A DNA stretch of 42,488 nt from a virus. Both the position numbers and the translations under genes were made by a program. The notes beneath the pieces were generated by a model that was not told the DNA's origin, made no database searches, and saw nothing but the letters and a program-made list of their open reading frames with translations. Below, piece by piece: positions 1 through 42,488 of this stretch. The DNA is taken from IMG/VR virus record IMGVR_UViG_3300012920_000085, positions 1 to 42,488 of that record; one strand, given 5' to 3'. Position 1 is the first letter of the stretch; each line of letters starts with the position of its first letter.

Positions 1-1651
1 CACTTAAAACTTTCCAGTTTGTAGCAATAAAGTCTGCACTTGTATCACCTGCTGGAGCATCATATAAGTTTGTAGTATCTGTTGTACTAAAACCAATTTG
101 TGCCAAATGACCACTTGTGTCTTTTATTCTAATGTCACCGCCTTTATTATGTGAAATTACAACTCTGTTGGAACTATCAACACTTGCACTTACGTTTGTA
201 AGTCCTGCGGAGTTAATTGCACCTGCAATGTCATCTGCATCACCTGCATCACCTGCTACTGATACACTTACTGTAATTGCACTACCTAATGATGCACTGC
301 CTACAATTGACTCTTGAAGAGTAAATGATGCTGTACCACTAGATGCTTGTGTTGAAACTGCACTTGATGTAATTGTTGTTGCGCCTGTTGCACTACGTTT
401 ATACACTTTAAAGTTTGCAACTAGATCAGTTGCTTCACCGTCATTTGATTTAATGTAAAGTGAATCAGTTGAAAGGTTTACACCTCCTCCTGATTTATCT
501 AATGTAGCAAGTGCCGCATGGTTTGTGCTAAAGATTGGAACATCTTTGGTATCCCAAAGTTTTGTAGCATCATTCCAACATTTGATTGCCCATTTTGCAC
601 CTTTATTAGGTGATGTAGTTTTCGCCCAAATACTTCCTGTTGGACGTGGAGTTGTATCATTTGCACCAAACTCGGGAACACTTGTATGAGGGGCAATATT
701 CAACGCCGGTGCCGCATATGTTCCTGCTGTAAGGCCCATATCAGTCAATGCGCCTGAACCTTCTGCAAGTACAATATTAACACCTGTTGAGTGTAATCTT
801 AGTATATCGTTAGCCGCTTCAACTGATGCAGTAACACCTGAAATACTCAAGCCGTTAATTACTGCCGCTAATGCTGTTGCGGATGTTGCGTTTGCTGTTA
901 CTGTTGTACCGTTAATAGTAAAATCCAAACCTGAAGTTGTTGTAGCACCAGCAGTACCTGATACTGTAGACCAACTTGCTTTCCATGCGCCAGTTCCTAC
1001 TTCAACCCATGTACCACTTTCGTTTTTGTAATACAGTTTGTGTAGTGTACTTGCCGCTGTTATAGCATAGTCACCAACTGCACCTACTGAAGTTTTTGGT
1101 GCGCCTGTTGCAACTCCACCAACTAATTTTGTTACGTCAGTAATTACTGTTGGAGCCTTGTAACTAAATGACTGTCCGCCAGTTGTAGTTACTGCCGCTG
1201 AATTCCATTCAAATATTCCATAGATAGTACTTGCTGTATCTACCCAAAATGTTCCATTTGCTGGATTGCTTGTTGGAGCGTCTGCACTTGCTGTTAGTCC
1301 TGCAAGATCAATTCCTGCTCTAACAACATATGCTCTATTACTTACTCCTAATAGTGAGTAAGCCGCTTGTAGACCATATTCATTAAGTTCACCTGCATGT
1401 ATAGGATTATTATTTGTATCCGTATAAAATGTTGGTTCTCCGAATGTTTCTACTAAATCTCTTTGTGAGGTAACCAAGAAAGGTTTACCTGCATTCGCCG
1501 CTGTTGTCCCTGGTGCTGTACCAGTACCTGCCCCATTTTGTTTATCCTGGGCAGTAGCAACAAATATCATTGGTACGGTGCCTGGTTCCGCTGGGGTGTA
1601 AAAACTTTCGTCAATTACTTTAACCTCAACACCTGGTGATGATAATGCCAT
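1..1651 (-). CDS. 18: Tail sheath protein gp18 (partial, N-terminal 550 codons)
   Basis: Contractile tail sheath subunit that polymerises around the tail tube. The frame is open from the ATG at 1651 to the window edge, with no stop in about 550 codons, so the C-terminus is missing. The N-terminus MALSSPGVEVKVIDES parallels the T4 gp18 start (MTLLSPGIELKE), and about 60-75 residues in, LVTSQRDLVETFGEPT matches the gp18 segment with VDLVNTFGQPT; both are family landmarks. The middle is a long Ser/Thr/Ala/Gly-rich insertion, as expected for the variable exposed sheath domains. An AGGAG ribosome site lies about 8 bases before the ATG and a CATAAATA late-type promoter is at 1682-1689. Transcription runs out of the window, presumably toward the tail tube gene. 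The family call is secure; total length is unknown. Confidence 0.9.
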   Translation of the reverse strand, partial: MALSSPGVEVKVIDESFYTPAEPGTVPMIFVATAQDKQNGAGTGTAPGTTAANAGKPFLVTSQRDLVETFGEPTFYTDTNNNPIHAGELNEYGLQAAYSLLGVSNRAYVVRAGIDLAGLTASADAPTSNPANGTFWVDTASTIYGIFEWNSAAVTTTGGQSFSYKAPTVITDVTKLVGGVATGAPKTSVGAVGDYAITAASTLHKLYYKNESGTWVEVGTGAWKASWSTVSGTAGATTTSGLDFTINGTTVTANATSATALAAVINGLSISGVTASVEAANDILRLHSTGVNIVLAEGSGALTDMGLTAGTYAAPALNIAPHTSVPEFGANDTTPRPTGSIWAKTTSPNKGAKWAIKCWNDATKLWDTKDVPIFSTNHAALATLDKSGGGVNLSTDSLYIKSNDGEATDLVANFKVYKRSATGATTITSSAVSTQASSGTASFTLQESIVGSASLGSAITVSVSVAGDAGDADDIAGAINSAGLTNVSASVDSSNRVVISHNKGGDIRIKDTSGHLAQIGFSTTDTTNLYDAPAGDTSADFIATNWKVLS

Positions 1652-1681
1652 AATGTTTCTCCTTAATAAAAGTGTTCGTAG

Positions 1682-1689
1682 TATTTATG
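1682..1689 (-). promoter_or_regulatory. T4-type late promoter (CATAAATA) for gp18
   Basis: Minus-strand CATAAATACTA lies about 30 bases before the gp18 ATG, leaving room for a leader with the AGGAG site. The same (C/G)ATAAATA element recurs before most virion genes here and resembles the T4 late consensus TATAAATA. Confidence 0.7.
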
Positions 1690-1709
1690 CGTATTGAAAT
1701 TAAAATGCT

Positions 1710-1715
1710 TATAAT
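1710..1715 (+). promoter_or_regulatory. Candidate -10 element (TATAAT) for the HNH-like gene
   Basis: A perfect TATAAT lies about 40 bases before the plus-strand ATG at 1757, in the divergent gap shared with gp18. No good -35 hexamer is found at 16-18 bases; TTGAAA at 1694-1699 is too close. The call is weak. Confidence 0.3.
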
Positions 1716-1756
1716 ACCACCAGAAAAAGGGACCAAAAAGGTGTGGTAAATACAGC

Positions 1757-2092
1757 ATGAGACCTTTATGTGATTGTAAACTTAGACCGGCGGCTATAAA
1801 CTATAAAAAGAATGGCCGGACTTACTATAGAAAGAAATGTGAAGCGTGTCTGCGTAATGGATCAAAGCACGGAGTACCTAAATGGAAACAGAGAGGGTAT
1901 ATCAAAAAAGATAGTTGTGAAAAGTGCGGATTCAAAAGCAAACACACTGAACAGTTTAATGTATATCACATAGATGGTGATTTAGATAATTGCAGTATTT
2001 TGAATCTTAAAACTATATGTGCAAATTGTCAACGTCTTATGCAGAAACAAGGTGTTCGTTGGAAGCAAGGAGACCTTTTACCTGACTTCTAA
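1757..2092 (+). CDS. Small HNH-endonuclease-like zinc-finger protein
   Basis: A 111-residue basic protein with paired cysteines at C5/C7, C28/C31, C54/C57 and C88/C91, which would form two zinc knuckles. Between the last pairs is YHIDGDLDNCSILNLKTICA, with H71, D73, N78 and N83 arranged like the H-N part of an HNH nuclease core (HxDx4Nxxx3NLxxxCxNC). The final HNH histidine is not obvious (CANCQ instead of CxxCH), so activity is uncertain. Similar small zinc HNH-like proteins are common in marine T4-like phages. It is the only plus-strand gene in the first 4.7 kb, lies divergent from gp18, and its last 56 bases overlap the convergent end of the dNMP kinase gene. There is no strong ribosome site; AAAGGTG at about 1737-1743 is the nearest. 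It could be a homing-type nuclease or a DNA-binding protein. Confidence 0.6.
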   Translation: MRPLCDCKLRPAAINYKKNGRTYYRKKCEACLRNGSKHGVPKWKQRGYIKKDSCEKCGFKSKHTEQFNVYHIDGDLDNCSILNLKTICANCQRLMQKQGVRWKQGDLLPDF

Positions 2093-2648
2093 GTTCATCT
2101 ATTCCTAAGTCATTATATATAATGTGGTTAAAGTCTACTTTAGCCCAACGCCATTCAGATTCGTGTACATCTTTAGGTTCGACACCAATATCTTGATACA
2201 TACGCATCCATACAGGATCTTGCCCACGTCTTACACGCCATACTTCACCATGTATACTTTTTATCATGTTTGCTTCATTTGGAAAACGTACATCTGGAAT
2301 TACAAAGTTTTTATTAGGATATTTGACTAGTTCTTGCTTCACTAAACTTACCCAAATTCCGTCATCAAATCCATGGCGCATACAATCTGTGCCAAATTCT
2401 TGTAACACTAATCTAGGAGTAATTGTCCTGCCTGTTTCTCTAGTCCAAAAGTCATCTTGTGTTTCTCGCCATTCTCTGCTTTCTACAGTATCTCCTTCAA
2501 GCATAGCACGATCCCAGTTGAATACTGTTGCTACACCATCTTTTAATTTATCAGCAAAACTTAGTTTAGTAAATCCGTAATCATCAACTAAAATATCTCC
2601 TACTGTTCCTTTGCCACAGCCTATTAAGCCGCATATTCCTATTATCAT
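2037..2648 (-). CDS. 1: Deoxynucleoside monophosphate kinase (T4 gp1-like)
   Basis: Phosphorylates dNMPs, feeding dNTPs to phage DNA replication in the cytoplasm. The 203-residue protein begins with a P-loop GLIGCGKGT (residues 7-15; Gly12, Lys13, Thr15). It has the T4 gp1-type features LQEFGTDCMR near residue 83 and FVIPDVRFPNEANMI near residue 115, corresponding to T4 MQALGTDL and YYIVPDTRQDHE. The length is slightly below T4 gp1 (about 240). It is the third gene of a minus-strand operon; its ATG overlaps the stop of the preceding oxygenase by 4 bases (2645-2648), suggesting translational coupling. It would share the promoter at 3910-3938, consistent with early expression. Its 3' end overlaps the convergent HNH-like gene by 56 bases. 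The kinase fold is clear; the exact substrate range is inferred from T4. Confidence 0.83.
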   Translation of the reverse strand: MIIGICGLIGCGKGTVGDILVDDYGFTKLSFADKLKDGVATVFNWDRAMLEGDTVESREWRETQDDFWTRETGRTITPRLVLQEFGTDCMRHGFDDGIWVSLVKQELVKYPNKNFVIPDVRFPNEANMIKSIHGEVWRVRRGQDPVWMRMYQDIGVEPKDVHESEWRWAKVDFNHIIYNDLGIDELRSQVKGLLASNEHLVSA

Positions 2649-3262
2649 AATTTAAGTTCCGATGTACCACCGCCCACAGTCCCCCTAGCAAAGAAATTAA
2701 ATGCCAAACTGTAGCGTGGAGTTGTTGTTAGATTTGGGGTAACCATATGCTCCAAATGACTTGGAAACATTACTAAGTCGCCAGACTTAGGTGATATGTA
2801 AAATTCGTTTGTATTATATTGTGTAGGTTCTTTGAAAGATACTCTTACAGTATCGTGAAATAAATTGTAATAAAGATGTGATTTTTGAAATACTATATCT
2901 CCTGCACCTGGTTCATTTTGTATATAATACACTCCACTGATCATAGCATTACTATGCCAGTGTAATGTGTTTTGTTCATTTGCTGAATGCCTATTAATCC
3001 AACTGTTTTGTAATTCAAACTCTACATCATCAGTAACTTTTAGTTCGTCTTTTACAAATACGTTACATGCATTTTGAATTTGATCTTTTAAATTTGCTAA
3101 TTTTGTGTTGTTCAATACGTATTTGTCTGCCGTATGATCATGCCCTGCCGCTTCATCAGGGTAATCTAATTTTTCAATCCATGCCATTGTTGCAGGATCT
3201 ACTGAGCCTATATTTGCATAAAACAGAGGAATTGAAAATAAAGGTGTTGTTTGATATTTCAT
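2645..3262 (-). CDS. 2OG-Fe(II) oxygenase-like protein, copy A
   Basis: A 205-residue protein of the TIGR02466/2OG-FeII_Oxy_5 type, predicted non-heme iron, 2-oxoglutarate-dependent dioxygenases of unknown phage substrate. Visible motifs are LHWHSNAMISGVYY (His101 and His103), GDLVMFPSHLEHMV (distal His172) and RYSLAFNFF (Arg183, the expected 2-oxoglutarate anchor). The first metal-binding motif is H-x-H-x-N rather than canonical H-x-D/E, as in this subfamily. The gene is a tandem paralogue of the upstream gene, sharing the N-terminal TPLFS-P-L pattern and the whole C-terminal core, and the two overlap by 4 bases (ATGA). Substrates could be nucleic acid, protein or a sugar; nothing in the sequence decides this. 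Confidence 0.75.
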   Translation of the reverse strand: MKYQTTPLFSIPLFYANIGSVDPATMAWIEKLDYPDEAAGHDHTADKYVLNNTKLANLKDQIQNACNVFVKDELKVTDDVEFELQNSWINRHSANEQNTLHWHSNAMISGVYYIQNEPGAGDIVFQKSHLYYNLFHDTVRVSFKEPTQYNTNEFYISPKSGDLVMFPSHLEHMVTPNLTTTPRYSLAFNFFARGTVGGGTSELKL

Positions 3263-3903
3263 ATGTTTACCCTAACTGAGTTCTTTCCTAGTTTGCCTTT
3301 AGGAAAATAATTAAAAGCCAAACTATATCTATCTTGTTTATCATTACTGAGTGCAACCTCATGCTCTAAGTGGCTAGGAAAAATTAAACAGTCTCCGGTC
3401 ATAGGTTTGACTGTCCATGCGCCTACAGTATATTGGCTCCAATTTTCTTTTGTATTAGGGCGTATGTGTTCTGGAAATGAATTTAAATGCTGTCTATTTT
3501 TTCTAAATGTAATAGGATTAGATTGTTCACCTACTTCAGGATAATATACTCCACTAACTACTGAATTTGCATGATTATGTAATCCTATGTCGCTACCTGT
3601 ATTCATTTTATTAACCCAACTTGTAGTCAAAACAAATTCAGTATCATCAGTTACATCTAATACACTGTACGTAAAATGGTCAACTGCTTTTTTAATAAGA
3701 GTTTTTAAGTTGTTTAATTTTGGCTGGTTTAACACATCAAATCCTCGCTCTGACGCTGGTAAGTGGTCTTCGTTGCCATATTGTGCTACAGAACTATCAG
3801 GGCATTCTAAACGCTTTAACCAAGCAAGTGTTATTGGATCCAAAGGACCAATATGTGTTTTTAACAAAGGTGTAGAGAACAGAGGTGTGACTTCATAATG
3901 CAT
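3259..3903 (-). CDS. 2OG-Fe(II) oxygenase-like protein, copy B
   Basis: A 214-residue paralogue of the downstream gene and first gene of the oxygenase-oxygenase-gp1 operon. Motifs are LHNHANSVVSGVYY (His109, His111), GDCLIFPSHLEHEV (His181) and RYSLAFNYF (Arg192). Compared with copy A it has an extra segment around residues 40-57 and a different C-terminal tail. The ATG at 3903 is supported by aligned N-termini (MHYEVTPLFS against MKYQTTPLFS). There is no Shine-Dalgarno. A TTGACA-17-TATTAT promoter ends 6 bases before the ATG, so the mRNA probably starts at the ATG itself. The family call is good; the substrate is unknown. Confidence 0.75.
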   Translation of the reverse strand: MHYEVTPLFSTPLLKTHIGPLDPITLAWLKRLECPDSSVAQYGNEDHLPASERGFDVLNQPKLNNLKTLIKKAVDHFTYSVLDVTDDTEFVLTTSWVNKMNTGSDIGLHNHANSVVSGVYYPEVGEQSNPITFRKNRQHLNSFPEHIRPNTKENWSQYTVGAWTVKPMTGDCLIFPSHLEHEVALSNDKQDRYSLAFNYFPKGKLGKNSVRVNI

Positions 3904-3909
3904 AGTATA

Positions 3910-3938
3910 ATAATACTATCAATATTCTATTTTGTCAA
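3910..3938 (-). promoter_or_regulatory. Sigma70-type promoter for the oxygenase/gp1 operon, probably leaderless
   Basis: On the minus strand TTGACA (3938-3933), a 17-base spacer and TATTAT (3915-3910) are followed by six bases and the ATG at 3903. A start 6-8 bases after the -10 falls on or next to the A of the ATG. The layout matches the promoter at 7790-7818. Confidence 0.8.
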
Positions 3939-3946
3939 GAATTTTT

Positions 3947-4705
3947 TTAGCCTATTGTAAATCCGTAGCCCATGCCGCCTGCTACTTGCTGTGATACGTC
4001 CATCTCAAGTTTTTCTAACTCTGCTGTTGCTTCTGCTTTTAGAGCATCACCATTAAGAGAACTACCACCCTGTGGACCTGCTATTTGTGCAAATTTACTT
4101 CTTGCTTCTCCCAGCATAAATTTACAGGTTGCTACTGTATAATCTTTAATCCATTGGCTTGCTAGATAATCTGATAATAATTGTTCATCTGGTCTATAAT
4201 TATATGCAAACAATAACAATGTTTCTTGTGTTCTTGGTCTTTGTAACATTGTTAATTCTTTTGTAGTTGTGTTCCATTTAAACTCTATGTATGAACCAAA
4301 CATACGTCCTACAAGTTCTTGATACTGGCTAAACAAATCGTATGTTGCTAAACCACCCATGTTAGATGAACTTAGAAGATAGGTATTAGTGTATGCCATA
4401 TTGAATGGTTCAAACAATGTTCCACCATCACCTCCACCTGAACGTGAACCTATAGATCTTCTAAAAATTCTTCGTACTTCTATGACATTCTCAGGTAAAA
4501 CATATGTATTTTGATCTTCTATTGTTGGCATAAACAAGTATGATTCTTCAACTGAATTATCACTACGTTGTCTAAATTTTGATAATGCTTTGTTGAGGGC
4601 AGTTTCATAATGGACAGGATCCAATTCTACATCTACCATGCCTCCGCCTAAAAGTGCATAGACGTAATCGTAAATTTCTTGTTTCTTAGTTGCTAATGTA
4701 GCCAT
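3947..4705 (-). CDS. 13: Neck protein gp13
   Basis: Head-completion/neck protein that with gp14 forms the connector joining head and tail. The 252-residue product shows T4 gp13 landmarks: the N-terminal helix region VDVELDPVHYETALNKAL (T4 NVELTPDQIYDCIQRAL), then VIEVRRIFRRSIGS, and a C-terminal stretch with WIKDYTVATCKFMLGEA (T4 WVKDYATALAKELNGQ) ending in GYGFTIG (T4 PFGILVG). It is shorter than T4 gp13 (about 310). I chose the ATG at 4705 because GGAG sits 9 bases upstream; an in-frame GTG at 4720 lies within that ribosome site. A GATAAATA late-type promoter is at 4724-4731. It is divergent from gp14, whereas in T4 genes 13, 14 and 15 run in the same direction. Confidence 0.85.
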   Translation of the reverse strand: MATLATKKQEIYDYVYALLGGGMVDVELDPVHYETALNKALSKFRQRSDNSVEESYLFMPTIEDQNTYVLPENVIEVRRIFRRSIGSRSGGGDGGTLFEPFNMAYTNTYLLSSSNMGGLATYDLFSQYQELVGRMFGSYIEFKWNTTTKELTMLQRPRTQETLLLFAYNYRPDEQLLSDYLASQWIKDYTVATCKFMLGEARSKFAQIAGPQGGSSLNGDALKAEATAELEKLEMDVSQQVAGGMGYGFTIG

Positions 4706-4723
4706 ATGTAAAGTCTCCACTAG

Positions 4724-4731
4724 TATTTATC
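4724..4731 (-). promoter_or_regulatory. Late-type promoter (GATAAATA) for gp13
   Basis: Minus-strand CGATAAATACTAG is placed so that transcription would start just before the GGAG ribosome site of gp13. It forms a back-to-back pair with the plus-strand element at 4748-4755. Confidence 0.75.
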
Positions 4732-4747
4732 GATAGTTGTCACTTAC

Positions 4748-4755
4748 GATAAATA
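4748..4755 (+). promoter_or_regulatory. Late-type promoter (GATAAATA) abutting the gp14 start
   Basis: Plus-strand CGATAAATATG. If initiation occurs six bases after the last A, as at T4 late promoters, the transcript starts at 4761, exactly the A of the gp14 ATG. No Shine-Dalgarno is present, so a leaderless mRNA is suggested. Confidence 0.65.
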
Positions 4756-4760
4756 TGTAT

Positions 4761-5915
4761 ATGCCAAGACTATCCTTATATAAACCAGAAAAGGGCAATG
4801 ATTATACATTTATGGACAAACAAATCCATGAAATGTTCACTGTGGGCGGAACTGACATTTTTGTTCACAAATATTTAGGTCCTAATAATCCTGATGAAGC
4901 AGACGCAACTGCTGATCAACCACGCTATGATGCAGTGAAAGAAACAAATATCCAAGATATGCTATTTCTAGAAAATAGAGATAGAAAGTACGATCCAGAC
5001 ATCTACACAATGCGTGGTATTTACAATGTGCAAGATATAGATTTTGATATGAGTCAATTTGGATTATTTTTAGTAAATGATAAATTGTTTATGACAATTC
5101 ATATTAACTCAAGTGTGAAAACACTTGGTAGAAAGATTATGAGTGGAGATGTTATAGAACTACCTCATTTAAAAGATGAATATGCGGCTAATGATTATTC
5201 GTATGCACTTAAAAGATTTTATGTAGTTGAAGATGTAAACAGAGCCGCAGAAGGTTTTTCACCTACATGGTATCCACATTTATATAGAATAAAACTAAAA
5301 CAAATTGTTGATTCGCAAGAATTTAAAGAAATACTTGATTTACCTGCACAAGAAGGATCGAGTGATACATTGAGAGATGTGCTTTCTACATACGAAAAAG
5401 AAATGAATATCAACAACAGTGTAATTGCACAAGCAGAAGCAGATTCAGCAAAATCAGGATATAATATTAGTCATTACTATACTTTAGCAACTAATGCAGA
5501 TGGTACAGTTGCACTTAAAACCGCAGATGAAACTGACATAGATGCTAGTAATATAGGTACAACAACTGATATGATTAGTGACCGTCCTGATAGATCAGGA
5601 TATCAAGGCTACTTATTAGGTGTTGAAGGTAATAATGGTGCACCTTATGGAATGGGTATTAGTTTTCCTACAGTACCAGAAGATGGAGATTATTTTTTGA
5701 GAACAGATTTTTCACCTAAAAGATTATTTAGATATGATGGTAATCGTTGGATTAAATTACAAGATGGTGTAAGAGTAGATTTAACTAATACTGATACACG
5801 TAACACACAAAAGACTACATTTATTAACAACACTAATCAATCACAAATTGGTGGTGAAACTGTTAAAGAAAAACAAAGTCTATCAAAAGCACTTAGACCT
5901 AAGGCAGATAACTAA
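4761..5915 (+). CDS. 14: Neck protein gp14
   Basis: Partner of gp13 in the head-tail connector. The protein (384 residues from this start) opens MPRLSLYKPEKGNDYTFMDK. It has a gp14-like core with VKETNIQDMLFLENRDRKYD, GDVIELPHLKDEYAANDYS and YRIKLKQIVDSQEFKEI, which parallels T4 gp14 GDLIYFP...AIRKITAGKFIYSGEEI. It is longer than T4 gp14 (256), with an added C-terminal region containing FPTVPEDGDYFLRTDFSPKR and RYDGNRWIK. The ATG at 4761 is preferred because MPRLSLY looks like the natural start; ATG 4755 is in frame and a TTG at 4737 lies upstream of the promoter. It overlaps gp15 by one base (TAATG). Its plus-strand orientation, opposite to gp13, is unusual for this gene block. Confidence 0.83.
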   Translation: MPRLSLYKPEKGNDYTFMDKQIHEMFTVGGTDIFVHKYLGPNNPDEADATADQPRYDAVKETNIQDMLFLENRDRKYDPDIYTMRGIYNVQDIDFDMSQFGLFLVNDKLFMTIHINSSVKTLGRKIMSGDVIELPHLKDEYAANDYSYALKRFYVVEDVNRAAEGFSPTWYPHLYRIKLKQIVDSQEFKEILDLPAQEGSSDTLRDVLSTYEKEMNINNSVIAQAEADSAKSGYNISHYYTLATNADGTVALKTADETDIDASNIGTTTDMISDRPDRSGYQGYLLGVEGNNGAPYGMGISFPTVPEDGDYFLRTDFSPKRLFRYDGNRWIKLQDGVRVDLTNTDTRNTQKTTFINNTNQSQIGGETVKEKQSLSKALRPKADN

Positions 5916-7354
5916 TGCAACATTTTTATGACGGACAAGTAAGAAGATATGTTACTCAAATGGTAAGACTACTGAGTAATTTTTCTGTAAAAGATGGTAA
6001 AGGTAATTTAACACAAATACCTGTAACATATGGAGACTTGACACGTCAAGTAGCAAACATAATTAGAGACAACACAGAAAATAAAATACCAAGTGCGCCA
6101 CGTATTGCTGTACATGTAACTGGTATGGAAATTGATAGAGAACGCACCGCAGATGCAAGTTATGTAAGCAAAGTGAATATTAGAGAACGTGCTTATGACG
6201 AATCAGGCAAAGAATATCTAAACTATGAAGGTAAAAACTACACAGTTGAAAGATTAATGCCTACTCCTTATAAACTTACTTTTAATGCTGATATTTGGTC
6301 AACTAATACTGATATGAAATTGCAAATATTAGAGCAAATCTTAGTATTATTCAATCCTAGTCTAGAAGTACAAACTACTGACAATTATATAGACTGGACA
6401 AGTTTAACACATGTGATGTTAGAAAGTGTAACATGGAGTTCACGAAGTGTTCCTGTAGGCGTTGACAGTGAAATTGATGTATCAACATTAACATTTACAA
6501 CACCAATTTATATTAGTCCACCTGTAAAAGTTAAACGTCTTGGTGTAATTACAAATATTATTACAAGTATATTTGACGAAGGCACTGGAACATTAGATCT
6601 AGGGTTAAGTAATCCAGAATTAAACAGATGGGATGATAGCATTGTACCTGGCGTTGCTGACAAAGACGGACAACGTTCAATTGAAACAACATCAGCAAAA
6701 CATGTTGTAGGTACTAACTATCAAGATTACGGTATATATGTTACAGGCACACTAGCACAAATAGAAAGCAAAGGTGTAGTTGGTGCAACTAGTTGGCGAC
6801 AGATTTTAGATAGCCACCCAGGACAATATCAAGATGATATAAGTAGAATTTACTTTACAAAATTAAATGAAACTACACATGAAGTTACTGGTACTATAAG
6901 TGTAAACTCTATGGACGAAACACAACTTATTATTAATTGGGACGCAGACACATTCCCAAGCAACAGTATTATATCTGGTCCTGTAAGAAATAATAACCAA
7001 TGGACTACAATAGATTATATAATAGATCCACAAAAGACTGTTCCAACTAATATTATGAAAGGACTAGGTGGTAGAATACTATTGCTTAATGATATTGGTG
7101 ATGCAACAAATACAGATGGTGCAGATGCATGGAAATCTACAGGCGGAGTAGACTTTGTTGCAAAACGTAACGACATTGTTGAATGGGACGGAACTAAATT
7201 TGTAGTTGTGTTCGAAGCGGCTACTGTAAAAGAAGTCACATATGTCACAAATCTTAAAACAGGCATACAATATCGCTGGGATGGCGATGAATGGCTATTA
7301 AGTATTGAGGGACTGTATCCAGGAGGGACCTGGCGAATCGCTCTCAACGGCTAA
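5915..7354 (+). CDS. 15: Tail sheath stabiliser / tail completion protein gp15
   Basis: Caps the head-proximal end of the tail, stabilises the sheath and joins it to the gp13/gp14 neck. The start QHFYDGQVRRYVTQMVRLLS corresponds to T4 gp15 FYNSSFRRYATLMGDLFS. Further landmarks are PVTYGDLTRQV, APRIAVHVTGM, PTPYKLTFNADIWS (T4 SPIKMIYELSIFT), LQILEQILVLFNPSL (T4 FQIVEQILPYFQPHF) and TFTTPIYISPPVK. The first 215 residues or so are the gp15 core; residues of about 220-479 are an extension not seen in T4 (272 residues) that ends in a Trp/Gly-rich segment. The ATG overlaps the gp14 stop by one base and AAGG lies just upstream. The Nudix gene follows after 8 bases. Confidence 0.87.
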   Translation: MQHFYDGQVRRYVTQMVRLLSNFSVKDGKGNLTQIPVTYGDLTRQVANIIRDNTENKIPSAPRIAVHVTGMEIDRERTADASYVSKVNIRERAYDESGKEYLNYEGKNYTVERLMPTPYKLTFNADIWSTNTDMKLQILEQILVLFNPSLEVQTTDNYIDWTSLTHVMLESVTWSSRSVPVGVDSEIDVSTLTFTTPIYISPPVKVKRLGVITNIITSIFDEGTGTLDLGLSNPELNRWDDSIVPGVADKDGQRSIETTSAKHVVGTNYQDYGIYVTGTLAQIESKGVVGATSWRQILDSHPGQYQDDISRIYFTKLNETTHEVTGTISVNSMDETQLIINWDADTFPSNSIISGPVRNNNQWTTIDYIIDPQKTVPTNIMKGLGGRILLLNDIGDATNTDGADAWKSTGGVDFVAKRNDIVEWDGTKFVVVFEAATVKEVTYVTNLKTGIQYRWDGDEWLLSIEGLYPGGTWRIALNG

Positions 7355-7362
7355 TTATTTTT

Positions 7363-7803
7363 ATGAACAAGATAATTTGCAGTGGAACCCTGTTCTACAG
7401 TTTGAAAACACAGCGATTTTTGCTACTACATCGTACTAAAGGTAAGACTAAGAACTTATGGGGATTAGTTGGAGGCACAGGCGAAGGTAAAGAAACGCCA
7501 TGGGAAGTACTAAAGCGGGAAATAAAAGAAGAAGTAGGATTCAATCCTAAAATTGAAAAGACTATACCTTTAGAAACATTTATATCAACTGATCATCAAT
7601 TTCAATTCCATACATATTTGTGTGCAGTCAAAGAAGAGTTTATGCCTTTACTAAATGGAGAACATGATGGTTATGCATGGGTCAAAAGCGGAAGTTGGCC
7701 AAAGCCTTTGCATCACGGTTTACGTAATACACTGCAAAGTAAAATTAATCAAAGTAAATTAGAAACAGTAACTAAAGTTCTAAATTTACTTGACAAAGAA
7801 TAG
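7363..7803 (+). CDS. Nudix (MutT-type) hydrolase
   Basis: A 146-residue Nudix pyrophosphohydrolase, which cleaves nucleoside diphosphates linked to another moiety. A complete Nudix box GX5EX7REUXEEXGU runs from Gly38 to Phe60, with Glu44, Arg52, Glu53, Glu56 and Glu57 all present, so it should bind Mg2+ and be active. The preceding LLLHRTKGKTKNLWGLVGG is typical of the family. The substrate cannot be told; candidates are oxidised dNTPs, NDP-sugars, ADP-ribose-like molecules or capped RNA. Its position directly before the ADP-heptose genes makes a nucleotide-sugar role conceivable, but Nudix genes are common in T4-like phages. There is no clear ribosome site (TAATTATTTTT before the ATG). Its last codons contain the -35 box of the next promoter. 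Confidence 0.9.
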   Translation: MNKIICSGTLFYSLKTQRFLLLHRTKGKTKNLWGLVGGTGEGKETPWEVLKREIKEEVGFNPKIEKTIPLETFISTDHQFQFHTYLCAVKEEFMPLLNGEHDGYAWVKSGSWPKPLHHGLRNTLQSKINQSKLETVTKVLNLLDKE

Positions 7804-7818
7804 ATAGTAAGTTATTAT
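7790..7818 (+). promoter_or_regulatory. Sigma70-type promoter for the heptose cassette, probably leaderless
   Basis: TTGACA (7790-7795), a 17-base spacer and TATTAT (7813-7818) are followed by AAGTT and the ATG at 7824. Initiation 6-7 bases after the -10 would fall on the ATG, and no Shine-Dalgarno is present. The hexamers, spacer length and ATG distance nearly repeat those at 3910-3938. Confidence 0.8.
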
Positions 7819-7823
7819 AAGTT

Positions 7824-8966
7824 ATGAAAGTCTTAGTATTCGGCGATGTTATTGTAGACAAATATGTTTATGGCACTAGTTCAAGAATTAGTCCTGAGGC
7901 GCCAGTACCAATTGTTAATATTGATAGAGTTTCGACCTCTTTGGGAGGTGCTGGACTTGTATTAGAAAATTTAAAAAATTTAGATATAGATGCAACACTT
8001 GTTCATAACAATCAAAATAGAAGTACTAAAACAAGAATAATATCAGATGGACATTATATTACTAGATTAGATGAAGATGAACATGCTGATGCAGATGCTG
8101 TTTTACAACAAGTATTACAAAGTGATTTTGCACCATACGACTATGTTATTCTAAGTGATTATAACAAAGGTTCATTAGATCATACACAAAAAATAATAAA
8201 TCATATAAACAAATTTGGTTGTAAAATAATTGTTGATCCTAAACGTAATGCATCTGAATATAAAGGTGCATGGCTAGTAAAACCAAACTATAACGAATTT
8301 TACAAGTTTGGATTTGACAAATGGCAAGGAAATATTATTACCACTAATGCAGGGAAAGAGGTAATTGCTAATATTGACGGAGAAAATTATAATATACCTG
8401 TTGAGAATGTAGAAGTAGCAGATGTAACAGGTGCAGGAGATTGTTTTATAGCAGGATTTGTATTCGGATTAACAAAAGGATACAGTTATAAAAAATGCTT
8501 AGAAATCGCTATAAAAGGTTCAACTGAAAGTGTTAGACATAGTGGTACTTACAAATTAAAAAAAGAAGATCTTGAAAGCACAGTCGTTTTTACAAATGGT
8601 TGTTTTGATATTCTACATACAGGACATTTTGAATTATTAAAAGCCGCAAAAGAAAAAGGTGATAAACTTATTGTAGGATTAAATGATGACAGTAGTGTAA
8701 GAAGACTAAAAGGAGATAATCGTCCAATTAATCCTGTAGAAACACGTAAGAAACAATTAGAAATACTATCTTGGGTAGATGAAGTTATTGTATTCAGTGA
8801 AGACACACCTTATAACTTAATTAAATCACTTAAACCTAATTTGATTGTAAAGGGTGGAGATTATAAAGTAAATGAAGTAGTAGGACATGACTTAACTAGT
8901 GTATACATTGTGCCTACTGTTGAAGATTTTTCAACAACAAGTATACTTGAGAAGATAAATGAGTGA
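7824..8966 (+). CDS. hldE: Bifunctional heptose-7-phosphate kinase / heptose-1-phosphate adenylyltransferase
   Basis: Performs two steps of ADP-heptose synthesis: phosphorylation of D-glycero-beta-D-manno-heptose 7-phosphate at C1, then AMP transfer to heptose 1-phosphate. Residues 1-245 form a PfkB/ribokinase domain with GDVIVDKYVYGTSSRISPEA, nearly the E. coli HldE motif, substrate-side GGAG (41-44), DPKRNASEYKGAWLVKPNYN and the catalytic DVTGAGD (200-206, Asp206). Residues of about 253-380 form the cytidylyltransferase-like domain with NGCFDILHTGH (258-268), LKGDNRPINP, LIVKGGDYK and a C-terminal STTSIL. At 380 residues it is about 100 shorter than E. coli HldE (477); the shortening lies in the kinase domain and linker, but the motifs remain. 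It heads the cassette and its stop overlaps hldD by 8 bases. Confidence 0.9.
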   Translation: MKVLVFGDVIVDKYVYGTSSRISPEAPVPIVNIDRVSTSLGGAGLVLENLKNLDIDATLVHNNQNRSTKTRIISDGHYITRLDEDEHADADAVLQQVLQSDFAPYDYVILSDYNKGSLDHTQKIINHINKFGCKIIVDPKRNASEYKGAWLVKPNYNEFYKFGFDKWQGNIITTNAGKEVIANIDGENYNIPVENVEVADVTGAGDCFIAGFVFGLTKGYSYKKCLEIAIKGSTESVRHSGTYKLKKEDLESTVVFTNGCFDILHTGHFELLKAAKEKGDKLIVGLNDDSSVRRLKGDNRPINPVETRKKQLEILSWVDEVIVFSEDTPYNLIKSLKPNLIVKGGDYKVNEVVGHDLTSVYIVPTVEDFSTTSILEKINE

Positions 8967-9801
8967 TAGTTTAAAAATATTAATTACAGGCGCGGATGGA
9001 TTTATCGGCAAAAATTTAAAAGAATATCTTATGAGTAAAGGGCATGGGATTGCTGAATATGAATACATTGAAAATGTTGTCCCTGATTGTAGCCAGTTTG
9101 ATAAAGTAATACACATGGGTGCAATATCAAGCACAACCGAACGTGATGTAGAAAAAGTTCTAAAACAAAATTTAGATTTCAGTCATAGATTACTGCAAGT
9201 TTGTGACATGCAAGGTGTTGATTTAATTTATGCATCAAGTGCAAGTGTATACGGAGACGGTCAAAATTTTAATGAAGATGCTCCTAAACAACCGCAAAGT
9301 CCTTATTCGTGGTCAAAATATTTGTTTGATAGAAGCATTGAAATGTTGTCTTGGGATGACTACAAATGTAATATAAAAGGACTAAGATTCTTTAATGTAT
9401 ATGGAGAACATGAAGAACACAAAGGTGATCAAATGAGTGTGTTTCATAAATTTGCCAAACAAGCAAAAGAAACAGGCTCAGTACACCCATTTGTAGGAAG
9501 TAGTGATTATTTAAGAGACTTTATATACATAGGAGATGTATGCCAAATTATTGAAAAAATGATGCATATAGACGAAATGGGTATTTGGAATGTAGGCACA
9601 GGTGAAACAACAAGTTTTACAACCATTGCACATAGTATTGCAAAAAAATATAATGCAAAAGTAGAACCTATACCAATGCCTGAAAATTTAATTGGACAAT
9701 ATCAAAAATATACTTGTAGTGATAATACAAAATTACTAAAAACAATAGGTAAGTTTAAATTTACCAAACCGGAGGAATGGATAGAAACATGGAAAGACTA
9801 G
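8959..9801 (+). CDS. hldD: ADP-L-glycero-D-manno-heptose 6-epimerase (HldD-like)
   Basis: Epimerises ADP-D-glycero-D-manno-heptose to the L,D form, the donor used by heptosyltransferases. The 280-residue short-chain dehydrogenase/epimerase has an N-terminal Rossmann motif TGADGFIG (10-17), the HldD-specific SSTTE (57-61; E. coli ACSSTTEWD), YASSASVYG (91-99), catalytic YSWSK (Tyr116, Lys120) and LRFFNVYGEHEEHKG, which mirrors E. coli FRYFNVYGPREGHKG. That HKG region separates it from generic sugar epimerases. It is slightly shorter than E. coli HldD (310). It overlaps hldE by 8 bases and the cupin gene by 13 bases, indicating coupled translation. The donor product would suit the GT9 enzyme encoded at 22315-23283. 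Confidence 0.88.
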   Translation: MSDSLKILITGADGFIGKNLKEYLMSKGHGIAEYEYIENVVPDCSQFDKVIHMGAISSTTERDVEKVLKQNLDFSHRLLQVCDMQGVDLIYASSASVYGDGQNFNEDAPKQPQSPYSWSKYLFDRSIEMLSWDDYKCNIKGLRFFNVYGEHEEHKGDQMSVFHKFAKQAKETGSVHPFVGSSDYLRDFIYIGDVCQIIEKMMHIDEMGIWNVGTGETTSFTTIAHSIAKKYNAKVEPIPMPENLIGQYQKYTCSDNTKLLKTIGKFKFTKPEEWIETWKD

Positions 9802-10214
9802 AAGGTAAAGTAGATAAAGGTTGGGGGTTCGAATTAATTTGGGCCACTAATGATTTATACTGCGGTAAAATGATGGTGTTTACTAAAAAAGGAAATAAAT
9901 TTAGTATGCATTTCCACAAAGAAAAAGACGAGAGTTGGTTTGTAAATGAAGGTAGTTTTATTGTACGTTGGATCGATACTAAAACAGCCACACTATTCAG
10001 TCAAACACTTACACAAGGAATGACATGGCGCAACAAACCTTTGTTGCCACATCAATTAGAAGCATTAGAGGATAACAGTAGTATTACAGAAGTTAGCACT
10101 GCTGATAGTGTAGAAGATAATTATAGGCTTATTCCAGGAGATAGCCAAGCCGGATTGTTGGATGAAATAAAAGGAAAAGTAGCAGATGAACAACCCAAAG
10201 ATAGTATGGAGTGA
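9789..10214 (+). CDS. Cupin-domain protein (sugar-phosphate isomerase-like)
   Basis: A small single-domain cupin (141 residues). Motif 1 is complete, G-x5-HxH-x4-E-x6-G, with His41, His43, Glu48 and the closing EG, and a second motif with PLLPHQLEAL supplies a further histidine, giving a full metal site. The GWGFELIW start and HFHKEKDESWFV resemble the cupin of type II mannose-6-phosphate isomerases and related sugar-processing enzymes. I chose ATG 9789 because GGAGGA at 9771-9776 is 12 bases away; the in-frame ATG at 9777 directly touches it. The gene lies between hldD and gmhB with overlaps on both sides, so a heptose-pathway role (isomerisation, epimerisation or regulation) is likely but unproven. 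The window has no GmhA, but nothing shows that this cupin replaces it. Confidence 0.75.
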   Translation: MERLEGKVDKGWGFELIWATNDLYCGKMMVFTKKGNKFSMHFHKEKDESWFVNEGSFIVRWIDTKTATLFSQTLTQGMTWRNKPLLPHQLEALEDNSSITEVSTADSVEDNYRLIPGDSQAGLLDEIKGKVADEQPKDSME

Positions 10215-10815
10215 TGATGTCAACATCGACATGTATAAACCAGATTACATTGCACCTAAGTGTGTAGTTGGTTTAGACAGAGACGGTGTAATTAATAAAG
10301 ACATTAATGATTACGTATATAAAGTAGAAGATTGGGAATTTGAAGATGGTAGTTTAGAAGCAATCGTTAAATTACGGAAGTTAGGGCATAAAATTGTTAT
10401 TATCACCAACCAAGGCGGAATTGAAAAAGGTATTTACAAACAAGAAGATGTAGAAAAATTACACGAACATATGTTTCAGCAGTTAGGGATAGCAGGATGT
10501 CCTAGCATAGATGGATTATATTATAGTGCAAGTAGTTCAAAAAAAGATATGTTTGCTAAACCTAATACAGGAATGTTTAAGCGTTGTGAACAAGAAGTAA
10601 AACATGTAAAATTTAATAAAGGATATTTTGTTGGAGATAAAATATCGGACCTAAAAGCCGCAATTAAAATAGGGGCAAAACCTATATTAGTTCGCACAGG
10701 ATACGGCAAAGAAACAGAAGAATTAATAAACAAAAGATTTACATATAGAAATTTAAGAAAAGCAACAAGAATATTTGACAATCTTGCGGCTTTTGTTAAT
10801 ATGCTAGATGAATAA
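10186..10815 (+). CDS. gmhB: D,D-heptose 1,7-bisphosphate phosphatase (GmhB-like HAD phosphatase)
   Basis: Removes the 7-phosphate from heptose 1,7-bisphosphate between the two HldE steps. The 209-residue HAD-family protein has the catalytic DRDGVIN (nucleophile Asp31, acid Asp33), ITNQGGIEKG (Thr74), AKPNTGMF (Lys125) and FVGDKISDLKAA (Asp151, Asp155), the order and wording of GmhB/histidinol-phosphatase enzymes. Unlike E. coli GmhB, the loop at about 112-131 lacks the zinc-binding cysteine/histidine cluster; it reads YYSASSSKKDMFAKP. The start at 10186 has AAGGA about 10 bases upstream and overlaps the cupin gene by 29 bases. An N-terminal extension of about 25 residues precedes the HAD core. 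It is the last gene of the plus-strand block; its TAA directly abuts the stop codon of the opposing giant gene. Confidence 0.8.
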   Translation: MNNPKIVWSDDVNIDMYKPDYIAPKCVVGLDRDGVINKDINDYVYKVEDWEFEDGSLEAIVKLRKLGHKIVIITNQGGIEKGIYKQEDVEKLHEHMFQQLGIAGCPSIDGLYYSASSSKKDMFAKPNTGMFKRCEQEVKHVKFNKGYFVGDKISDLKAAIKIGAKPILVRTGYGKETEELINKRFTYRNLRKATRIFDNLAAFVNMLDE

Positions 10816-13800
10816 TTACGCCTGAGCCTCAGACCATCTTAGAATAATATTTGCATTAACATCAGTACCTGCTGTTTTGTAAACATTAATTGCTAATACA
10901 TCAGGGCCATTTGGAAACGTACCTCTACCACCAAGTGTAGTATTTGTAAGTTCTTTCAATTGTCCTAAGTCTAGTGATGCACGTTCGCCTGGCTGTGCAA
11001 TAAATGATAGAACTGTTTCACCTGGTTGTCCATAAGGAGGTGAACTAAATTCTAGTGTAATGGTACCTGAACCTGCAACTAGATCTCCACTTGCAGGATT
11101 ATTAAATTCAATCAAGTAATATTCAGTACCAGCAAAATCTTCTAAACTAATACTATTAATAACAGTGTTTGCAGGCCAACTTGGTGATGAACTTGTTGAA
11201 CTTACTGGTGTGCCATCTCTACCACCGCTTGCTTCCCAACTTGCTTTAGTAATATATGCAAAGTTTGCATCTGTTAGTGTACCATGCGATGTTATAGTCA
11301 TTGCATTTGAAGTATTTGCATTAATATTACCACTTAGTGTCTGTGATAAGTTAAAGTAACCGTAGTTAGAACTTGGTGAAATATATCCCCCGTCAATTCT
11401 TGAATTGGCTCTAATGTTATTTCCAGAAATACCTCTACCTAAAACTACTGCTAAAGAATCTGTACCAAATGTTGATCTATAATCAGAAGCACTTACATAC
11501 AATCTTCTGTTATTATTTCTTGATCTATATAGTCCAGAATCAAGGACAGCATTAATACCTGCTTGTGCAGTAATATTTGTTGTAGTAGTTGTAGCACCTG
11601 TTGACCACGTTATACCACCACCTGATGCAATCTGTGCAAAACTTGGTTGTCCACCTTGTGCAAGTCCACTTAATCCTGTCCAACTAATCAATGCTGGGTT
11701 AGTAGGATAGTTTTGTGGATTCAAAATACCTTCAATAACAATAGCACCTGTATTGTTTGATTCTGATGTAACTTCTAATGAACTCAATAGCAACTGTGCT
11801 CTATTAAGCAATTCTCTATCACCTAAATCTCCAATAATAGCATTTGACACACTAGGTGCTAGTCTTATCATAAATGCTGTTTGTCTTACGTTTGTAACTG
11901 TAAGTGCTTGTTCTGTGTAAGAGAAAATGTAACCACGATCTTCATCAAAGCCACCATCTGTTATAAATGCTGATCCCCAGTGTGATATTAGAGGCGTTGT
12001 TGTGTTGCTGATTAGAATAACACCAGTTCTAGCATCATGTGCCGCGGCAGTTCCTGCTGTATAACTACGTGCCGCACCTGCTTGGAAGTTAGTCAAAGTT
12101 GCTTGTCTTGTACATCCTGTAAGAGAATTGGTTGCATAATCTGTGCCAGTGAAACTTATAAGTTCGTTATCAATATAAACTGTACCTGAGGTTGGAAAGA
12201 AGTCAACTGTTTCTAAAGGAATAGACGTTTGTGTTGCATCAATACCACTTGCTAGTTTACCATTTTGACCTTCGTTAGTTATTTCATAACGCACAGGTAA
12301 GTTACCTGAACGCATGTATGCTTCAGTGTTTACATTTGAATTTCTAATTCTATGTCCGTATACAAAGTTACCATCTGCACCACGCACCATATAGTCAATA
12401 AAACCAGCACCATACCATGAATATTCAATTCCTATCATCTGCATTTTAGCAGGATCAAAATTATAACCACTTGGACCAGTGCCGTCCATTCTATCTAAGT
12501 TCCAGTCTTGTTGTCTAACTTTTTTATCTGAAACCAAACATACTTTTGTACCTACTGCTGTGCTTACTCCCCTATAATCTGGTGTAACAGTCATTTGTGT
12601 TTGAGTAGCAACGCCACTAACAACATGAGTCATACCACGTATAACAATTCTATCACCTGCTTTTAATTGATCTCTAAACCTTGTGTTAGTTCCAGTTACA
12701 GTATTTGTATCTGGTGCTATAGATGCTGTGCCTGATATTTGTTTTGTTGAAGTACGTTGACAACAAAGTAAATTTGTTCCATCATATTCCCAATAAATTC
12801 CATTTTGATCATCAAACACTCCAGAACGCACTGTTGCACCATGCCATTGATATGTTGACATCTGTGCGCCGAAACTTAACACCGCAGTGGTTCCACCGAG
12901 CCTATTAAGCGTATTTGTAACTTCAAAAGTACGTTCGTCTATAACATCATTTACAGTATATGTTCCATTGTATCCTACAGTTTCAATTCCGATTAATTTT
13001 ATTCTTGATCCAATTTGTAGCCCGTGATCATTATCATCACAAGTTACAGTAATTGTTGCACCTATTTCAACACCACTTGCTGTAACACTTCTTAGGTCAT
13101 AACTTGGAGCAAATAATGCACCTGTGGTATACATAATACCTTTACCTGATTGATATCTAATATATTTTTTACTTTGACGTATTGCTTGTGCGCCGTGTTG
13201 TGGACCGCCTGTACCTAATTGTACACCACCATCAAATGGTCTGTGTATAAAGAATGAATCTGGTCTTGGATAAACAGTTCCTTGTATATTATCACTTGCC
13301 GCATCGATAGCACCTGCCGCTCTAGCAGTAAATGTTAGAGAAGTTGGACTTGGTATAGATGTTGCAATAAATGAGCCTGCCGCTAAATCATGATTATTAA
13401 CACCATCATCTGAGTCAACTGTTGTAATAAATGTATCACCTGGGACTAGTCCATGTGCTGAATCAAAATTAATTTTAAGTGTAGCCAATGCACTAAATGA
13501 AATATCTAATGTTGTTGCCAATTGAGCAGTAGTTGGTGTGTCTATGGTAACAGTACTATACAAATCAAGTGAAGTACCTGCAAAAGCATCACCTGTTGCT
13601 GTAAATGTTAGAACTGAACCTGCACTATCAACCGTGTCTACAACAATTTGTACATCATGTATACCACCTTGACCGCCTAGATTTTCACCACCAATTTTTA
13701 TTTTATCACTTACTTGATAGTTACTACCACCTTGGTTCAAACTAAATGTGTAATCACCTATTGTACTATCTGCATTAGTACCGTCTCTTAAAATATCTAA

Positions 13801-16800
13801 ACTTAACCCATTACCTGTTGAACTTGCTACGTTAGCAGTAACATTTGAAAAACTTGCAACATCTGTACTTGCACTACCTGAGTCTGTTACTGTAAGTATG
13901 CCTCCTGATGCATTAACACTTGCAATAGTAATTTCTAAATCATTTGTAGGTGTTGCACCTGCTAATAAATTACCTGTAACTTTAAATTTTTGCCCTGTGT
14001 AATATTCTTGACCTGCTTGTGCTATACTTGTTGTATAAGATCCACCTGATAATGCTACGTTGAACGTTGCACCATTACCTACAATAATAGCGGCTGATGT
14101 ACTTGCTAATAATCCTGTATTTGCCGCAGTACCACTTGCTTGAATTACTGATATGTCTCCACTACCACCTACTGAATCTACTGTGATTGTTAAATCATTT
14201 GTCGGTGATGAACCACCTAAAGCAGTTCCTGAAATAACAATAGTTTCAGTTGCAACATAGTTTGATCCTGGATTATTAACAGACGCGGTGTATGTCGTTC
14301 CATCTCTGGAAACATCAAATGTAGCGTTTGTACCACTTAGACTTGCTGATCCTGTAACTTCATTATAAGTTTGTTGACCGTTTGGTGCTGTTCCAGTTGT
14401 GGCAAAGTTTGTTATACCACCTGATCCGTCTACGCTTGTAATTTCAATAATTGCATCGTGAGTAATATCTACTCCTCCTACAAAAGAACTACCGTTTACT
14501 TTTAGCCTATCTGCTACTGCATATCCAGAAGTTGATTTTATTGCTGTACCTGTAGCATTTACAGTTAAGATTCCCCCTGCTGTGAGAGTAGAATCATTAT
14601 TAACATCAGTTATTGTAATTGTTAAATCATTATCTGGACTTGCACCACCTAATTGGTTACCTGGGATACTTATTGTTTGGTTTGGTGCATAATTATCACC
14701 TGCTGTGTTAACTGTTACTCCATAAGTTTCTGTAAGTCCATTAATTACAATATCAAAATCTGCTCCACTACCAACTAAATTTACTCCATTTGCAATGCCG
14801 TTATAAGAATGACTATCTACTGCTGTTCCTGATGTAGTAAAAGTCAAAATTTCTCCACCTGTATCAACAGTATCTATTGTAATTGTTATATCGTTTGCAG
14901 GACTCAATCCACCAACTTGAGTACCTAACACTGTAACAGTATCATTAACCTGAAATCCTGTACCAGTTACTGTAAATGTTGGTATGTATGTTGTTCCGTT
15001 GGTTCCTACATTAACACTTGCACCAATACCATTATTATTTGTACTATATGTTACATTAACATAATTGTTAGACGCCGGCGCACCGTTACCAGTTACGCTT
15101 GCTCCTGTAGGAAATCCGTTACTATCTACACTGGTAATTGTTACTTGTGCATCGTTATTTGGTGTTGTACCACCTAAACTTGTACCTGCTACATTAATAA
15201 CATCGTAAACACTATATCCTGTAACGCCTGCTTCTGCAGGATCAATTGCAACAGAATATGTACCATTTAATATTGTAAAGTCAAGCAATACACCTGTACC
15301 TTGACCACCGCTAATAGTACCTGTTTGTTGATCGAAACTTGGATTTTGTAGTGTTACATTATTGAATACATTATTTGTATATCCTATGTTCCATAAGCCG
15401 CCATTACCATTACCGTTAAGATATTCACCTGTAACATTGGAAAAACTTCCTGTGCCATTAAATGCAGTACCGCTTACAGAAGTAGTTAAAATTTCTCCTC
15501 CTGTATCTACAGTAAGTACAGTAATTGTTAAATCATTTGTAGGTGTAACACCACCTAAAAATTCACCTTGAATAACTAACACATCATTTGGTTCATAATC
15601 TTGACCTGAATTAACAATAGCATCTATAGTGTAACTTCCAGCCGCTCTGCTTACATCAAATGTAGCACCAAAACCTAAACTAACAACATTTTGTCCTTCT
15701 ACTGCTGTATAATTTACGTAGTTACCTTTAACATCATTTGTTGTTGCATCACTAAATGTAATTGTATTTCCTACAACTGTATTAACAAGTGTCGCAGTTC
15801 CGTCACCTTTGTCTGCCGCCATATTTTGTTGAATGCCACTTGTTGATTGTACATCAATCTGTGTTGTGCCTGGACCGTAGTCATCTGTTACAACCGGAGT
15901 AACCATTACTCCACCAGTACCTACTTTACCTGTGACTTGCGTTCCTAAAGCAATACCTGATGATGCTGATAATGGTGCACCAATTTCTGGTGCATTTCCT
16001 ACTGTCACTGTAAAAGGTATAACATCTTCGCCTGATCCAACAGTTAGTGCTGGTCTAATTGTACCTGCTGAACCGTTACTTTCAACACTAAAGGATGGTA
16101 CACCAATACTTGCACCTGTATAAAATCCTGCTTGTCGCAGTTGTGTTGCTTCGGCTTCTATGTTTACATTTCCACTTGTACCAACTTTTGCCTTTGCATA
16201 GTATTGGAAACTAATTGCATTAGGTACTGAAATAATTATAAATGCACCTTCTGCTCTACTATATCCTTGCACATCTTGTTTCAGTCCTTTTATTGTTACT
16301 GCATCACCAAGTTCAAATCCATGAGCACCTGCTGTAGTTACTGTAATTAATGAACTACCAACTCCTGCTGTGCCTGCACTACTATCTGAAACTATTGCTG
16401 TTACACTTGTTTCTGTGCCTGGTACTTCATAAACTGAAGGATAACCACGCATTGTTGCAATAGCACTCCACTTAGTAGGCTGAAGACCGTATTCAAAGTC
16501 AGCATCAAGCATTGACATAGGTTCAGCAGTTCTATTTCTTTCAATAGCATCAGTACCGAACTCATATGGTCTTACAATTAATTCATCTGTGTCAACATAA
16601 ATTTGCAACTTGTCTTGTGCAAGCATACTTGAAGTATTCTTGTTTAGATAAACTCTTGTTATAGCATCTGTTGTTTGTAGATATTTTGGAAAATCTTCAT
16701 CTTCTGTATATGAATAGTCATTTGTACTTACAAATGATGTAGCAAGTTCTGTCAACCCACCACTGTTTGTATCATTGAATGCATATATAACTTCGTTGCT

Positions 16801-18240
16801 ATCTGTATTTGTAATTAATAAAATATCACTGGAATCATAATTACCTGGAAATTTAATGTATCCTGCACCAGTGTCAACAAATGCTGGTCTTGCACTTAAT
16901 CCGCCTTCAATTGTTGTGACAACCAAACTACCTAAATCTGTAATTGGAGTATCTGCACCTGCTTCTGCATCTGCTCCTGTAATTGTTTGTGTTGTTGCTG
17001 TTTGTTCATTTGGATAAGTTGTTTTGTTAAACACGTAATCTCTAATAAGTTCTGTCACCCAAGAGTGAGTATCTGTTTCAGGATATCTTGTTCCATCAAT
17101 CTGTGCAACATCACCTTCCCAATACTTACTTGCATAATCATATGTTTTGTAGTTACCACCATACCTTAGATCAAATAAGTAAGAATTTATAATTAATCCT
17201 GTATCTCTTTCGCACTTTGCCTGATTAAATGTATAATTGTAAAAAGCATTAATATTTGTAGCAACACTAGTTTTATTATTTTCAAAATCTGTTGCGGCTG
17301 ATTGGCCTTGTGCAGGCTCATCACTAAAGTTTGGATAAACTGTTGCTGGCAAACTTGAAACTGTTCCGTTTGCAACTACCGTTTGTGTGTTTAAAATATG
17401 TGTTTTACATCTATCACCTAATACTGTATTTGCACTTGTACCACTTGTATCTTGTGTTAAAGAATTTCCTGTTGTACGAGTTACTGTAGCACCTTCAACA
17501 ACTTGTTTGATTACTGTAGCAAGTCTTGTTAAACCATCACTCAATAATGATCTATTTGCAGGTGCAGTGTTTACATAAATTTCTTCATTACATGTCTTTG
17601 TTAAATTATTTGCTGTTGTAGATACATCTTGACAAATACTATCTATTAAAATACCTAATTCAGTTTCAAAAGTTGCCGCTGTAGTAACAGTATTGCCAGG
17701 AGTGTCTGCATCCATAAATGCTTTTGTTTCAGCAATCATAAATGCTCTATTGTTTTTCATTCTAGAAACAGCATAACCAATATTAACTTCTACTTCATTT
17801 GTACGCTCAGAAGTAACTAATGCACTTGCGTTTGCCCAGCCGTTGGTTGCAATATCTATTATTTCATCAACAGCAGTTTCCATTGCTGTTTGGTAAGTTC
17901 CTGTGACATTGCTTAGAGCCGCAAGTCCAGTTTTTAATCTTTGTATTGTTCTTTTGCGAACAGTTTTTTGATTTATTCCTTTTTGACTTTCTATATATCC
18001 CCATAGTCTTTGAGTAGCAGTAGTACCTAGTACCATTTCTTGTTCTAAGTCGTCAATCAAAGAAATTAGATCTGCTTGGAAGGCTGTAGCATCACTTACA
18101 CGATTAGTAATAAACTGTCCTGTTTCTGCTTGTATAAATGCTTTGTTTGCAGTAAGAAGTGCATAAGCGTTTGGATATAGGTTGTCTGTATAACCTATTC
18201 CTGGTTTAAATTTATAATTATTAATCTTTTTCTTTGCCAT
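10816..18240 (-). CDS. Giant repeat-rich virion structural protein (tail/fibre-associated)
   Basis: A 2474-residue protein rich in Gly, Thr, Ser, Asn and Val, without enzyme motifs. Residues 1-550 contain long helices and the module KCERDTGLIINSYLFDLRYG, also found in the 26731-31806 fibre. About residues 850-1550 are eight tandem beta-rich repeats of roughly 90 residues centred on LGG-x2-P-x-ND-x2-ITI-x2-V. Later parts include short beta modules (GTVYIDNELISFTGTDYAT) and a C-terminal domain from about residue 2150 with GDLGDRELLNRAQ. Proteins of this size and composition are typical virion proteins of T4-like marine phages, probably attached to the baseplate or tail fibres. The ATG follows TTGGGG by 8 bases and lies 3 bases after the previous stop. 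The last codon abuts the convergent gmhB stop. The structural role is well supported; its location on the virion is inferred. Confidence 0.82.
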   Translation of the reverse strand: MAKKKINNYKFKPGIGYTDNLYPNAYALLTANKAFIQAETGQFITNRVSDATAFQADLISLIDDLEQEMVLGTTATQRLWGYIESQKGINQKTVRKRTIQRLKTGLAALSNVTGTYQTAMETAVDEIIDIATNGWANASALVTSERTNEVEVNIGYAVSRMKNNRAFMIAETKAFMDADTPGNTVTTAATFETELGILIDSICQDVSTTANNLTKTCNEEIYVNTAPANRSLLSDGLTRLATVIKQVVEGATVTRTTGNSLTQDTSGTSANTVLGDRCKTHILNTQTVVANGTVSSLPATVYPNFSDEPAQGQSAATDFENNKTSVATNINAFYNYTFNQAKCERDTGLIINSYLFDLRYGGNYKTYDYASKYWEGDVAQIDGTRYPETDTHSWVTELIRDYVFNKTTYPNEQTATTQTITGADAEAGADTPITDLGSLVVTTIEGGLSARPAFVDTGAGYIKFPGNYDSSDILLITNTDSNEVIYAFNDTNSGGLTELATSFVSTNDYSYTEDEDFPKYLQTTDAITRVYLNKNTSSMLAQDKLQIYVDTDELIVRPYEFGTDAIERNRTAEPMSMLDADFEYGLQPTKWSAIATMRGYPSVYEVPGTETSVTAIVSDSSAGTAGVGSSLITVTTAGAHGFELGDAVTIKGLKQDVQGYSRAEGAFIIISVPNAISFQYYAKAKVGTSGNVNIEAEATQLRQAGFYTGASIGVPSFSVESNGSAGTIRPALTVGSGEDVIPFTVTVGNAPEIGAPLSASSGIALGTQVTGKVGTGGVMVTPVVTDDYGPGTTQIDVQSTSGIQQNMAADKGDGTATLVNTVVGNTITFSDATTNDVKGNYVNYTAVEGQNVVSLGFGATFDVSRAAGSYTIDAIVNSGQDYEPNDVLVIQGEFLGGVTPTNDLTITVLTVDTGGEILTTSVSGTAFNGTGSFSNVTGEYLNGNGNGGLWNIGYTNNVFNNVTLQNPSFDQQTGTISGGQGTGVLLDFTILNGTYSVAIDPAEAGVTGYSVYDVINVAGTSLGGTTPNNDAQVTITSVDSNGFPTGASVTGNGAPASNNYVNVTYSTNNNGIGASVNVGTNGTTYIPTFTVTGTGFQVNDTVTVLGTQVGGLSPANDITITIDTVDTGGEILTFTTSGTAVDSHSYNGIANGVNLVGSGADFDIVINGLTETYGVTVNTAGDNYAPNQTISIPGNQLGGASPDNDLTITITDVNNDSTLTAGGILTVNATGTAIKSTSGYAVADRLKVNGSSFVGGVDITHDAIIEITSVDGSGGITNFATTGTAPNGQQTYNEVTGSASLSGTNATFDVSRDGTTYTASVNNPGSNYVATETIVISGTALGGSSPTNDLTITVDSVGGSGDISVIQASGTAANTGLLASTSAAIIVGNGATFNVALSGGSYTTSIAQAGQEYYTGQKFKVTGNLLAGATPTNDLEITIASVNASGGILTVTDSGSASTDVASFSNVTANVASSTGNGLSLDILRDGTNADSTIGDYTFSLNQGGSNYQVSDKIKIGGENLGGQGGIHDVQIVVDTVDSAGSVLTFTATGDAFAGTSLDLYSTVTIDTPTTAQLATTLDISFSALATLKINFDSAHGLVPGDTFITTVDSDDGVNNHDLAAGSFIATSIPSPTSLTFTARAAGAIDAASDNIQGTVYPRPDSFFIHRPFDGGVQLGTGGPQHGAQAIRQSKKYIRYQSGKGIMYTTGALFAPSYDLRSVTASGVEIGATITVTCDDNDHGLQIGSRIKLIGIETVGYNGTYTVNDVIDERTFEVTNTLNRLGGTTAVLSFGAQMSTYQWHGATVRSGVFDDQNGIYWEYDGTNLLCCQRTSTKQISGTASIAPDTNTVTGTNTRFRDQLKAGDRIVIRGMTHVVSGVATQTQMTVTPDYRGVSTAVGTKVCLVSDKKVRQQDWNLDRMDGTGPSGYNFDPAKMQMIGIEYSWYGAGFIDYMVRGADGNFVYGHRIRNSNVNTEAYMRSGNLPVRYEITNEGQNGKLASGIDATQTSIPLETVDFFPTSGTVYIDNELISFTGTDYATNSLTGCTRQATLTNFQAGAARSYTAGTAAAHDARTGVILISNTTTPLISHWGSAFITDGGFDEDRGYIFSYTEQALTVTNVRQTAFMIRLAPSVSNAIIGDLGDRELLNRAQLLLSSLEVTSESNNTGAIVIEGILNPQNYPTNPALISWTGLSGLAQGGQPSFAQIASGGGITWSTGATTTTTNITAQAGINAVLDSGLYRSRNNNRRLYVSASDYRSTFGTDSLAVVLGRGISGNNIRANSRIDGGYISPSSNYGYFNLSQTLSGNINANTSNAMTITSHGTLTDANFAYITKASWEASGGRDGTPVSSTSSSPSWPANTVINSISLEDFAGTEYYLIEFNNPASGDLVAGSGTITLEFSSPPYGQPGETVLSFIAQPGERASLDLGQLKELTNTTLGGRGTFPNGPDVLAINVYKTAGTDVNANIILRWSEAQA
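13590..15700 (-). repeat. Eight tandem coding repeats of about 90 residues in the giant virion protein
   Basis: Each unit carries LGG/VGG-x2-P-x-ND followed by a beta strand (ITI/ITV), a VD-x2-G turn and GTA. Examples of the core are GGVTPTND, GGTTPNND, GGLSPAND, GGASPDND, GGSSPTND and AGATPTND. Units 5 and 8 are the most divergent (GGVDITHD, GGQGGIHD). Spacing is about 270 bases. Confidence 0.8.
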
Positions 18241-18243
18241 TAA

Positions 18244-19176
18244 TTATACCCCAAGTGCAATCGCTAATGCTGTTGATGTGTTATCTACATACTTCTTATT
18301 ACTTATGCCATTTGCTGTTGTTGGTTGATTAGCAACGGTTCCAGAAGTAAATGCTCCTGTTGATGCTGTAGTTGCACCAATAGGTGTGTTATTGATTGTT
18401 GTGTTTACTACTGCTACATCTGATCCATTACTATCAATTTTTCCTATAATAGCATCATTTATAACAAAATCTAATTTGTTTCCAGCACGTAAAACAATAT
18501 TTGTTCCTGCATTAAATTCAGCAACACCTAATCCGTTTACACTTAACGAATCTCCTGTTAATTTTCCTTGTACTGCTAAGTCTCCAGTAACTGTGCCATT
18601 ACCGTTTAATGTTAGTGCTGTTGCTGTAACTGCCTGTAAACTTGTTGTACCAGTTGCAGTGAGATTAGCAAATGTTGCATCTATTGCAACTGGATTGGTT
18701 ATGTTTATAACACCTCTTATACTACCTGTAGAATTACCATAATACAAAGTATCTGGCGCATTTGTTGGAACAGTGAATACTACTTTGCCTGTTGATTTAC
18801 CTTGTGCCGCGGCACCTGAAGTTGTTGTGCCATCATCTGCTTGATGTTGTATACCATCGTTATATCTTACTAAACCTGTTGAATCTAAAATATTAAATGA
18901 AATTGGTGCTGATGATAAATCAAGTGTAAAACTGTATTCTTGTCCACGCACAAACGCAAGTGTAGGATTATCCCCGCTACCTACAATAACTGTGTTGCTT
19001 GCAACTCTAAAATTTCCATTAACTTCAGAAACAGTGAAATCGCCTGATGCACTTCCTCCACCGCCTGCTCCTGCCGCATTAATAGATGTTGCAGTAATAT
19101 TTCCTAATCTATCTACAGTAAATCCAGGACTCTTAAACCCAAATTCTGATTCAAATTGACGTTCTTCTACGGCCAC
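18244..19176 (-). CDS. Virion structural protein with a ligand-less cupredoxin-like module
   Basis: A 310-residue protein, probably a tail-fibre or baseplate-associated part. Residues of about 70-160 (PTLAFVRGQEYSFTLDLS through FTVPTNAPDTLYYGNSTGS) match the C-terminal module of the 36778-37506 protein (PTLNLYEGQTYTF through FKVPVNAPTLYYYCVNHPG), but its Cys, His and Met are replaced here. The C-terminus SNKKYVDNTSTALAIALG resembles the ends of phage fibre proteins with NKKYVD/TQKA repeats. The start is GTG at 19176, chosen for the GGAG 7 bases upstream; a GATAAATA promoter lies at 19197-19204. Three bases separate it from the giant gene, so the two are probably co-transcribed. No enzymatic motif was found. 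Confidence 0.72.
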   Translation of the reverse strand: MAVEERQFESEFGFKSPGFTVDRLGNITATSINAAGAGGGGSASGDFTVSEVNGNFRVASNTVIVGSGDNPTLAFVRGQEYSFTLDLSSAPISFNILDSTGLVRYNDGIQHQADDGTTTSGAAAQGKSTGKVVFTVPTNAPDTLYYGNSTGSIRGVINITNPVAIDATFANLTATGTTSLQAVTATALTLNGNGTVTGDLAVQGKLTGDSLSVNGLGVAEFNAGTNIVLRAGNKLDFVINDAIIGKIDSNGSDVAVVNTTINNTPIGATTASTGAFTSGTVANQPTTANGISNKKYVDNTSTALAIALGV

Positions 19177-19196
19177 TTTAGCACTCCAGTTTTATA

Positions 19197-19204
19197 TATT
19201 TATC
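19197..19204 (-). promoter_or_regulatory. Late-type promoter (GATAAATA)
   Basis: Minus-strand AGATAAATATATAA, about 20 bases before the GTG start at 19176, suited to drive the 310-residue protein and the giant virion gene. Confidence 0.7.
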
Positions 19205-19214
19205 TAACAATGAT

Positions 19215-19601
19215 TTAGGTATGACTCTTAAAATATGTAGCACTAAACGATGCTTTACAGCCCTTTTGTGCATCAGTTTTAGGACTTAACATAAGTTCAA
19301 CATAAGAATTAGTAACTTGAGCAGTTACATTTACCAAATCAGTAGTTGTGCTTGCTCTACCGTACACCACTACGCTTGCTTCATTTGGTGAAGCCGTCAA
19401 TAAACATTTTATAATTTCTTTTTTATCTCTACCAAGTTCGATGCTAATTGTGTATTCAGCACTAGCAAAATCACCTTGATGCCATCTATCTAAAGATAAA
19501 GAACTTTCTACTGCTTGCCAAGTACTGCCGTAAGAAAAATGACTGTCGTAGACATTTATAGTACCACGCAAACCTTTTTTTAAGTATTTTAGTATATCCA
19601 T
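19215..19601 (-). CDS. Small virion protein (hypothetical)
   Basis: A 128-residue protein beginning MDILKYLKKGLRGTINVYDS. The rest looks like a compact beta domain (YTISIELGRDKKEIIKCLLT, ASVVVYGRASTTTDLVN, SYVELMLSPKTDAQKG). I do not recognise a characterised family, but small proteins of this style occur among virion genes of marine T4-like phages. It has its own GATAAATA late-type promoter at 19625-19632, inside an inverted repeat. Only a weak GAG precedes the ATG as ribosome site. The setting between the carbamoyltransferase and fibre-type genes supports a structural role. Confidence 0.6.
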   Translation of the reverse strand: MDILKYLKKGLRGTINVYDSHFSYGSTWQAVESSLSLDRWHQGDFASAEYTISIELGRDKKEIIKCLLTASPNEASVVVYGRASTTTDLVNVTAQVTNSYVELMLSPKTDAQKGCKASFSATYFKSHT

Positions 19602-19607
19602 AATGAT

Positions 19608-19641
19608 TCAAACTCGCTTTATAGTATTTATCGGAGTTTGA
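19608..19641 (-). promoter_or_regulatory. Late-type promoter inside an 8-bp perfect inverted repeat
   Basis: The arms TCAAACTC (19608-19615) and GAGTTTGA (19634-19641) flank 18 bases containing minus-strand CGATAAATACTATAAAG (core GATAAATA, 19625-19632). The promoter fits the 19215-19601 gene. The hairpin is also downstream of the carbamoyltransferase stop, so it could be an operator, a weak terminator or an mRNA 3' end. Confidence 0.6.
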
Positions 19642-19651
19642 TAAAAGGCGA

Positions 19652-21454
19652 CTATGCGTTTTTAACTGTGATTAACTTGTTAAATTCAGGAAGATATAGG
19701 TATTCTATATCACTATTTTGTAGGGTCCAAATAGCATCTTCAAGTGTTTCAACAAGTGGTTCACCGCCTAGGTTAAAACTAGTATTGAAAATAATTGGGC
19801 AACCTGTCTGATTTTTGAATTCAGTTATAAGATCATAATAGTGTTTATTTTGTTCTCTAGTAACTGTCTGTATTCTACATGTTCCGTCTACGTGTATTAT
19901 AGCAGGAATTTTTTCTTCTACACCAGGCTTGCAGTTTACAGCATACATCATGCTAGGACTATCTTCCATACCACGTAGATCAAACCAATCATGCACATCA
20001 TCTTGTAAGATAGTTCCAGCAAATGGTCTAAAATATTCTCTGTGTTTAACTTTATTAACATGATCTTTGCCATCAGGATCTGTTGGATCATATAATACAC
20101 TTCTATTACCTAATGCTCTAGGACCGTTTTCACTTTGTCCTTGGAATATAGTTACAATATTTCTTTCAGTAATTAATTTAACTACGTCTTTATGAGTTGC
20201 ATCTGTTAATTCTACACCTGCTTCTTCTGCTTTTGTTACAATATCTTCTTTTGTATAATTGTTATGAGGTCCAAGATATAATGTTTGTGTCTGACGTTTT
20301 TCTGTTTCATCTTCTAAGCCATACCAAAACATCATAGCGGCACCCATTGCTGTACCAGCATCATTACTTACAGGTTCAACGTAAATTTTAATACCGTCAT
20401 CTTTTAATTGTTCTAGATAGTGATAGTTTGCAACACAATTTAATCCATACCCGCCACTAATGACTACATTCTTTTTGCCTGTCAAATCAACTGCATCTTT
20501 TATTAATTGGGTAACTTTTTCTTGTGTTTCAGTTTGTACAGCGTATGCAATATCACGTCTACTTTGTAGTAAAGTAAGATCAGCATCAGGAGAATCTCCT
20601 ACTTCTGATAATTCTTTGTAAAGTCCAGCGTTAATTAATGCGCCATTAGGATAATTTGGTATAACAATATTCCTATTTGTTAACGGATAGTCTGCACCTT
20701 CTTCAAATAATTTTGGAAATTTATCGTTTGGTTTACCATAAGGAAATAGTCCCATAGTTTTACCTGCTTCTATACTCTGCCAACCACAATACATAGTTGC
20801 GGCTTCGTATGCTTTAACTATTCCTGCTCTGTCACTTACAACTGCTGAGTGTGTTCGTCCATTTTCTCCAAATTGTGTGCTATCCATTTGAACTATACCA
20901 CCTTGTATTGGATCTCTTGTACCATAAACTTTATGTAATGTGTTAAAAGTTGCTGGATAATCACAATCAATAATACTTTCTACTTCCCAACTCATTACCT
21001 GTTCATTGTTTACACCAATAGGAACAAATGTACCTGCGCCGTCAACAATTACACTTACTGCACTATCAAATCCTGAACGATAAAAAGCACAAGCACTGTG
21101 TAATTTATGATGCATAAATGCAAGATCAATAACTTGAGGATGTTCATAAGTTTGTGCATTTTTCTTTTTGTCAATCAAACCTAACTTACGTGCTAAACCT
21201 GTGTAAACATCATCTCCGCTATAATCAATTCTACCTGCTGTTTCAAGTAATTTTTGTGTATGGGCAACAACAAGATAATCTAATTTATCTGTGTATTCAA
21301 GTATTTTAACCATACTAGCGAATGGACCGCCATCGTATTTTTGTCTGCTAAGGCGTTCTTCTTCAACAGCAAATACTACTTCGCCGTCTTTTAATAAACA
21401 TACGCCTGCATTATGTCCTCTTGCTATACCTGCTATCCAAACTGGCTTGCTCAT
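19652..21454 (-). CDS. O-carbamoyltransferase, NodU/CmcH family
   Basis: Transfers a carbamoyl group from carbamoyl phosphate, via carbamoyl-adenylate, to a hydroxyl of a sugar or similar acceptor. The 600-residue length matches NodU/CmcH. The N-terminal Kae1-like domain shows GHNAGVCLLKDGEVVFAVEE (His14), MHHKLHSACAFYRSGF with metal-binding His115/His116/His119, and SVIVDGAGTF (Asp138). The C-terminal domain has the signature GQSENGPRALGNRSVLYDP near residue 437 and NKVKHREYFRPFAG. All expected motifs are present, so it is likely active. It is the last gene of the GT9-SGNH-carbamoyltransferase operon, 3 bases after the SGNH stop, with AGAGGA as ribosome site. Context suggests the acceptor is the glycan built by the neighbouring glycosyltransferase. 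Confidence 0.9.
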   Translation of the reverse strand: MSKPVWIAGIARGHNAGVCLLKDGEVVFAVEEERLSRQKYDGGPFASMVKILEYTDKLDYLVVAHTQKLLETAGRIDYSGDDVYTGLARKLGLIDKKKNAQTYEHPQVIDLAFMHHKLHSACAFYRSGFDSAVSVIVDGAGTFVPIGVNNEQVMSWEVESIIDCDYPATFNTLHKVYGTRDPIQGGIVQMDSTQFGENGRTHSAVVSDRAGIVKAYEAATMYCGWQSIEAGKTMGLFPYGKPNDKFPKLFEEGADYPLTNRNIVIPNYPNGALINAGLYKELSEVGDSPDADLTLLQSRRDIAYAVQTETQEKVTQLIKDAVDLTGKKNVVISGGYGLNCVANYHYLEQLKDDGIKIYVEPVSNDAGTAMGAAMMFWYGLEDETEKRQTQTLYLGPHNNYTKEDIVTKAEEAGVELTDATHKDVVKLITERNIVTIFQGQSENGPRALGNRSVLYDPTDPDGKDHVNKVKHREYFRPFAGTILQDDVHDWFDLRGMEDSPSMMYAVNCKPGVEEKIPAIIHVDGTCRIQTVTREQNKHYYDLITEFKNQTGCPIIFNTSFNLGGEPLVETLEDAIWTLQNSDIEYLYLPEFNKLITVKNA

Positions 21455-21457
21455 AAT

Positions 21458-22318
21458 TTAAAATCCTCTGTAATAATTATTACGATCACTTATTTTATCT
21501 TCTATATTTTCACAAAACACATCAAAATCTTTATGACATGTCTCATACAATTTGTTAATAGTATCTATCCAATAATTTGTTTTTTTGGTTTGTTTTTGGC
21601 TTATGCCTAAACTAGGTAAAACATGTTTGTCTAAATAATCTTTATGTTGTTGTATTGTTGGATGCCTATCTATAGCAAACACTGCTTGATCTTGCATAGA
21701 TTTAAATTTATACGGCTTCAATTCGTGATTCCAAGCAAATGTTCCTACTGGCATAATCCATTTTGTTTCATCATCAAATATTTTTTTATATACTTTTAAA
21801 CTAGGCTGGCTTTCCCAAACATTAATATCCGAAGTTTGTTCTCCATGTTCTCCATCAGGGTAATCACTATTCATTTTATTAATATATCCCATACTTGTCA
21901 TTCGCCAATTACATCCTATACCGTTTAAAAATTCTTGTGTTAATAGTATGTTATTGAATGTATGCATTATATAACTAGTTTCAGACCAAAAAGTTTTTAT
22001 CCACTTTTCATCAAATATTTCTTGGTTAATATAGTTAAACAAACTTCCTGAAGTTTTCCAACCTGCATTGTCTTGATGTCTGGTATCAGTTGCATGCCAG
22101 TCATGTCTTAAATGACTAGTCCACTGTATTACAACTGTATCATCTTTTGTTAATTTGTTTTTTGCGTGGATTTCTGCAACACGTTCTGCTATTGCTCTGT
22201 TGCCTAATCCTGGAAATGCCCAATTTTCGTATTCATCAAATTCTAAGCCTAACATGTCTGCCCAAGTAGGCCATGCGTAATTGCTAAACGAACATCCTAA
22301 AACATATAGTCGGGTCAT
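21458..22318 (-). CDS. SGNH/GDSL-hydrolase-like protein
   Basis: A 286-residue protein that opens LYVLGCSFSNYAWPTWADML, with GCS (Ser10) in place of GDS as the block I nucleophile motif. NWAFPGLGNRAI resembles block II with its oxyanion glycine, and DDTVVIQWTSHLRHDW lies in the block III region. Near the C-terminus AIDRHPTIQQHKDYLDK supplies an Asp-x-His like block V. Such proteins act as esterases, deacetylases or acetyltransferases on sugars; here the reaction is unknown. The ATG overlaps the stop of the glycosyltransferase by 4 bases (ATGA) and the carbamoyltransferase follows after 3 bases, so all three are probably translated together and act on one substrate. An alternative is a non-catalytic phage protein retaining this fold. 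Confidence 0.6.
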   Translation of the reverse strand: MTRLYVLGCSFSNYAWPTWADMLGLEFDEYENWAFPGLGNRAIAERVAEIHAKNKLTKDDTVVIQWTSHLRHDWHATDTRHQDNAGWKTSGSLFNYINQEIFDEKWIKTFWSETSYIMHTFNNILLTQEFLNGIGCNWRMTSMGYINKMNSDYPDGEHGEQTSDINVWESQPSLKVYKKIFDDETKWIMPVGTFAWNHELKPYKFKSMQDQAVFAIDRHPTIQQHKDYLDKHVLPSLGISQKQTKKTNYWIDTINKLYETCHKDFDVFCENIEDKISDRNNYYRGF

Positions 22319-23283
22319 TCTTCTTTAGGTTCATCTGTTTTTTCGTTGTCTGGATCGATTTCGCCTTTTATTACACCAATAATATAATCTTGGATAGCAT
22401 CGTCCATTTGCATAAGTTTTTCATTGTGTCTATTAACAGTTTCGTCTACTGTAATCCTAATAGGATCATATAATCTATCACTCATTCCAAGGTCTACAAT
22501 TTTAATTCCTTCTTGCTTAGGATAACTTACGTTTATAGGAAAAGTTGCACCTATTACTGCTGTAGTAGGCGTATCAACAGCGTATGCTAAATGCTGTCCG
22601 ACACTATCACAACCTAAAAAATGATCACAATACTTTATCATACCTGCCCACTGACGTAATGAAAGTCCTTCTGGCATGGCTACTTCATGTTTTAACCCTT
22701 CGCCTTTCAGTTCCATTTTCATTTCGCTCATCATAACAAGAGCATAATCTTTTTCTAATTTTTTTAGTATAGATTTTAAATCTTTAAATTCAAAACTACG
22801 TCCAGTAGTATCTATTGGAGTATCGTCTAGTAGTTCTATTCCTCTACCAAACGGTTGAATACAAATAACTTTATCTTTTTTAATTTTTTCTTTTACTTCA
22901 TTTACTAATTTACGACCAACAAGAAGTTCGTCTTTGCTAAAATGTATAGCAGGTTTGTTTAATTTCCTTACACCTTTATTATTAAAAATTATATCAAATG
23001 CTTGCGATAGGCTACATTTTTGATTGTAATATTCCCACACTTGGTACGGTTCAGGATTAACAACTTGTCTATGTTTTATAATATCGTCAAACAAGTTTTT
23101 GTGCCAAGGATCGTATGCACGTTTATGTAATGTTGGATGACCTTTAAACATGTCAGTGCCACCTTCACATACTATTACAAAGTCTTTATCACCTGATTCT
23201 TCTGCATATAACTCAAGTGCAGGTATTGAACATAGCATACGGCCTGCGCCACCGTTTAGAAAAAATGCTTTACTTCTAGTCAT
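22315..23283 (-). CDS. Glycosyltransferase family 9 (heptosyltransferase-like)
   Basis: A 322-residue protein with the GT9/GT-B layout of ADP-heptose:LPS heptosyltransferases. The N-terminal loop NGGAGRMLCSIPALELY (10-26) aligns with WaaC/WaaF G-D-x-L-x-T-x-P-A-L. The linker and donor domain include VICIQPFGRGIEL near residue 145. The donor-binding signature HFLGCDSVGQHLAYAVDTPT with Asp226 and His231 corresponds to the family GxDSGxxHLA-A-x3-P motif, followed by AVIGATFP. The Asp proposed as catalytic in WaaC (GD) is Arg15 here, so mechanism or acceptor may differ. The tail is acidic. It is the first gene of the operon, with GGAG 11 bases before the ATG and a terminator just upstream. The phage's own ADP-heptose cassette makes a heptose donor likely; the acceptor is unknown. 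Confidence 0.78.
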   Translation of the reverse strand: MTRSKAFFLNGGAGRMLCSIPALELYAEESGDKDFVIVCEGGTDMFKGHPTLHKRAYDPWHKNLFDDIIKHRQVVNPEPYQVWEYYNQKCSLSQAFDIIFNNKGVRKLNKPAIHFSKDELLVGRKLVNEVKEKIKKDKVICIQPFGRGIELLDDTPIDTTGRSFEFKDLKSILKKLEKDYALVMMSEMKMELKGEGLKHEVAMPEGLSLRQWAGMIKYCDHFLGCDSVGQHLAYAVDTPTTAVIGATFPINVSYPKQEGIKIVDLGMSDRLYDPIRITVDETVNRHNEKLMQMDDAIQDYIIGVIKGEIDPDNEKTDEPKEE

Positions 23284-23300
23284 CTATAATGTATCTCCAT

Positions 23301-23351
23301 AAAAAAAATCGGACTCAACAATAGTTATTAAAATTACTGTTGAATCCGATT
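23301..23351 (-). terminator. Rho-independent terminator after the 231-residue gene
   Basis: In the minus-strand transcript, a 17-bp stem (arms 23335-23351 and 23307-23323; two G-U pairs) with a short A/T-rich loop is followed by eight U residues (23308-23301). It ends the transcript of the cysteine-rich/chaperone-like genes and separates it from the glycosyltransferase operon. Confidence 0.85.
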
Positions 23352-23377
23352 AAGATTGGATATAGAAATTTAGGTTT

Positions 23378-24073
23378 TTATTGATCCGCTGGATCTACAT
23401 ACATTGGTAATACTGTATCTGGATAAGGAATTTTCCAATGATTAATATCTGCATATTTTGTTGGAATAGACTCTAACCATGTAGCATGATCACCTAATGT
23501 TTTCTTTTCGGCATCTGTTAAGTTATTGTGTGCGTCACCGTCTGATGATAATGCACGTCTAATACCTGCCGCCATGTCTGCCCATGTAGCCAAAGTATCT
23601 GCTCTTGAATTATTATGCTCACGTAATACCGGATTTCTCCATGTTTTTGTTTCATGATTGTATAATAGGCTGTCACCCACATAAATGTGTGCTAACATAC
23701 CTGTTGTACCTTCATAAACATGTGTCCATGTGTATTTGTCACCGTCTGCATCAGTAATTTCTTCTGAATAATCTGCTACATCTGGGTGTGTGTATTCATC
23801 TGTAATAAATGCACAACGCATAGCCATTTCGTCGCTTTCGTTAGCATCCATTACGATGTAATCATATTCATCTGGCTCGTAACCAGTTGCATCTAACGCT
23901 GGATCGTCTGCTGACGAATCACTGCGTCCTGCTTCTCTAACTTGGTCGTCGTCTTTATCGACCTGTGCTAAGATCCATCTTGGACCTATATACGTACATT
24001 CAAACGTATTACCTTTTGTAGTGGCCGTTTTATACGGCTCATCTGCATAGGTTACTGTAAAAGTTTTGTTCAT
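23378..24073 (-). CDS. Acidic virion-associated protein, possible tail assembly chaperone
   Basis: A 231-residue acidic protein. The N-terminus (TFTVTYADEPYKTATTKGNT, then TYIGPRWILAQV) looks like a small beta domain. The C-terminal part LTDAEKKTLGDHATWLESIP followed by HWKIPYPD resembles the end of phage tail-assembly chaperones of the Tfa/Phage_tail_APC type (W-x2-Y/L-x2-L-x2-IP ... W-x-IP-xP), here preceded by RADTLATWADMAAGIRRAL. That is a pattern-level match only. Context supports it: it follows two adhesin-like cysteine-rich genes, as Tfa-type chaperones follow their fibres. GGAGA lies 7 bases before the ATG and a CATAAATA promoter at 24095-24102. A strong terminator follows. Alternative: an unrelated small virion protein. 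Confidence 0.5.
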   Translation of the reverse strand: MNKTFTVTYADEPYKTATTKGNTFECTYIGPRWILAQVDKDDDQVREAGRSDSSADDPALDATGYEPDEYDYIVMDANESDEMAMRCAFITDEYTHPDVADYSEEITDADGDKYTWTHVYEGTTGMLAHIYVGDSLLYNHETKTWRNPVLREHNNSRADTLATWADMAAGIRRALSSDGDAHNNLTDAEKKTLGDHATWLESIPTKYADINHWKIPYPDTVLPMYVDPADQ

Positions 24074-24094
24074 TTCTATATCTCCATTACTGTT

Positions 24095-24102
24095 TATTTA
24101 TG
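24095..24102 (-). promoter_or_regulatory. Late-type promoter (CATAAATA) overlapping a stop codon
   Basis: Minus-strand TCATAAATAAACAG. The TAA inside the element is the stop codon (24098-24100) of the preceding cysteine-rich gene. It is placed about 22 bases before the 24073 ATG. Confidence 0.65.
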
Positions 24103-25057
24103 ACGATTCTACGTATTTGATTCTAATTAAGGCATCACCGCCTGCCCAGCCATTATCTCTAACACCTGAACATGGAGTAGCCGCTGGACCACCTGATCCA
24201 TGTGGCACAAACATTGAACAACCCTGCGTATCATAACAACCACATGCTCGAACACCGTTCCAACATTGTGACCAATATGTACCACCGCCTGGCATTCTTG
24301 ACATAGAATTTAGTGCCGACTGATATCCATTAAGTGCTTGTCCAGACCATCTGCCGTGACCGTTATCATCATCTAAACTATATGATGCAACACCGCCACA
24401 CTCACTAAACATGCCTGGTGGTAATGCAGTGTGGTGAATAGTTGAACAATTACAGTTTGGATAGCAATGCCAAAATGTAACACAACTGTTTACACCGCCT
24501 CTGTTAATATCTCCACCGTATGCAACGTTTTTCCAACTGTTATTACATGCATTACAAATGATACCGCAGTATCCATTGTAAGATGTACCGCACCAGTTAT
24601 TTGCCATAAAACAACATCTTCGTGCAGTTCCTGTTGTACACCAACTTGCTCCTGACCAACCGCCCTGAGCACACATACACCCGTTGTTTCCACTATTACC
24701 TGTCCAGCAAACTCTGCCTGATTCTGAACAGCCTCTATGACAGAGACTACCATTTCGACAACTTTTGCCTGCGTGTCCACATATGTAACAACCTGATGAT
24801 ACTGTAATTTCTTTTCTTGCGTATGCGCCTGAGTTACCTGATATTGTTGCCGAACAACAACACATTCTCGAACCGCCTCCGCCTGCTCCCCATACTTCTA
24901 ACGTAACTGCTCCAGTTCCTGGGGAGATCCAACAGAAACAACCTGGATAAGTTGAATATGTAGCAATGTTAGAGTAAGACCAAATCTTGCCTTTTTCTAA
25001 ATTGTCCTCTGTGAACGGGGACGCTCTGCTTGCTAATAATGCTTTTAATCCTGGCAT
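24098..25057 (-). CDS. Cysteine-rich, glycine-rich virion protein, copy 1 (adhesin-like)
   Basis: A 319-residue protein with about 30 cysteines, many as CCC, CC, CxC or CxxC. After a short N-terminal segment (LKALLASRASPFTEDNLEKG) comes VTLEVWGAGGGGSRMCCC, the EVWGAGGGG entry of glycine-rich tail-fibre domains. Cys/Gly/Asn-rich loops follow, then conserved AYGGDINRGG, LPPGMFSECGGV and a C-terminal strand GGDALIRIKYVES. It has no signal peptide or enzyme motif. By analogy with glycine-rich phage tip adhesins it may be a receptor-binding or fibre-tip protein, but the cysteine content is exceptional; disulfides or bound metal could rigidify it. AGGAG precedes the ATG. It lies 15 bases after its paralogue and before the chaperone-like gene. 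Confidence 0.62.
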   Translation of the reverse strand: MPGLKALLASRASPFTEDNLEKGKIWSYSNIATYSTYPGCFCWISPGTGAVTLEVWGAGGGGSRMCCCSATISGNSGAYARKEITVSSGCYICGHAGKSCRNGSLCHRGCSESGRVCWTGNSGNNGCMCAQGGWSGASWCTTGTARRCCFMANNWCGTSYNGYCGIICNACNNSWKNVAYGGDINRGGVNSCVTFWHCYPNCNCSTIHHTALPPGMFSECGGVASYSLDDDNGHGRWSGQALNGYQSALNSMSRMPGGGTYWSQCWNGVRACGCYDTQGCSMFVPHGSGGPAATPCSGVRDNGWAGGDALIRIKYVESS

Positions 25058-25072
25058 ATTCTACTCCTGTTC

Positions 25073-26029
25073 CTAACTTTCTATAAACTTAATTCTAATT
25101 GCACCCATACCGCCACGTGTTGCGTGATCTCTCACACCTGGACAAGGTTGAGGTCCTGGACCACCTGTTCCATATGGCATTGTACTTTGACAACCGTTTG
25201 TATTGTAACAACCACAACTAGTATCATTTTGGTAACATGCTTTCCATGTTAATCCTTGACCTGGTGATCTACCTGTTCCGTTAATTGCGGCAGTTGCTTC
25301 AAACTGTCCCATACCTGACCAACGTGAGTGTGCTGAGTCATCTGACATACCGTACTGTACAACACCGCCACACTCTGAAATCATTCCTGGAGGAAATGCT
25401 AACATGCCTCTAAATAAACATACACATGCCGGACGGCAACCATGAAAGCCCATACATGATATGTTTCCACATCTATTAATATCTCCACCATATGCTATAG
25501 CGTCCCATTGTCCTGTACACTGATTACATATTGTTCCACAGTTTGGTCCTGTGTTAGTATAACAAAATCCGTTTGCTCTAAAACAACAGTACATACTTGT
25601 ACCTGTTGAGCAGTAACTTACTCCGCCTTTACCACCTCTAGCACACATACAACTGTTTCCTGACGCCGCTACCATACAAACCATTGTTGGTTCTGAACAG
25701 CCTCTGAAACATAATGCGTCTGAGTTACCACATGCAAAACCTGTACATCCATACAAGTAATCTGATGTAGTCATTACTTTTGTTGTTTTTGAATAAGCAC
25801 CTGAGTTGCCTGGTAATCCATTACCACAACAACACATTTTTGCGCCTGATCCTCCAGCACCCCATACTTCGATTATGGCTGTACCGTTTGAACATGGGCA
25901 CCAACATGTACACTTACAAAATTTGCTGTAAGTATTACCTTCAGAGAAACTATATAACCTACCTGTTTCTAAGTTATCTTCTGCTGAGGGCGGACTTTTC
26001 GCCTTAATTAATGCTTCTAATGATGCCAT
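25073..26029 (-). CDS. Cysteine-rich, glycine-rich virion protein, copy 2 (adhesin-like)
   Basis: A 318-residue paralogue of the next gene with about 33 cysteines. The shared frame is LEALIKAKSPPSAEDNLETG, AIIEVWGAGGSGAKMCCC, GNSGAYSK, RGCSEP, CMCARGGKGG, AYGGDINRCG, PPGMISECGGV, PGVRDHATRGG and the end GAIRIKFIES. Most cysteines line up between the two copies while the residues between them differ strongly, suggesting a conserved Cys scaffold with variable loops, as expected for a surface-exposed binding protein. The extra CKCTCWCPC near residue 38 is unique to this copy. AGGAG precedes the ATG. It is probably in one transcript with 24098-25057. The function is inferred from composition and context only. 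Confidence 0.62.
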   Translation of the reverse strand: MASLEALIKAKSPPSAEDNLETGRLYSFSEGNTYSKFCKCTCWCPCSNGTAIIEVWGAGGSGAKMCCCGNGLPGNSGAYSKTTKVMTTSDYLYGCTGFACGNSDALCFRGCSEPTMVCMVAASGNSCMCARGGKGGVSYCSTGTSMYCCFRANGFCYTNTGPNCGTICNQCTGQWDAIAYGGDINRCGNISCMGFHGCRPACVCLFRGMLAFPPGMISECGGVVQYGMSDDSAHSRWSGMGQFEATAAINGTGRSPGQGLTWKACYQNDTSCGCYNTNGCQSTMPYGTGGPGPQPCPGVRDHATRGGMGAIRIKFIES

Positions 26030-26041
26030 GTGCTTCTCCTA

Positions 26042-26374
26042 TTATACCGAGCCAATTATCCAACCGTATGTAGATCCGCTATAAATTAATGTAACGATAG
26101 CACCACTAACATCAATTGTTAGATTTTCTGCGGCACCGTTCATTAAACTTCCGTTTCTACCAACAGTAAGATTATTGTTTGCCGCATTGTTTGAAATGTC
26201 GATAATTTGTATTGTATCGCCATCAAGTAATGAAGCGTTTGCTGGTAATGTAATAGTGTATGCTGAACTGGCTGTGTTTGCTAAAACTCTATCATTTACC
26301 GAGGCACTAAAAGTTGTACTTACTTCTCTAGTAGTAGCACCAGCAGTACCTATTGTTGTTATATATCTTCCCAT
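26042..26374 (-). CDS. Small beta-rich virion protein
   Basis: A 110-residue protein. The sequence AYTITLPANASLLDGDTIQI, then NNNLTVGRNGSLMNGAAENL and TLIYSGSTYGWIIG resembles a recurring virion module of marine T4-like phages: strand, TLP, GD-x-I, NLTVGRNG, YS-STYGW. It may be a single fibre-type beta domain that trimerises. GGAGAAGG lies before the ATG and a CATAAATA promoter at 26395-26402. No biochemical function can be assigned. Confidence 0.65.
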   Translation of the reverse strand: MGRYITTIGTAGATTREVSTTFSASVNDRVLANTASSAYTITLPANASLLDGDTIQIIDISNNAANNNLTVGRNGSLMNGAAENLTIDVSGAIVTLIYSGSTYGWIIGSV

Positions 26375-26394
26375 GGTTTTATCCTTCTCCTATG

Positions 26395-26402
26395 TATTTA
26401 TG
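26395..26402 (-). promoter_or_regulatory. Late-type promoter (CATAAATA) overlapping a stop codon
   Basis: Minus-strand GCATAAATACATAGG. The TAA is the stop codon (26398-26400) of the upstream small gene; the ribosome site of the downstream gene follows within about 10 bases. Confidence 0.68.
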
Positions 26403-26718
26403 CTGTAGACGTTTCAATGCCCATAGCGACTGCTGATATGTTAGCGCCTGAAGCGTAACATACAATTTTTTGTCCTGCGGCTAGTACGATACCTGTTCGT
26501 TCTAGGACACCTTTGGACAGTAATTCAGTGTCAAATTCAATGTATTCACCATTTGTTGGTGTATCCAATGCGGCAACAGCAATTCTTATTGACGTTGCCT
26601 GGTTTCCTCTGTTGCAAAGGTTAATACTTGCAACCGCATAGTTATCAGTAGGACATGTATATACTGTAGTATTTGCTCCTCCTGCTAAATCTGATGCGCC
26701 TATTCTTCCTGTTGCCAT
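26398..26718 (-). CDS. Small virion protein (beta-sandwich-like)
   Basis: A 106-residue protein with alternating strands: VASINLCNRGNQATSIRIAV, GEYIEFDTELLSKGVLERTG, IVLAAGQKIVCYASGANISA. Size, strand pattern and the sequence around the last strand resemble the 109-residue product at 37517-37846 (KDVMIPPQTAF, KIVLPTGHQLIVQASQTASV), so the two are probably distant paralogues. In both cases they sit beside a fibre-type gene. CGGAGAAAG precedes the ATG. A role as a fibre accessory or cap protein is plausible but unproven. Confidence 0.6.
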   Translation of the reverse strand: MATGRIGASDLAGGANTTVYTCPTDNYAVASINLCNRGNQATSIRIAVAALDTPTNGEYIEFDTELLSKGVLERTGIVLAAGQKIVCYASGANISAVAMGIETSTA

Positions 26719-26730
26719 TTACTTTCTCCG

Positions 26731-29700
26731 TTAATTATTTAGGAACATACTTAATGCTACTGGAGCACCGTCTATTCCACCTTTAAAGTTTACTGCGTTA
26801 AGTATATTTATCCTACCGCCGTCTGTCGTTGATATTTGGTTTTGAGTAACCTCAATAACACCTGCTGTTACACTGTTTACGTTCAATGTAGCAACACCAC
26901 CACCAATTTGTGATGTGATGTATGTTTTGATTGCTTTTTGTGTTGGAACAACATTATCACTATCAGCACTAAACGTACCGTCTGTGCTAAATTCAGTAAT
27001 AACTGCTCCTGCACCACCAAGTGCAACACTTCCTAGTTGTAATTCGTTCAATCCTGAAATATTAAACGCTTCAACATTCAATGTTGCAATACCAGTAGCC
27101 TGCTCAACGTTAAACAGTCCACCTACTCTAAAGTTACCATCTTGGTCTGTACTTGTGTAGAACACTCTTCCGCCACCAAAATCATTAGTTTCATATTGTG
27201 GATTTGGATCTACTAAAGGTGTTCCTGGATAATTTGTATTTGCAAAGTTTCCTGTACCAATATCCAAGAAATCGTGTCCAGTTAAACGCACCTGCGAATA
27301 ACGTCTACGTATTGTAATTGCATCATCGTGTGGTGGTCTTTCTGATGCTTCTAATGGTGGACTTACTTGTAATAATGCACTGTAAGGTCCTGCACCTAAT
27401 AAACTTGTTATGCTAACAAGTTTGAACCATCTATTTGGTAAACTTGCAAATTCTACATTTGCTCCTTTTTGTGGAACCAAACTTAAATTATCAACTCTAA
27501 TTTTTGTACCAGACTGTCTAATATCTGCAAAACCATCACCTACAACTTCTGCCGCCGCAGTAATAAATCCTGTACCTCTATTAGAGAAAGTAGGTTGTGC
27601 TAGTACACCGTTACCAATTCTAATTGAATGTGGCACCATAATTGTGTGACTTGGATCAACTATTGTCATTTGTGGTGCAACAGTATACCCGCTACCTGGT
27701 TCAATTATTTTAACTTCTACAACTTTTTCATCTGCTACTCTTGCTCTACCTCTTGCTCTTGTACCACTAGTAGGTGCTGTAAATATTACTCTAGGAGTAA
27801 TATCATATGCTGTTGTTGCATCAAGTGTATTTGCAATTGATGAACCTTTAATATGTTCGAAACCTGCTGTACCATCTGACTCTTTTACAATAGTTGCAAT
27901 TTTTGTTGATGCATTAAATGATGAAATTACTCCATATTGTCCTGCACCTAATCCGCTTAAAATATAAAGCATCATACCATTGTATGTGCCGGTTGGTTCA
28001 ACATCAGTTGCCGCTAGTGTAATTTGTGTAGCGTTACCTGCTTGAGCATTTGATGCTATAGTTTTGAAACCTGCACCACCATATGTACTTGAGTCTTGAT
28101 CAAGTTGTACTTCAAACACACCGCCGTTACGTATAACTGGTGCACTTACTGCGGCTCCGAAACCTTCACCGGTAAGTGTGTATCTTGTTGCCGCACCAAT
28201 TGTTTCAACATCGAATGTTACATTAGCCGCGCCACCGCCTCCTAGTAATGAATCATTTACTGTAATTGTATCATTGATTGCGTGTCCAGTACCACCTTTA
28301 ATTACTGTTACTTGAACTCCGCCAACTGAAGTTATTTCAATATCAAATTCTTGTCCTGTACCAGAACCATTACTTGCACCTGTAATACCTTTATATGTTC
28401 CCTTAACTCTAGCAGGATCATTATTGCTAATATTATCTACTGTAAGGATTGCAGTTGTTGCTTCTGTAGTATAGCCTGTACCAGCATTTGAATATTCTAG
28501 TTGTAATATTTCATTTGCACCATCTGTAACAACATTTGAAATCTGTGCTTCAAGTTGTTGGTTATCAACTTTACCTGTTACAGGACTTTCTGTAACATCA
28601 ATACCTTCAGCAACTGAACCAAAGTCTCCGTATGAGTTGTTTCCGTTTGTAGCACGAATCTTACCACCGTTTTCTGCTAGGTAACCAATATGGTTGTAAT
28701 ATGTAAACACAGAAACAAGTTCTGATCTACCTAAGTTTGTAACCCAATAACCAATACCGTCACTTAAAATTTGTGTAAAGTCGTTTGCAACGATTGAATC
28801 ATTACCACCGTTGTGTAAGTCACCATCTACTTTTAAGCCTATACATGCTGTACCAAATGTAGTAACATTTTGTACGTATGGGGATTTATTAGTAATCCAA
28901 GCATCTGTATGATCTGGTCCCCAACTTGGATCTAATGATACATAAGCACCCGAACTTGGACGTTTTGTACCATAACTATTAGCACCGCTAAGTGTACCAC
29001 TTAATCCAGTTAGTGTACAGTTTCTTAAACCTGTTCCGTTACGTGCATAGAACATATCATTTAAAAAGTTACCTGATACTGAATTTACATAATATTTTCC
29101 GTTTAGTAATGTTCTATAATTACCAGTGTAAATTAAATCATGTTTAACACCATCTATATAAGCGTTTACATCTCTTGCACAAGCCGCTAGTGTATATGTG
29201 TAACTTGGATAAGTTACTGCAATATAAGCATGTACTTCTGCAATTATAAAGTCTCTGTTTGCTTCTAATACTTCAACAGCATATGTGTATCCTGTTGATG
29301 TTTCTGGGTCATTTGAACCACGCATAACTGGCTCTGAACTATCTCCACTAACACCGTTAACGCCCCAATCTATATAATCTCTAAGTTCTCTAAATAAGTT
29401 TGCTGTTGCTGTACCTGCACTTGCACTACCTGCAGGTCTTGTTGTTACCTGTGTTGCACTATTGCCTGTTGATTTTGTAATTGCAACGTTTTGTACAATA
29501 TTGCTTACGACTGCTTCTATTCGCTCAATAGCCGCAATACTTTTTGGAACATCTGCCGCATTTGTTTGACTTGGTGCTGGTGTTATTCTTGTTGAACGAA
29601 GTTCGTCACCAACAATAGCAACATCTTCTGGAATAATAATTGGAAGTACTTCTTGATATTCTCCAGTTTTAACAAATATAGTTTTTTGTGCATGTAATTC

Positions 29701-31806
29701 TGCTGGAACATTATTAATATTTCCTGCTGTAATTGCATTTGTAATAATGTCAATCAAAGCCGCAATAGTTGTAGTTGTACCGGTTGTTGCTTCATATGCA
29801 CTTAATTTTTGTTGTGTAATCGGACTTGCAACACTGTTTAATGTTTGATAATTTGCCGCTGGATCTGTTTTTGCAAGAATGTTTGGCATAATACTATCTA
29901 AGTAATTTATAGCCGCCACAGTTTGTGCTTCTTGACCACTAATATAACTTAATCCACCAGGTGTAAAATATGCTAGAGCCGATTCTCTTGATCGCACATT
30001 GCCTCCGTGACTTAAATCCCATGCAATAGCATCAATAATTATACCTGTATCTCTACGACATTTTGCTTTGTCGTATGTAAACGCTCCTGTAAATGGTGAA
30101 ATAGCATTTGCAATTTGATAATCAACCCATTCTACAACTTCTGCTTGTAAAAATGATCTGTTTGCTTCTATTAAAATTCTATCATTTTGATTTACGGAAC
30201 CATCTCTAATTTGTTCTGTTGCAAAACGTATAGTTTTGAAAGGTCTATCTAATGTAATACCTCTATCCGGAGTTTTTCCGTCAACCCCATTTGCTGTATC
30301 TACATAGTAAATATGATTTATTGCTCCAAAGTATGTCCACTCAGGTGCAGTTTGTGCATCATTAACTTTTAATACCTGTCCTGGTTTACCAACTGGTAGT
30401 CTTGCAGGACCTGAACCACCGTAGTAAACAATGTCACCAACTGTAGTTAAGTTTCCTGATTCTGCACCACCACTCATAAAGTTCCAAAATGCTCCGCCTG
30501 TATCGTTAGCAGGATCATTTACTCCATTACTTGAAGTGTGTGATTGTACTGCGATGTAACTGTTCACACCTTGTTGCACAGTATCACCTAAGTCATAATA
30601 TGTTGCATCAGTCCAAGTGTTTCTCCAGTTTGCACCTTCATTTAATTTTTCCCAATAAGTTAAATTAGGTGGTCTTACGCCATTTGAATTTGCTATTGCA
30701 AGATAAGTGTATCCACCTACTCTAACAACATCACCTGTTCTATAATCTTGGTTTGCACTATCATCTCCATAGTCACCCCTTAGATTAAATCCAGTTGCAA
30801 ATACGTCCCAGTCACTTGGATTATCTGTTGGATGTTTTTCTGTATTGTTTGTTTTTGCAACATAAGTGTATCCACCGTATGTTACAATATCACCTGGCTG
30901 GTAATCTGAATAAGGTCCCCAACTATCTTCAAATTCTAATCCTGGAACAAATTGTGCCCAGTTTGCTTCATCAGTTTTTAAATCTGCCGCAACGCTTGAA
31001 GTATGATGAGTTGTACAAATCCATAATCCACCAGAGTCTTTTACAACATCATTAACTTTGTATCTAAATGCACTTGCCCATTCACCTAAGTATTCAATAC
31101 CTTTGTGAAAGTAATCCCATTTTGCTTGGTCTGCTTCAAGACCTAGTGTACCGGTTGCCGCAGAAGTATGACCTGTGTTACAAGAATAAACTTGTCCACC
31201 ATATTTAACTAAGTCACCTACGGTATAACGTGTGCCAGTTGCCCAATCTGTTTTCCACATGAATCCGTCACTAATGACATCCCATGATGCTTGATTTAAT
31301 TCTAATCCTGATGTAGTATTTGGCGCACTTACATGATATCCTGTACAAATATAAATTCTTGATCCATATTTTACAATATCATTTACTTTATAACGTGTGT
31401 TGATTGCCCAGTTGCCTTTATAGTCGAAGCCCTCACCGTATAAATCCCAATATGCTGAAGTACTGTCATCTCCTAGGTTACTTTCCAAACCACCAATGGC
31501 ACTTGCGTCTGAAATGTGTCCTGTGTTACAAATGTAAAGTTGTCCACCATATTTTACAATATCATTTATTCTATAAACTGCACCAGTTGCCCAGTCACCT
31601 CTCCAAGTTTGACCGTCTGCAAACTGTTGCCACTTAGGTGTAGAATCGTTTAGATCTAACATAAAGTCAGTTTGAGATATGTGTCCTACTACACACATAA
31701 ACGTTTTACCGCCATATCTTACTACATCATCTTTGTAGTAAGTGGTTGCTTCAGACCATTCGTCCTTCCAAATAAATCTAATTCTACCTAATTTAAATTC
31801 TGCCAT
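26731..31806 (-). CDS. Large fibre-like virion protein 1 (carbohydrate-binding-type repeats plus beta-helix)
   Basis: A 1691-residue protein. Residues 1-450 are eight repeats of 50-60 residues with W-x5-T-x-Y-x4-D-x-V-x-YGG-x2-Y-x-C-x3-HTS, like CBM5/12-type chitin-binding modules. A beta-helix-type region follows (IYYVDTANGVDGKTP, FKTIRFATEQI, TIFVKTGEYQEVLPIIIPED), interrupted by two modules with CRRDTGIIIDAIAWDLSHGG and CARDVNAYIDGVKHDL. Residues of about 940-1130 (YVSLDPSWGPDHTDAWITNK, ILSDGIGYWVTNLGRSELVS) match fibre 2. The C-terminal part holds LTGHDFLDIGTGNF, YTSTDQDGNFRVGGLFNVEQ and VPTQKAIKTYI, also shared. GGAG precedes the ATG; promoter at 31830-31837. Most likely a tail fibre or side spike that touches surface polysaccharide; catalytic activity is not evident. 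Confidence 0.8.
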   Translation of the reverse strand: MAEFKLGRIRFIWKDEWSEATTYYKDDVVRYGGKTFMCVVGHISQTDFMLDLNDSTPKWQQFADGQTWRGDWATGAVYRINDIVKYGGQLYICNTGHISDASAIGGLESNLGDDSTSAYWDLYGEGFDYKGNWAINTRYKVNDIVKYGSRIYICTGYHVSAPNTTSGLELNQASWDVISDGFMWKTDWATGTRYTVGDLVKYGGQVYSCNTGHTSAATGTLGLEADQAKWDYFHKGIEYLGEWASAFRYKVNDVVKDSGGLWICTTHHTSSVAADLKTDEANWAQFVPGLEFEDSWGPYSDYQPGDIVTYGGYTYVAKTNNTEKHPTDNPSDWDVFATGFNLRGDYGDDSANQDYRTGDVVRVGGYTYLAIANSNGVRPPNLTYWEKLNEGANWRNTWTDATYYDLGDTVQQGVNSYIAVQSHTSSNGVNDPANDTGGAFWNFMSGGAESGNLTTVGDIVYYGGSGPARLPVGKPGQVLKVNDAQTAPEWTYFGAINHIYYVDTANGVDGKTPDRGITLDRPFKTIRFATEQIRDGSVNQNDRILIEANRSFLQAEVVEWVDYQIANAISPFTGAFTYDKAKCRRDTGIIIDAIAWDLSHGGNVRSRESALAYFTPGGLSYISGQEAQTVAAINYLDSIMPNILAKTDPAANYQTLNSVASPITQQKLSAYEATTGTTTTIAALIDIITNAITAGNINNVPAELHAQKTIFVKTGEYQEVLPIIIPEDVAIVGDELRSTRITPAPSQTNAADVPKSIAAIERIEAVVSNIVQNVAITKSTGNSATQVTTRPAGSASAGTATANLFRELRDYIDWGVNGVSGDSSEPVMRGSNDPETSTGYTYAVEVLEANRDFIIAEVHAYIAVTYPSYTYTLAACARDVNAYIDGVKHDLIYTGNYRTLLNGKYYVNSVSGNFLNDMFYARNGTGLRNCTLTGLSGTLSGANSYGTKRPSSGAYVSLDPSWGPDHTDAWITNKSPYVQNVTTFGTACIGLKVDGDLHNGGNDSIVANDFTQILSDGIGYWVTNLGRSELVSVFTYYNHIGYLAENGGKIRATNGNNSYGDFGSVAEGIDVTESPVTGKVDNQQLEAQISNVVTDGANEILQLEYSNAGTGYTTEATTAILTVDNISNNDPARVKGTYKGITGASNGSGTGQEFDIEITSVGGVQVTVIKGGTGHAINDTITVNDSLLGGGGAANVTFDVETIGAATRYTLTGEGFGAAVSAPVIRNGGVFEVQLDQDSSTYGGAGFKTIASNAQAGNATQITLAATDVEPTGTYNGMMLYILSGLGAGQYGVISSFNASTKIATIVKESDGTAGFEHIKGSSIANTLDATTAYDITPRVIFTAPTSGTRARGRARVADEKVVEVKIIEPGSGYTVAPQMTIVDPSHTIMVPHSIRIGNGVLAQPTFSNRGTGFITAAAEVVGDGFADIRQSGTKIRVDNLSLVPQKGANVEFASLPNRWFKLVSITSLLGAGPYSALLQVSPPLEASERPPHDDAITIRRRYSQVRLTGHDFLDIGTGNFANTNYPGTPLVDPNPQYETNDFGGGRVFYTSTDQDGNFRVGGLFNVEQATGIATLNVEAFNISGLNELQLGSVALGGAGAVITEFSTDGTFSADSDNVVPTQKAIKTYITSQIGGGVATLNVNSVTAGVIEVTQNQISTTDGGRINILNAVNFKGGIDGAPVALSMFLNN
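30450..31795 (-). repeat. Eight CBM-like coding repeats at the N-terminus of fibre protein 1
   Basis: Units start near W-x-G/D-x-W and contain YKVNDIVKYGG-type cores, for example YRINDIVKYGGQLYICNTGH, YKVNDIVKYGSRIYIC and YTVGDLVKYGGQVYSC. The last two units (YRTGDVVRVGG, YDLGDTVQQGV) are the most divergent. The second fibre has the same number at the same place. Confidence 0.78.
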
Positions 31807-31829
31807 TGGTTACTCCACCGTATACGTTA

Positions 31830-31837
31830 TATTTATC
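31830..31837 (-). promoter_or_regulatory. Late-type promoter (GATAAATA) for fibre protein 1
   Basis: Minus-strand TGATAAATATAACG, 24 bases before the 31806 ATG, with GGAG in between. Confidence 0.72.
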
Positions 31838-31847
31838 ATTATCACTT

Positions 31848-34800
31848 TTAATCCCCTAATCCTGGAAATCCTCCTGTAGCGTCAGGGCTACCTGAGACAA
31901 AGTACGCTTGTGCCGCCATATCACCGCCAACTGTTCCTGCTCCGCCTTGTATACTGACTGGAGCGTTGAATGTAATAGTTCCACCTAAAGGTTTAAAGAT
32001 TTTATTACCTTCAAAACTAATATTACCAGCATTTAATCTGTTAACCTTAAGATCTGAACCACCAGATGATACTCTTGATTGTACATATTTGCCGATTGCT
32101 TTTTGAGTTGGTACAATATTATTAGAATTAGCCGCAAATGTCGGATCTGTACTAAATTCTCTAATTACAGCCCCTGTACCACCAAGCACAACTCCGCCTA
32201 ATCTAAGTTCTTCTAAACCATTTAGATCAAAGAAACTAGCATTAATACTAATTGTACCCGTTGCCTGTTCAACTTCAAATAATTCACCTACTCTAAAGTT
32301 ACCATCTTGGTCTGTACTTGTGTAGAAAACACGACCGCCATCATATTGTAACACTTCGTTAAACTGTTTAGGTTCTGCGTTCTCATCTGGATTGTATCCA
32401 AATACATATAATCCTGGATAATTTGTTCTTGAAAAGTTACCTGTTCCAATATCAAGGAAGTCATGACCAGTAAGTCTAATTTGACTATACTGCTGTCTAA
32501 TAATTACACTTTCACCGTGTACTGGTGCTTCTTGTCTTCCTAAGTTTGGACTAATTTGCAACCTTAAATTGTAACCTCCTAGAATACCTGTCTGTTCCAA
32601 GATTTTAACAACAAAATATGTTACTCCGTCAATGCCTGTAATACTAATATTGTCTCCAGGTCCAGGAATTTTACTAACATTTTCTAGAATTAATTCATCT
32701 GCAATTTGTAATAGTTCTGCATAACCATCGCCTGCTGTGATTGATGCTTGTGATCTAAAGTATCCTGTACCTCTGTTTTGCATAGTTGGTTGCGGTAACA
32801 CACCGTTTGCAACTTCTGCTATTGTTGTTACATCTGAAGAATTTTTATTGTCATGCACTACTACAGTAGGATTATCTGTATAGCCAGCACCTGGTTCATG
32901 TAAAATAAATGTTCCAATTCTGCCACTACCTACAATTGGTCTACAAAGTGCTTGTGTACCATATGTAATCTTGTCGCCATTAGATTCGCCAGAGGTTACA
33001 ATAATCCATTCGCTTGTTGTTCTTGCACCTGCTACTCCTCCACGAGTTTCAAAACCTGCTCCTAATAATTTTGTTCTCCAATGATATCCGTCTCTACTAA
33101 ATGCAATAACATCTGATTGAGATCCTGTATCACTTTTGACTGCACAGAATGTTCCTTGTGCATAACCTATACCTGTCCACTCTCCTGGTTCAATACTTCC
33201 TGCATACCAAGTTATACCATCATAACTAACTGCTGTTTCTGCTGTACTACTATCTGTTTTTGCAGTCATAGCAACAAATCTATCTCTACCATATGTTACT
33301 TTCGACCAAGCACTAGATGCTGGAAGAGTTACTGCTGTCCAACTTGACCCGTCATCTGTTGAATATGCCGCGTTATTACTAGGATTAGCCGCTGTACCAG
33401 CAATGGCTACAAATTTTCCGTCACCGTAAGTTACATCTGACCAGTAATCAGCATTTGGTAACGTTCCGCCTGCACCCCAACTGTTGCCGCCATCAGTAGA
33501 TCTAATTGTAGCATTTGTTGCTCCGCCTGAGTCAACAAGTGTACCTACCATAAAGTTACCTTCAGTATTTTGTCCTGCCAAACCTGTAAGTGTGTTTGTT
33601 GCTGTTAGTCCACATGTTGTATCACTCCAAGTTGCACCCCCATCAGAACTATGTGAACCTGCATTATTATTTCCATCTGGATTTACCAATGATATTGTTC
33701 CGTTACCTATAGCAACAAATCCGCCTTTTGAGGATCTATCAGTATGTGACCAACCATTACCATCTGTACTAACGCTAACACCTTCAGGATGACCTGCTAC
33801 CCAAATATCTTGGCTATTGTAAGTTCCCCTAACAATATCATTCCAAGCAGGTGATGTACCACCTAAACCTGTTGTTTGTATTTGGTAACTAGGTTCTGAT
33901 ATAACTGCTCTTGGCTCTATGTAATAACGTGCTGTATCATTTAATGTTGCCTCAATAGGTTGCCCCGTAACATGTTCCCATCCTGGTTCGCCATTTACCT
34001 CTTTTTCTACTGTAGCAATTTTACTAATAGTATTGAATCCGCTAATTCTGCCATATTGTCCTGCACCTTGACCTTCATATATAAACAATCTTTGTCCAAT
34101 ATAATCTGCAGGATCTGTAATATCGTCTGCTCCACTTAGTGTAAGTGAAGTTGTTGTACCAATTTGTGCTTTGTTTGCTTTGAAAGTATAACCACTACCT
34201 CCAATAAAGTTTGAATCTTCTTCTGTAACAAATACTTGTTTAACACCGCCATTTCTAAATTCATTAAATGTAGCACTAGCACCTTGACCATTTCCTGTTA
34301 TTGACATTGTTGCATTAGTATATCCTTCGCCTGCGTGTGTATAAGCAACTCCGTGTATTTCATTTCTATCGCCATAAGTTTGATAAATTTGTGCTTCTTT
34401 ACTTCTATTGTTTACAGTAGCAGTAATAGGAACTTCGTCAATATCATATCCTTCTGCAACACAACCATATTCTCCATAGGAATTGTTACCGTTCAATGCA
34501 CGAACTTTACCGCCTGCTGTTGCCAAATAACCAATATGACAATAGTAAGTAAACACAGACACAAGTTCTGATTTACCTTCACCGTTTGCCCAATAACCAA
34601 TACCATCACTTAGTATTTGTGTAAAATCGTTTGCAACAATTGATTTGTTTCCTGTGCTATGTAAATCTCCGTCAACTTTCATTCCTATACAACCTGTTCC
34701 AAACGTAGTAACGTTTTGAACGTATGGAGATTTTGTAGATATGTGTGCATATGACGCATCAGGACCTGTTGCTGGGTCTAATGAAACATAAGCACCTGCT

Positions 34801-36758
34801 GATGGTCTCCTTGTTAAGTTATCATTTGGATTACCAAGTGTTCCTGTTAAACCTTGTAGAGTCATGTTACGTAAACCTGATCCATTGTGCATGTAAAACA
34901 TGTTGTCTAATTCATAACCATCTGCCGGCATAACAACAGTTGAACGTAATTCATCTCCTACAACAGCAACATTTGCCGGAATAACCATTGGAAGTAATTC
35001 TTTATATGCTCCAGTTGAAACAAAAACTGTAGCAGGAGTTCGCTCTGCTAAGTTACCTTGCAAAAATTGTAATGCATACTTAATTGTTTTGAAAGGCGTT
35101 GCGGCATTTGTCCCGTTTTCAGGAATATCTTCCCCTGTGGTGCTTACATACCAAACCTTGTTAATTTCAAACAAGTTTTCATATTTCAAAGTTGTATCTT
35201 CATCAACTTTTAGTAATTCACCTGCTTTTCCTATTGCTAGTCTTGCTGTGCCTAATGTGCTTCCGTCATCTTTAGTTGCGTAAGTTCTAATATCACCTCT
35301 ATAACGTAATACGTTATTTGTAGCACTAGTTTCGTTATTACCCATATATTTTGTCCAGTAATAATCATTACCAGTTAGTGTATCAGTATCTATTCTTGGT
35401 CTTGATTCAAATATATTACTGTAGTGTTGTTTTTTACAAATGTAAGTTTCACTTTCATCCATTACAACTTCGCCTGGATAATATTGGAAGAATGTGCTAT
35501 CTGCGCCTGTGCCTTGAGATTCTGACCATTCACCTTTCCAAGCAATACCTGTAACGAGAAGTTTCCATTTGTCACTTGTATCTGTATCAGGATCTCCTGG
35601 TTCTACATTCTCAACTGGTAAAATATTTACTAGTGCTTCGTATAAGTAACCACCTTTACGTACAACACTTCCTGGAGCATAAATGTTAGTTACGTCCCAT
35701 TCACCTTTCATCTTGTATCCACGTACAAGTACTTCCCAATCTGCACCTACACCGTCTTGCTCTAAACCAAATGCACTTGGATTTGAACCAATGTTGATTT
35801 CTAAAGCAGTGTACGTATATCCTCCATATTGTACAATGTCTCCTGGTTGATAAACTGAATTAGGATCCCATATTTCTTCAAAACCTAATCCTGGTAGCCA
35901 AATTTCCCAGTCATCTTGATCGTCAAATGTGTCTGTACCACTCATTCCTCTTTTTGCAATATATAAGTTTGGACCGTAAGTTACAATATCGTTAGTTTTG
36001 TACCATTGTGTACCTGACCAATTACCTTTGTATTCTATGCCTTCAACAACTTTTTCCCATTTTGCCGCCGACGAATCATTTCCTAAATCAGTACCTATAC
36101 CTTCTCTTATATCATCATTACTTGTATGCCCAACAATACAACGATATACGTTACCTCCATAACGCACAATGTCGTCAACTTTGTATCTTGTATTTGCTAA
36201 CCAAACACCTTGCCAGTTATCACTTCTATTGTATGTTGCCCATTTTGATTGATCTGCTTCTAAACCTGCTTCAACATTACTACTTGTATGATCTACTATA
36301 CAAGTATAGAGTTGTCCACCGTATTTTACTAAATCGTTTTTCTTATAAATTGTGCTGGCTGTCCACAATGCAAGATAGTTTACACCTTTAGCAAAAGGTG
36401 ACCATTTACCATCATCATTTTCTAATCCAGAATTTAATGTTGAAGCACTTGTATGACTATCTATACAGAAATAAACTATACCTCTATATTTTACAACATC
36501 ATTTACTTTGTAGAATGCCTCTGGTTGCCAATCGCCTTTCCATGCTTTACCATCGCCCATTTGTTCCCATTTAGGAGTTGATTCTCCTGCAACAAGAAAG
36601 TCTAGATCAGTGTTAAAATCTGCACTTGCTGTATGACCGGATAAAGCAACAAAAACTTTACCTCCATAACTAATAACATCGTCTTTTCTATATGCTGTGC
36701 CGGTAACCCATGGACCTTTCCAGTTAAATCTAATTCTATCAATTCTAAATTCTGCCAT
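31848..36758 (-). CDS. Large fibre-like virion protein 2 with an Asp-box propeller insertion
   Basis: A 1636-residue paralogue of fibre 1. It has eight N-terminal CBM-like repeats (YRKDDVISYGGKVFVALSGH, YKVNDVVKYRG, YKVDDIVRYGGNVYRC), a beta-helix-type region (VWYVSTTGEDIPENG, FKTIKYALQFLQ, AVVGDELRSTVVMP), YVSLDPATGPDASYAHISTK and SDGIGYWANGEGKSELVSVF, then a shared C-terminus with LTGHDFLDIGTGNFSRTNYP, YTSTDQDGNFRVGELFEVEQ and VPTQKAIGKYVQ. Unlike fibre 1 it carries about 300 residues with six Asp-box-like motifs (SxDxGxxW). It lacks the two CRRDTG-type modules. AGGA precedes the ATG; a weak AATAAATA is at 36789-36796. Probably a second receptor-binding fibre or spike. Confidence 0.8.
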   Translation of the reverse strand: MAEFRIDRIRFNWKGPWVTGTAYRKDDVISYGGKVFVALSGHTASADFNTDLDFLVAGESTPKWEQMGDGKAWKGDWQPEAFYKVNDVVKYRGIVYFCIDSHTSASTLNSGLENDDGKWSPFAKGVNYLALWTASTIYKKNDLVKYGGQLYTCIVDHTSSNVEAGLEADQSKWATYNRSDNWQGVWLANTRYKVDDIVRYGGNVYRCIVGHTSNDDIREGIGTDLGNDSSAAKWEKVVEGIEYKGNWSGTQWYKTNDIVTYGPNLYIAKRGMSGTDTFDDQDDWEIWLPGLGFEEIWDPNSVYQPGDIVQYGGYTYTALEINIGSNPSAFGLEQDGVGADWEVLVRGYKMKGEWDVTNIYAPGSVVRKGGYLYEALVNILPVENVEPGDPDTDTSDKWKLLVTGIAWKGEWSESQGTGADSTFFQYYPGEVVMDESETYICKKQHYSNIFESRPRIDTDTLTGNDYYWTKYMGNNETSATNNVLRYRGDIRTYATKDDGSTLGTARLAIGKAGELLKVDEDTTLKYENLFEINKVWYVSTTGEDIPENGTNAATPFKTIKYALQFLQGNLAERTPATVFVSTGAYKELLPMVIPANVAVVGDELRSTVVMPADGYELDNMFYMHNGSGLRNMTLQGLTGTLGNPNDNLTRRPSAGAYVSLDPATGPDASYAHISTKSPYVQNVTTFGTGCIGMKVDGDLHSTGNKSIVANDFTQILSDGIGYWANGEGKSELVSVFTYYCHIGYLATAGGKVRALNGNNSYGEYGCVAEGYDIDEVPITATVNNRSKEAQIYQTYGDRNEIHGVAYTHAGEGYTNATMSITGNGQGASATFNEFRNGGVKQVFVTEEDSNFIGGSGYTFKANKAQIGTTTSLTLSGADDITDPADYIGQRLFIYEGQGAGQYGRISGFNTISKIATVEKEVNGEPGWEHVTGQPIEATLNDTARYYIEPRAVISEPSYQIQTTGLGGTSPAWNDIVRGTYNSQDIWVAGHPEGVSVSTDGNGWSHTDRSSKGGFVAIGNGTISLVNPDGNNNAGSHSSDGGATWSDTTCGLTATNTLTGLAGQNTEGNFMVGTLVDSGGATNATIRSTDGGNSWGAGGTLPNADYWSDVTYGDGKFVAIAGTAANPSNNAAYSTDDGSSWTAVTLPASSAWSKVTYGRDRFVAMTAKTDSSTAETAVSYDGITWYAGSIEPGEWTGIGYAQGTFCAVKSDTGSQSDVIAFSRDGYHWRTKLLGAGFETRGGVAGARTTSEWIIVTSGESNGDKITYGTQALCRPIVGSGRIGTFILHEPGAGYTDNPTVVVHDNKNSSDVTTIAEVANGVLPQPTMQNRGTGYFRSQASITAGDGYAELLQIADELILENVSKIPGPGDNISITGIDGVTYFVVKILEQTGILGGYNLRLQISPNLGRQEAPVHGESVIIRQQYSQIRLTGHDFLDIGTGNFSRTNYPGLYVFGYNPDENAEPKQFNEVLQYDGGRVFYTSTDQDGNFRVGELFEVEQATGTISINASFFDLNGLEELRLGGVVLGGTGAVIREFSTDPTFAANSNNIVPTQKAIGKYVQSRVSSGGSDLKVNRLNAGNISFEGNKIFKPLGGTITFNAPVSIQGGAGTVGGDMAAQAYFVSGSPDATGGFPGLGD
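32945..33900 (-). other. Inserted Asp-box (BNR-like) beta-propeller domain in fibre 2
   Basis: Six motifs occur in order: STDGNGW, SSDGGATW, STDGGNSW, STDDGSSW, SYDGITW and SRDGYHW, each followed by repeats such as VTYGDGKFVAIAG and VTYGRDRFVAMTA. This is the S-x-D-x-G-x-x-W turn of sialidase-type propellers. The flanks (RAVISEP before; RPIVGSGRIGTF after) continue the alignment with fibre 1, where nothing comparable is present. The catalytic sialidase arginine triad is not evident, so a binding role is more likely. Confidence 0.72.
35310..36745 (-). repeat. Eight CBM-like coding repeats at the N-terminus of fibre protein 2
   Basis: These have the same W...Y-x4-D-x-V-x-YGG-x2-Y-x-C/A-x3-HTS unit as in fibre 1. 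The eighth unit is longer (ESQGTGADSTFFQYYPGEVV). Equal number and order in both fibres indicate that they duplicated as a block. Confidence 0.78.
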
Positions 36759-36777
36759 TGTTTTTCCTGTCCACTAA

Positions 36778-37506
36778 TTATGTAAGTGTATTTATTTGTC
36801 CACCCATACCCGGATGATTAACACAGTAATAGTATAGAGTTGGTGCATTTACTGGCACCTTAAACTTCACATAACTACCTTCGACGCCGGGAACGCCCAA
36901 TACTGTTACACCATTTGTATATTCTACACCGCCACCGTGTGTACCATCAGCAGTTGTAGATAATCTCAAAGGATGAGTTGAATTTGTTGAATTACTTTGT
37001 CCAAATGTATATGTTTGACCTTCATATAAATTCAGTGTTGGACTGTTTATTCCATTTACGTAATATTTGTTACCCGCACCATATCTATTTGTACCGGCGG
37101 CAACAGTTATCTGATAAAAGTTTTTATTGTAATCTGTTAATCCATCACTACTTACATCTGTTGGATATTCGTGATGCTCATTAAATTTAAGTATAAATTC
37201 TCCGTCTGCATTTATATAATAATTAATGTGTCTATTATCCCATCTTAATTGTTCGTAATTTAAATTAGGATACACAAGTTCATGGTTTTGATCTCTGCCT
37301 TCAAAGAAATCTATACCTTGTTCGAAATCATTATAATTTTGTTCTGGATCTCCAGGTTTGTTAATTTGTATACTTGCGTTTGAATCCATTTGATCAATCT
37401 TTGTAAAAAATAATTCGCCTTGATCTGTTCTACGTAAGGCATACATATATCTACCGTCAATGTTTCCAGTTATATTTGTTACATCATTTCCTGCGTATTG
37501 ACTCAT
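36778..37506 (-). CDS. Virion protein with a C-terminal cupredoxin-like (amicyanin-type) copper motif
   Basis: A 242-residue protein. Residues 1-125 are polar with no recognised domain (GDPEQNYNDFEQGIDFFEGR, YYINADGEFILKFNEHHEYP). Residues of about 128-242 look like a small beta-sandwich: YQITVAAGTN, PTLNLYEGQTYTFGQ, STHPLRLST, YVKFKVPVNAPTLYYYCVNH, then PGMGGQINTLT. The final loop has Cys228-x2-His231-x2-Met234, the spacing of the type 1 copper site of amicyanin, with His178 as a possible fourth ligand. The 310-residue protein at 18244-19176 has the same module with these residues lost. GGGAG precedes the ATG. Virion location is inferred from the neighbouring fibre genes. The fold call is moderate; copper binding is a hypothesis. 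Confidence 0.62.
   Translation of the reverse strand: MSQYAGNDVTNITGNIDGRYMYALRRTDQGELFFTKIDQMDSNASIQINKPGDPEQNYNDFEQGIDFFEGRDQNHELVYPNLNYEQLRWDNRHINYYINADGEFILKFNEHHEYPTDVSSDGLTDYNKNFYQITVAAGTNRYGAGNKYYVNGINSPTLNLYEGQTYTFGQSNSTNSTHPLRLSTTADGTHGGGVEYTNGVTVLGVPGVEGSYVKFKVPVNAPTLYYYCVNHPGMGGQINTLT
36789..36796 (-). promoter_or_regulatory. Weak late-type promoter candidate (AATAAATA) for fibre protein 2
   Basis: Minus-strand CAAATAAATACACTT, about 30 bases before the 36758 ATG and inside the end of the preceding gene. It differs from the C/G-initial pattern of the other elements. Confidence 0.4.
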
Positions 37507-37516
37507 TTATTTCTCC

Positions 37517-37846
37517 CTACTGTATATCCACATAACTTACAACAGCATCAACACTTGCAGTCTGACTAGCCTGCACTATCAATTGATGTCCTGTTGGCAA
37601 CACAATTTTTTCTCCACCAATCATTGCCTTAAATGCTGTTTGTGGAGGTATCATAACATCTTTGACATAGAATCCTTCAACACTTCCGTCATCTTTAATC
37701 AAAACACTTGCTGTTACTGCAAAGTCTGTAATGTTTGCTAAGTTCAGTCCAATAACTGTTGCGTTAGTTGCCGCTGGTACTTCAAACACTACAATTTTTT
37801 GTGTTCCTATGTCTTTAATTACTTTTGTTCTAAAAAACGTTGCCAT
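37517..37846 (-). CDS. Small virion protein (beta-sandwich-like)
   Basis: A 109-residue protein, MATFFRTKVIKDIGTQKIVV, with later strands VIGLNLANITDFAVTASVLI, GFYVKDVMIPPQTAFKAMIG and KIVLPTGHQLIVQASQTASV. It resembles the 106-residue product at 26398-26718 in size, strand order and the G-x-KIV/L...AS motif. It lies 4 bases after the stop of the large partial fibre, with AGGA before the ATG, so it is probably translated from the fibre mRNA and may be its accessory or capping protein. No known family was recognised with certainty. Confidence 0.6.
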   Translation of the reverse strand: MATFFRTKVIKDIGTQKIVVFEVPAATNATVIGLNLANITDFAVTASVLIKDDGSVEGFYVKDVMIPPQTAFKAMIGGEKIVLPTGHQLIVQASQTASVDAVVSYVDIQ

Positions 37847-37850
37847 ATCT

Positions 37851-40800
37851 TTATCCTAATACTAATACAAATTCTAGTGCGATTCCTTCCGCATCATTTC
37901 TACTTATCCCGCCTGCAGATCCTGCAACACTTGCCCAGTTTGTACCATCATAGATCTCAACACGATCATCTTCGTTGTTGTATCTCATCATGCCTACTTC
38001 AGCATTACTAGTTGTAGGACGTTGAACGTTATTACCAACTGGAATAACTACTCCGCCTGTGCCGCCAAACTTATAGTAGCCATTTGCAGTTGAATTGAAT
38101 AATGTTACACTATCAGAAACAGTGTTTGTAAATGAATTTTCATCAACTTTGAAGTAATCTAGTAAAATTCCACCAGTACCGTTACCTGATAATACCAAGT
38201 CTGCATTAGTAGTTATCGTTTTAATTTCATTACCGTCAATTTCTATATCATCAACAATTAATTTGTTTGTACTAAAGCGTTGACTTGTCAAATCTGCTGT
38301 TAAAGCACCTGCATTGTAGAATCTAATTACATTATCATTTGCACCCGGTATTAATTCTGGTGTTATTTTCGTATCACCGTCGCCATCTTGTAGGCCATCG
38401 TGCAATGATACCCACTGACCGTTGTATCCTTCAAAACTGTTTGTATCAGTGTTATAACGTAACATACCTGTAACAGGTGTGTTGTTGCGATCTGTTGACG
38501 CACCTTTTGGTAAAATTACACTATCAATACTATCAATTTTCAATACACCACTACCTGGATTCAACACCATATCTGCTGTACTACTAATAATATTAGTATT
38601 GAATTTGATATCATCTAATGATACTTTACCAGTACCGTGTGCTCTTAATTCTAAATCACTGTTAGATTGTGTAGTAGTAATAAAATTATCATCAATTAAA
38701 ATATCACCAGTGCTGAAACTATTTGCTGTTACTCTGCCCAAAGCATCTAAGTTATCTGCATTCAATACACCTTGAACAGTTAAGTCTTTTTCAATTACAA
38801 CATTATTACTTGGTACAATTACTGTACCTGTTCCACTTGCTTCTAGTTCTAAGTCACTGTTAGATTCTGTTGTTGTAATTGTATTGTCGTTTATTTGTAT
38901 ATTATCAAAATTAATTTGACCTTGCACAGTCATATTATTATTAATTGTAACATCATCAAACGTTGCTGTTGTACCAGTTACATTGCCTACAAAAGTTGTA
39001 GTGCCATCAACTGTTAAATTGTTTTTTGCAGTTGTATCACTTAAAAATGAAATATTACCTGTACCATTTGCACGTAATTCTAAATCACTATTTGATAATG
39101 TTGTTGTAATATAGTTGTCATTGATTTCAATGTCTTCAAATTGTACTTGGCCATTTATATTAAGTTCTCTATTGACTGTCAAACTATTAGTTGTATAAAC
39201 ATTACCAGACAAACTATTAAATTGTACAGTACCTGTAACATTTAAATCTCCTGTGATGTCTACATCATTATCAGGAAAAACAATATTACCTGTGCCTGAG
39301 GCTCTTAATTCTAAGTTACTATTTGATTCTGTTGTAGTAATATAGTTGTCATTAAATTCTATATCTTCTAAATTAAGTTGACCATTAAATGTTGCTGTGT
39401 TTACAGTGATAGTATCAGCAGTTATTGTTCCACTTGCCGCTAGGTTCGCAAATTGTGCAGTACCTGCCACAGTAATGTTTCCGCCAACTTCTAAGTCTGC
39501 ATCTGGAAAAACTACTCTTCCTGTTCCTGCCGCATCAAGTTCTAAGTCACTGTTTGAATCAGTTGTTTGTATCTTGTTACCTGATATAAAAATATTTTCA
39601 AATTGTACACTATTATCTACAATTAATCCATCACGTACTGTGAGGTTTGCATTAATTGTTGTGCTAGAACCAGTTTGGTTTATACCACCTGTAACATTTA
39701 AATTGTTGTTTACTGTAACAGTGTTATTAAATGTTGCAGTATCATTTGCTGTAAATGTTCCTGTTATTTCTACATTATTATTAGGAACAACTACTGATCC
39801 TGTGCCAGATGCAACAAGTTCTAAATCGCTGTTACTGTCTTGTGCTGATATTGTGTTGCCTTCAATTTTAAGATTACCGTTATCAAAATTATTAGCGTAA
39901 ATATTTTTCCAACGTTTTGTGGTTTTACCTAAATCAAAAGTATTATCTGTATTTGGTAAAATATCACTGTTTACATCAGAAGCAAATTCAACACTATCTG
40001 TATCTGCATCACCTATTGTAATATTACCGCCAAGTGTAAAGTTTCCTGTAACTGCTAAGTTACCTGTTATGTTTGTGTCTGCTTGTATATCAACTGTATT
40101 TGTTGCACTATCAATAACAAAGTTTTGTGTAAGTGTTTCAATAGTGTTTCCGCTTAATCTAAAGTCACCTGTTTCAATTTTTGTTCCGTCAATAAATGTT
40201 ACATTACCGCCTGAACCAAAAGTAATACCTTGTGGTGTATTGATGTTTAAATTTACAGCATCAAAAACAACTTCACCTGTTTCTTGATTAACAAAAAAGT
40301 TGTCACCAACTCTAAAGTCTCCTTTTTGGTCTACACTTGTAAATCTTACTTTTGCATTGTTAAGTTCTTCAACTTCGTTTGCTTGTATTACAGTTGTTTC
40401 ATCATTGGTAACTTCTTTGCCATTTCCTATGTATGCAAAGTTGTGTCCTATCAAATACATTAACACACCGTTACCATCGCCTACTGCACCTTTGTTACCG
40501 TAGATGTTTGCTGATCCTATTGATCTAATTTCTGCACCAAAGTCTGTTGTGTTGTATAAGTCAATAAAGTTAGCAGTTGCCCCGCCACTAAATGTTAAAT
40601 TTTGTTTTACTTTGACATCTTCCGTAATTGAAGTTGCATTATTAGCGCCATCTAAATGTGTAAGAAACACAGTGTTGCTGTCGCCAACAATTTGTGATGT
40701 AGGCACTGTATAAGTTGTATCAAGATACCTTGCACTGTTACTAATTCTTATGTCGTCTATACGACCGTTCTGTATAAAAGATGTGGTTGCGTAGTCAGTT

Positions 40801-42488
40801 CCTATTTTAAGTGGCTTTGTGGTTCCATAATCGTTGTTGTCAACGTATGTGCTACCTACTTGATTACCGTCAAGATATAATCTTGTACCACCAGCAAATC
40901 TACTTACTGCAACATGATGCCATTGGTTATCAGATAGTGTTCCGGCACTTATTACTGTAGCATCACCAACATTATATTTCAATGCTCCTGATTGGAAATA
41001 AAAGTAAGGCGCTGTATCTGCCGCAATACCTGCTCTAAAATCAAATATAGGATTTTCAAAAGGAGATGATGATGCAACACCTGAATAAATCCACGCTTCT
41101 ATAGTGAAATCATTTGTGCCAAAACCAAAATCGTCATGAGCACCTAAACTTAAAAAACTGCCCGGAGCAACTAAGAATAAACTTGATGTTCCAAACTTTT
41201 TGGTTGTAGTGTCTAATTTTGCATTACCATTAAATGCTATTGCTTTTGCTGTTCTTGTTGTTGCTTCTGTTATGCCTTGTATATTTCCATCAATGTAAAA
41301 TTTTCCGTCAGCATCTTTTCTGTCAATAACACCGCTTGCTAATACAGTACTACCGTCTATGCTGTTTACAGCAAAAGTTTCGCCTGCACTGAAACTACCT
41401 GTTACATCACTTACTCTAAATTCTGTTTCTCCTGATCCTTTTAATCCTGTTGAACCGTTTAAGGCATAAAAACCTCTGTTTGCAAAGTATGTAAATGAAT
41501 TTAACCATTCTACTCTTACACCGTTTTTACATGTTAATGCATCTACGCCTGGAGTAATAAATGTTGCGGCATGAAATAGACAACTTGCTTCTTTTGAATC
41601 AGCGTGTGCTACACTACCATCTAACAAAGCACCCCTACCTGCGTCTCCTTGATTGAAGCCTCTTGGATCACTTGCATTTGTAACTGAACCTTTTGTAATA
41701 ACAGTTACGTTTCTAATATATGGACTACGTGATGTAACTTTAAAGTTAGGTGCAAATTTAAATGCATATCCAACATCTGTTCCGCTGTTGTAGTAAAAAT
41801 CTTGTATAGTCAAATCTTCTATAGTAGTTTCACCGTTCAAATGAAATACATCTTCCGAGTCAACACTATCAGGTTTAATAGTAACTGATCTCATTCCATG
41901 TCCTTTTATTGTAACACCTGCTGGTACTACTAGAGGAAGTCTTTCTTGATATACTCCTGGATAAATGTGAATAGTATCTCCTGCTGTTGCATTTTGTATT
42001 GCTTTCTCAACAGTTTGATAAGGTGCTTGCGGATGGTTACCTGCATTGTTATTGCTACCGTTTTCTGAAACATATAAAGTATTAGCGTGTCTAGTACCTA
42101 AGTTTATTCCTGCTATATTTGCTGTTTGTGCATTTATAATTTGTCCGTTAACATTTTCTACATGAACATTGTTCCATGCTTTTGTACTAGTACCTAAATT
42201 ATATGTGTTGCTTGCATTTGGTATTATATTACTTGCAATTTCAGCATTAAAATCAATACTATCTGTATCAGCATCACCTAATACAATATTACCGTCTGCA
42301 CTAATATTTCCTGTAGCGTGTAAATTACCAGATACATTTGTGTTTGCTAATAATTCAATAGTACCTGTGCCGCTTGGATTTATTTCTAAATTTGCGTTTG
42401 AATCTGTTGTTCTGATAGTGTTGTCGTTTATTTCAAAACTATCAATTATAAGTTTGTTTTGGAAGACTACTTGATCAGCAGTACCTAA
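37851..42488 (-). CDS. Large tail-fibre-like protein with LamG-type lectin domain (N-terminus outside window)
   Basis: The frame is open from 37851 to the window edge (1546 codons less the stop), so the true start is beyond 42488; the in-frame ATG at 41894 is internal. The first residues seen carry a fibre repeat (IRTTDSNANLEINPSGTGTI), then IIPNASNTYNLGTSTKAWNN and a beta-helix-type segment (HANTLYVSENGSNNNAGNHP, GVYQERLPLVVPAGVTIKGH). About 40640-41225 encodes a concanavalin/LamG-like lectin domain (DDFGFGTNDFTIEAWIYSGV, WHHVAVSRFAGGTRLYLDGN). Next is LIGHNFAYIGNG and FTSVDQKGDFRVGDNFFVNQ, the module shared with the other two fibres. The remainder is repeats with TT-x-SNSDLEL-x-A-x-GTG. The C-terminus is short and Gly-rich. 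Probably a long tail fibre with carbohydrate-binding capacity. Confidence 0.8.
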   Translation of the reverse strand, partial: LGTADQVVFQNKLIIDSFEINDNTIRTTDSNANLEINPSGTGTIELLANTNVSGNLHATGNISADGNIVLGDADTDSIDFNAEIASNIIPNASNTYNLGTSTKAWNNVHVENVNGQIINAQTANIAGINLGTRHANTLYVSENGSNNNAGNHPQAPYQTVEKAIQNATAGDTIHIYPGVYQERLPLVVPAGVTIKGHGMRSVTIKPDSVDSEDVFHLNGETTIEDLTIQDFYYNSGTDVGYAFKFAPNFKVTSRSPYIRNVTVITKGSVTNASDPRGFNQGDAGRGALLDGSVAHADSKEASCLFHAATFITPGVDALTCKNGVRVEWLNSFTYFANRGFYALNGSTGLKGSGETEFRVSDVTGSFSAGETFAVNSIDGSTVLASGVIDRKDADGKFYIDGNIQGITEATTRTAKAIAFNGNAKLDTTTKKFGTSSLFLVAPGSFLSLGAHDDFGFGTNDFTIEAWIYSGVASSSPFENPIFDFRAGIAADTAPYFYFQSGALKYNVGDATVISAGTLSDNQWHHVAVSRFAGGTRLYLDGNQVGSTYVDNNDYGTTKPLKIGTDYATTSFIQNGRIDDIRISNSARYLDTTYTVPTSQIVGDSNTVFLTHLDGANNATSITEDVKVKQNLTFSGGATANFIDLYNTTDFGAEIRSIGSANIYGNKGAVGDGNGVLMYLIGHNFAYIGNGKEVTNDETTVIQANEVEELNNAKVRFTSVDQKGDFRVGDNFFVNQETGEVVFDAVNLNINTPQGITFGSGGNVTFIDGTKIETGDFRLSGNTIETLTQNFVIDSATNTVDIQADTNITGNLAVTGNFTLGGNITIGDADTDSVEFASDVNSDILPNTDNTFDLGKTTKRWKNIYANNFDNGNLKIEGNTISAQDSNSDLELVASGTGSVVVPNNNVEITGTFTANDTATFNNTVTVNNNLNVTGGINQTGSSTTINANLTVRDGLIVDNSVQFENIFISGNKIQTTDSNSDLELDAAGTGRVVFPDADLEVGGNITVAGTAQFANLAASGTITADTITVNTATFNGQLNLEDIEFNDNYITTTESNSNLELRASGTGNIVFPDNDVDITGDLNVTGTVQFNSLSGNVYTTNSLTVNRELNINGQVQFEDIEINDNYITTTLSNSDLELRANGTGNISFLSDTTAKNNLTVDGTTTFVGNVTGTTATFDDVTINNNMTVQGQINFDNIQINDNTITTTESNSDLELEASGTGTVIVPSNNVVIEKDLTVQGVLNADNLDALGRVTANSFSTGDILIDDNFITTTQSNSDLELRAHGTGKVSLDDIKFNTNIISSTADMVLNPGSGVLKIDSIDSVILPKGASTDRNNTPVTGMLRYNTDTNSFEGYNGQWVSLHDGLQDGDGDTKITPELIPGANDNVIRFYNAGALTADLTSQRFSTNKLIVDDIEIDGNEIKTITTNADLVLSGNGTGGILLDYFKVDENSFTNTVSDSVTLFNSTANGYYKFGGTGGVVIPVGNNVQRPTTSNAEVGMMRYNNEDDRVEIYDGTNWASVAGSAGGISRNDAEGIALEFVLVLG
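38120..40060 (-). repeat. Tandem fibre repeats with the SNSDLEL-x-A-x-GTG motif
   Basis: At least seven units occur: SNSDLELVASGTG, SNSDLELDAAGTG, SNSNLELRASGTG, SNSDLELRANGTG, SNSDLELEASGTG, SNSDLELRAHGTG and TNADLVLSGNGTG. Most full units are about 65 residues and are linked by segments such as VTGTVQFNSL. One more copy (SNANLEI) sits upstream near 42385. Typical of elongated phage fibre shafts. Confidence 0.78.
40640..41225 (-). other. LamG / concanavalin A-like lectin domain inside the partial fibre
   Basis: A jellyroll pattern of about 190 residues: KFGTSSLFLVAPGSFLSLGA, FTIEAWIYSG, FDFRAGIAADTAPYFYF, LSDNQWHHVAVSR, TRLYLDGNQVGSTY, LKIGTDYATTSFIQNGRIDD, IRISNSARY. The FTIEAWIY, WHHVAVSR and IDDIRISNSARY blocks are diagnostic of the LamG-like jellyroll superfamily, which commonly binds glycans. 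Confidence 0.8.

Follow-up and report, generated by a model that had tools for sequence, protein, structure and literature searches.

Two adjacent cysteine-rich proteins, here called paralogues A and B, are in all likelihood adhesins of the distal tail-fibre tip of a marine T4-like phage. They are encoded in a linear virus record of 42,488 bases, which is the whole stretch of DNA that we analysed and which we call the window; matches to T4-like phages were obtained with its tail, neck, and fibre genes. The base fold and the role of A and B are of already known kinds. In the literature searched, which leaves out most subscription papers, we found no account of the cysteine-rich variant, of its three copies, or of its recurrence on unrelated scaffolds, nor any paper on cysteine-rich cyanophage tip proteins.

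Two Cysteine-Rich Paralogues

The two genes lie next to each other on the minus strand:

24098..25057, minus strand: paralogue A, 319 aa with 30 cysteines, predicted second tip adhesin subunit; PHROG 4205, separate orthologous clade.
25073..26029, minus strand: paralogue B, 318 aa with 33 cysteines, predicted TNF-like plus glycine-rich tail-tip adhesin subunit.

The preliminary description had announced two neighbouring paralogues of about 318 residues with roughly 10% cysteine, and this was borne out by the translated open reading frames, in which cysteine makes up 9.4% of A and 10.4% of B, the counts varying with the choice of start codon. Also present are the announced clusters, namely CCC at residues 66–68 and CC at 148–149, along with a dense set of CxC motifs, and both the glycine core (EVWGAGGGG in A, EVWGAGGSG in B) and the IRIK-F/Y-x-ES end (IRIKYVESS in A, IRIKFIES in B). 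A and B are 47% identical and have 28 cysteine columns in common, with 2 further columns specific to A and 5 to B, and glycine reaches 16% overall in both. The other 25 larger open reading frames of the window contain only 0–2.8% cysteine, and therefore the richness of A and B is not due to the composition of the window.

Gene Neighbourhood at the Fibre End

A and B are surrounded by the following genes:

26731..31806, minus strand: long tail-fibre-like protein, 1691 aa, directly upstream, in the position of the tail fiber gene of P-SSM2, S-SSM7, and S-CAM1.
26398..26718, minus strand: small fibre protein s106, 106 aa, matching phrog_11338 (tail fiber, E 8.9e-10); it adjoins the cysteine-rich genes in relatives.
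26042..26374, minus strand: small fibre protein s110, 110 aa, matching phrog_31104 (E 4e-17).
23378..24073, minus strand: putative tip chaperone, 231 aa, matching phrog_9740 (E 1.2e-6); same place in relatives.
22315..23283, minus strand: GT9-like (heptosyltransferase-type) glycosyltransferase, matching PF01075 with 22.5 bits (cut-off 22).
19652..21454, minus strand: NodU-like carbamoyltransferase, matching PF16861 (E 8.7e-59); same place in relatives.

The order that recurs in relatives is long fibre, s106, s110, two or three cysteine-rich genes, chaperone family, GT9, and carbamoyltransferase. In S-SSM7 the s110 homologue is fused to the fibre, given that residues 1380–1473 of SSSM7_113, at the C-terminal tail-fibre end, match phrog_31104; the s110 homologue is thus the C-terminal end of the S-SSM7 long tail fibre, and it follows that the cysteine-rich genes come after the fibre end. 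The chaperone function was assigned through the family, since the phrog_9740 member SSSM7_118 carries the Phage_tail_APC domain (PF16778) above cut-off. The candidate of the window has no PF16778 match, and its AF2 model (pLDDT 94.9), with a β N-terminal part and a helical C-terminal part, has no fold match in the PDB, including Pam3 gp25 and Mu Tfa, so its role in tip folding is called putative here. Two further genes were observed around this end of the locus: a 286-aa gene of the window (21458-22318) matches nothing in Pfam or NCBIfam and shows a dN/dS of 0.13–0.30, the highest in the locus, and in Sf-FS3 a gene of the 2OG-Fe prolyl-hydroxylase type (L198:9305-9937) lies between the genes in the chaperone and GT9 positions.

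Predicted Fold and Closest Known Systems

The AlphaFold2 model, obtained with a 71-row alignment, has a pLDDT of 80.5 and a pTM of 0.80, and its top PDB match in Foldseek is the Pam3 tail fibre (7ypx_A, E 1.4e-4, prob 1.00), with modest TM-scores of 0.40 by query and 0.49 by target. It is followed by the Bxb1 tail tip and by the ALK and LTK glycine-rich domains, and in BFVD the model matches its homologues from S-CAM3 and P-SSM2, a large number of glycine-rich proteins from phages and giant viruses, and gp38 of Syn9. Pam3 gp24 is a homotrimer with a TNF-like and a distal glycine-rich domain (39% Gly), which forms a myophage fibre tip with gp25 as its chaperone (PMC9608196; PDB 7YPX). Judged on the predicted model, the fold of A and B would belong with this TNF-like/glycine-rich tip, with which they would share the domain plan, the place at the tip of a myophage fibre, and perhaps a dedicated chaperone. 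In contrast to the single homotrimeric Pam3 protein, two or three paralogues are encoded here, with about 10% cysteine and 16% glycine overall; because this falls short of the very high distal glycine of gp24, we file A and B as a variant of the gp24 type. The Pam3 paper mentions no cysteine or disulfide (PMC9608196).

The gp38 of the T2/S16/PP01 type likewise forms a separate, glycine-rich tip on the long tail fibre, a polyglycine type II sandwich whose glycine lattice bears loops (PMC12892980), but these loops are hypervariable, whereas the A and B orthologues are conserved; moreover, this gp38 has no sequence match to A or B and is absent among the PDB fold matches listed. The glycine-rich gp36 and gp38 of Syn9 occupy the corresponding slot after the fibre genes, and gp38 is a fold match, but these proteins contain 22–35% glycine and merely 0.8–2.5% cysteine. 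Altogether, the tip adhesin role that the preliminary description had considered is supported by the conserved place between the long tail fibre and a gene of the chaperone family, as well as by the Pam3 gp24-like predicted fold. We infer from place and fold that both proteins would be present in the virion and would bind a receptor; no virion proteome of a phage carrying this locus was found in the literature searched.

Family and Distribution

Both proteins match the PHROG 4205 profile (A over residues 29–316, E 9.5e-11; B over residues 32–316, E 1.7e-12), a large marine phage family without an assigned function in PHROG and with about 8–12% cysteine throughout. Seventeen viral contigs contain close relatives (50–94% identity), and the wider family searches gave 160 stretches with a 28-sequence alignment and 89 with S-SSM7 gene 116; clustering at 90% yielded 192 representatives, again with about 8–12% cysteine. 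The homologues in the Kyanoviridae isolates P-SSM2 (PSSM2_304 and PSSM2_306, 36 cysteines each), S-SSM7 (SSSM7_114-116, 28–30 cysteines), and S-CAM1 (SXBG_00224-226, 25–36 cysteines) lie in the same place with 8–12% cysteine and are annotated as hypothetical, as are those of S-CAM3; their cysteine content, copy number, and role were found undescribed in the literature searched. A and B have no match to Pfam Gly_rich_2 (PF21722), while their relatives SXBG_00224 (40.4 bits) and SSSM7_114 (24.9 bits) pass its cut-off of 24.3, so that A and B are linked to PF21722 by a chain of homology only. When B, profile A2, and a S-CAM1 relative were compared by sequence with the solved structures, no meaningful match emerged.

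A scan of 84,980 bacterial and archaeal species, with one genome per species, found only one locus, in a MAG contig with a phage-type locus. That contig, L205 (PAOW01000006.1) of a Euryarchaeota MAG, has two GT9-like genes at the phage locus and is probably misbinned phage DNA. As side observations, the A copy of one relative (L010:6958-7928) is split across two overlapping frames by a frameshift or a sequencing error, and a check for pointers to the host found psbA in none of nine relatives of the window and CsgG in none of six.

Three Paralogues and Their Possible Assembly

Although the preliminary description had spoken of a pair, which holds for the two adjacent genes, comparison with relatives suggests at the sequence level that A and B are two of three paralogues. 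Loci of the S-SSM7 type have exactly three tandem copies in 78 of 79 cases, and when 27 contigs from the wider group around the window were searched over their full length, 24 proved to have exactly three, although some of these contigs are not independent of each other. In the three exceptions (G009, G011, and G020, with two, one, and two copies) the missing copies would fall beyond a contig end, judged by the spacing in relatives. The complete isolates S-CAM1, S-CAM3, S-SSM7, and Sf-FS3 have three copies, and P-SSM2 and its relatives have two. Copies sharing a position fall mostly in separate clades. In close relatives of the window, the third copy is found about 22 kb upstream of the pair, near the major head protein gene (e.g., L069:4001-4957), and the equivalent site for the window would be past its right end.

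Since the TNF-like tip of Pam3 is trimeric and these genomes have three fixed, non-identical copies, we tentatively propose, as a possibility that falls somewhat short of probable, that the three paralogues form one heterotrimeric tip, against which stand the two copies of the P-SSM2 lineage and the third copy lying so far from the pair in close relatives. It is also conceivable, if rather doubtful, that the three copies are independent adhesins, acting on separate fibres or alternative receptors as a repertoire. Their divergence (about 45–55% identity), their separate clades, and the copy that may lie 22 kb away are consistent with this, but a repertoire would be expected to gain and lose members, yet three copies are present wherever they are countable outside the P-SSM2 lineage, and rapid loop change is seen in none of them.

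The position of that third copy, among small structural-type genes next to the major head protein gene, also gives some support to A and B being adhesive fibres of the head or of another virion part instead of tail-fibre tips. We find this quite improbable, given that the A/B pair lies between the long tail-fibre gene and the chaperone-family gene, that three copies are together there in most relatives as well as in S-CAM1, S-CAM3, S-SSM7, and Sf-FS3, and that the predicted fold matches tail fibres and tail tips.

Conservation of the Cysteines

Among 72 representatives, conservation reaches 95% or more in 23 of the 33 cysteine columns of B, and cysteine is the best conserved residue in sister pairs, being retained at 99.9% in the window group and at 99.7% in the S-SSM7 group. 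The number of cysteines per chain shows no parity (97 of the 192 representatives have an odd count and 95 an even one), nor is there any parity when the cysteines are summed over the three copies. Thus, not every cysteine can be in an intrachain disulfide, and complete pairing, per chain or over the three-copy sum, was rejected. The chains may instead be bonded in part or to one another, or have free thiols or metal sites. Only a few cysteine columns covary, in counts that ignore shared ancestry: 38 with 187 and 160 with 199; in addition, 118 exchanges with 120.

Cysteine positions had been described as largely kept while the loops diverge; the first part stands with the 28 common columns, and the second is true between the paralogues but fails within orthologues, which are conserved throughout under purifying selection. 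The dN/dS of A and B is 0.10–0.17, like that of neighbouring genes, and the lowest mean identity to orthologues in any 20-residue segment is not below 0.59. Such dN/dS values and the lack of a hypervariable segment speak against variable receptor-binding loops, as had been suggested at first.

Unrelated Cysteine-Rich Proteins and the GT9 Gene

The GT9-like gene was found in 24 phage-collection records, one of them a weak match in an Aeromonas phage, and cysteine-rich proteins are encoded directly upstream of it in all nine cyanophage-type lineages (S-CAM1, S-CAM3, S-SSM7, Sf-FS3, P-SSM2, AG-345-F15, AG-345-E02, AG-345-P14, and AG-345-O18). In two of these, both phages known from single cells, the proteins have no similarity to the PHROG 4205 family by HMM or hhalign. 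AG-345-P14 has in the slot before GT9 a protein of 282 aa with 26 cysteines (L195:5117-5962), and AG-345-O18 has one of 758 aa with 73 cysteines (L196:8024-10297) and one of 290 aa with 31 cysteines (L196:10297-11166), followed by a gene that passes PF16778. By eye, both termini of the 758-aa protein resemble those of the 106-aa small fibre protein, as would result from the insertion of a cysteine-rich block into the latter. Relatives at 72–73% identity retain 24 of the 26 and 68 of the 73 cysteines. A remote common fold of the P14 and O18 proteins with the main family is possible; still, given that this slot holds equally cysteine-rich proteins of unrelated sequence, cysteine density tracks the locus and not the fold alone. 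AG-345-O18 also encodes a further 1087-aa protein (L196:15461-18721) with 26 cysteines, several of them close to the C-terminal end.

Genes for a near-complete ADP-heptose route are also present in the window, in the opposite orientation to its tail genes:

7824-8966: HldE-like gene.
8959-9801: HldD-like gene.
10186-10815: GmhB-like gene.

As a partner of the cysteine-rich tips, however, the heptose genes were rejected, because they also occur in S-T4, Sf-CH8, S-SM2, P-TIM68, and AG-345-E08 with no cysteine-rich gene within 20 kb; therefore, only GT9 is linked to these tips. That link, together with the presence of the three enzymes for ADP-heptose, would fit a glycosylated adhesin whose cysteines or other tip residues are substrates of the GT9-like enzyme, possibly by S- or O-heptosylation. 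We regard this as improbable, since the heptose genes are present in those cyanophages without a nearby cysteine-rich gene, and GT9 and such genes usually target lipopolysaccharide.

Proposed Chemistry of the Cysteines

The best reading is that the distal region is stabilised or functionalised by its cysteines. In the mechanism that we propose, each chain would, like Pam3 gp24, consist of a TNF-like β-sandwich continued distally by a glycine-rich domain, and would fold with the aid of the product of the adjacent chaperone-family gene. The approximately 30 conserved cysteines per chain would be reduced in the cytoplasm, and many of them would probably oxidise after lysis into oxygenated water, forming disulfides that lock the distal region, while some thiols would stay free or metal-bound. 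This explanation as a whole, with tip subunits, a Pam3-like fold, help from a chaperone, and cysteine oxidation, is in our judgement fairly likely. For its chemical part, that the cysteines are mostly in disulfides formed after release, the chances appear about even, which still makes it the likeliest of the chemistries considered; no DsbA or thioredoxin-family protein was found among 8 relatives searched, which speaks against it, as do cysteine counts without parity.

The same tip adhesins could use their cysteines mainly as metal ligands, with Zn, Cu, Fe, or Fe-S thiolate clusters that hold the distal region or ferry metal to host uptake receptors, a role already suggested for iron bound by histidines in the fibres of other phages. 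A cysteine number free of parity constraint, the dense CCC, CC, and CxC motifs, the conservation of cysteine above all other residues, and the equally cysteine-rich, sequence-unrelated proteins of the same slot all agree with this reading, but A and B match no recognised metal-binding family and have few histidines (7 in A and 3 in B). Also, metal-thiolate sites are oxygen-sensitive and vulnerable to competing ligands, and both threats are present in seawater. We hold metal ligation as the main use of the cysteines to be unlikely, even with the precedent of iron bound to the tail through HxH motifs, as described in T4 and suggested for phages of the sea (PMC11705849).

Conclusions

Proteins rich in cysteine are rare among phages, whose proteins fold in a reducing cytoplasm. 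The widespread family of probable tail-tip proteins described here has approximately 25–37 conserved cysteines per chain. The three-paralogue family and the unrelated cysteine-rich proteins in the same place point to a chemistry of host attachment that was not found described. In its strongest form, which we consider rather unlikely, the cysteine-dense tips would have a distinct adhesive chemistry, by thiol/disulfide exchange or metal-thiolate bonding, reached in the tail-tip slot on three or more scaffolds of unrelated sequence, with the main family as an obligate heterotrimer. The linked GT9 gene may bear on what the lipopolysaccharide-type genes of cyanophages do, a question raised previously (PMC3037559). 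Finally, these tip candidates are among the genes of model cyanophages that have long been annotated as hypothetical, and the isolates S-SSM7, S-CAM1, and P-SSM2 carry them.

Follow-up and report, generated by a model that had tools for sequence, protein, structure and literature searches.

Copper proteins, metal in phage tails, and the gene at 36778..37506

The small blue copper proteins, such as plastocyanin, rusticyanin, auracyanin, and amicyanin (PF00127, PF13473), are built on the cupredoxin fold and present their ligands in the order His ... Cys-x2-His-x(n)-Met; in amicyanin, the spacing within the loop is C-x2-H-x2-M. Cupredoxin domains are also found in the laccases, CueO, and the nitrite reductases, and in the laccases the first type 1 His lies within an HP motif. 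In such cellular proteins, the type 1 site is a site of electron transfer. Among phage proteins, the closest counterparts are PSSM2_298 of P-SSM2, a long fibre with an endosialidase-type chaperone domain and a match to Pfam Copper-bind, and cyanophage gp9, the baseplate wedge tail-fibre connector, whose module carries HP[FLM] followed by C-x2-H-x2-M and is joined to an N-terminus of the T4 gp9/gp10 type. In addition, iron-binding HxH motifs in the tail fibres of marine phages have been discussed as being of the Trojan-horse type (PMC11705849).

The protein considered here, P0001, shares both fold and ligand order with the small blue copper proteins, and its loop has the C-x2-H-x2-M spacing of amicyanin. 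However, it falls below every one of their curated sequence cut-offs, it is a module within a tail-region protein that lacks an export signal (the N-terminus was judged by eye), and it has HPL where plastocyanin has HN. The cupredoxin domains of the laccases, CueO, and the nitrite reductases supply the highest fold matches of the P0001 model among those listed, and P0001 shares with the laccases the HP at the first His of the site; neither a second copper domain nor type 2 or type 3 motifs were seen in its 242 residues. PSSM2_298 contains the same module with intact ligands, in a sister subfamily that is more plastocyanin-like. The gp9 module belongs to P0001's own family, although the N-terminus of P0001 is different. 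The HxH fibres likewise place metal in marine phage tails, in the form of iron between pairs of His residues (PMC11705849), whereas the site proposed in P0001 contains a Cys and lies inside one domain.

The gene lies on a 42,488-base virus contig from IMG/VR, the whole of which was analysed (hereafter, the window) and in which sheath and head-tail adaptor genes are present. It occupies 36778..37506 on the minus strand, and it has the appearance of a small tail-region protein to which a C-terminal cupredoxin module was fused, since its N-terminal part (residues 14-118; 37153..37467, minus) resembles PSSM2_300, a stand-alone protein of 119 aa (31% identity, E 2e-10 for the pair); the same part matches phrog_8997 with an E of 3.8e-19. 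The first-pass annotation had reported a C-x2-H-x2-M motif near the C-terminus, with His178 as a possible fourth ligand. The ORF was confirmed, and the four residues lie where they had been numbered: the translation ends in FKVPVNAPTLYYYCVNHPGMGGQINTLT, which, with the ligands at their positions, reads TLYYYCVNHPGMGGQINTLT. Conservation and shared profile columns mark His178 of the HPL motif (36973..36975), Cys228 (36823..36825), and His231 (36814..36816) as the proposed type 1 copper ligands; Met234 (36805..36807), replaced by Gln or Leu in a few relatives, is the proposed axial ligand on the basis of conservation (all on the minus strand). C228 is the sole Cys of the protein. Shuffling P0001 produced C-x2-H-x2-M in 89 of 200,000 trials. 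In six-frame ORFs of at least 150 aa without a domain hit (292,189 aa), the motif occurred 4 times, 1 of these in another such domain, as against 116 occurrences in ORFs with a domain hit.

Upstream of P0001 lies a very long gene of baseplate wedge families (37851-41894), with a 109-aa gene in between, and downstream lies a very long gene of a tail fibre family (31848-36758). Genes for tail and baseplate, plus others, make up the neighbourhood that was scanned, and relatives of P0001 in S-TIM5 and S-TIM54 are annotated as virion structural proteins. This context suggests that P0001 may be present in the virus particle. Several other genes of the region were observed in passing. Two adjacent paralogues of ~318 aa on the minus strand (24098-25057 and 25073-26029) contain 30 and 33 Cys (9-10%), while all other window genes counted have less than 3%; the pair belongs to phrog_4205, to which no function is assigned, has no Pfam match, and possibly represents disulfide-rich tail proteins. 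The giant tail proteins at 26731-31806 and 31848-36758 (minus) have 8 and 5 matches, respectively, to the carbohydrate-binding module CBM_5_12. A Nol-like carbamoyltransferase gene (19652-21454, minus) lies within the tail region, and P-SSM2 also encodes a carbamoyltransferase close to its own tail genes.

Fold and sequence relationships of the C-terminal domain

The domain covers residues 143-242, with an approximate start (36781..37080, minus), as delimited by model fold matches and profile comparison. An AlphaFold2 model of P0001, built from 21 sequences, has a pLDDT of ~80-94 at residues 131-240 and below 50 for most of the remainder; consequently, no fold is claimed for the N-terminal part. 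When the domain model was compared with the PDB by Foldseek, all 50 matches listed were cupredoxin-fold proteins; rusticyanin was at the top of these (E 3.6e-4), and laccases, CueO, nitrite reductase, azurin, and SufI were among the others. SufI has the cupredoxin fold without copper, and its appearance counts against copper. VIA-align also gave cupredoxin-fold proteins only among the 50 matches listed, including the N-terminal cupredoxin of nitrite reductase (Z 8.4, 97 residues, 2.7 A), purple cupredoxin (Z 7.5), and plastocyanin (Z 7.0). Because Z values of 7.0-8.4 lie near or within the range that the tool calls common, the weight rests on the uniform list of matches together with the sequence. 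In the model, H178 lies just ahead of strand 180-183, C228 ends strand 224-228, and H231 and M234 are within the loop preceding the last strand (236-241). The ligands of plastocyanin have the same strand and loop placing. As far as it goes, the predicted fold favours the reading of the first-pass annotation.

Searches of Pfam, NCBIfam, and the PDB sequences with P0001 itself matched no family or sequence, and the cut-off of PF00127 (Copper-bind) was reached neither by P0001 nor anywhere in the window; in Pfam, an Ig-like domain came closest for the full-length protein, with an E of 0.88. The cyanophage proteins are more informative. Full-length PSSM2_298 passes the Copper-bind cut-off (23.3 versus 21.2 bits), so that an automatic annotation of this tail protein as copper-binding likely exists. 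Its domain alone matches cupredoxin 1, auracyanin A, rusticyanin, and amicyanin among PDB sequences (E 7e-4 to 1.7), amicyanin ranking after the other three with an E of 0.18. An identification of P0001 as an amicyanin was set aside, since nothing but the loop spacing speaks for it. The PF00127 profile scored above its cut-off in 4 of 9 phage records, in ORFs of 107-131 aa, and gave sub-threshold matches inside ORFs of 816-1850 aa from P-SSM2, P-HM2, MED4-213, and P-TIM68.

Profile comparison connected the P0001 family with the sister-subfamily phage tail domains (99.2%, E 2.5e-19, for a single pair) and these, in turn, with phage plastocyanins (88.8%, E 2.5e-6); the direct comparison of the P0001 family with phage plastocyanins was weak (6.2%). 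His, Cys, and His share columns in all three alignments. By these comparisons, the cyanophage tail proteins form a bridge from P0001 to solved cupredoxins. PF25489, an At5g54830-like domain, is a possible distant relative of the family, to judge from sub-threshold matches in 4 of 21 members (best E 0.0041) and in S-SM1 gp9 (E 0.0031). The matches of profile A1 to antibody chains (E 0.02-1.4) were set aside, as they arise via the YYC motif of Ig V domains. Taken together, the model and the sequence comparisons leave little room for doubt that the C-terminal domain of P0001 has the cupredoxin fold and is homologous to cupredoxins.

The window contains a second, paralogous domain of this kind. 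Residues 40-162 of the gene at 18244-19176 (18691..19059, minus) are matched by the P0001 domain in tblastn with an E of 3.6e-4, and the ligands are absent both from this paralogue and from its nine aligned relatives. A model made from a separate alignment again gave only cupredoxin-fold proteins among the matches listed (best Z 9.9, 113 residues, 3.0 A). The fold can therefore exist without the ligands, and consequently the strict retention of the ligands elsewhere needs a separate reason. In S-SM1, the protein SSM1_104 (L222:19818-23981) has ligand-bearing and ligand-free copies of the domain side by side, and it also has a Pfam YHYH match.

Conservation of the ligand set

Copies of the domain were collected with a profile in which the four ligand columns were masked, leaving out identical copies and those of fewer than 65 residues. 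Among the 115 distinct copies, 101 have His/Cys/His/Met, 3 have Gln for Met, and 10 lack at least two ligands; the one remaining ('HCH-', L106) was trimmed at the profile edge before the Met, and the Met is present in a related copy from S-SM1 that was read over its full length. A Fisher value of 1.4e-12, from the table given by this count, is descriptive only, since the copies are related. The loci L021-L034 and L039-L096, among them L095 with undetermined bases, had been obtained with patterns that include the YYYC-NH or the DGTH loop, which biases the conservation seen in this sample; two ligand-blind samples were therefore drawn.

The first of these used the pattern GTH[GN][GES]Gx[EA]Y, which contains no ligand column, and took the best 80 of 584 relatives, a choice that favours consensus-like copies; 10 of the 80 loci have no row of their own, being identical copies or having fewer than 65 residues. 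All four ligands are present in 74 of the 77 distinct copies from these loci, and the exceptions are two with Leu for Met and one with Asp for His178 together with Leu for Met. The query for the second sample was S-SM1 gp9 up to residue 310, short of the domain. Among the best 80 of 550 relatives, HP[FLM] and C-x2-H-x2-M were found in all 77 loci that reach the C-terminus (51 distinct tails); the other 3 end at a contig edge. The check on conservation of C228, H231, M234, and H178 in homologues that the first-pass annotation named thus comes out in favour, also in samples blind to the ligands.

When 40 representatives of less than 60% identity were compared, His/Cys/His was kept in 35 (34 with Met, 1 with Gln) and all three were absent in 5; if each ligand were kept independently at 87.5%, ~13 mixed cases would be expected, a figure that ignores relatedness. 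At the level of sequence, His/Cys/His is kept or lost together, as a set. The nine best-kept columns in these representatives are the four ligands plus Y166, F168, G163, L224, and Y226. The ligand Cys is present in 184 of 193 copies, and merely 11 other Cys occur over 18,068 residues, so a disulfide cannot account for it. In copies that keep His/Cys/His, the axial Met alone varies, to Gln (3/115) or Leu (2/77). Both residues are known in this position from stellacyanins and laccases, and strict Cys/His/His with a variable axial ligand is what characterizes type 1 copper sites. The change to Gln, a stellacyanin feature, was seen in the bacterial relatives L084, L086, and L090. H190, in the DGTH loop, was considered as a fifth ligand and rejected; it is His in 89 of the 115 copies and is absent from copies with all four ligands, such as L056, L057, and L067.

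Distribution and possible role of the module

A tblastn search with the P0001 domain found 518 places in 301 of 50,697 phage records, mainly phages of Synechococcus and Prochlorococcus, with some of Pelagibacter and Methylophilales. Profile A1 detected 1 to 5 copies in each of 13 phage records tested, which were chosen for having one. S-SM1 gp9 (L222:18591-19814) has the T4 gp9/gp10-type N-terminus with the same kind of domain at its end, and a relative of P-SSM7 gp9 is present in 322 phage records, few of which were read for ligands. Bacterial and archaeal assemblies contain 58 loci with relatives. Some of these are phage DNA, as on a Pelagibacteraceae contig with a T7-type tail fibre N-terminus; a chromosomal example is a 1.19-Mb SAR86 contig, where genes for aldehyde dehydrogenase, BacA, and TsaD adjoin the relative. 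The N-termini of nine bacterial ORFs, judged by eye, are lipobox-like in 6 cases, signal-like in 2, and neither in 1, and some bacterial relatives are joined to cadherin, Ig-like, or PBP domains. By sequence, then, the module is widespread in baseplate and tail-fibre proteins of marine phages and in exported proteins of marine bacteria. The first-pass annotation had taken a copper-binding virion domain to be unexpected. Its reading of the metal site largely stands, while the idea of a one-off does not, since this is a common marine-phage module. Plasmids gave no match, and four related contigs had no match to psbA, which is no indication of the host. Giant viruses may hold the domain too, given that the BFVD matches of the P0001 model include beta-sandwich proteins of Pithovirus LCPAC302 (E 9.5e-6) and Marseillevirus LCMAC201 (E 1.8e-5).

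Given these findings, the C-terminal 100 residues of P0001 probably form a genuine cupredoxin domain in which the type 1 ligand set is intact, a portable marine-phage module predicted to bind copper; type 1 copper binding by the domain, taken by itself, has a good probability of being correct. It is one copy of a beta-sandwich module that marine phages use both in connectors of the baseplate and in tail fibres. Cells contain little free copper, and their cytoplasm is where phage tail proteins are synthesized. Because, in addition, P0001 has no export signal, it would be made copper-free in the cytoplasm of the host, become part of the tail, and be loaded with copper on arrival in the periplasm or in seawater. 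The bound metal would then lock the C-terminal loop, producing a rigid, exposed module that touches the host surface. That such a metal-locked surface module is the main use is a tentative proposal, suggested by the joining of the domain to unrelated tail parts and to adhesion-type exported bacterial proteins. The module can apparently also serve without copper, to judge from the 5 of 40 representatives that lack the ligands and from the paralogue.

Other explanations have been considered. The copper could be redox-active in infection, sensing or exchanging electrons at the host envelope and contributing to tail triggering at a place such as the joint that gp9 forms between baseplate and fibre. 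Such a role is possible, would be more striking, and has in its favour the electron transfer at type 1 sites of cellular relatives and the location of the module in a gp9-type baseplate protein; however, no redox partner was seen, and the occurrence of the module in many unrelated tail proteins and in bacterial cadherin/Ig-like proteins fits a structural use better, so we regard it as unlikely. It is rather improbable that fold and residues are as described here but the site holds zinc or iron, or is a metal-free core, the domain being a stable beta-sandwich spacer or adhesin. The retention of the fold in ligand-free copies indicates that the sandwich alone has a use, and conserved Tyr and Gly residues show a retention similar to that of the ligands, but the strictness of Cys/His/His, with only the axial place variable, and the sequence matches of the sister subfamily to copper proteins argue for copper. 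By analogy with the iron Trojan horse, tail-borne copper proteins might be mimics bound by the copper-uptake receptors of the host; the similar discussion of HxH iron motifs lends this copper piracy some plausibility (PMC11705849), but no receptor is known, and it is considered improbable. Finally, a chance motif within an Ig-like or other beta-sandwich, as the Ig-like and antibody-chain matches might imply, is contradicted by the Foldseek matches, the profile comparison, the PDB sequence matches, the all-or-none ligand set, and the uniform gp9 sample, and it can be dismissed as extremely improbable.

In S-SM1, 41 virion proteins have been reported, including T4-GC969, the neighbour of gp9 (PMC3037559). 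The domain match inside the T4-GC969 protein has no ligand set, and it is consequently no proof of copper in particles. The literature searched, which lay mostly outside subscription journals, yielded no description of a cupredoxin domain in a phage tail protein; metal in phage tails has been discussed for iron. If P0001 is indeed a copper-binding cupredoxin module, it offers a way into the function of tail and baseplate proteins now labelled hypothetical, and it points to a domain family for which neither Pfam nor NCBIfam has a dedicated model within reach of P0001. The occurrence of this domain in tail parts of very many ocean phages suggests that they may carry copper. A speculative extension, which we hold to be doubtful, is that marine T4-like phages and pelagiphages hold numerous type 1 copper centres in the connectors and fibres of each particle, which would be loaded, after release, with copper from seawater or the periplasm and needed for host recognition or tail triggering; the particles would then be an uncounted copper ligand of the surface ocean. 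Since the residues of a putative electron-transfer copper site are retained together across so many tail proteins of marine phages, it becomes a testable question whether the particles contain copper and whether infection depends on it.
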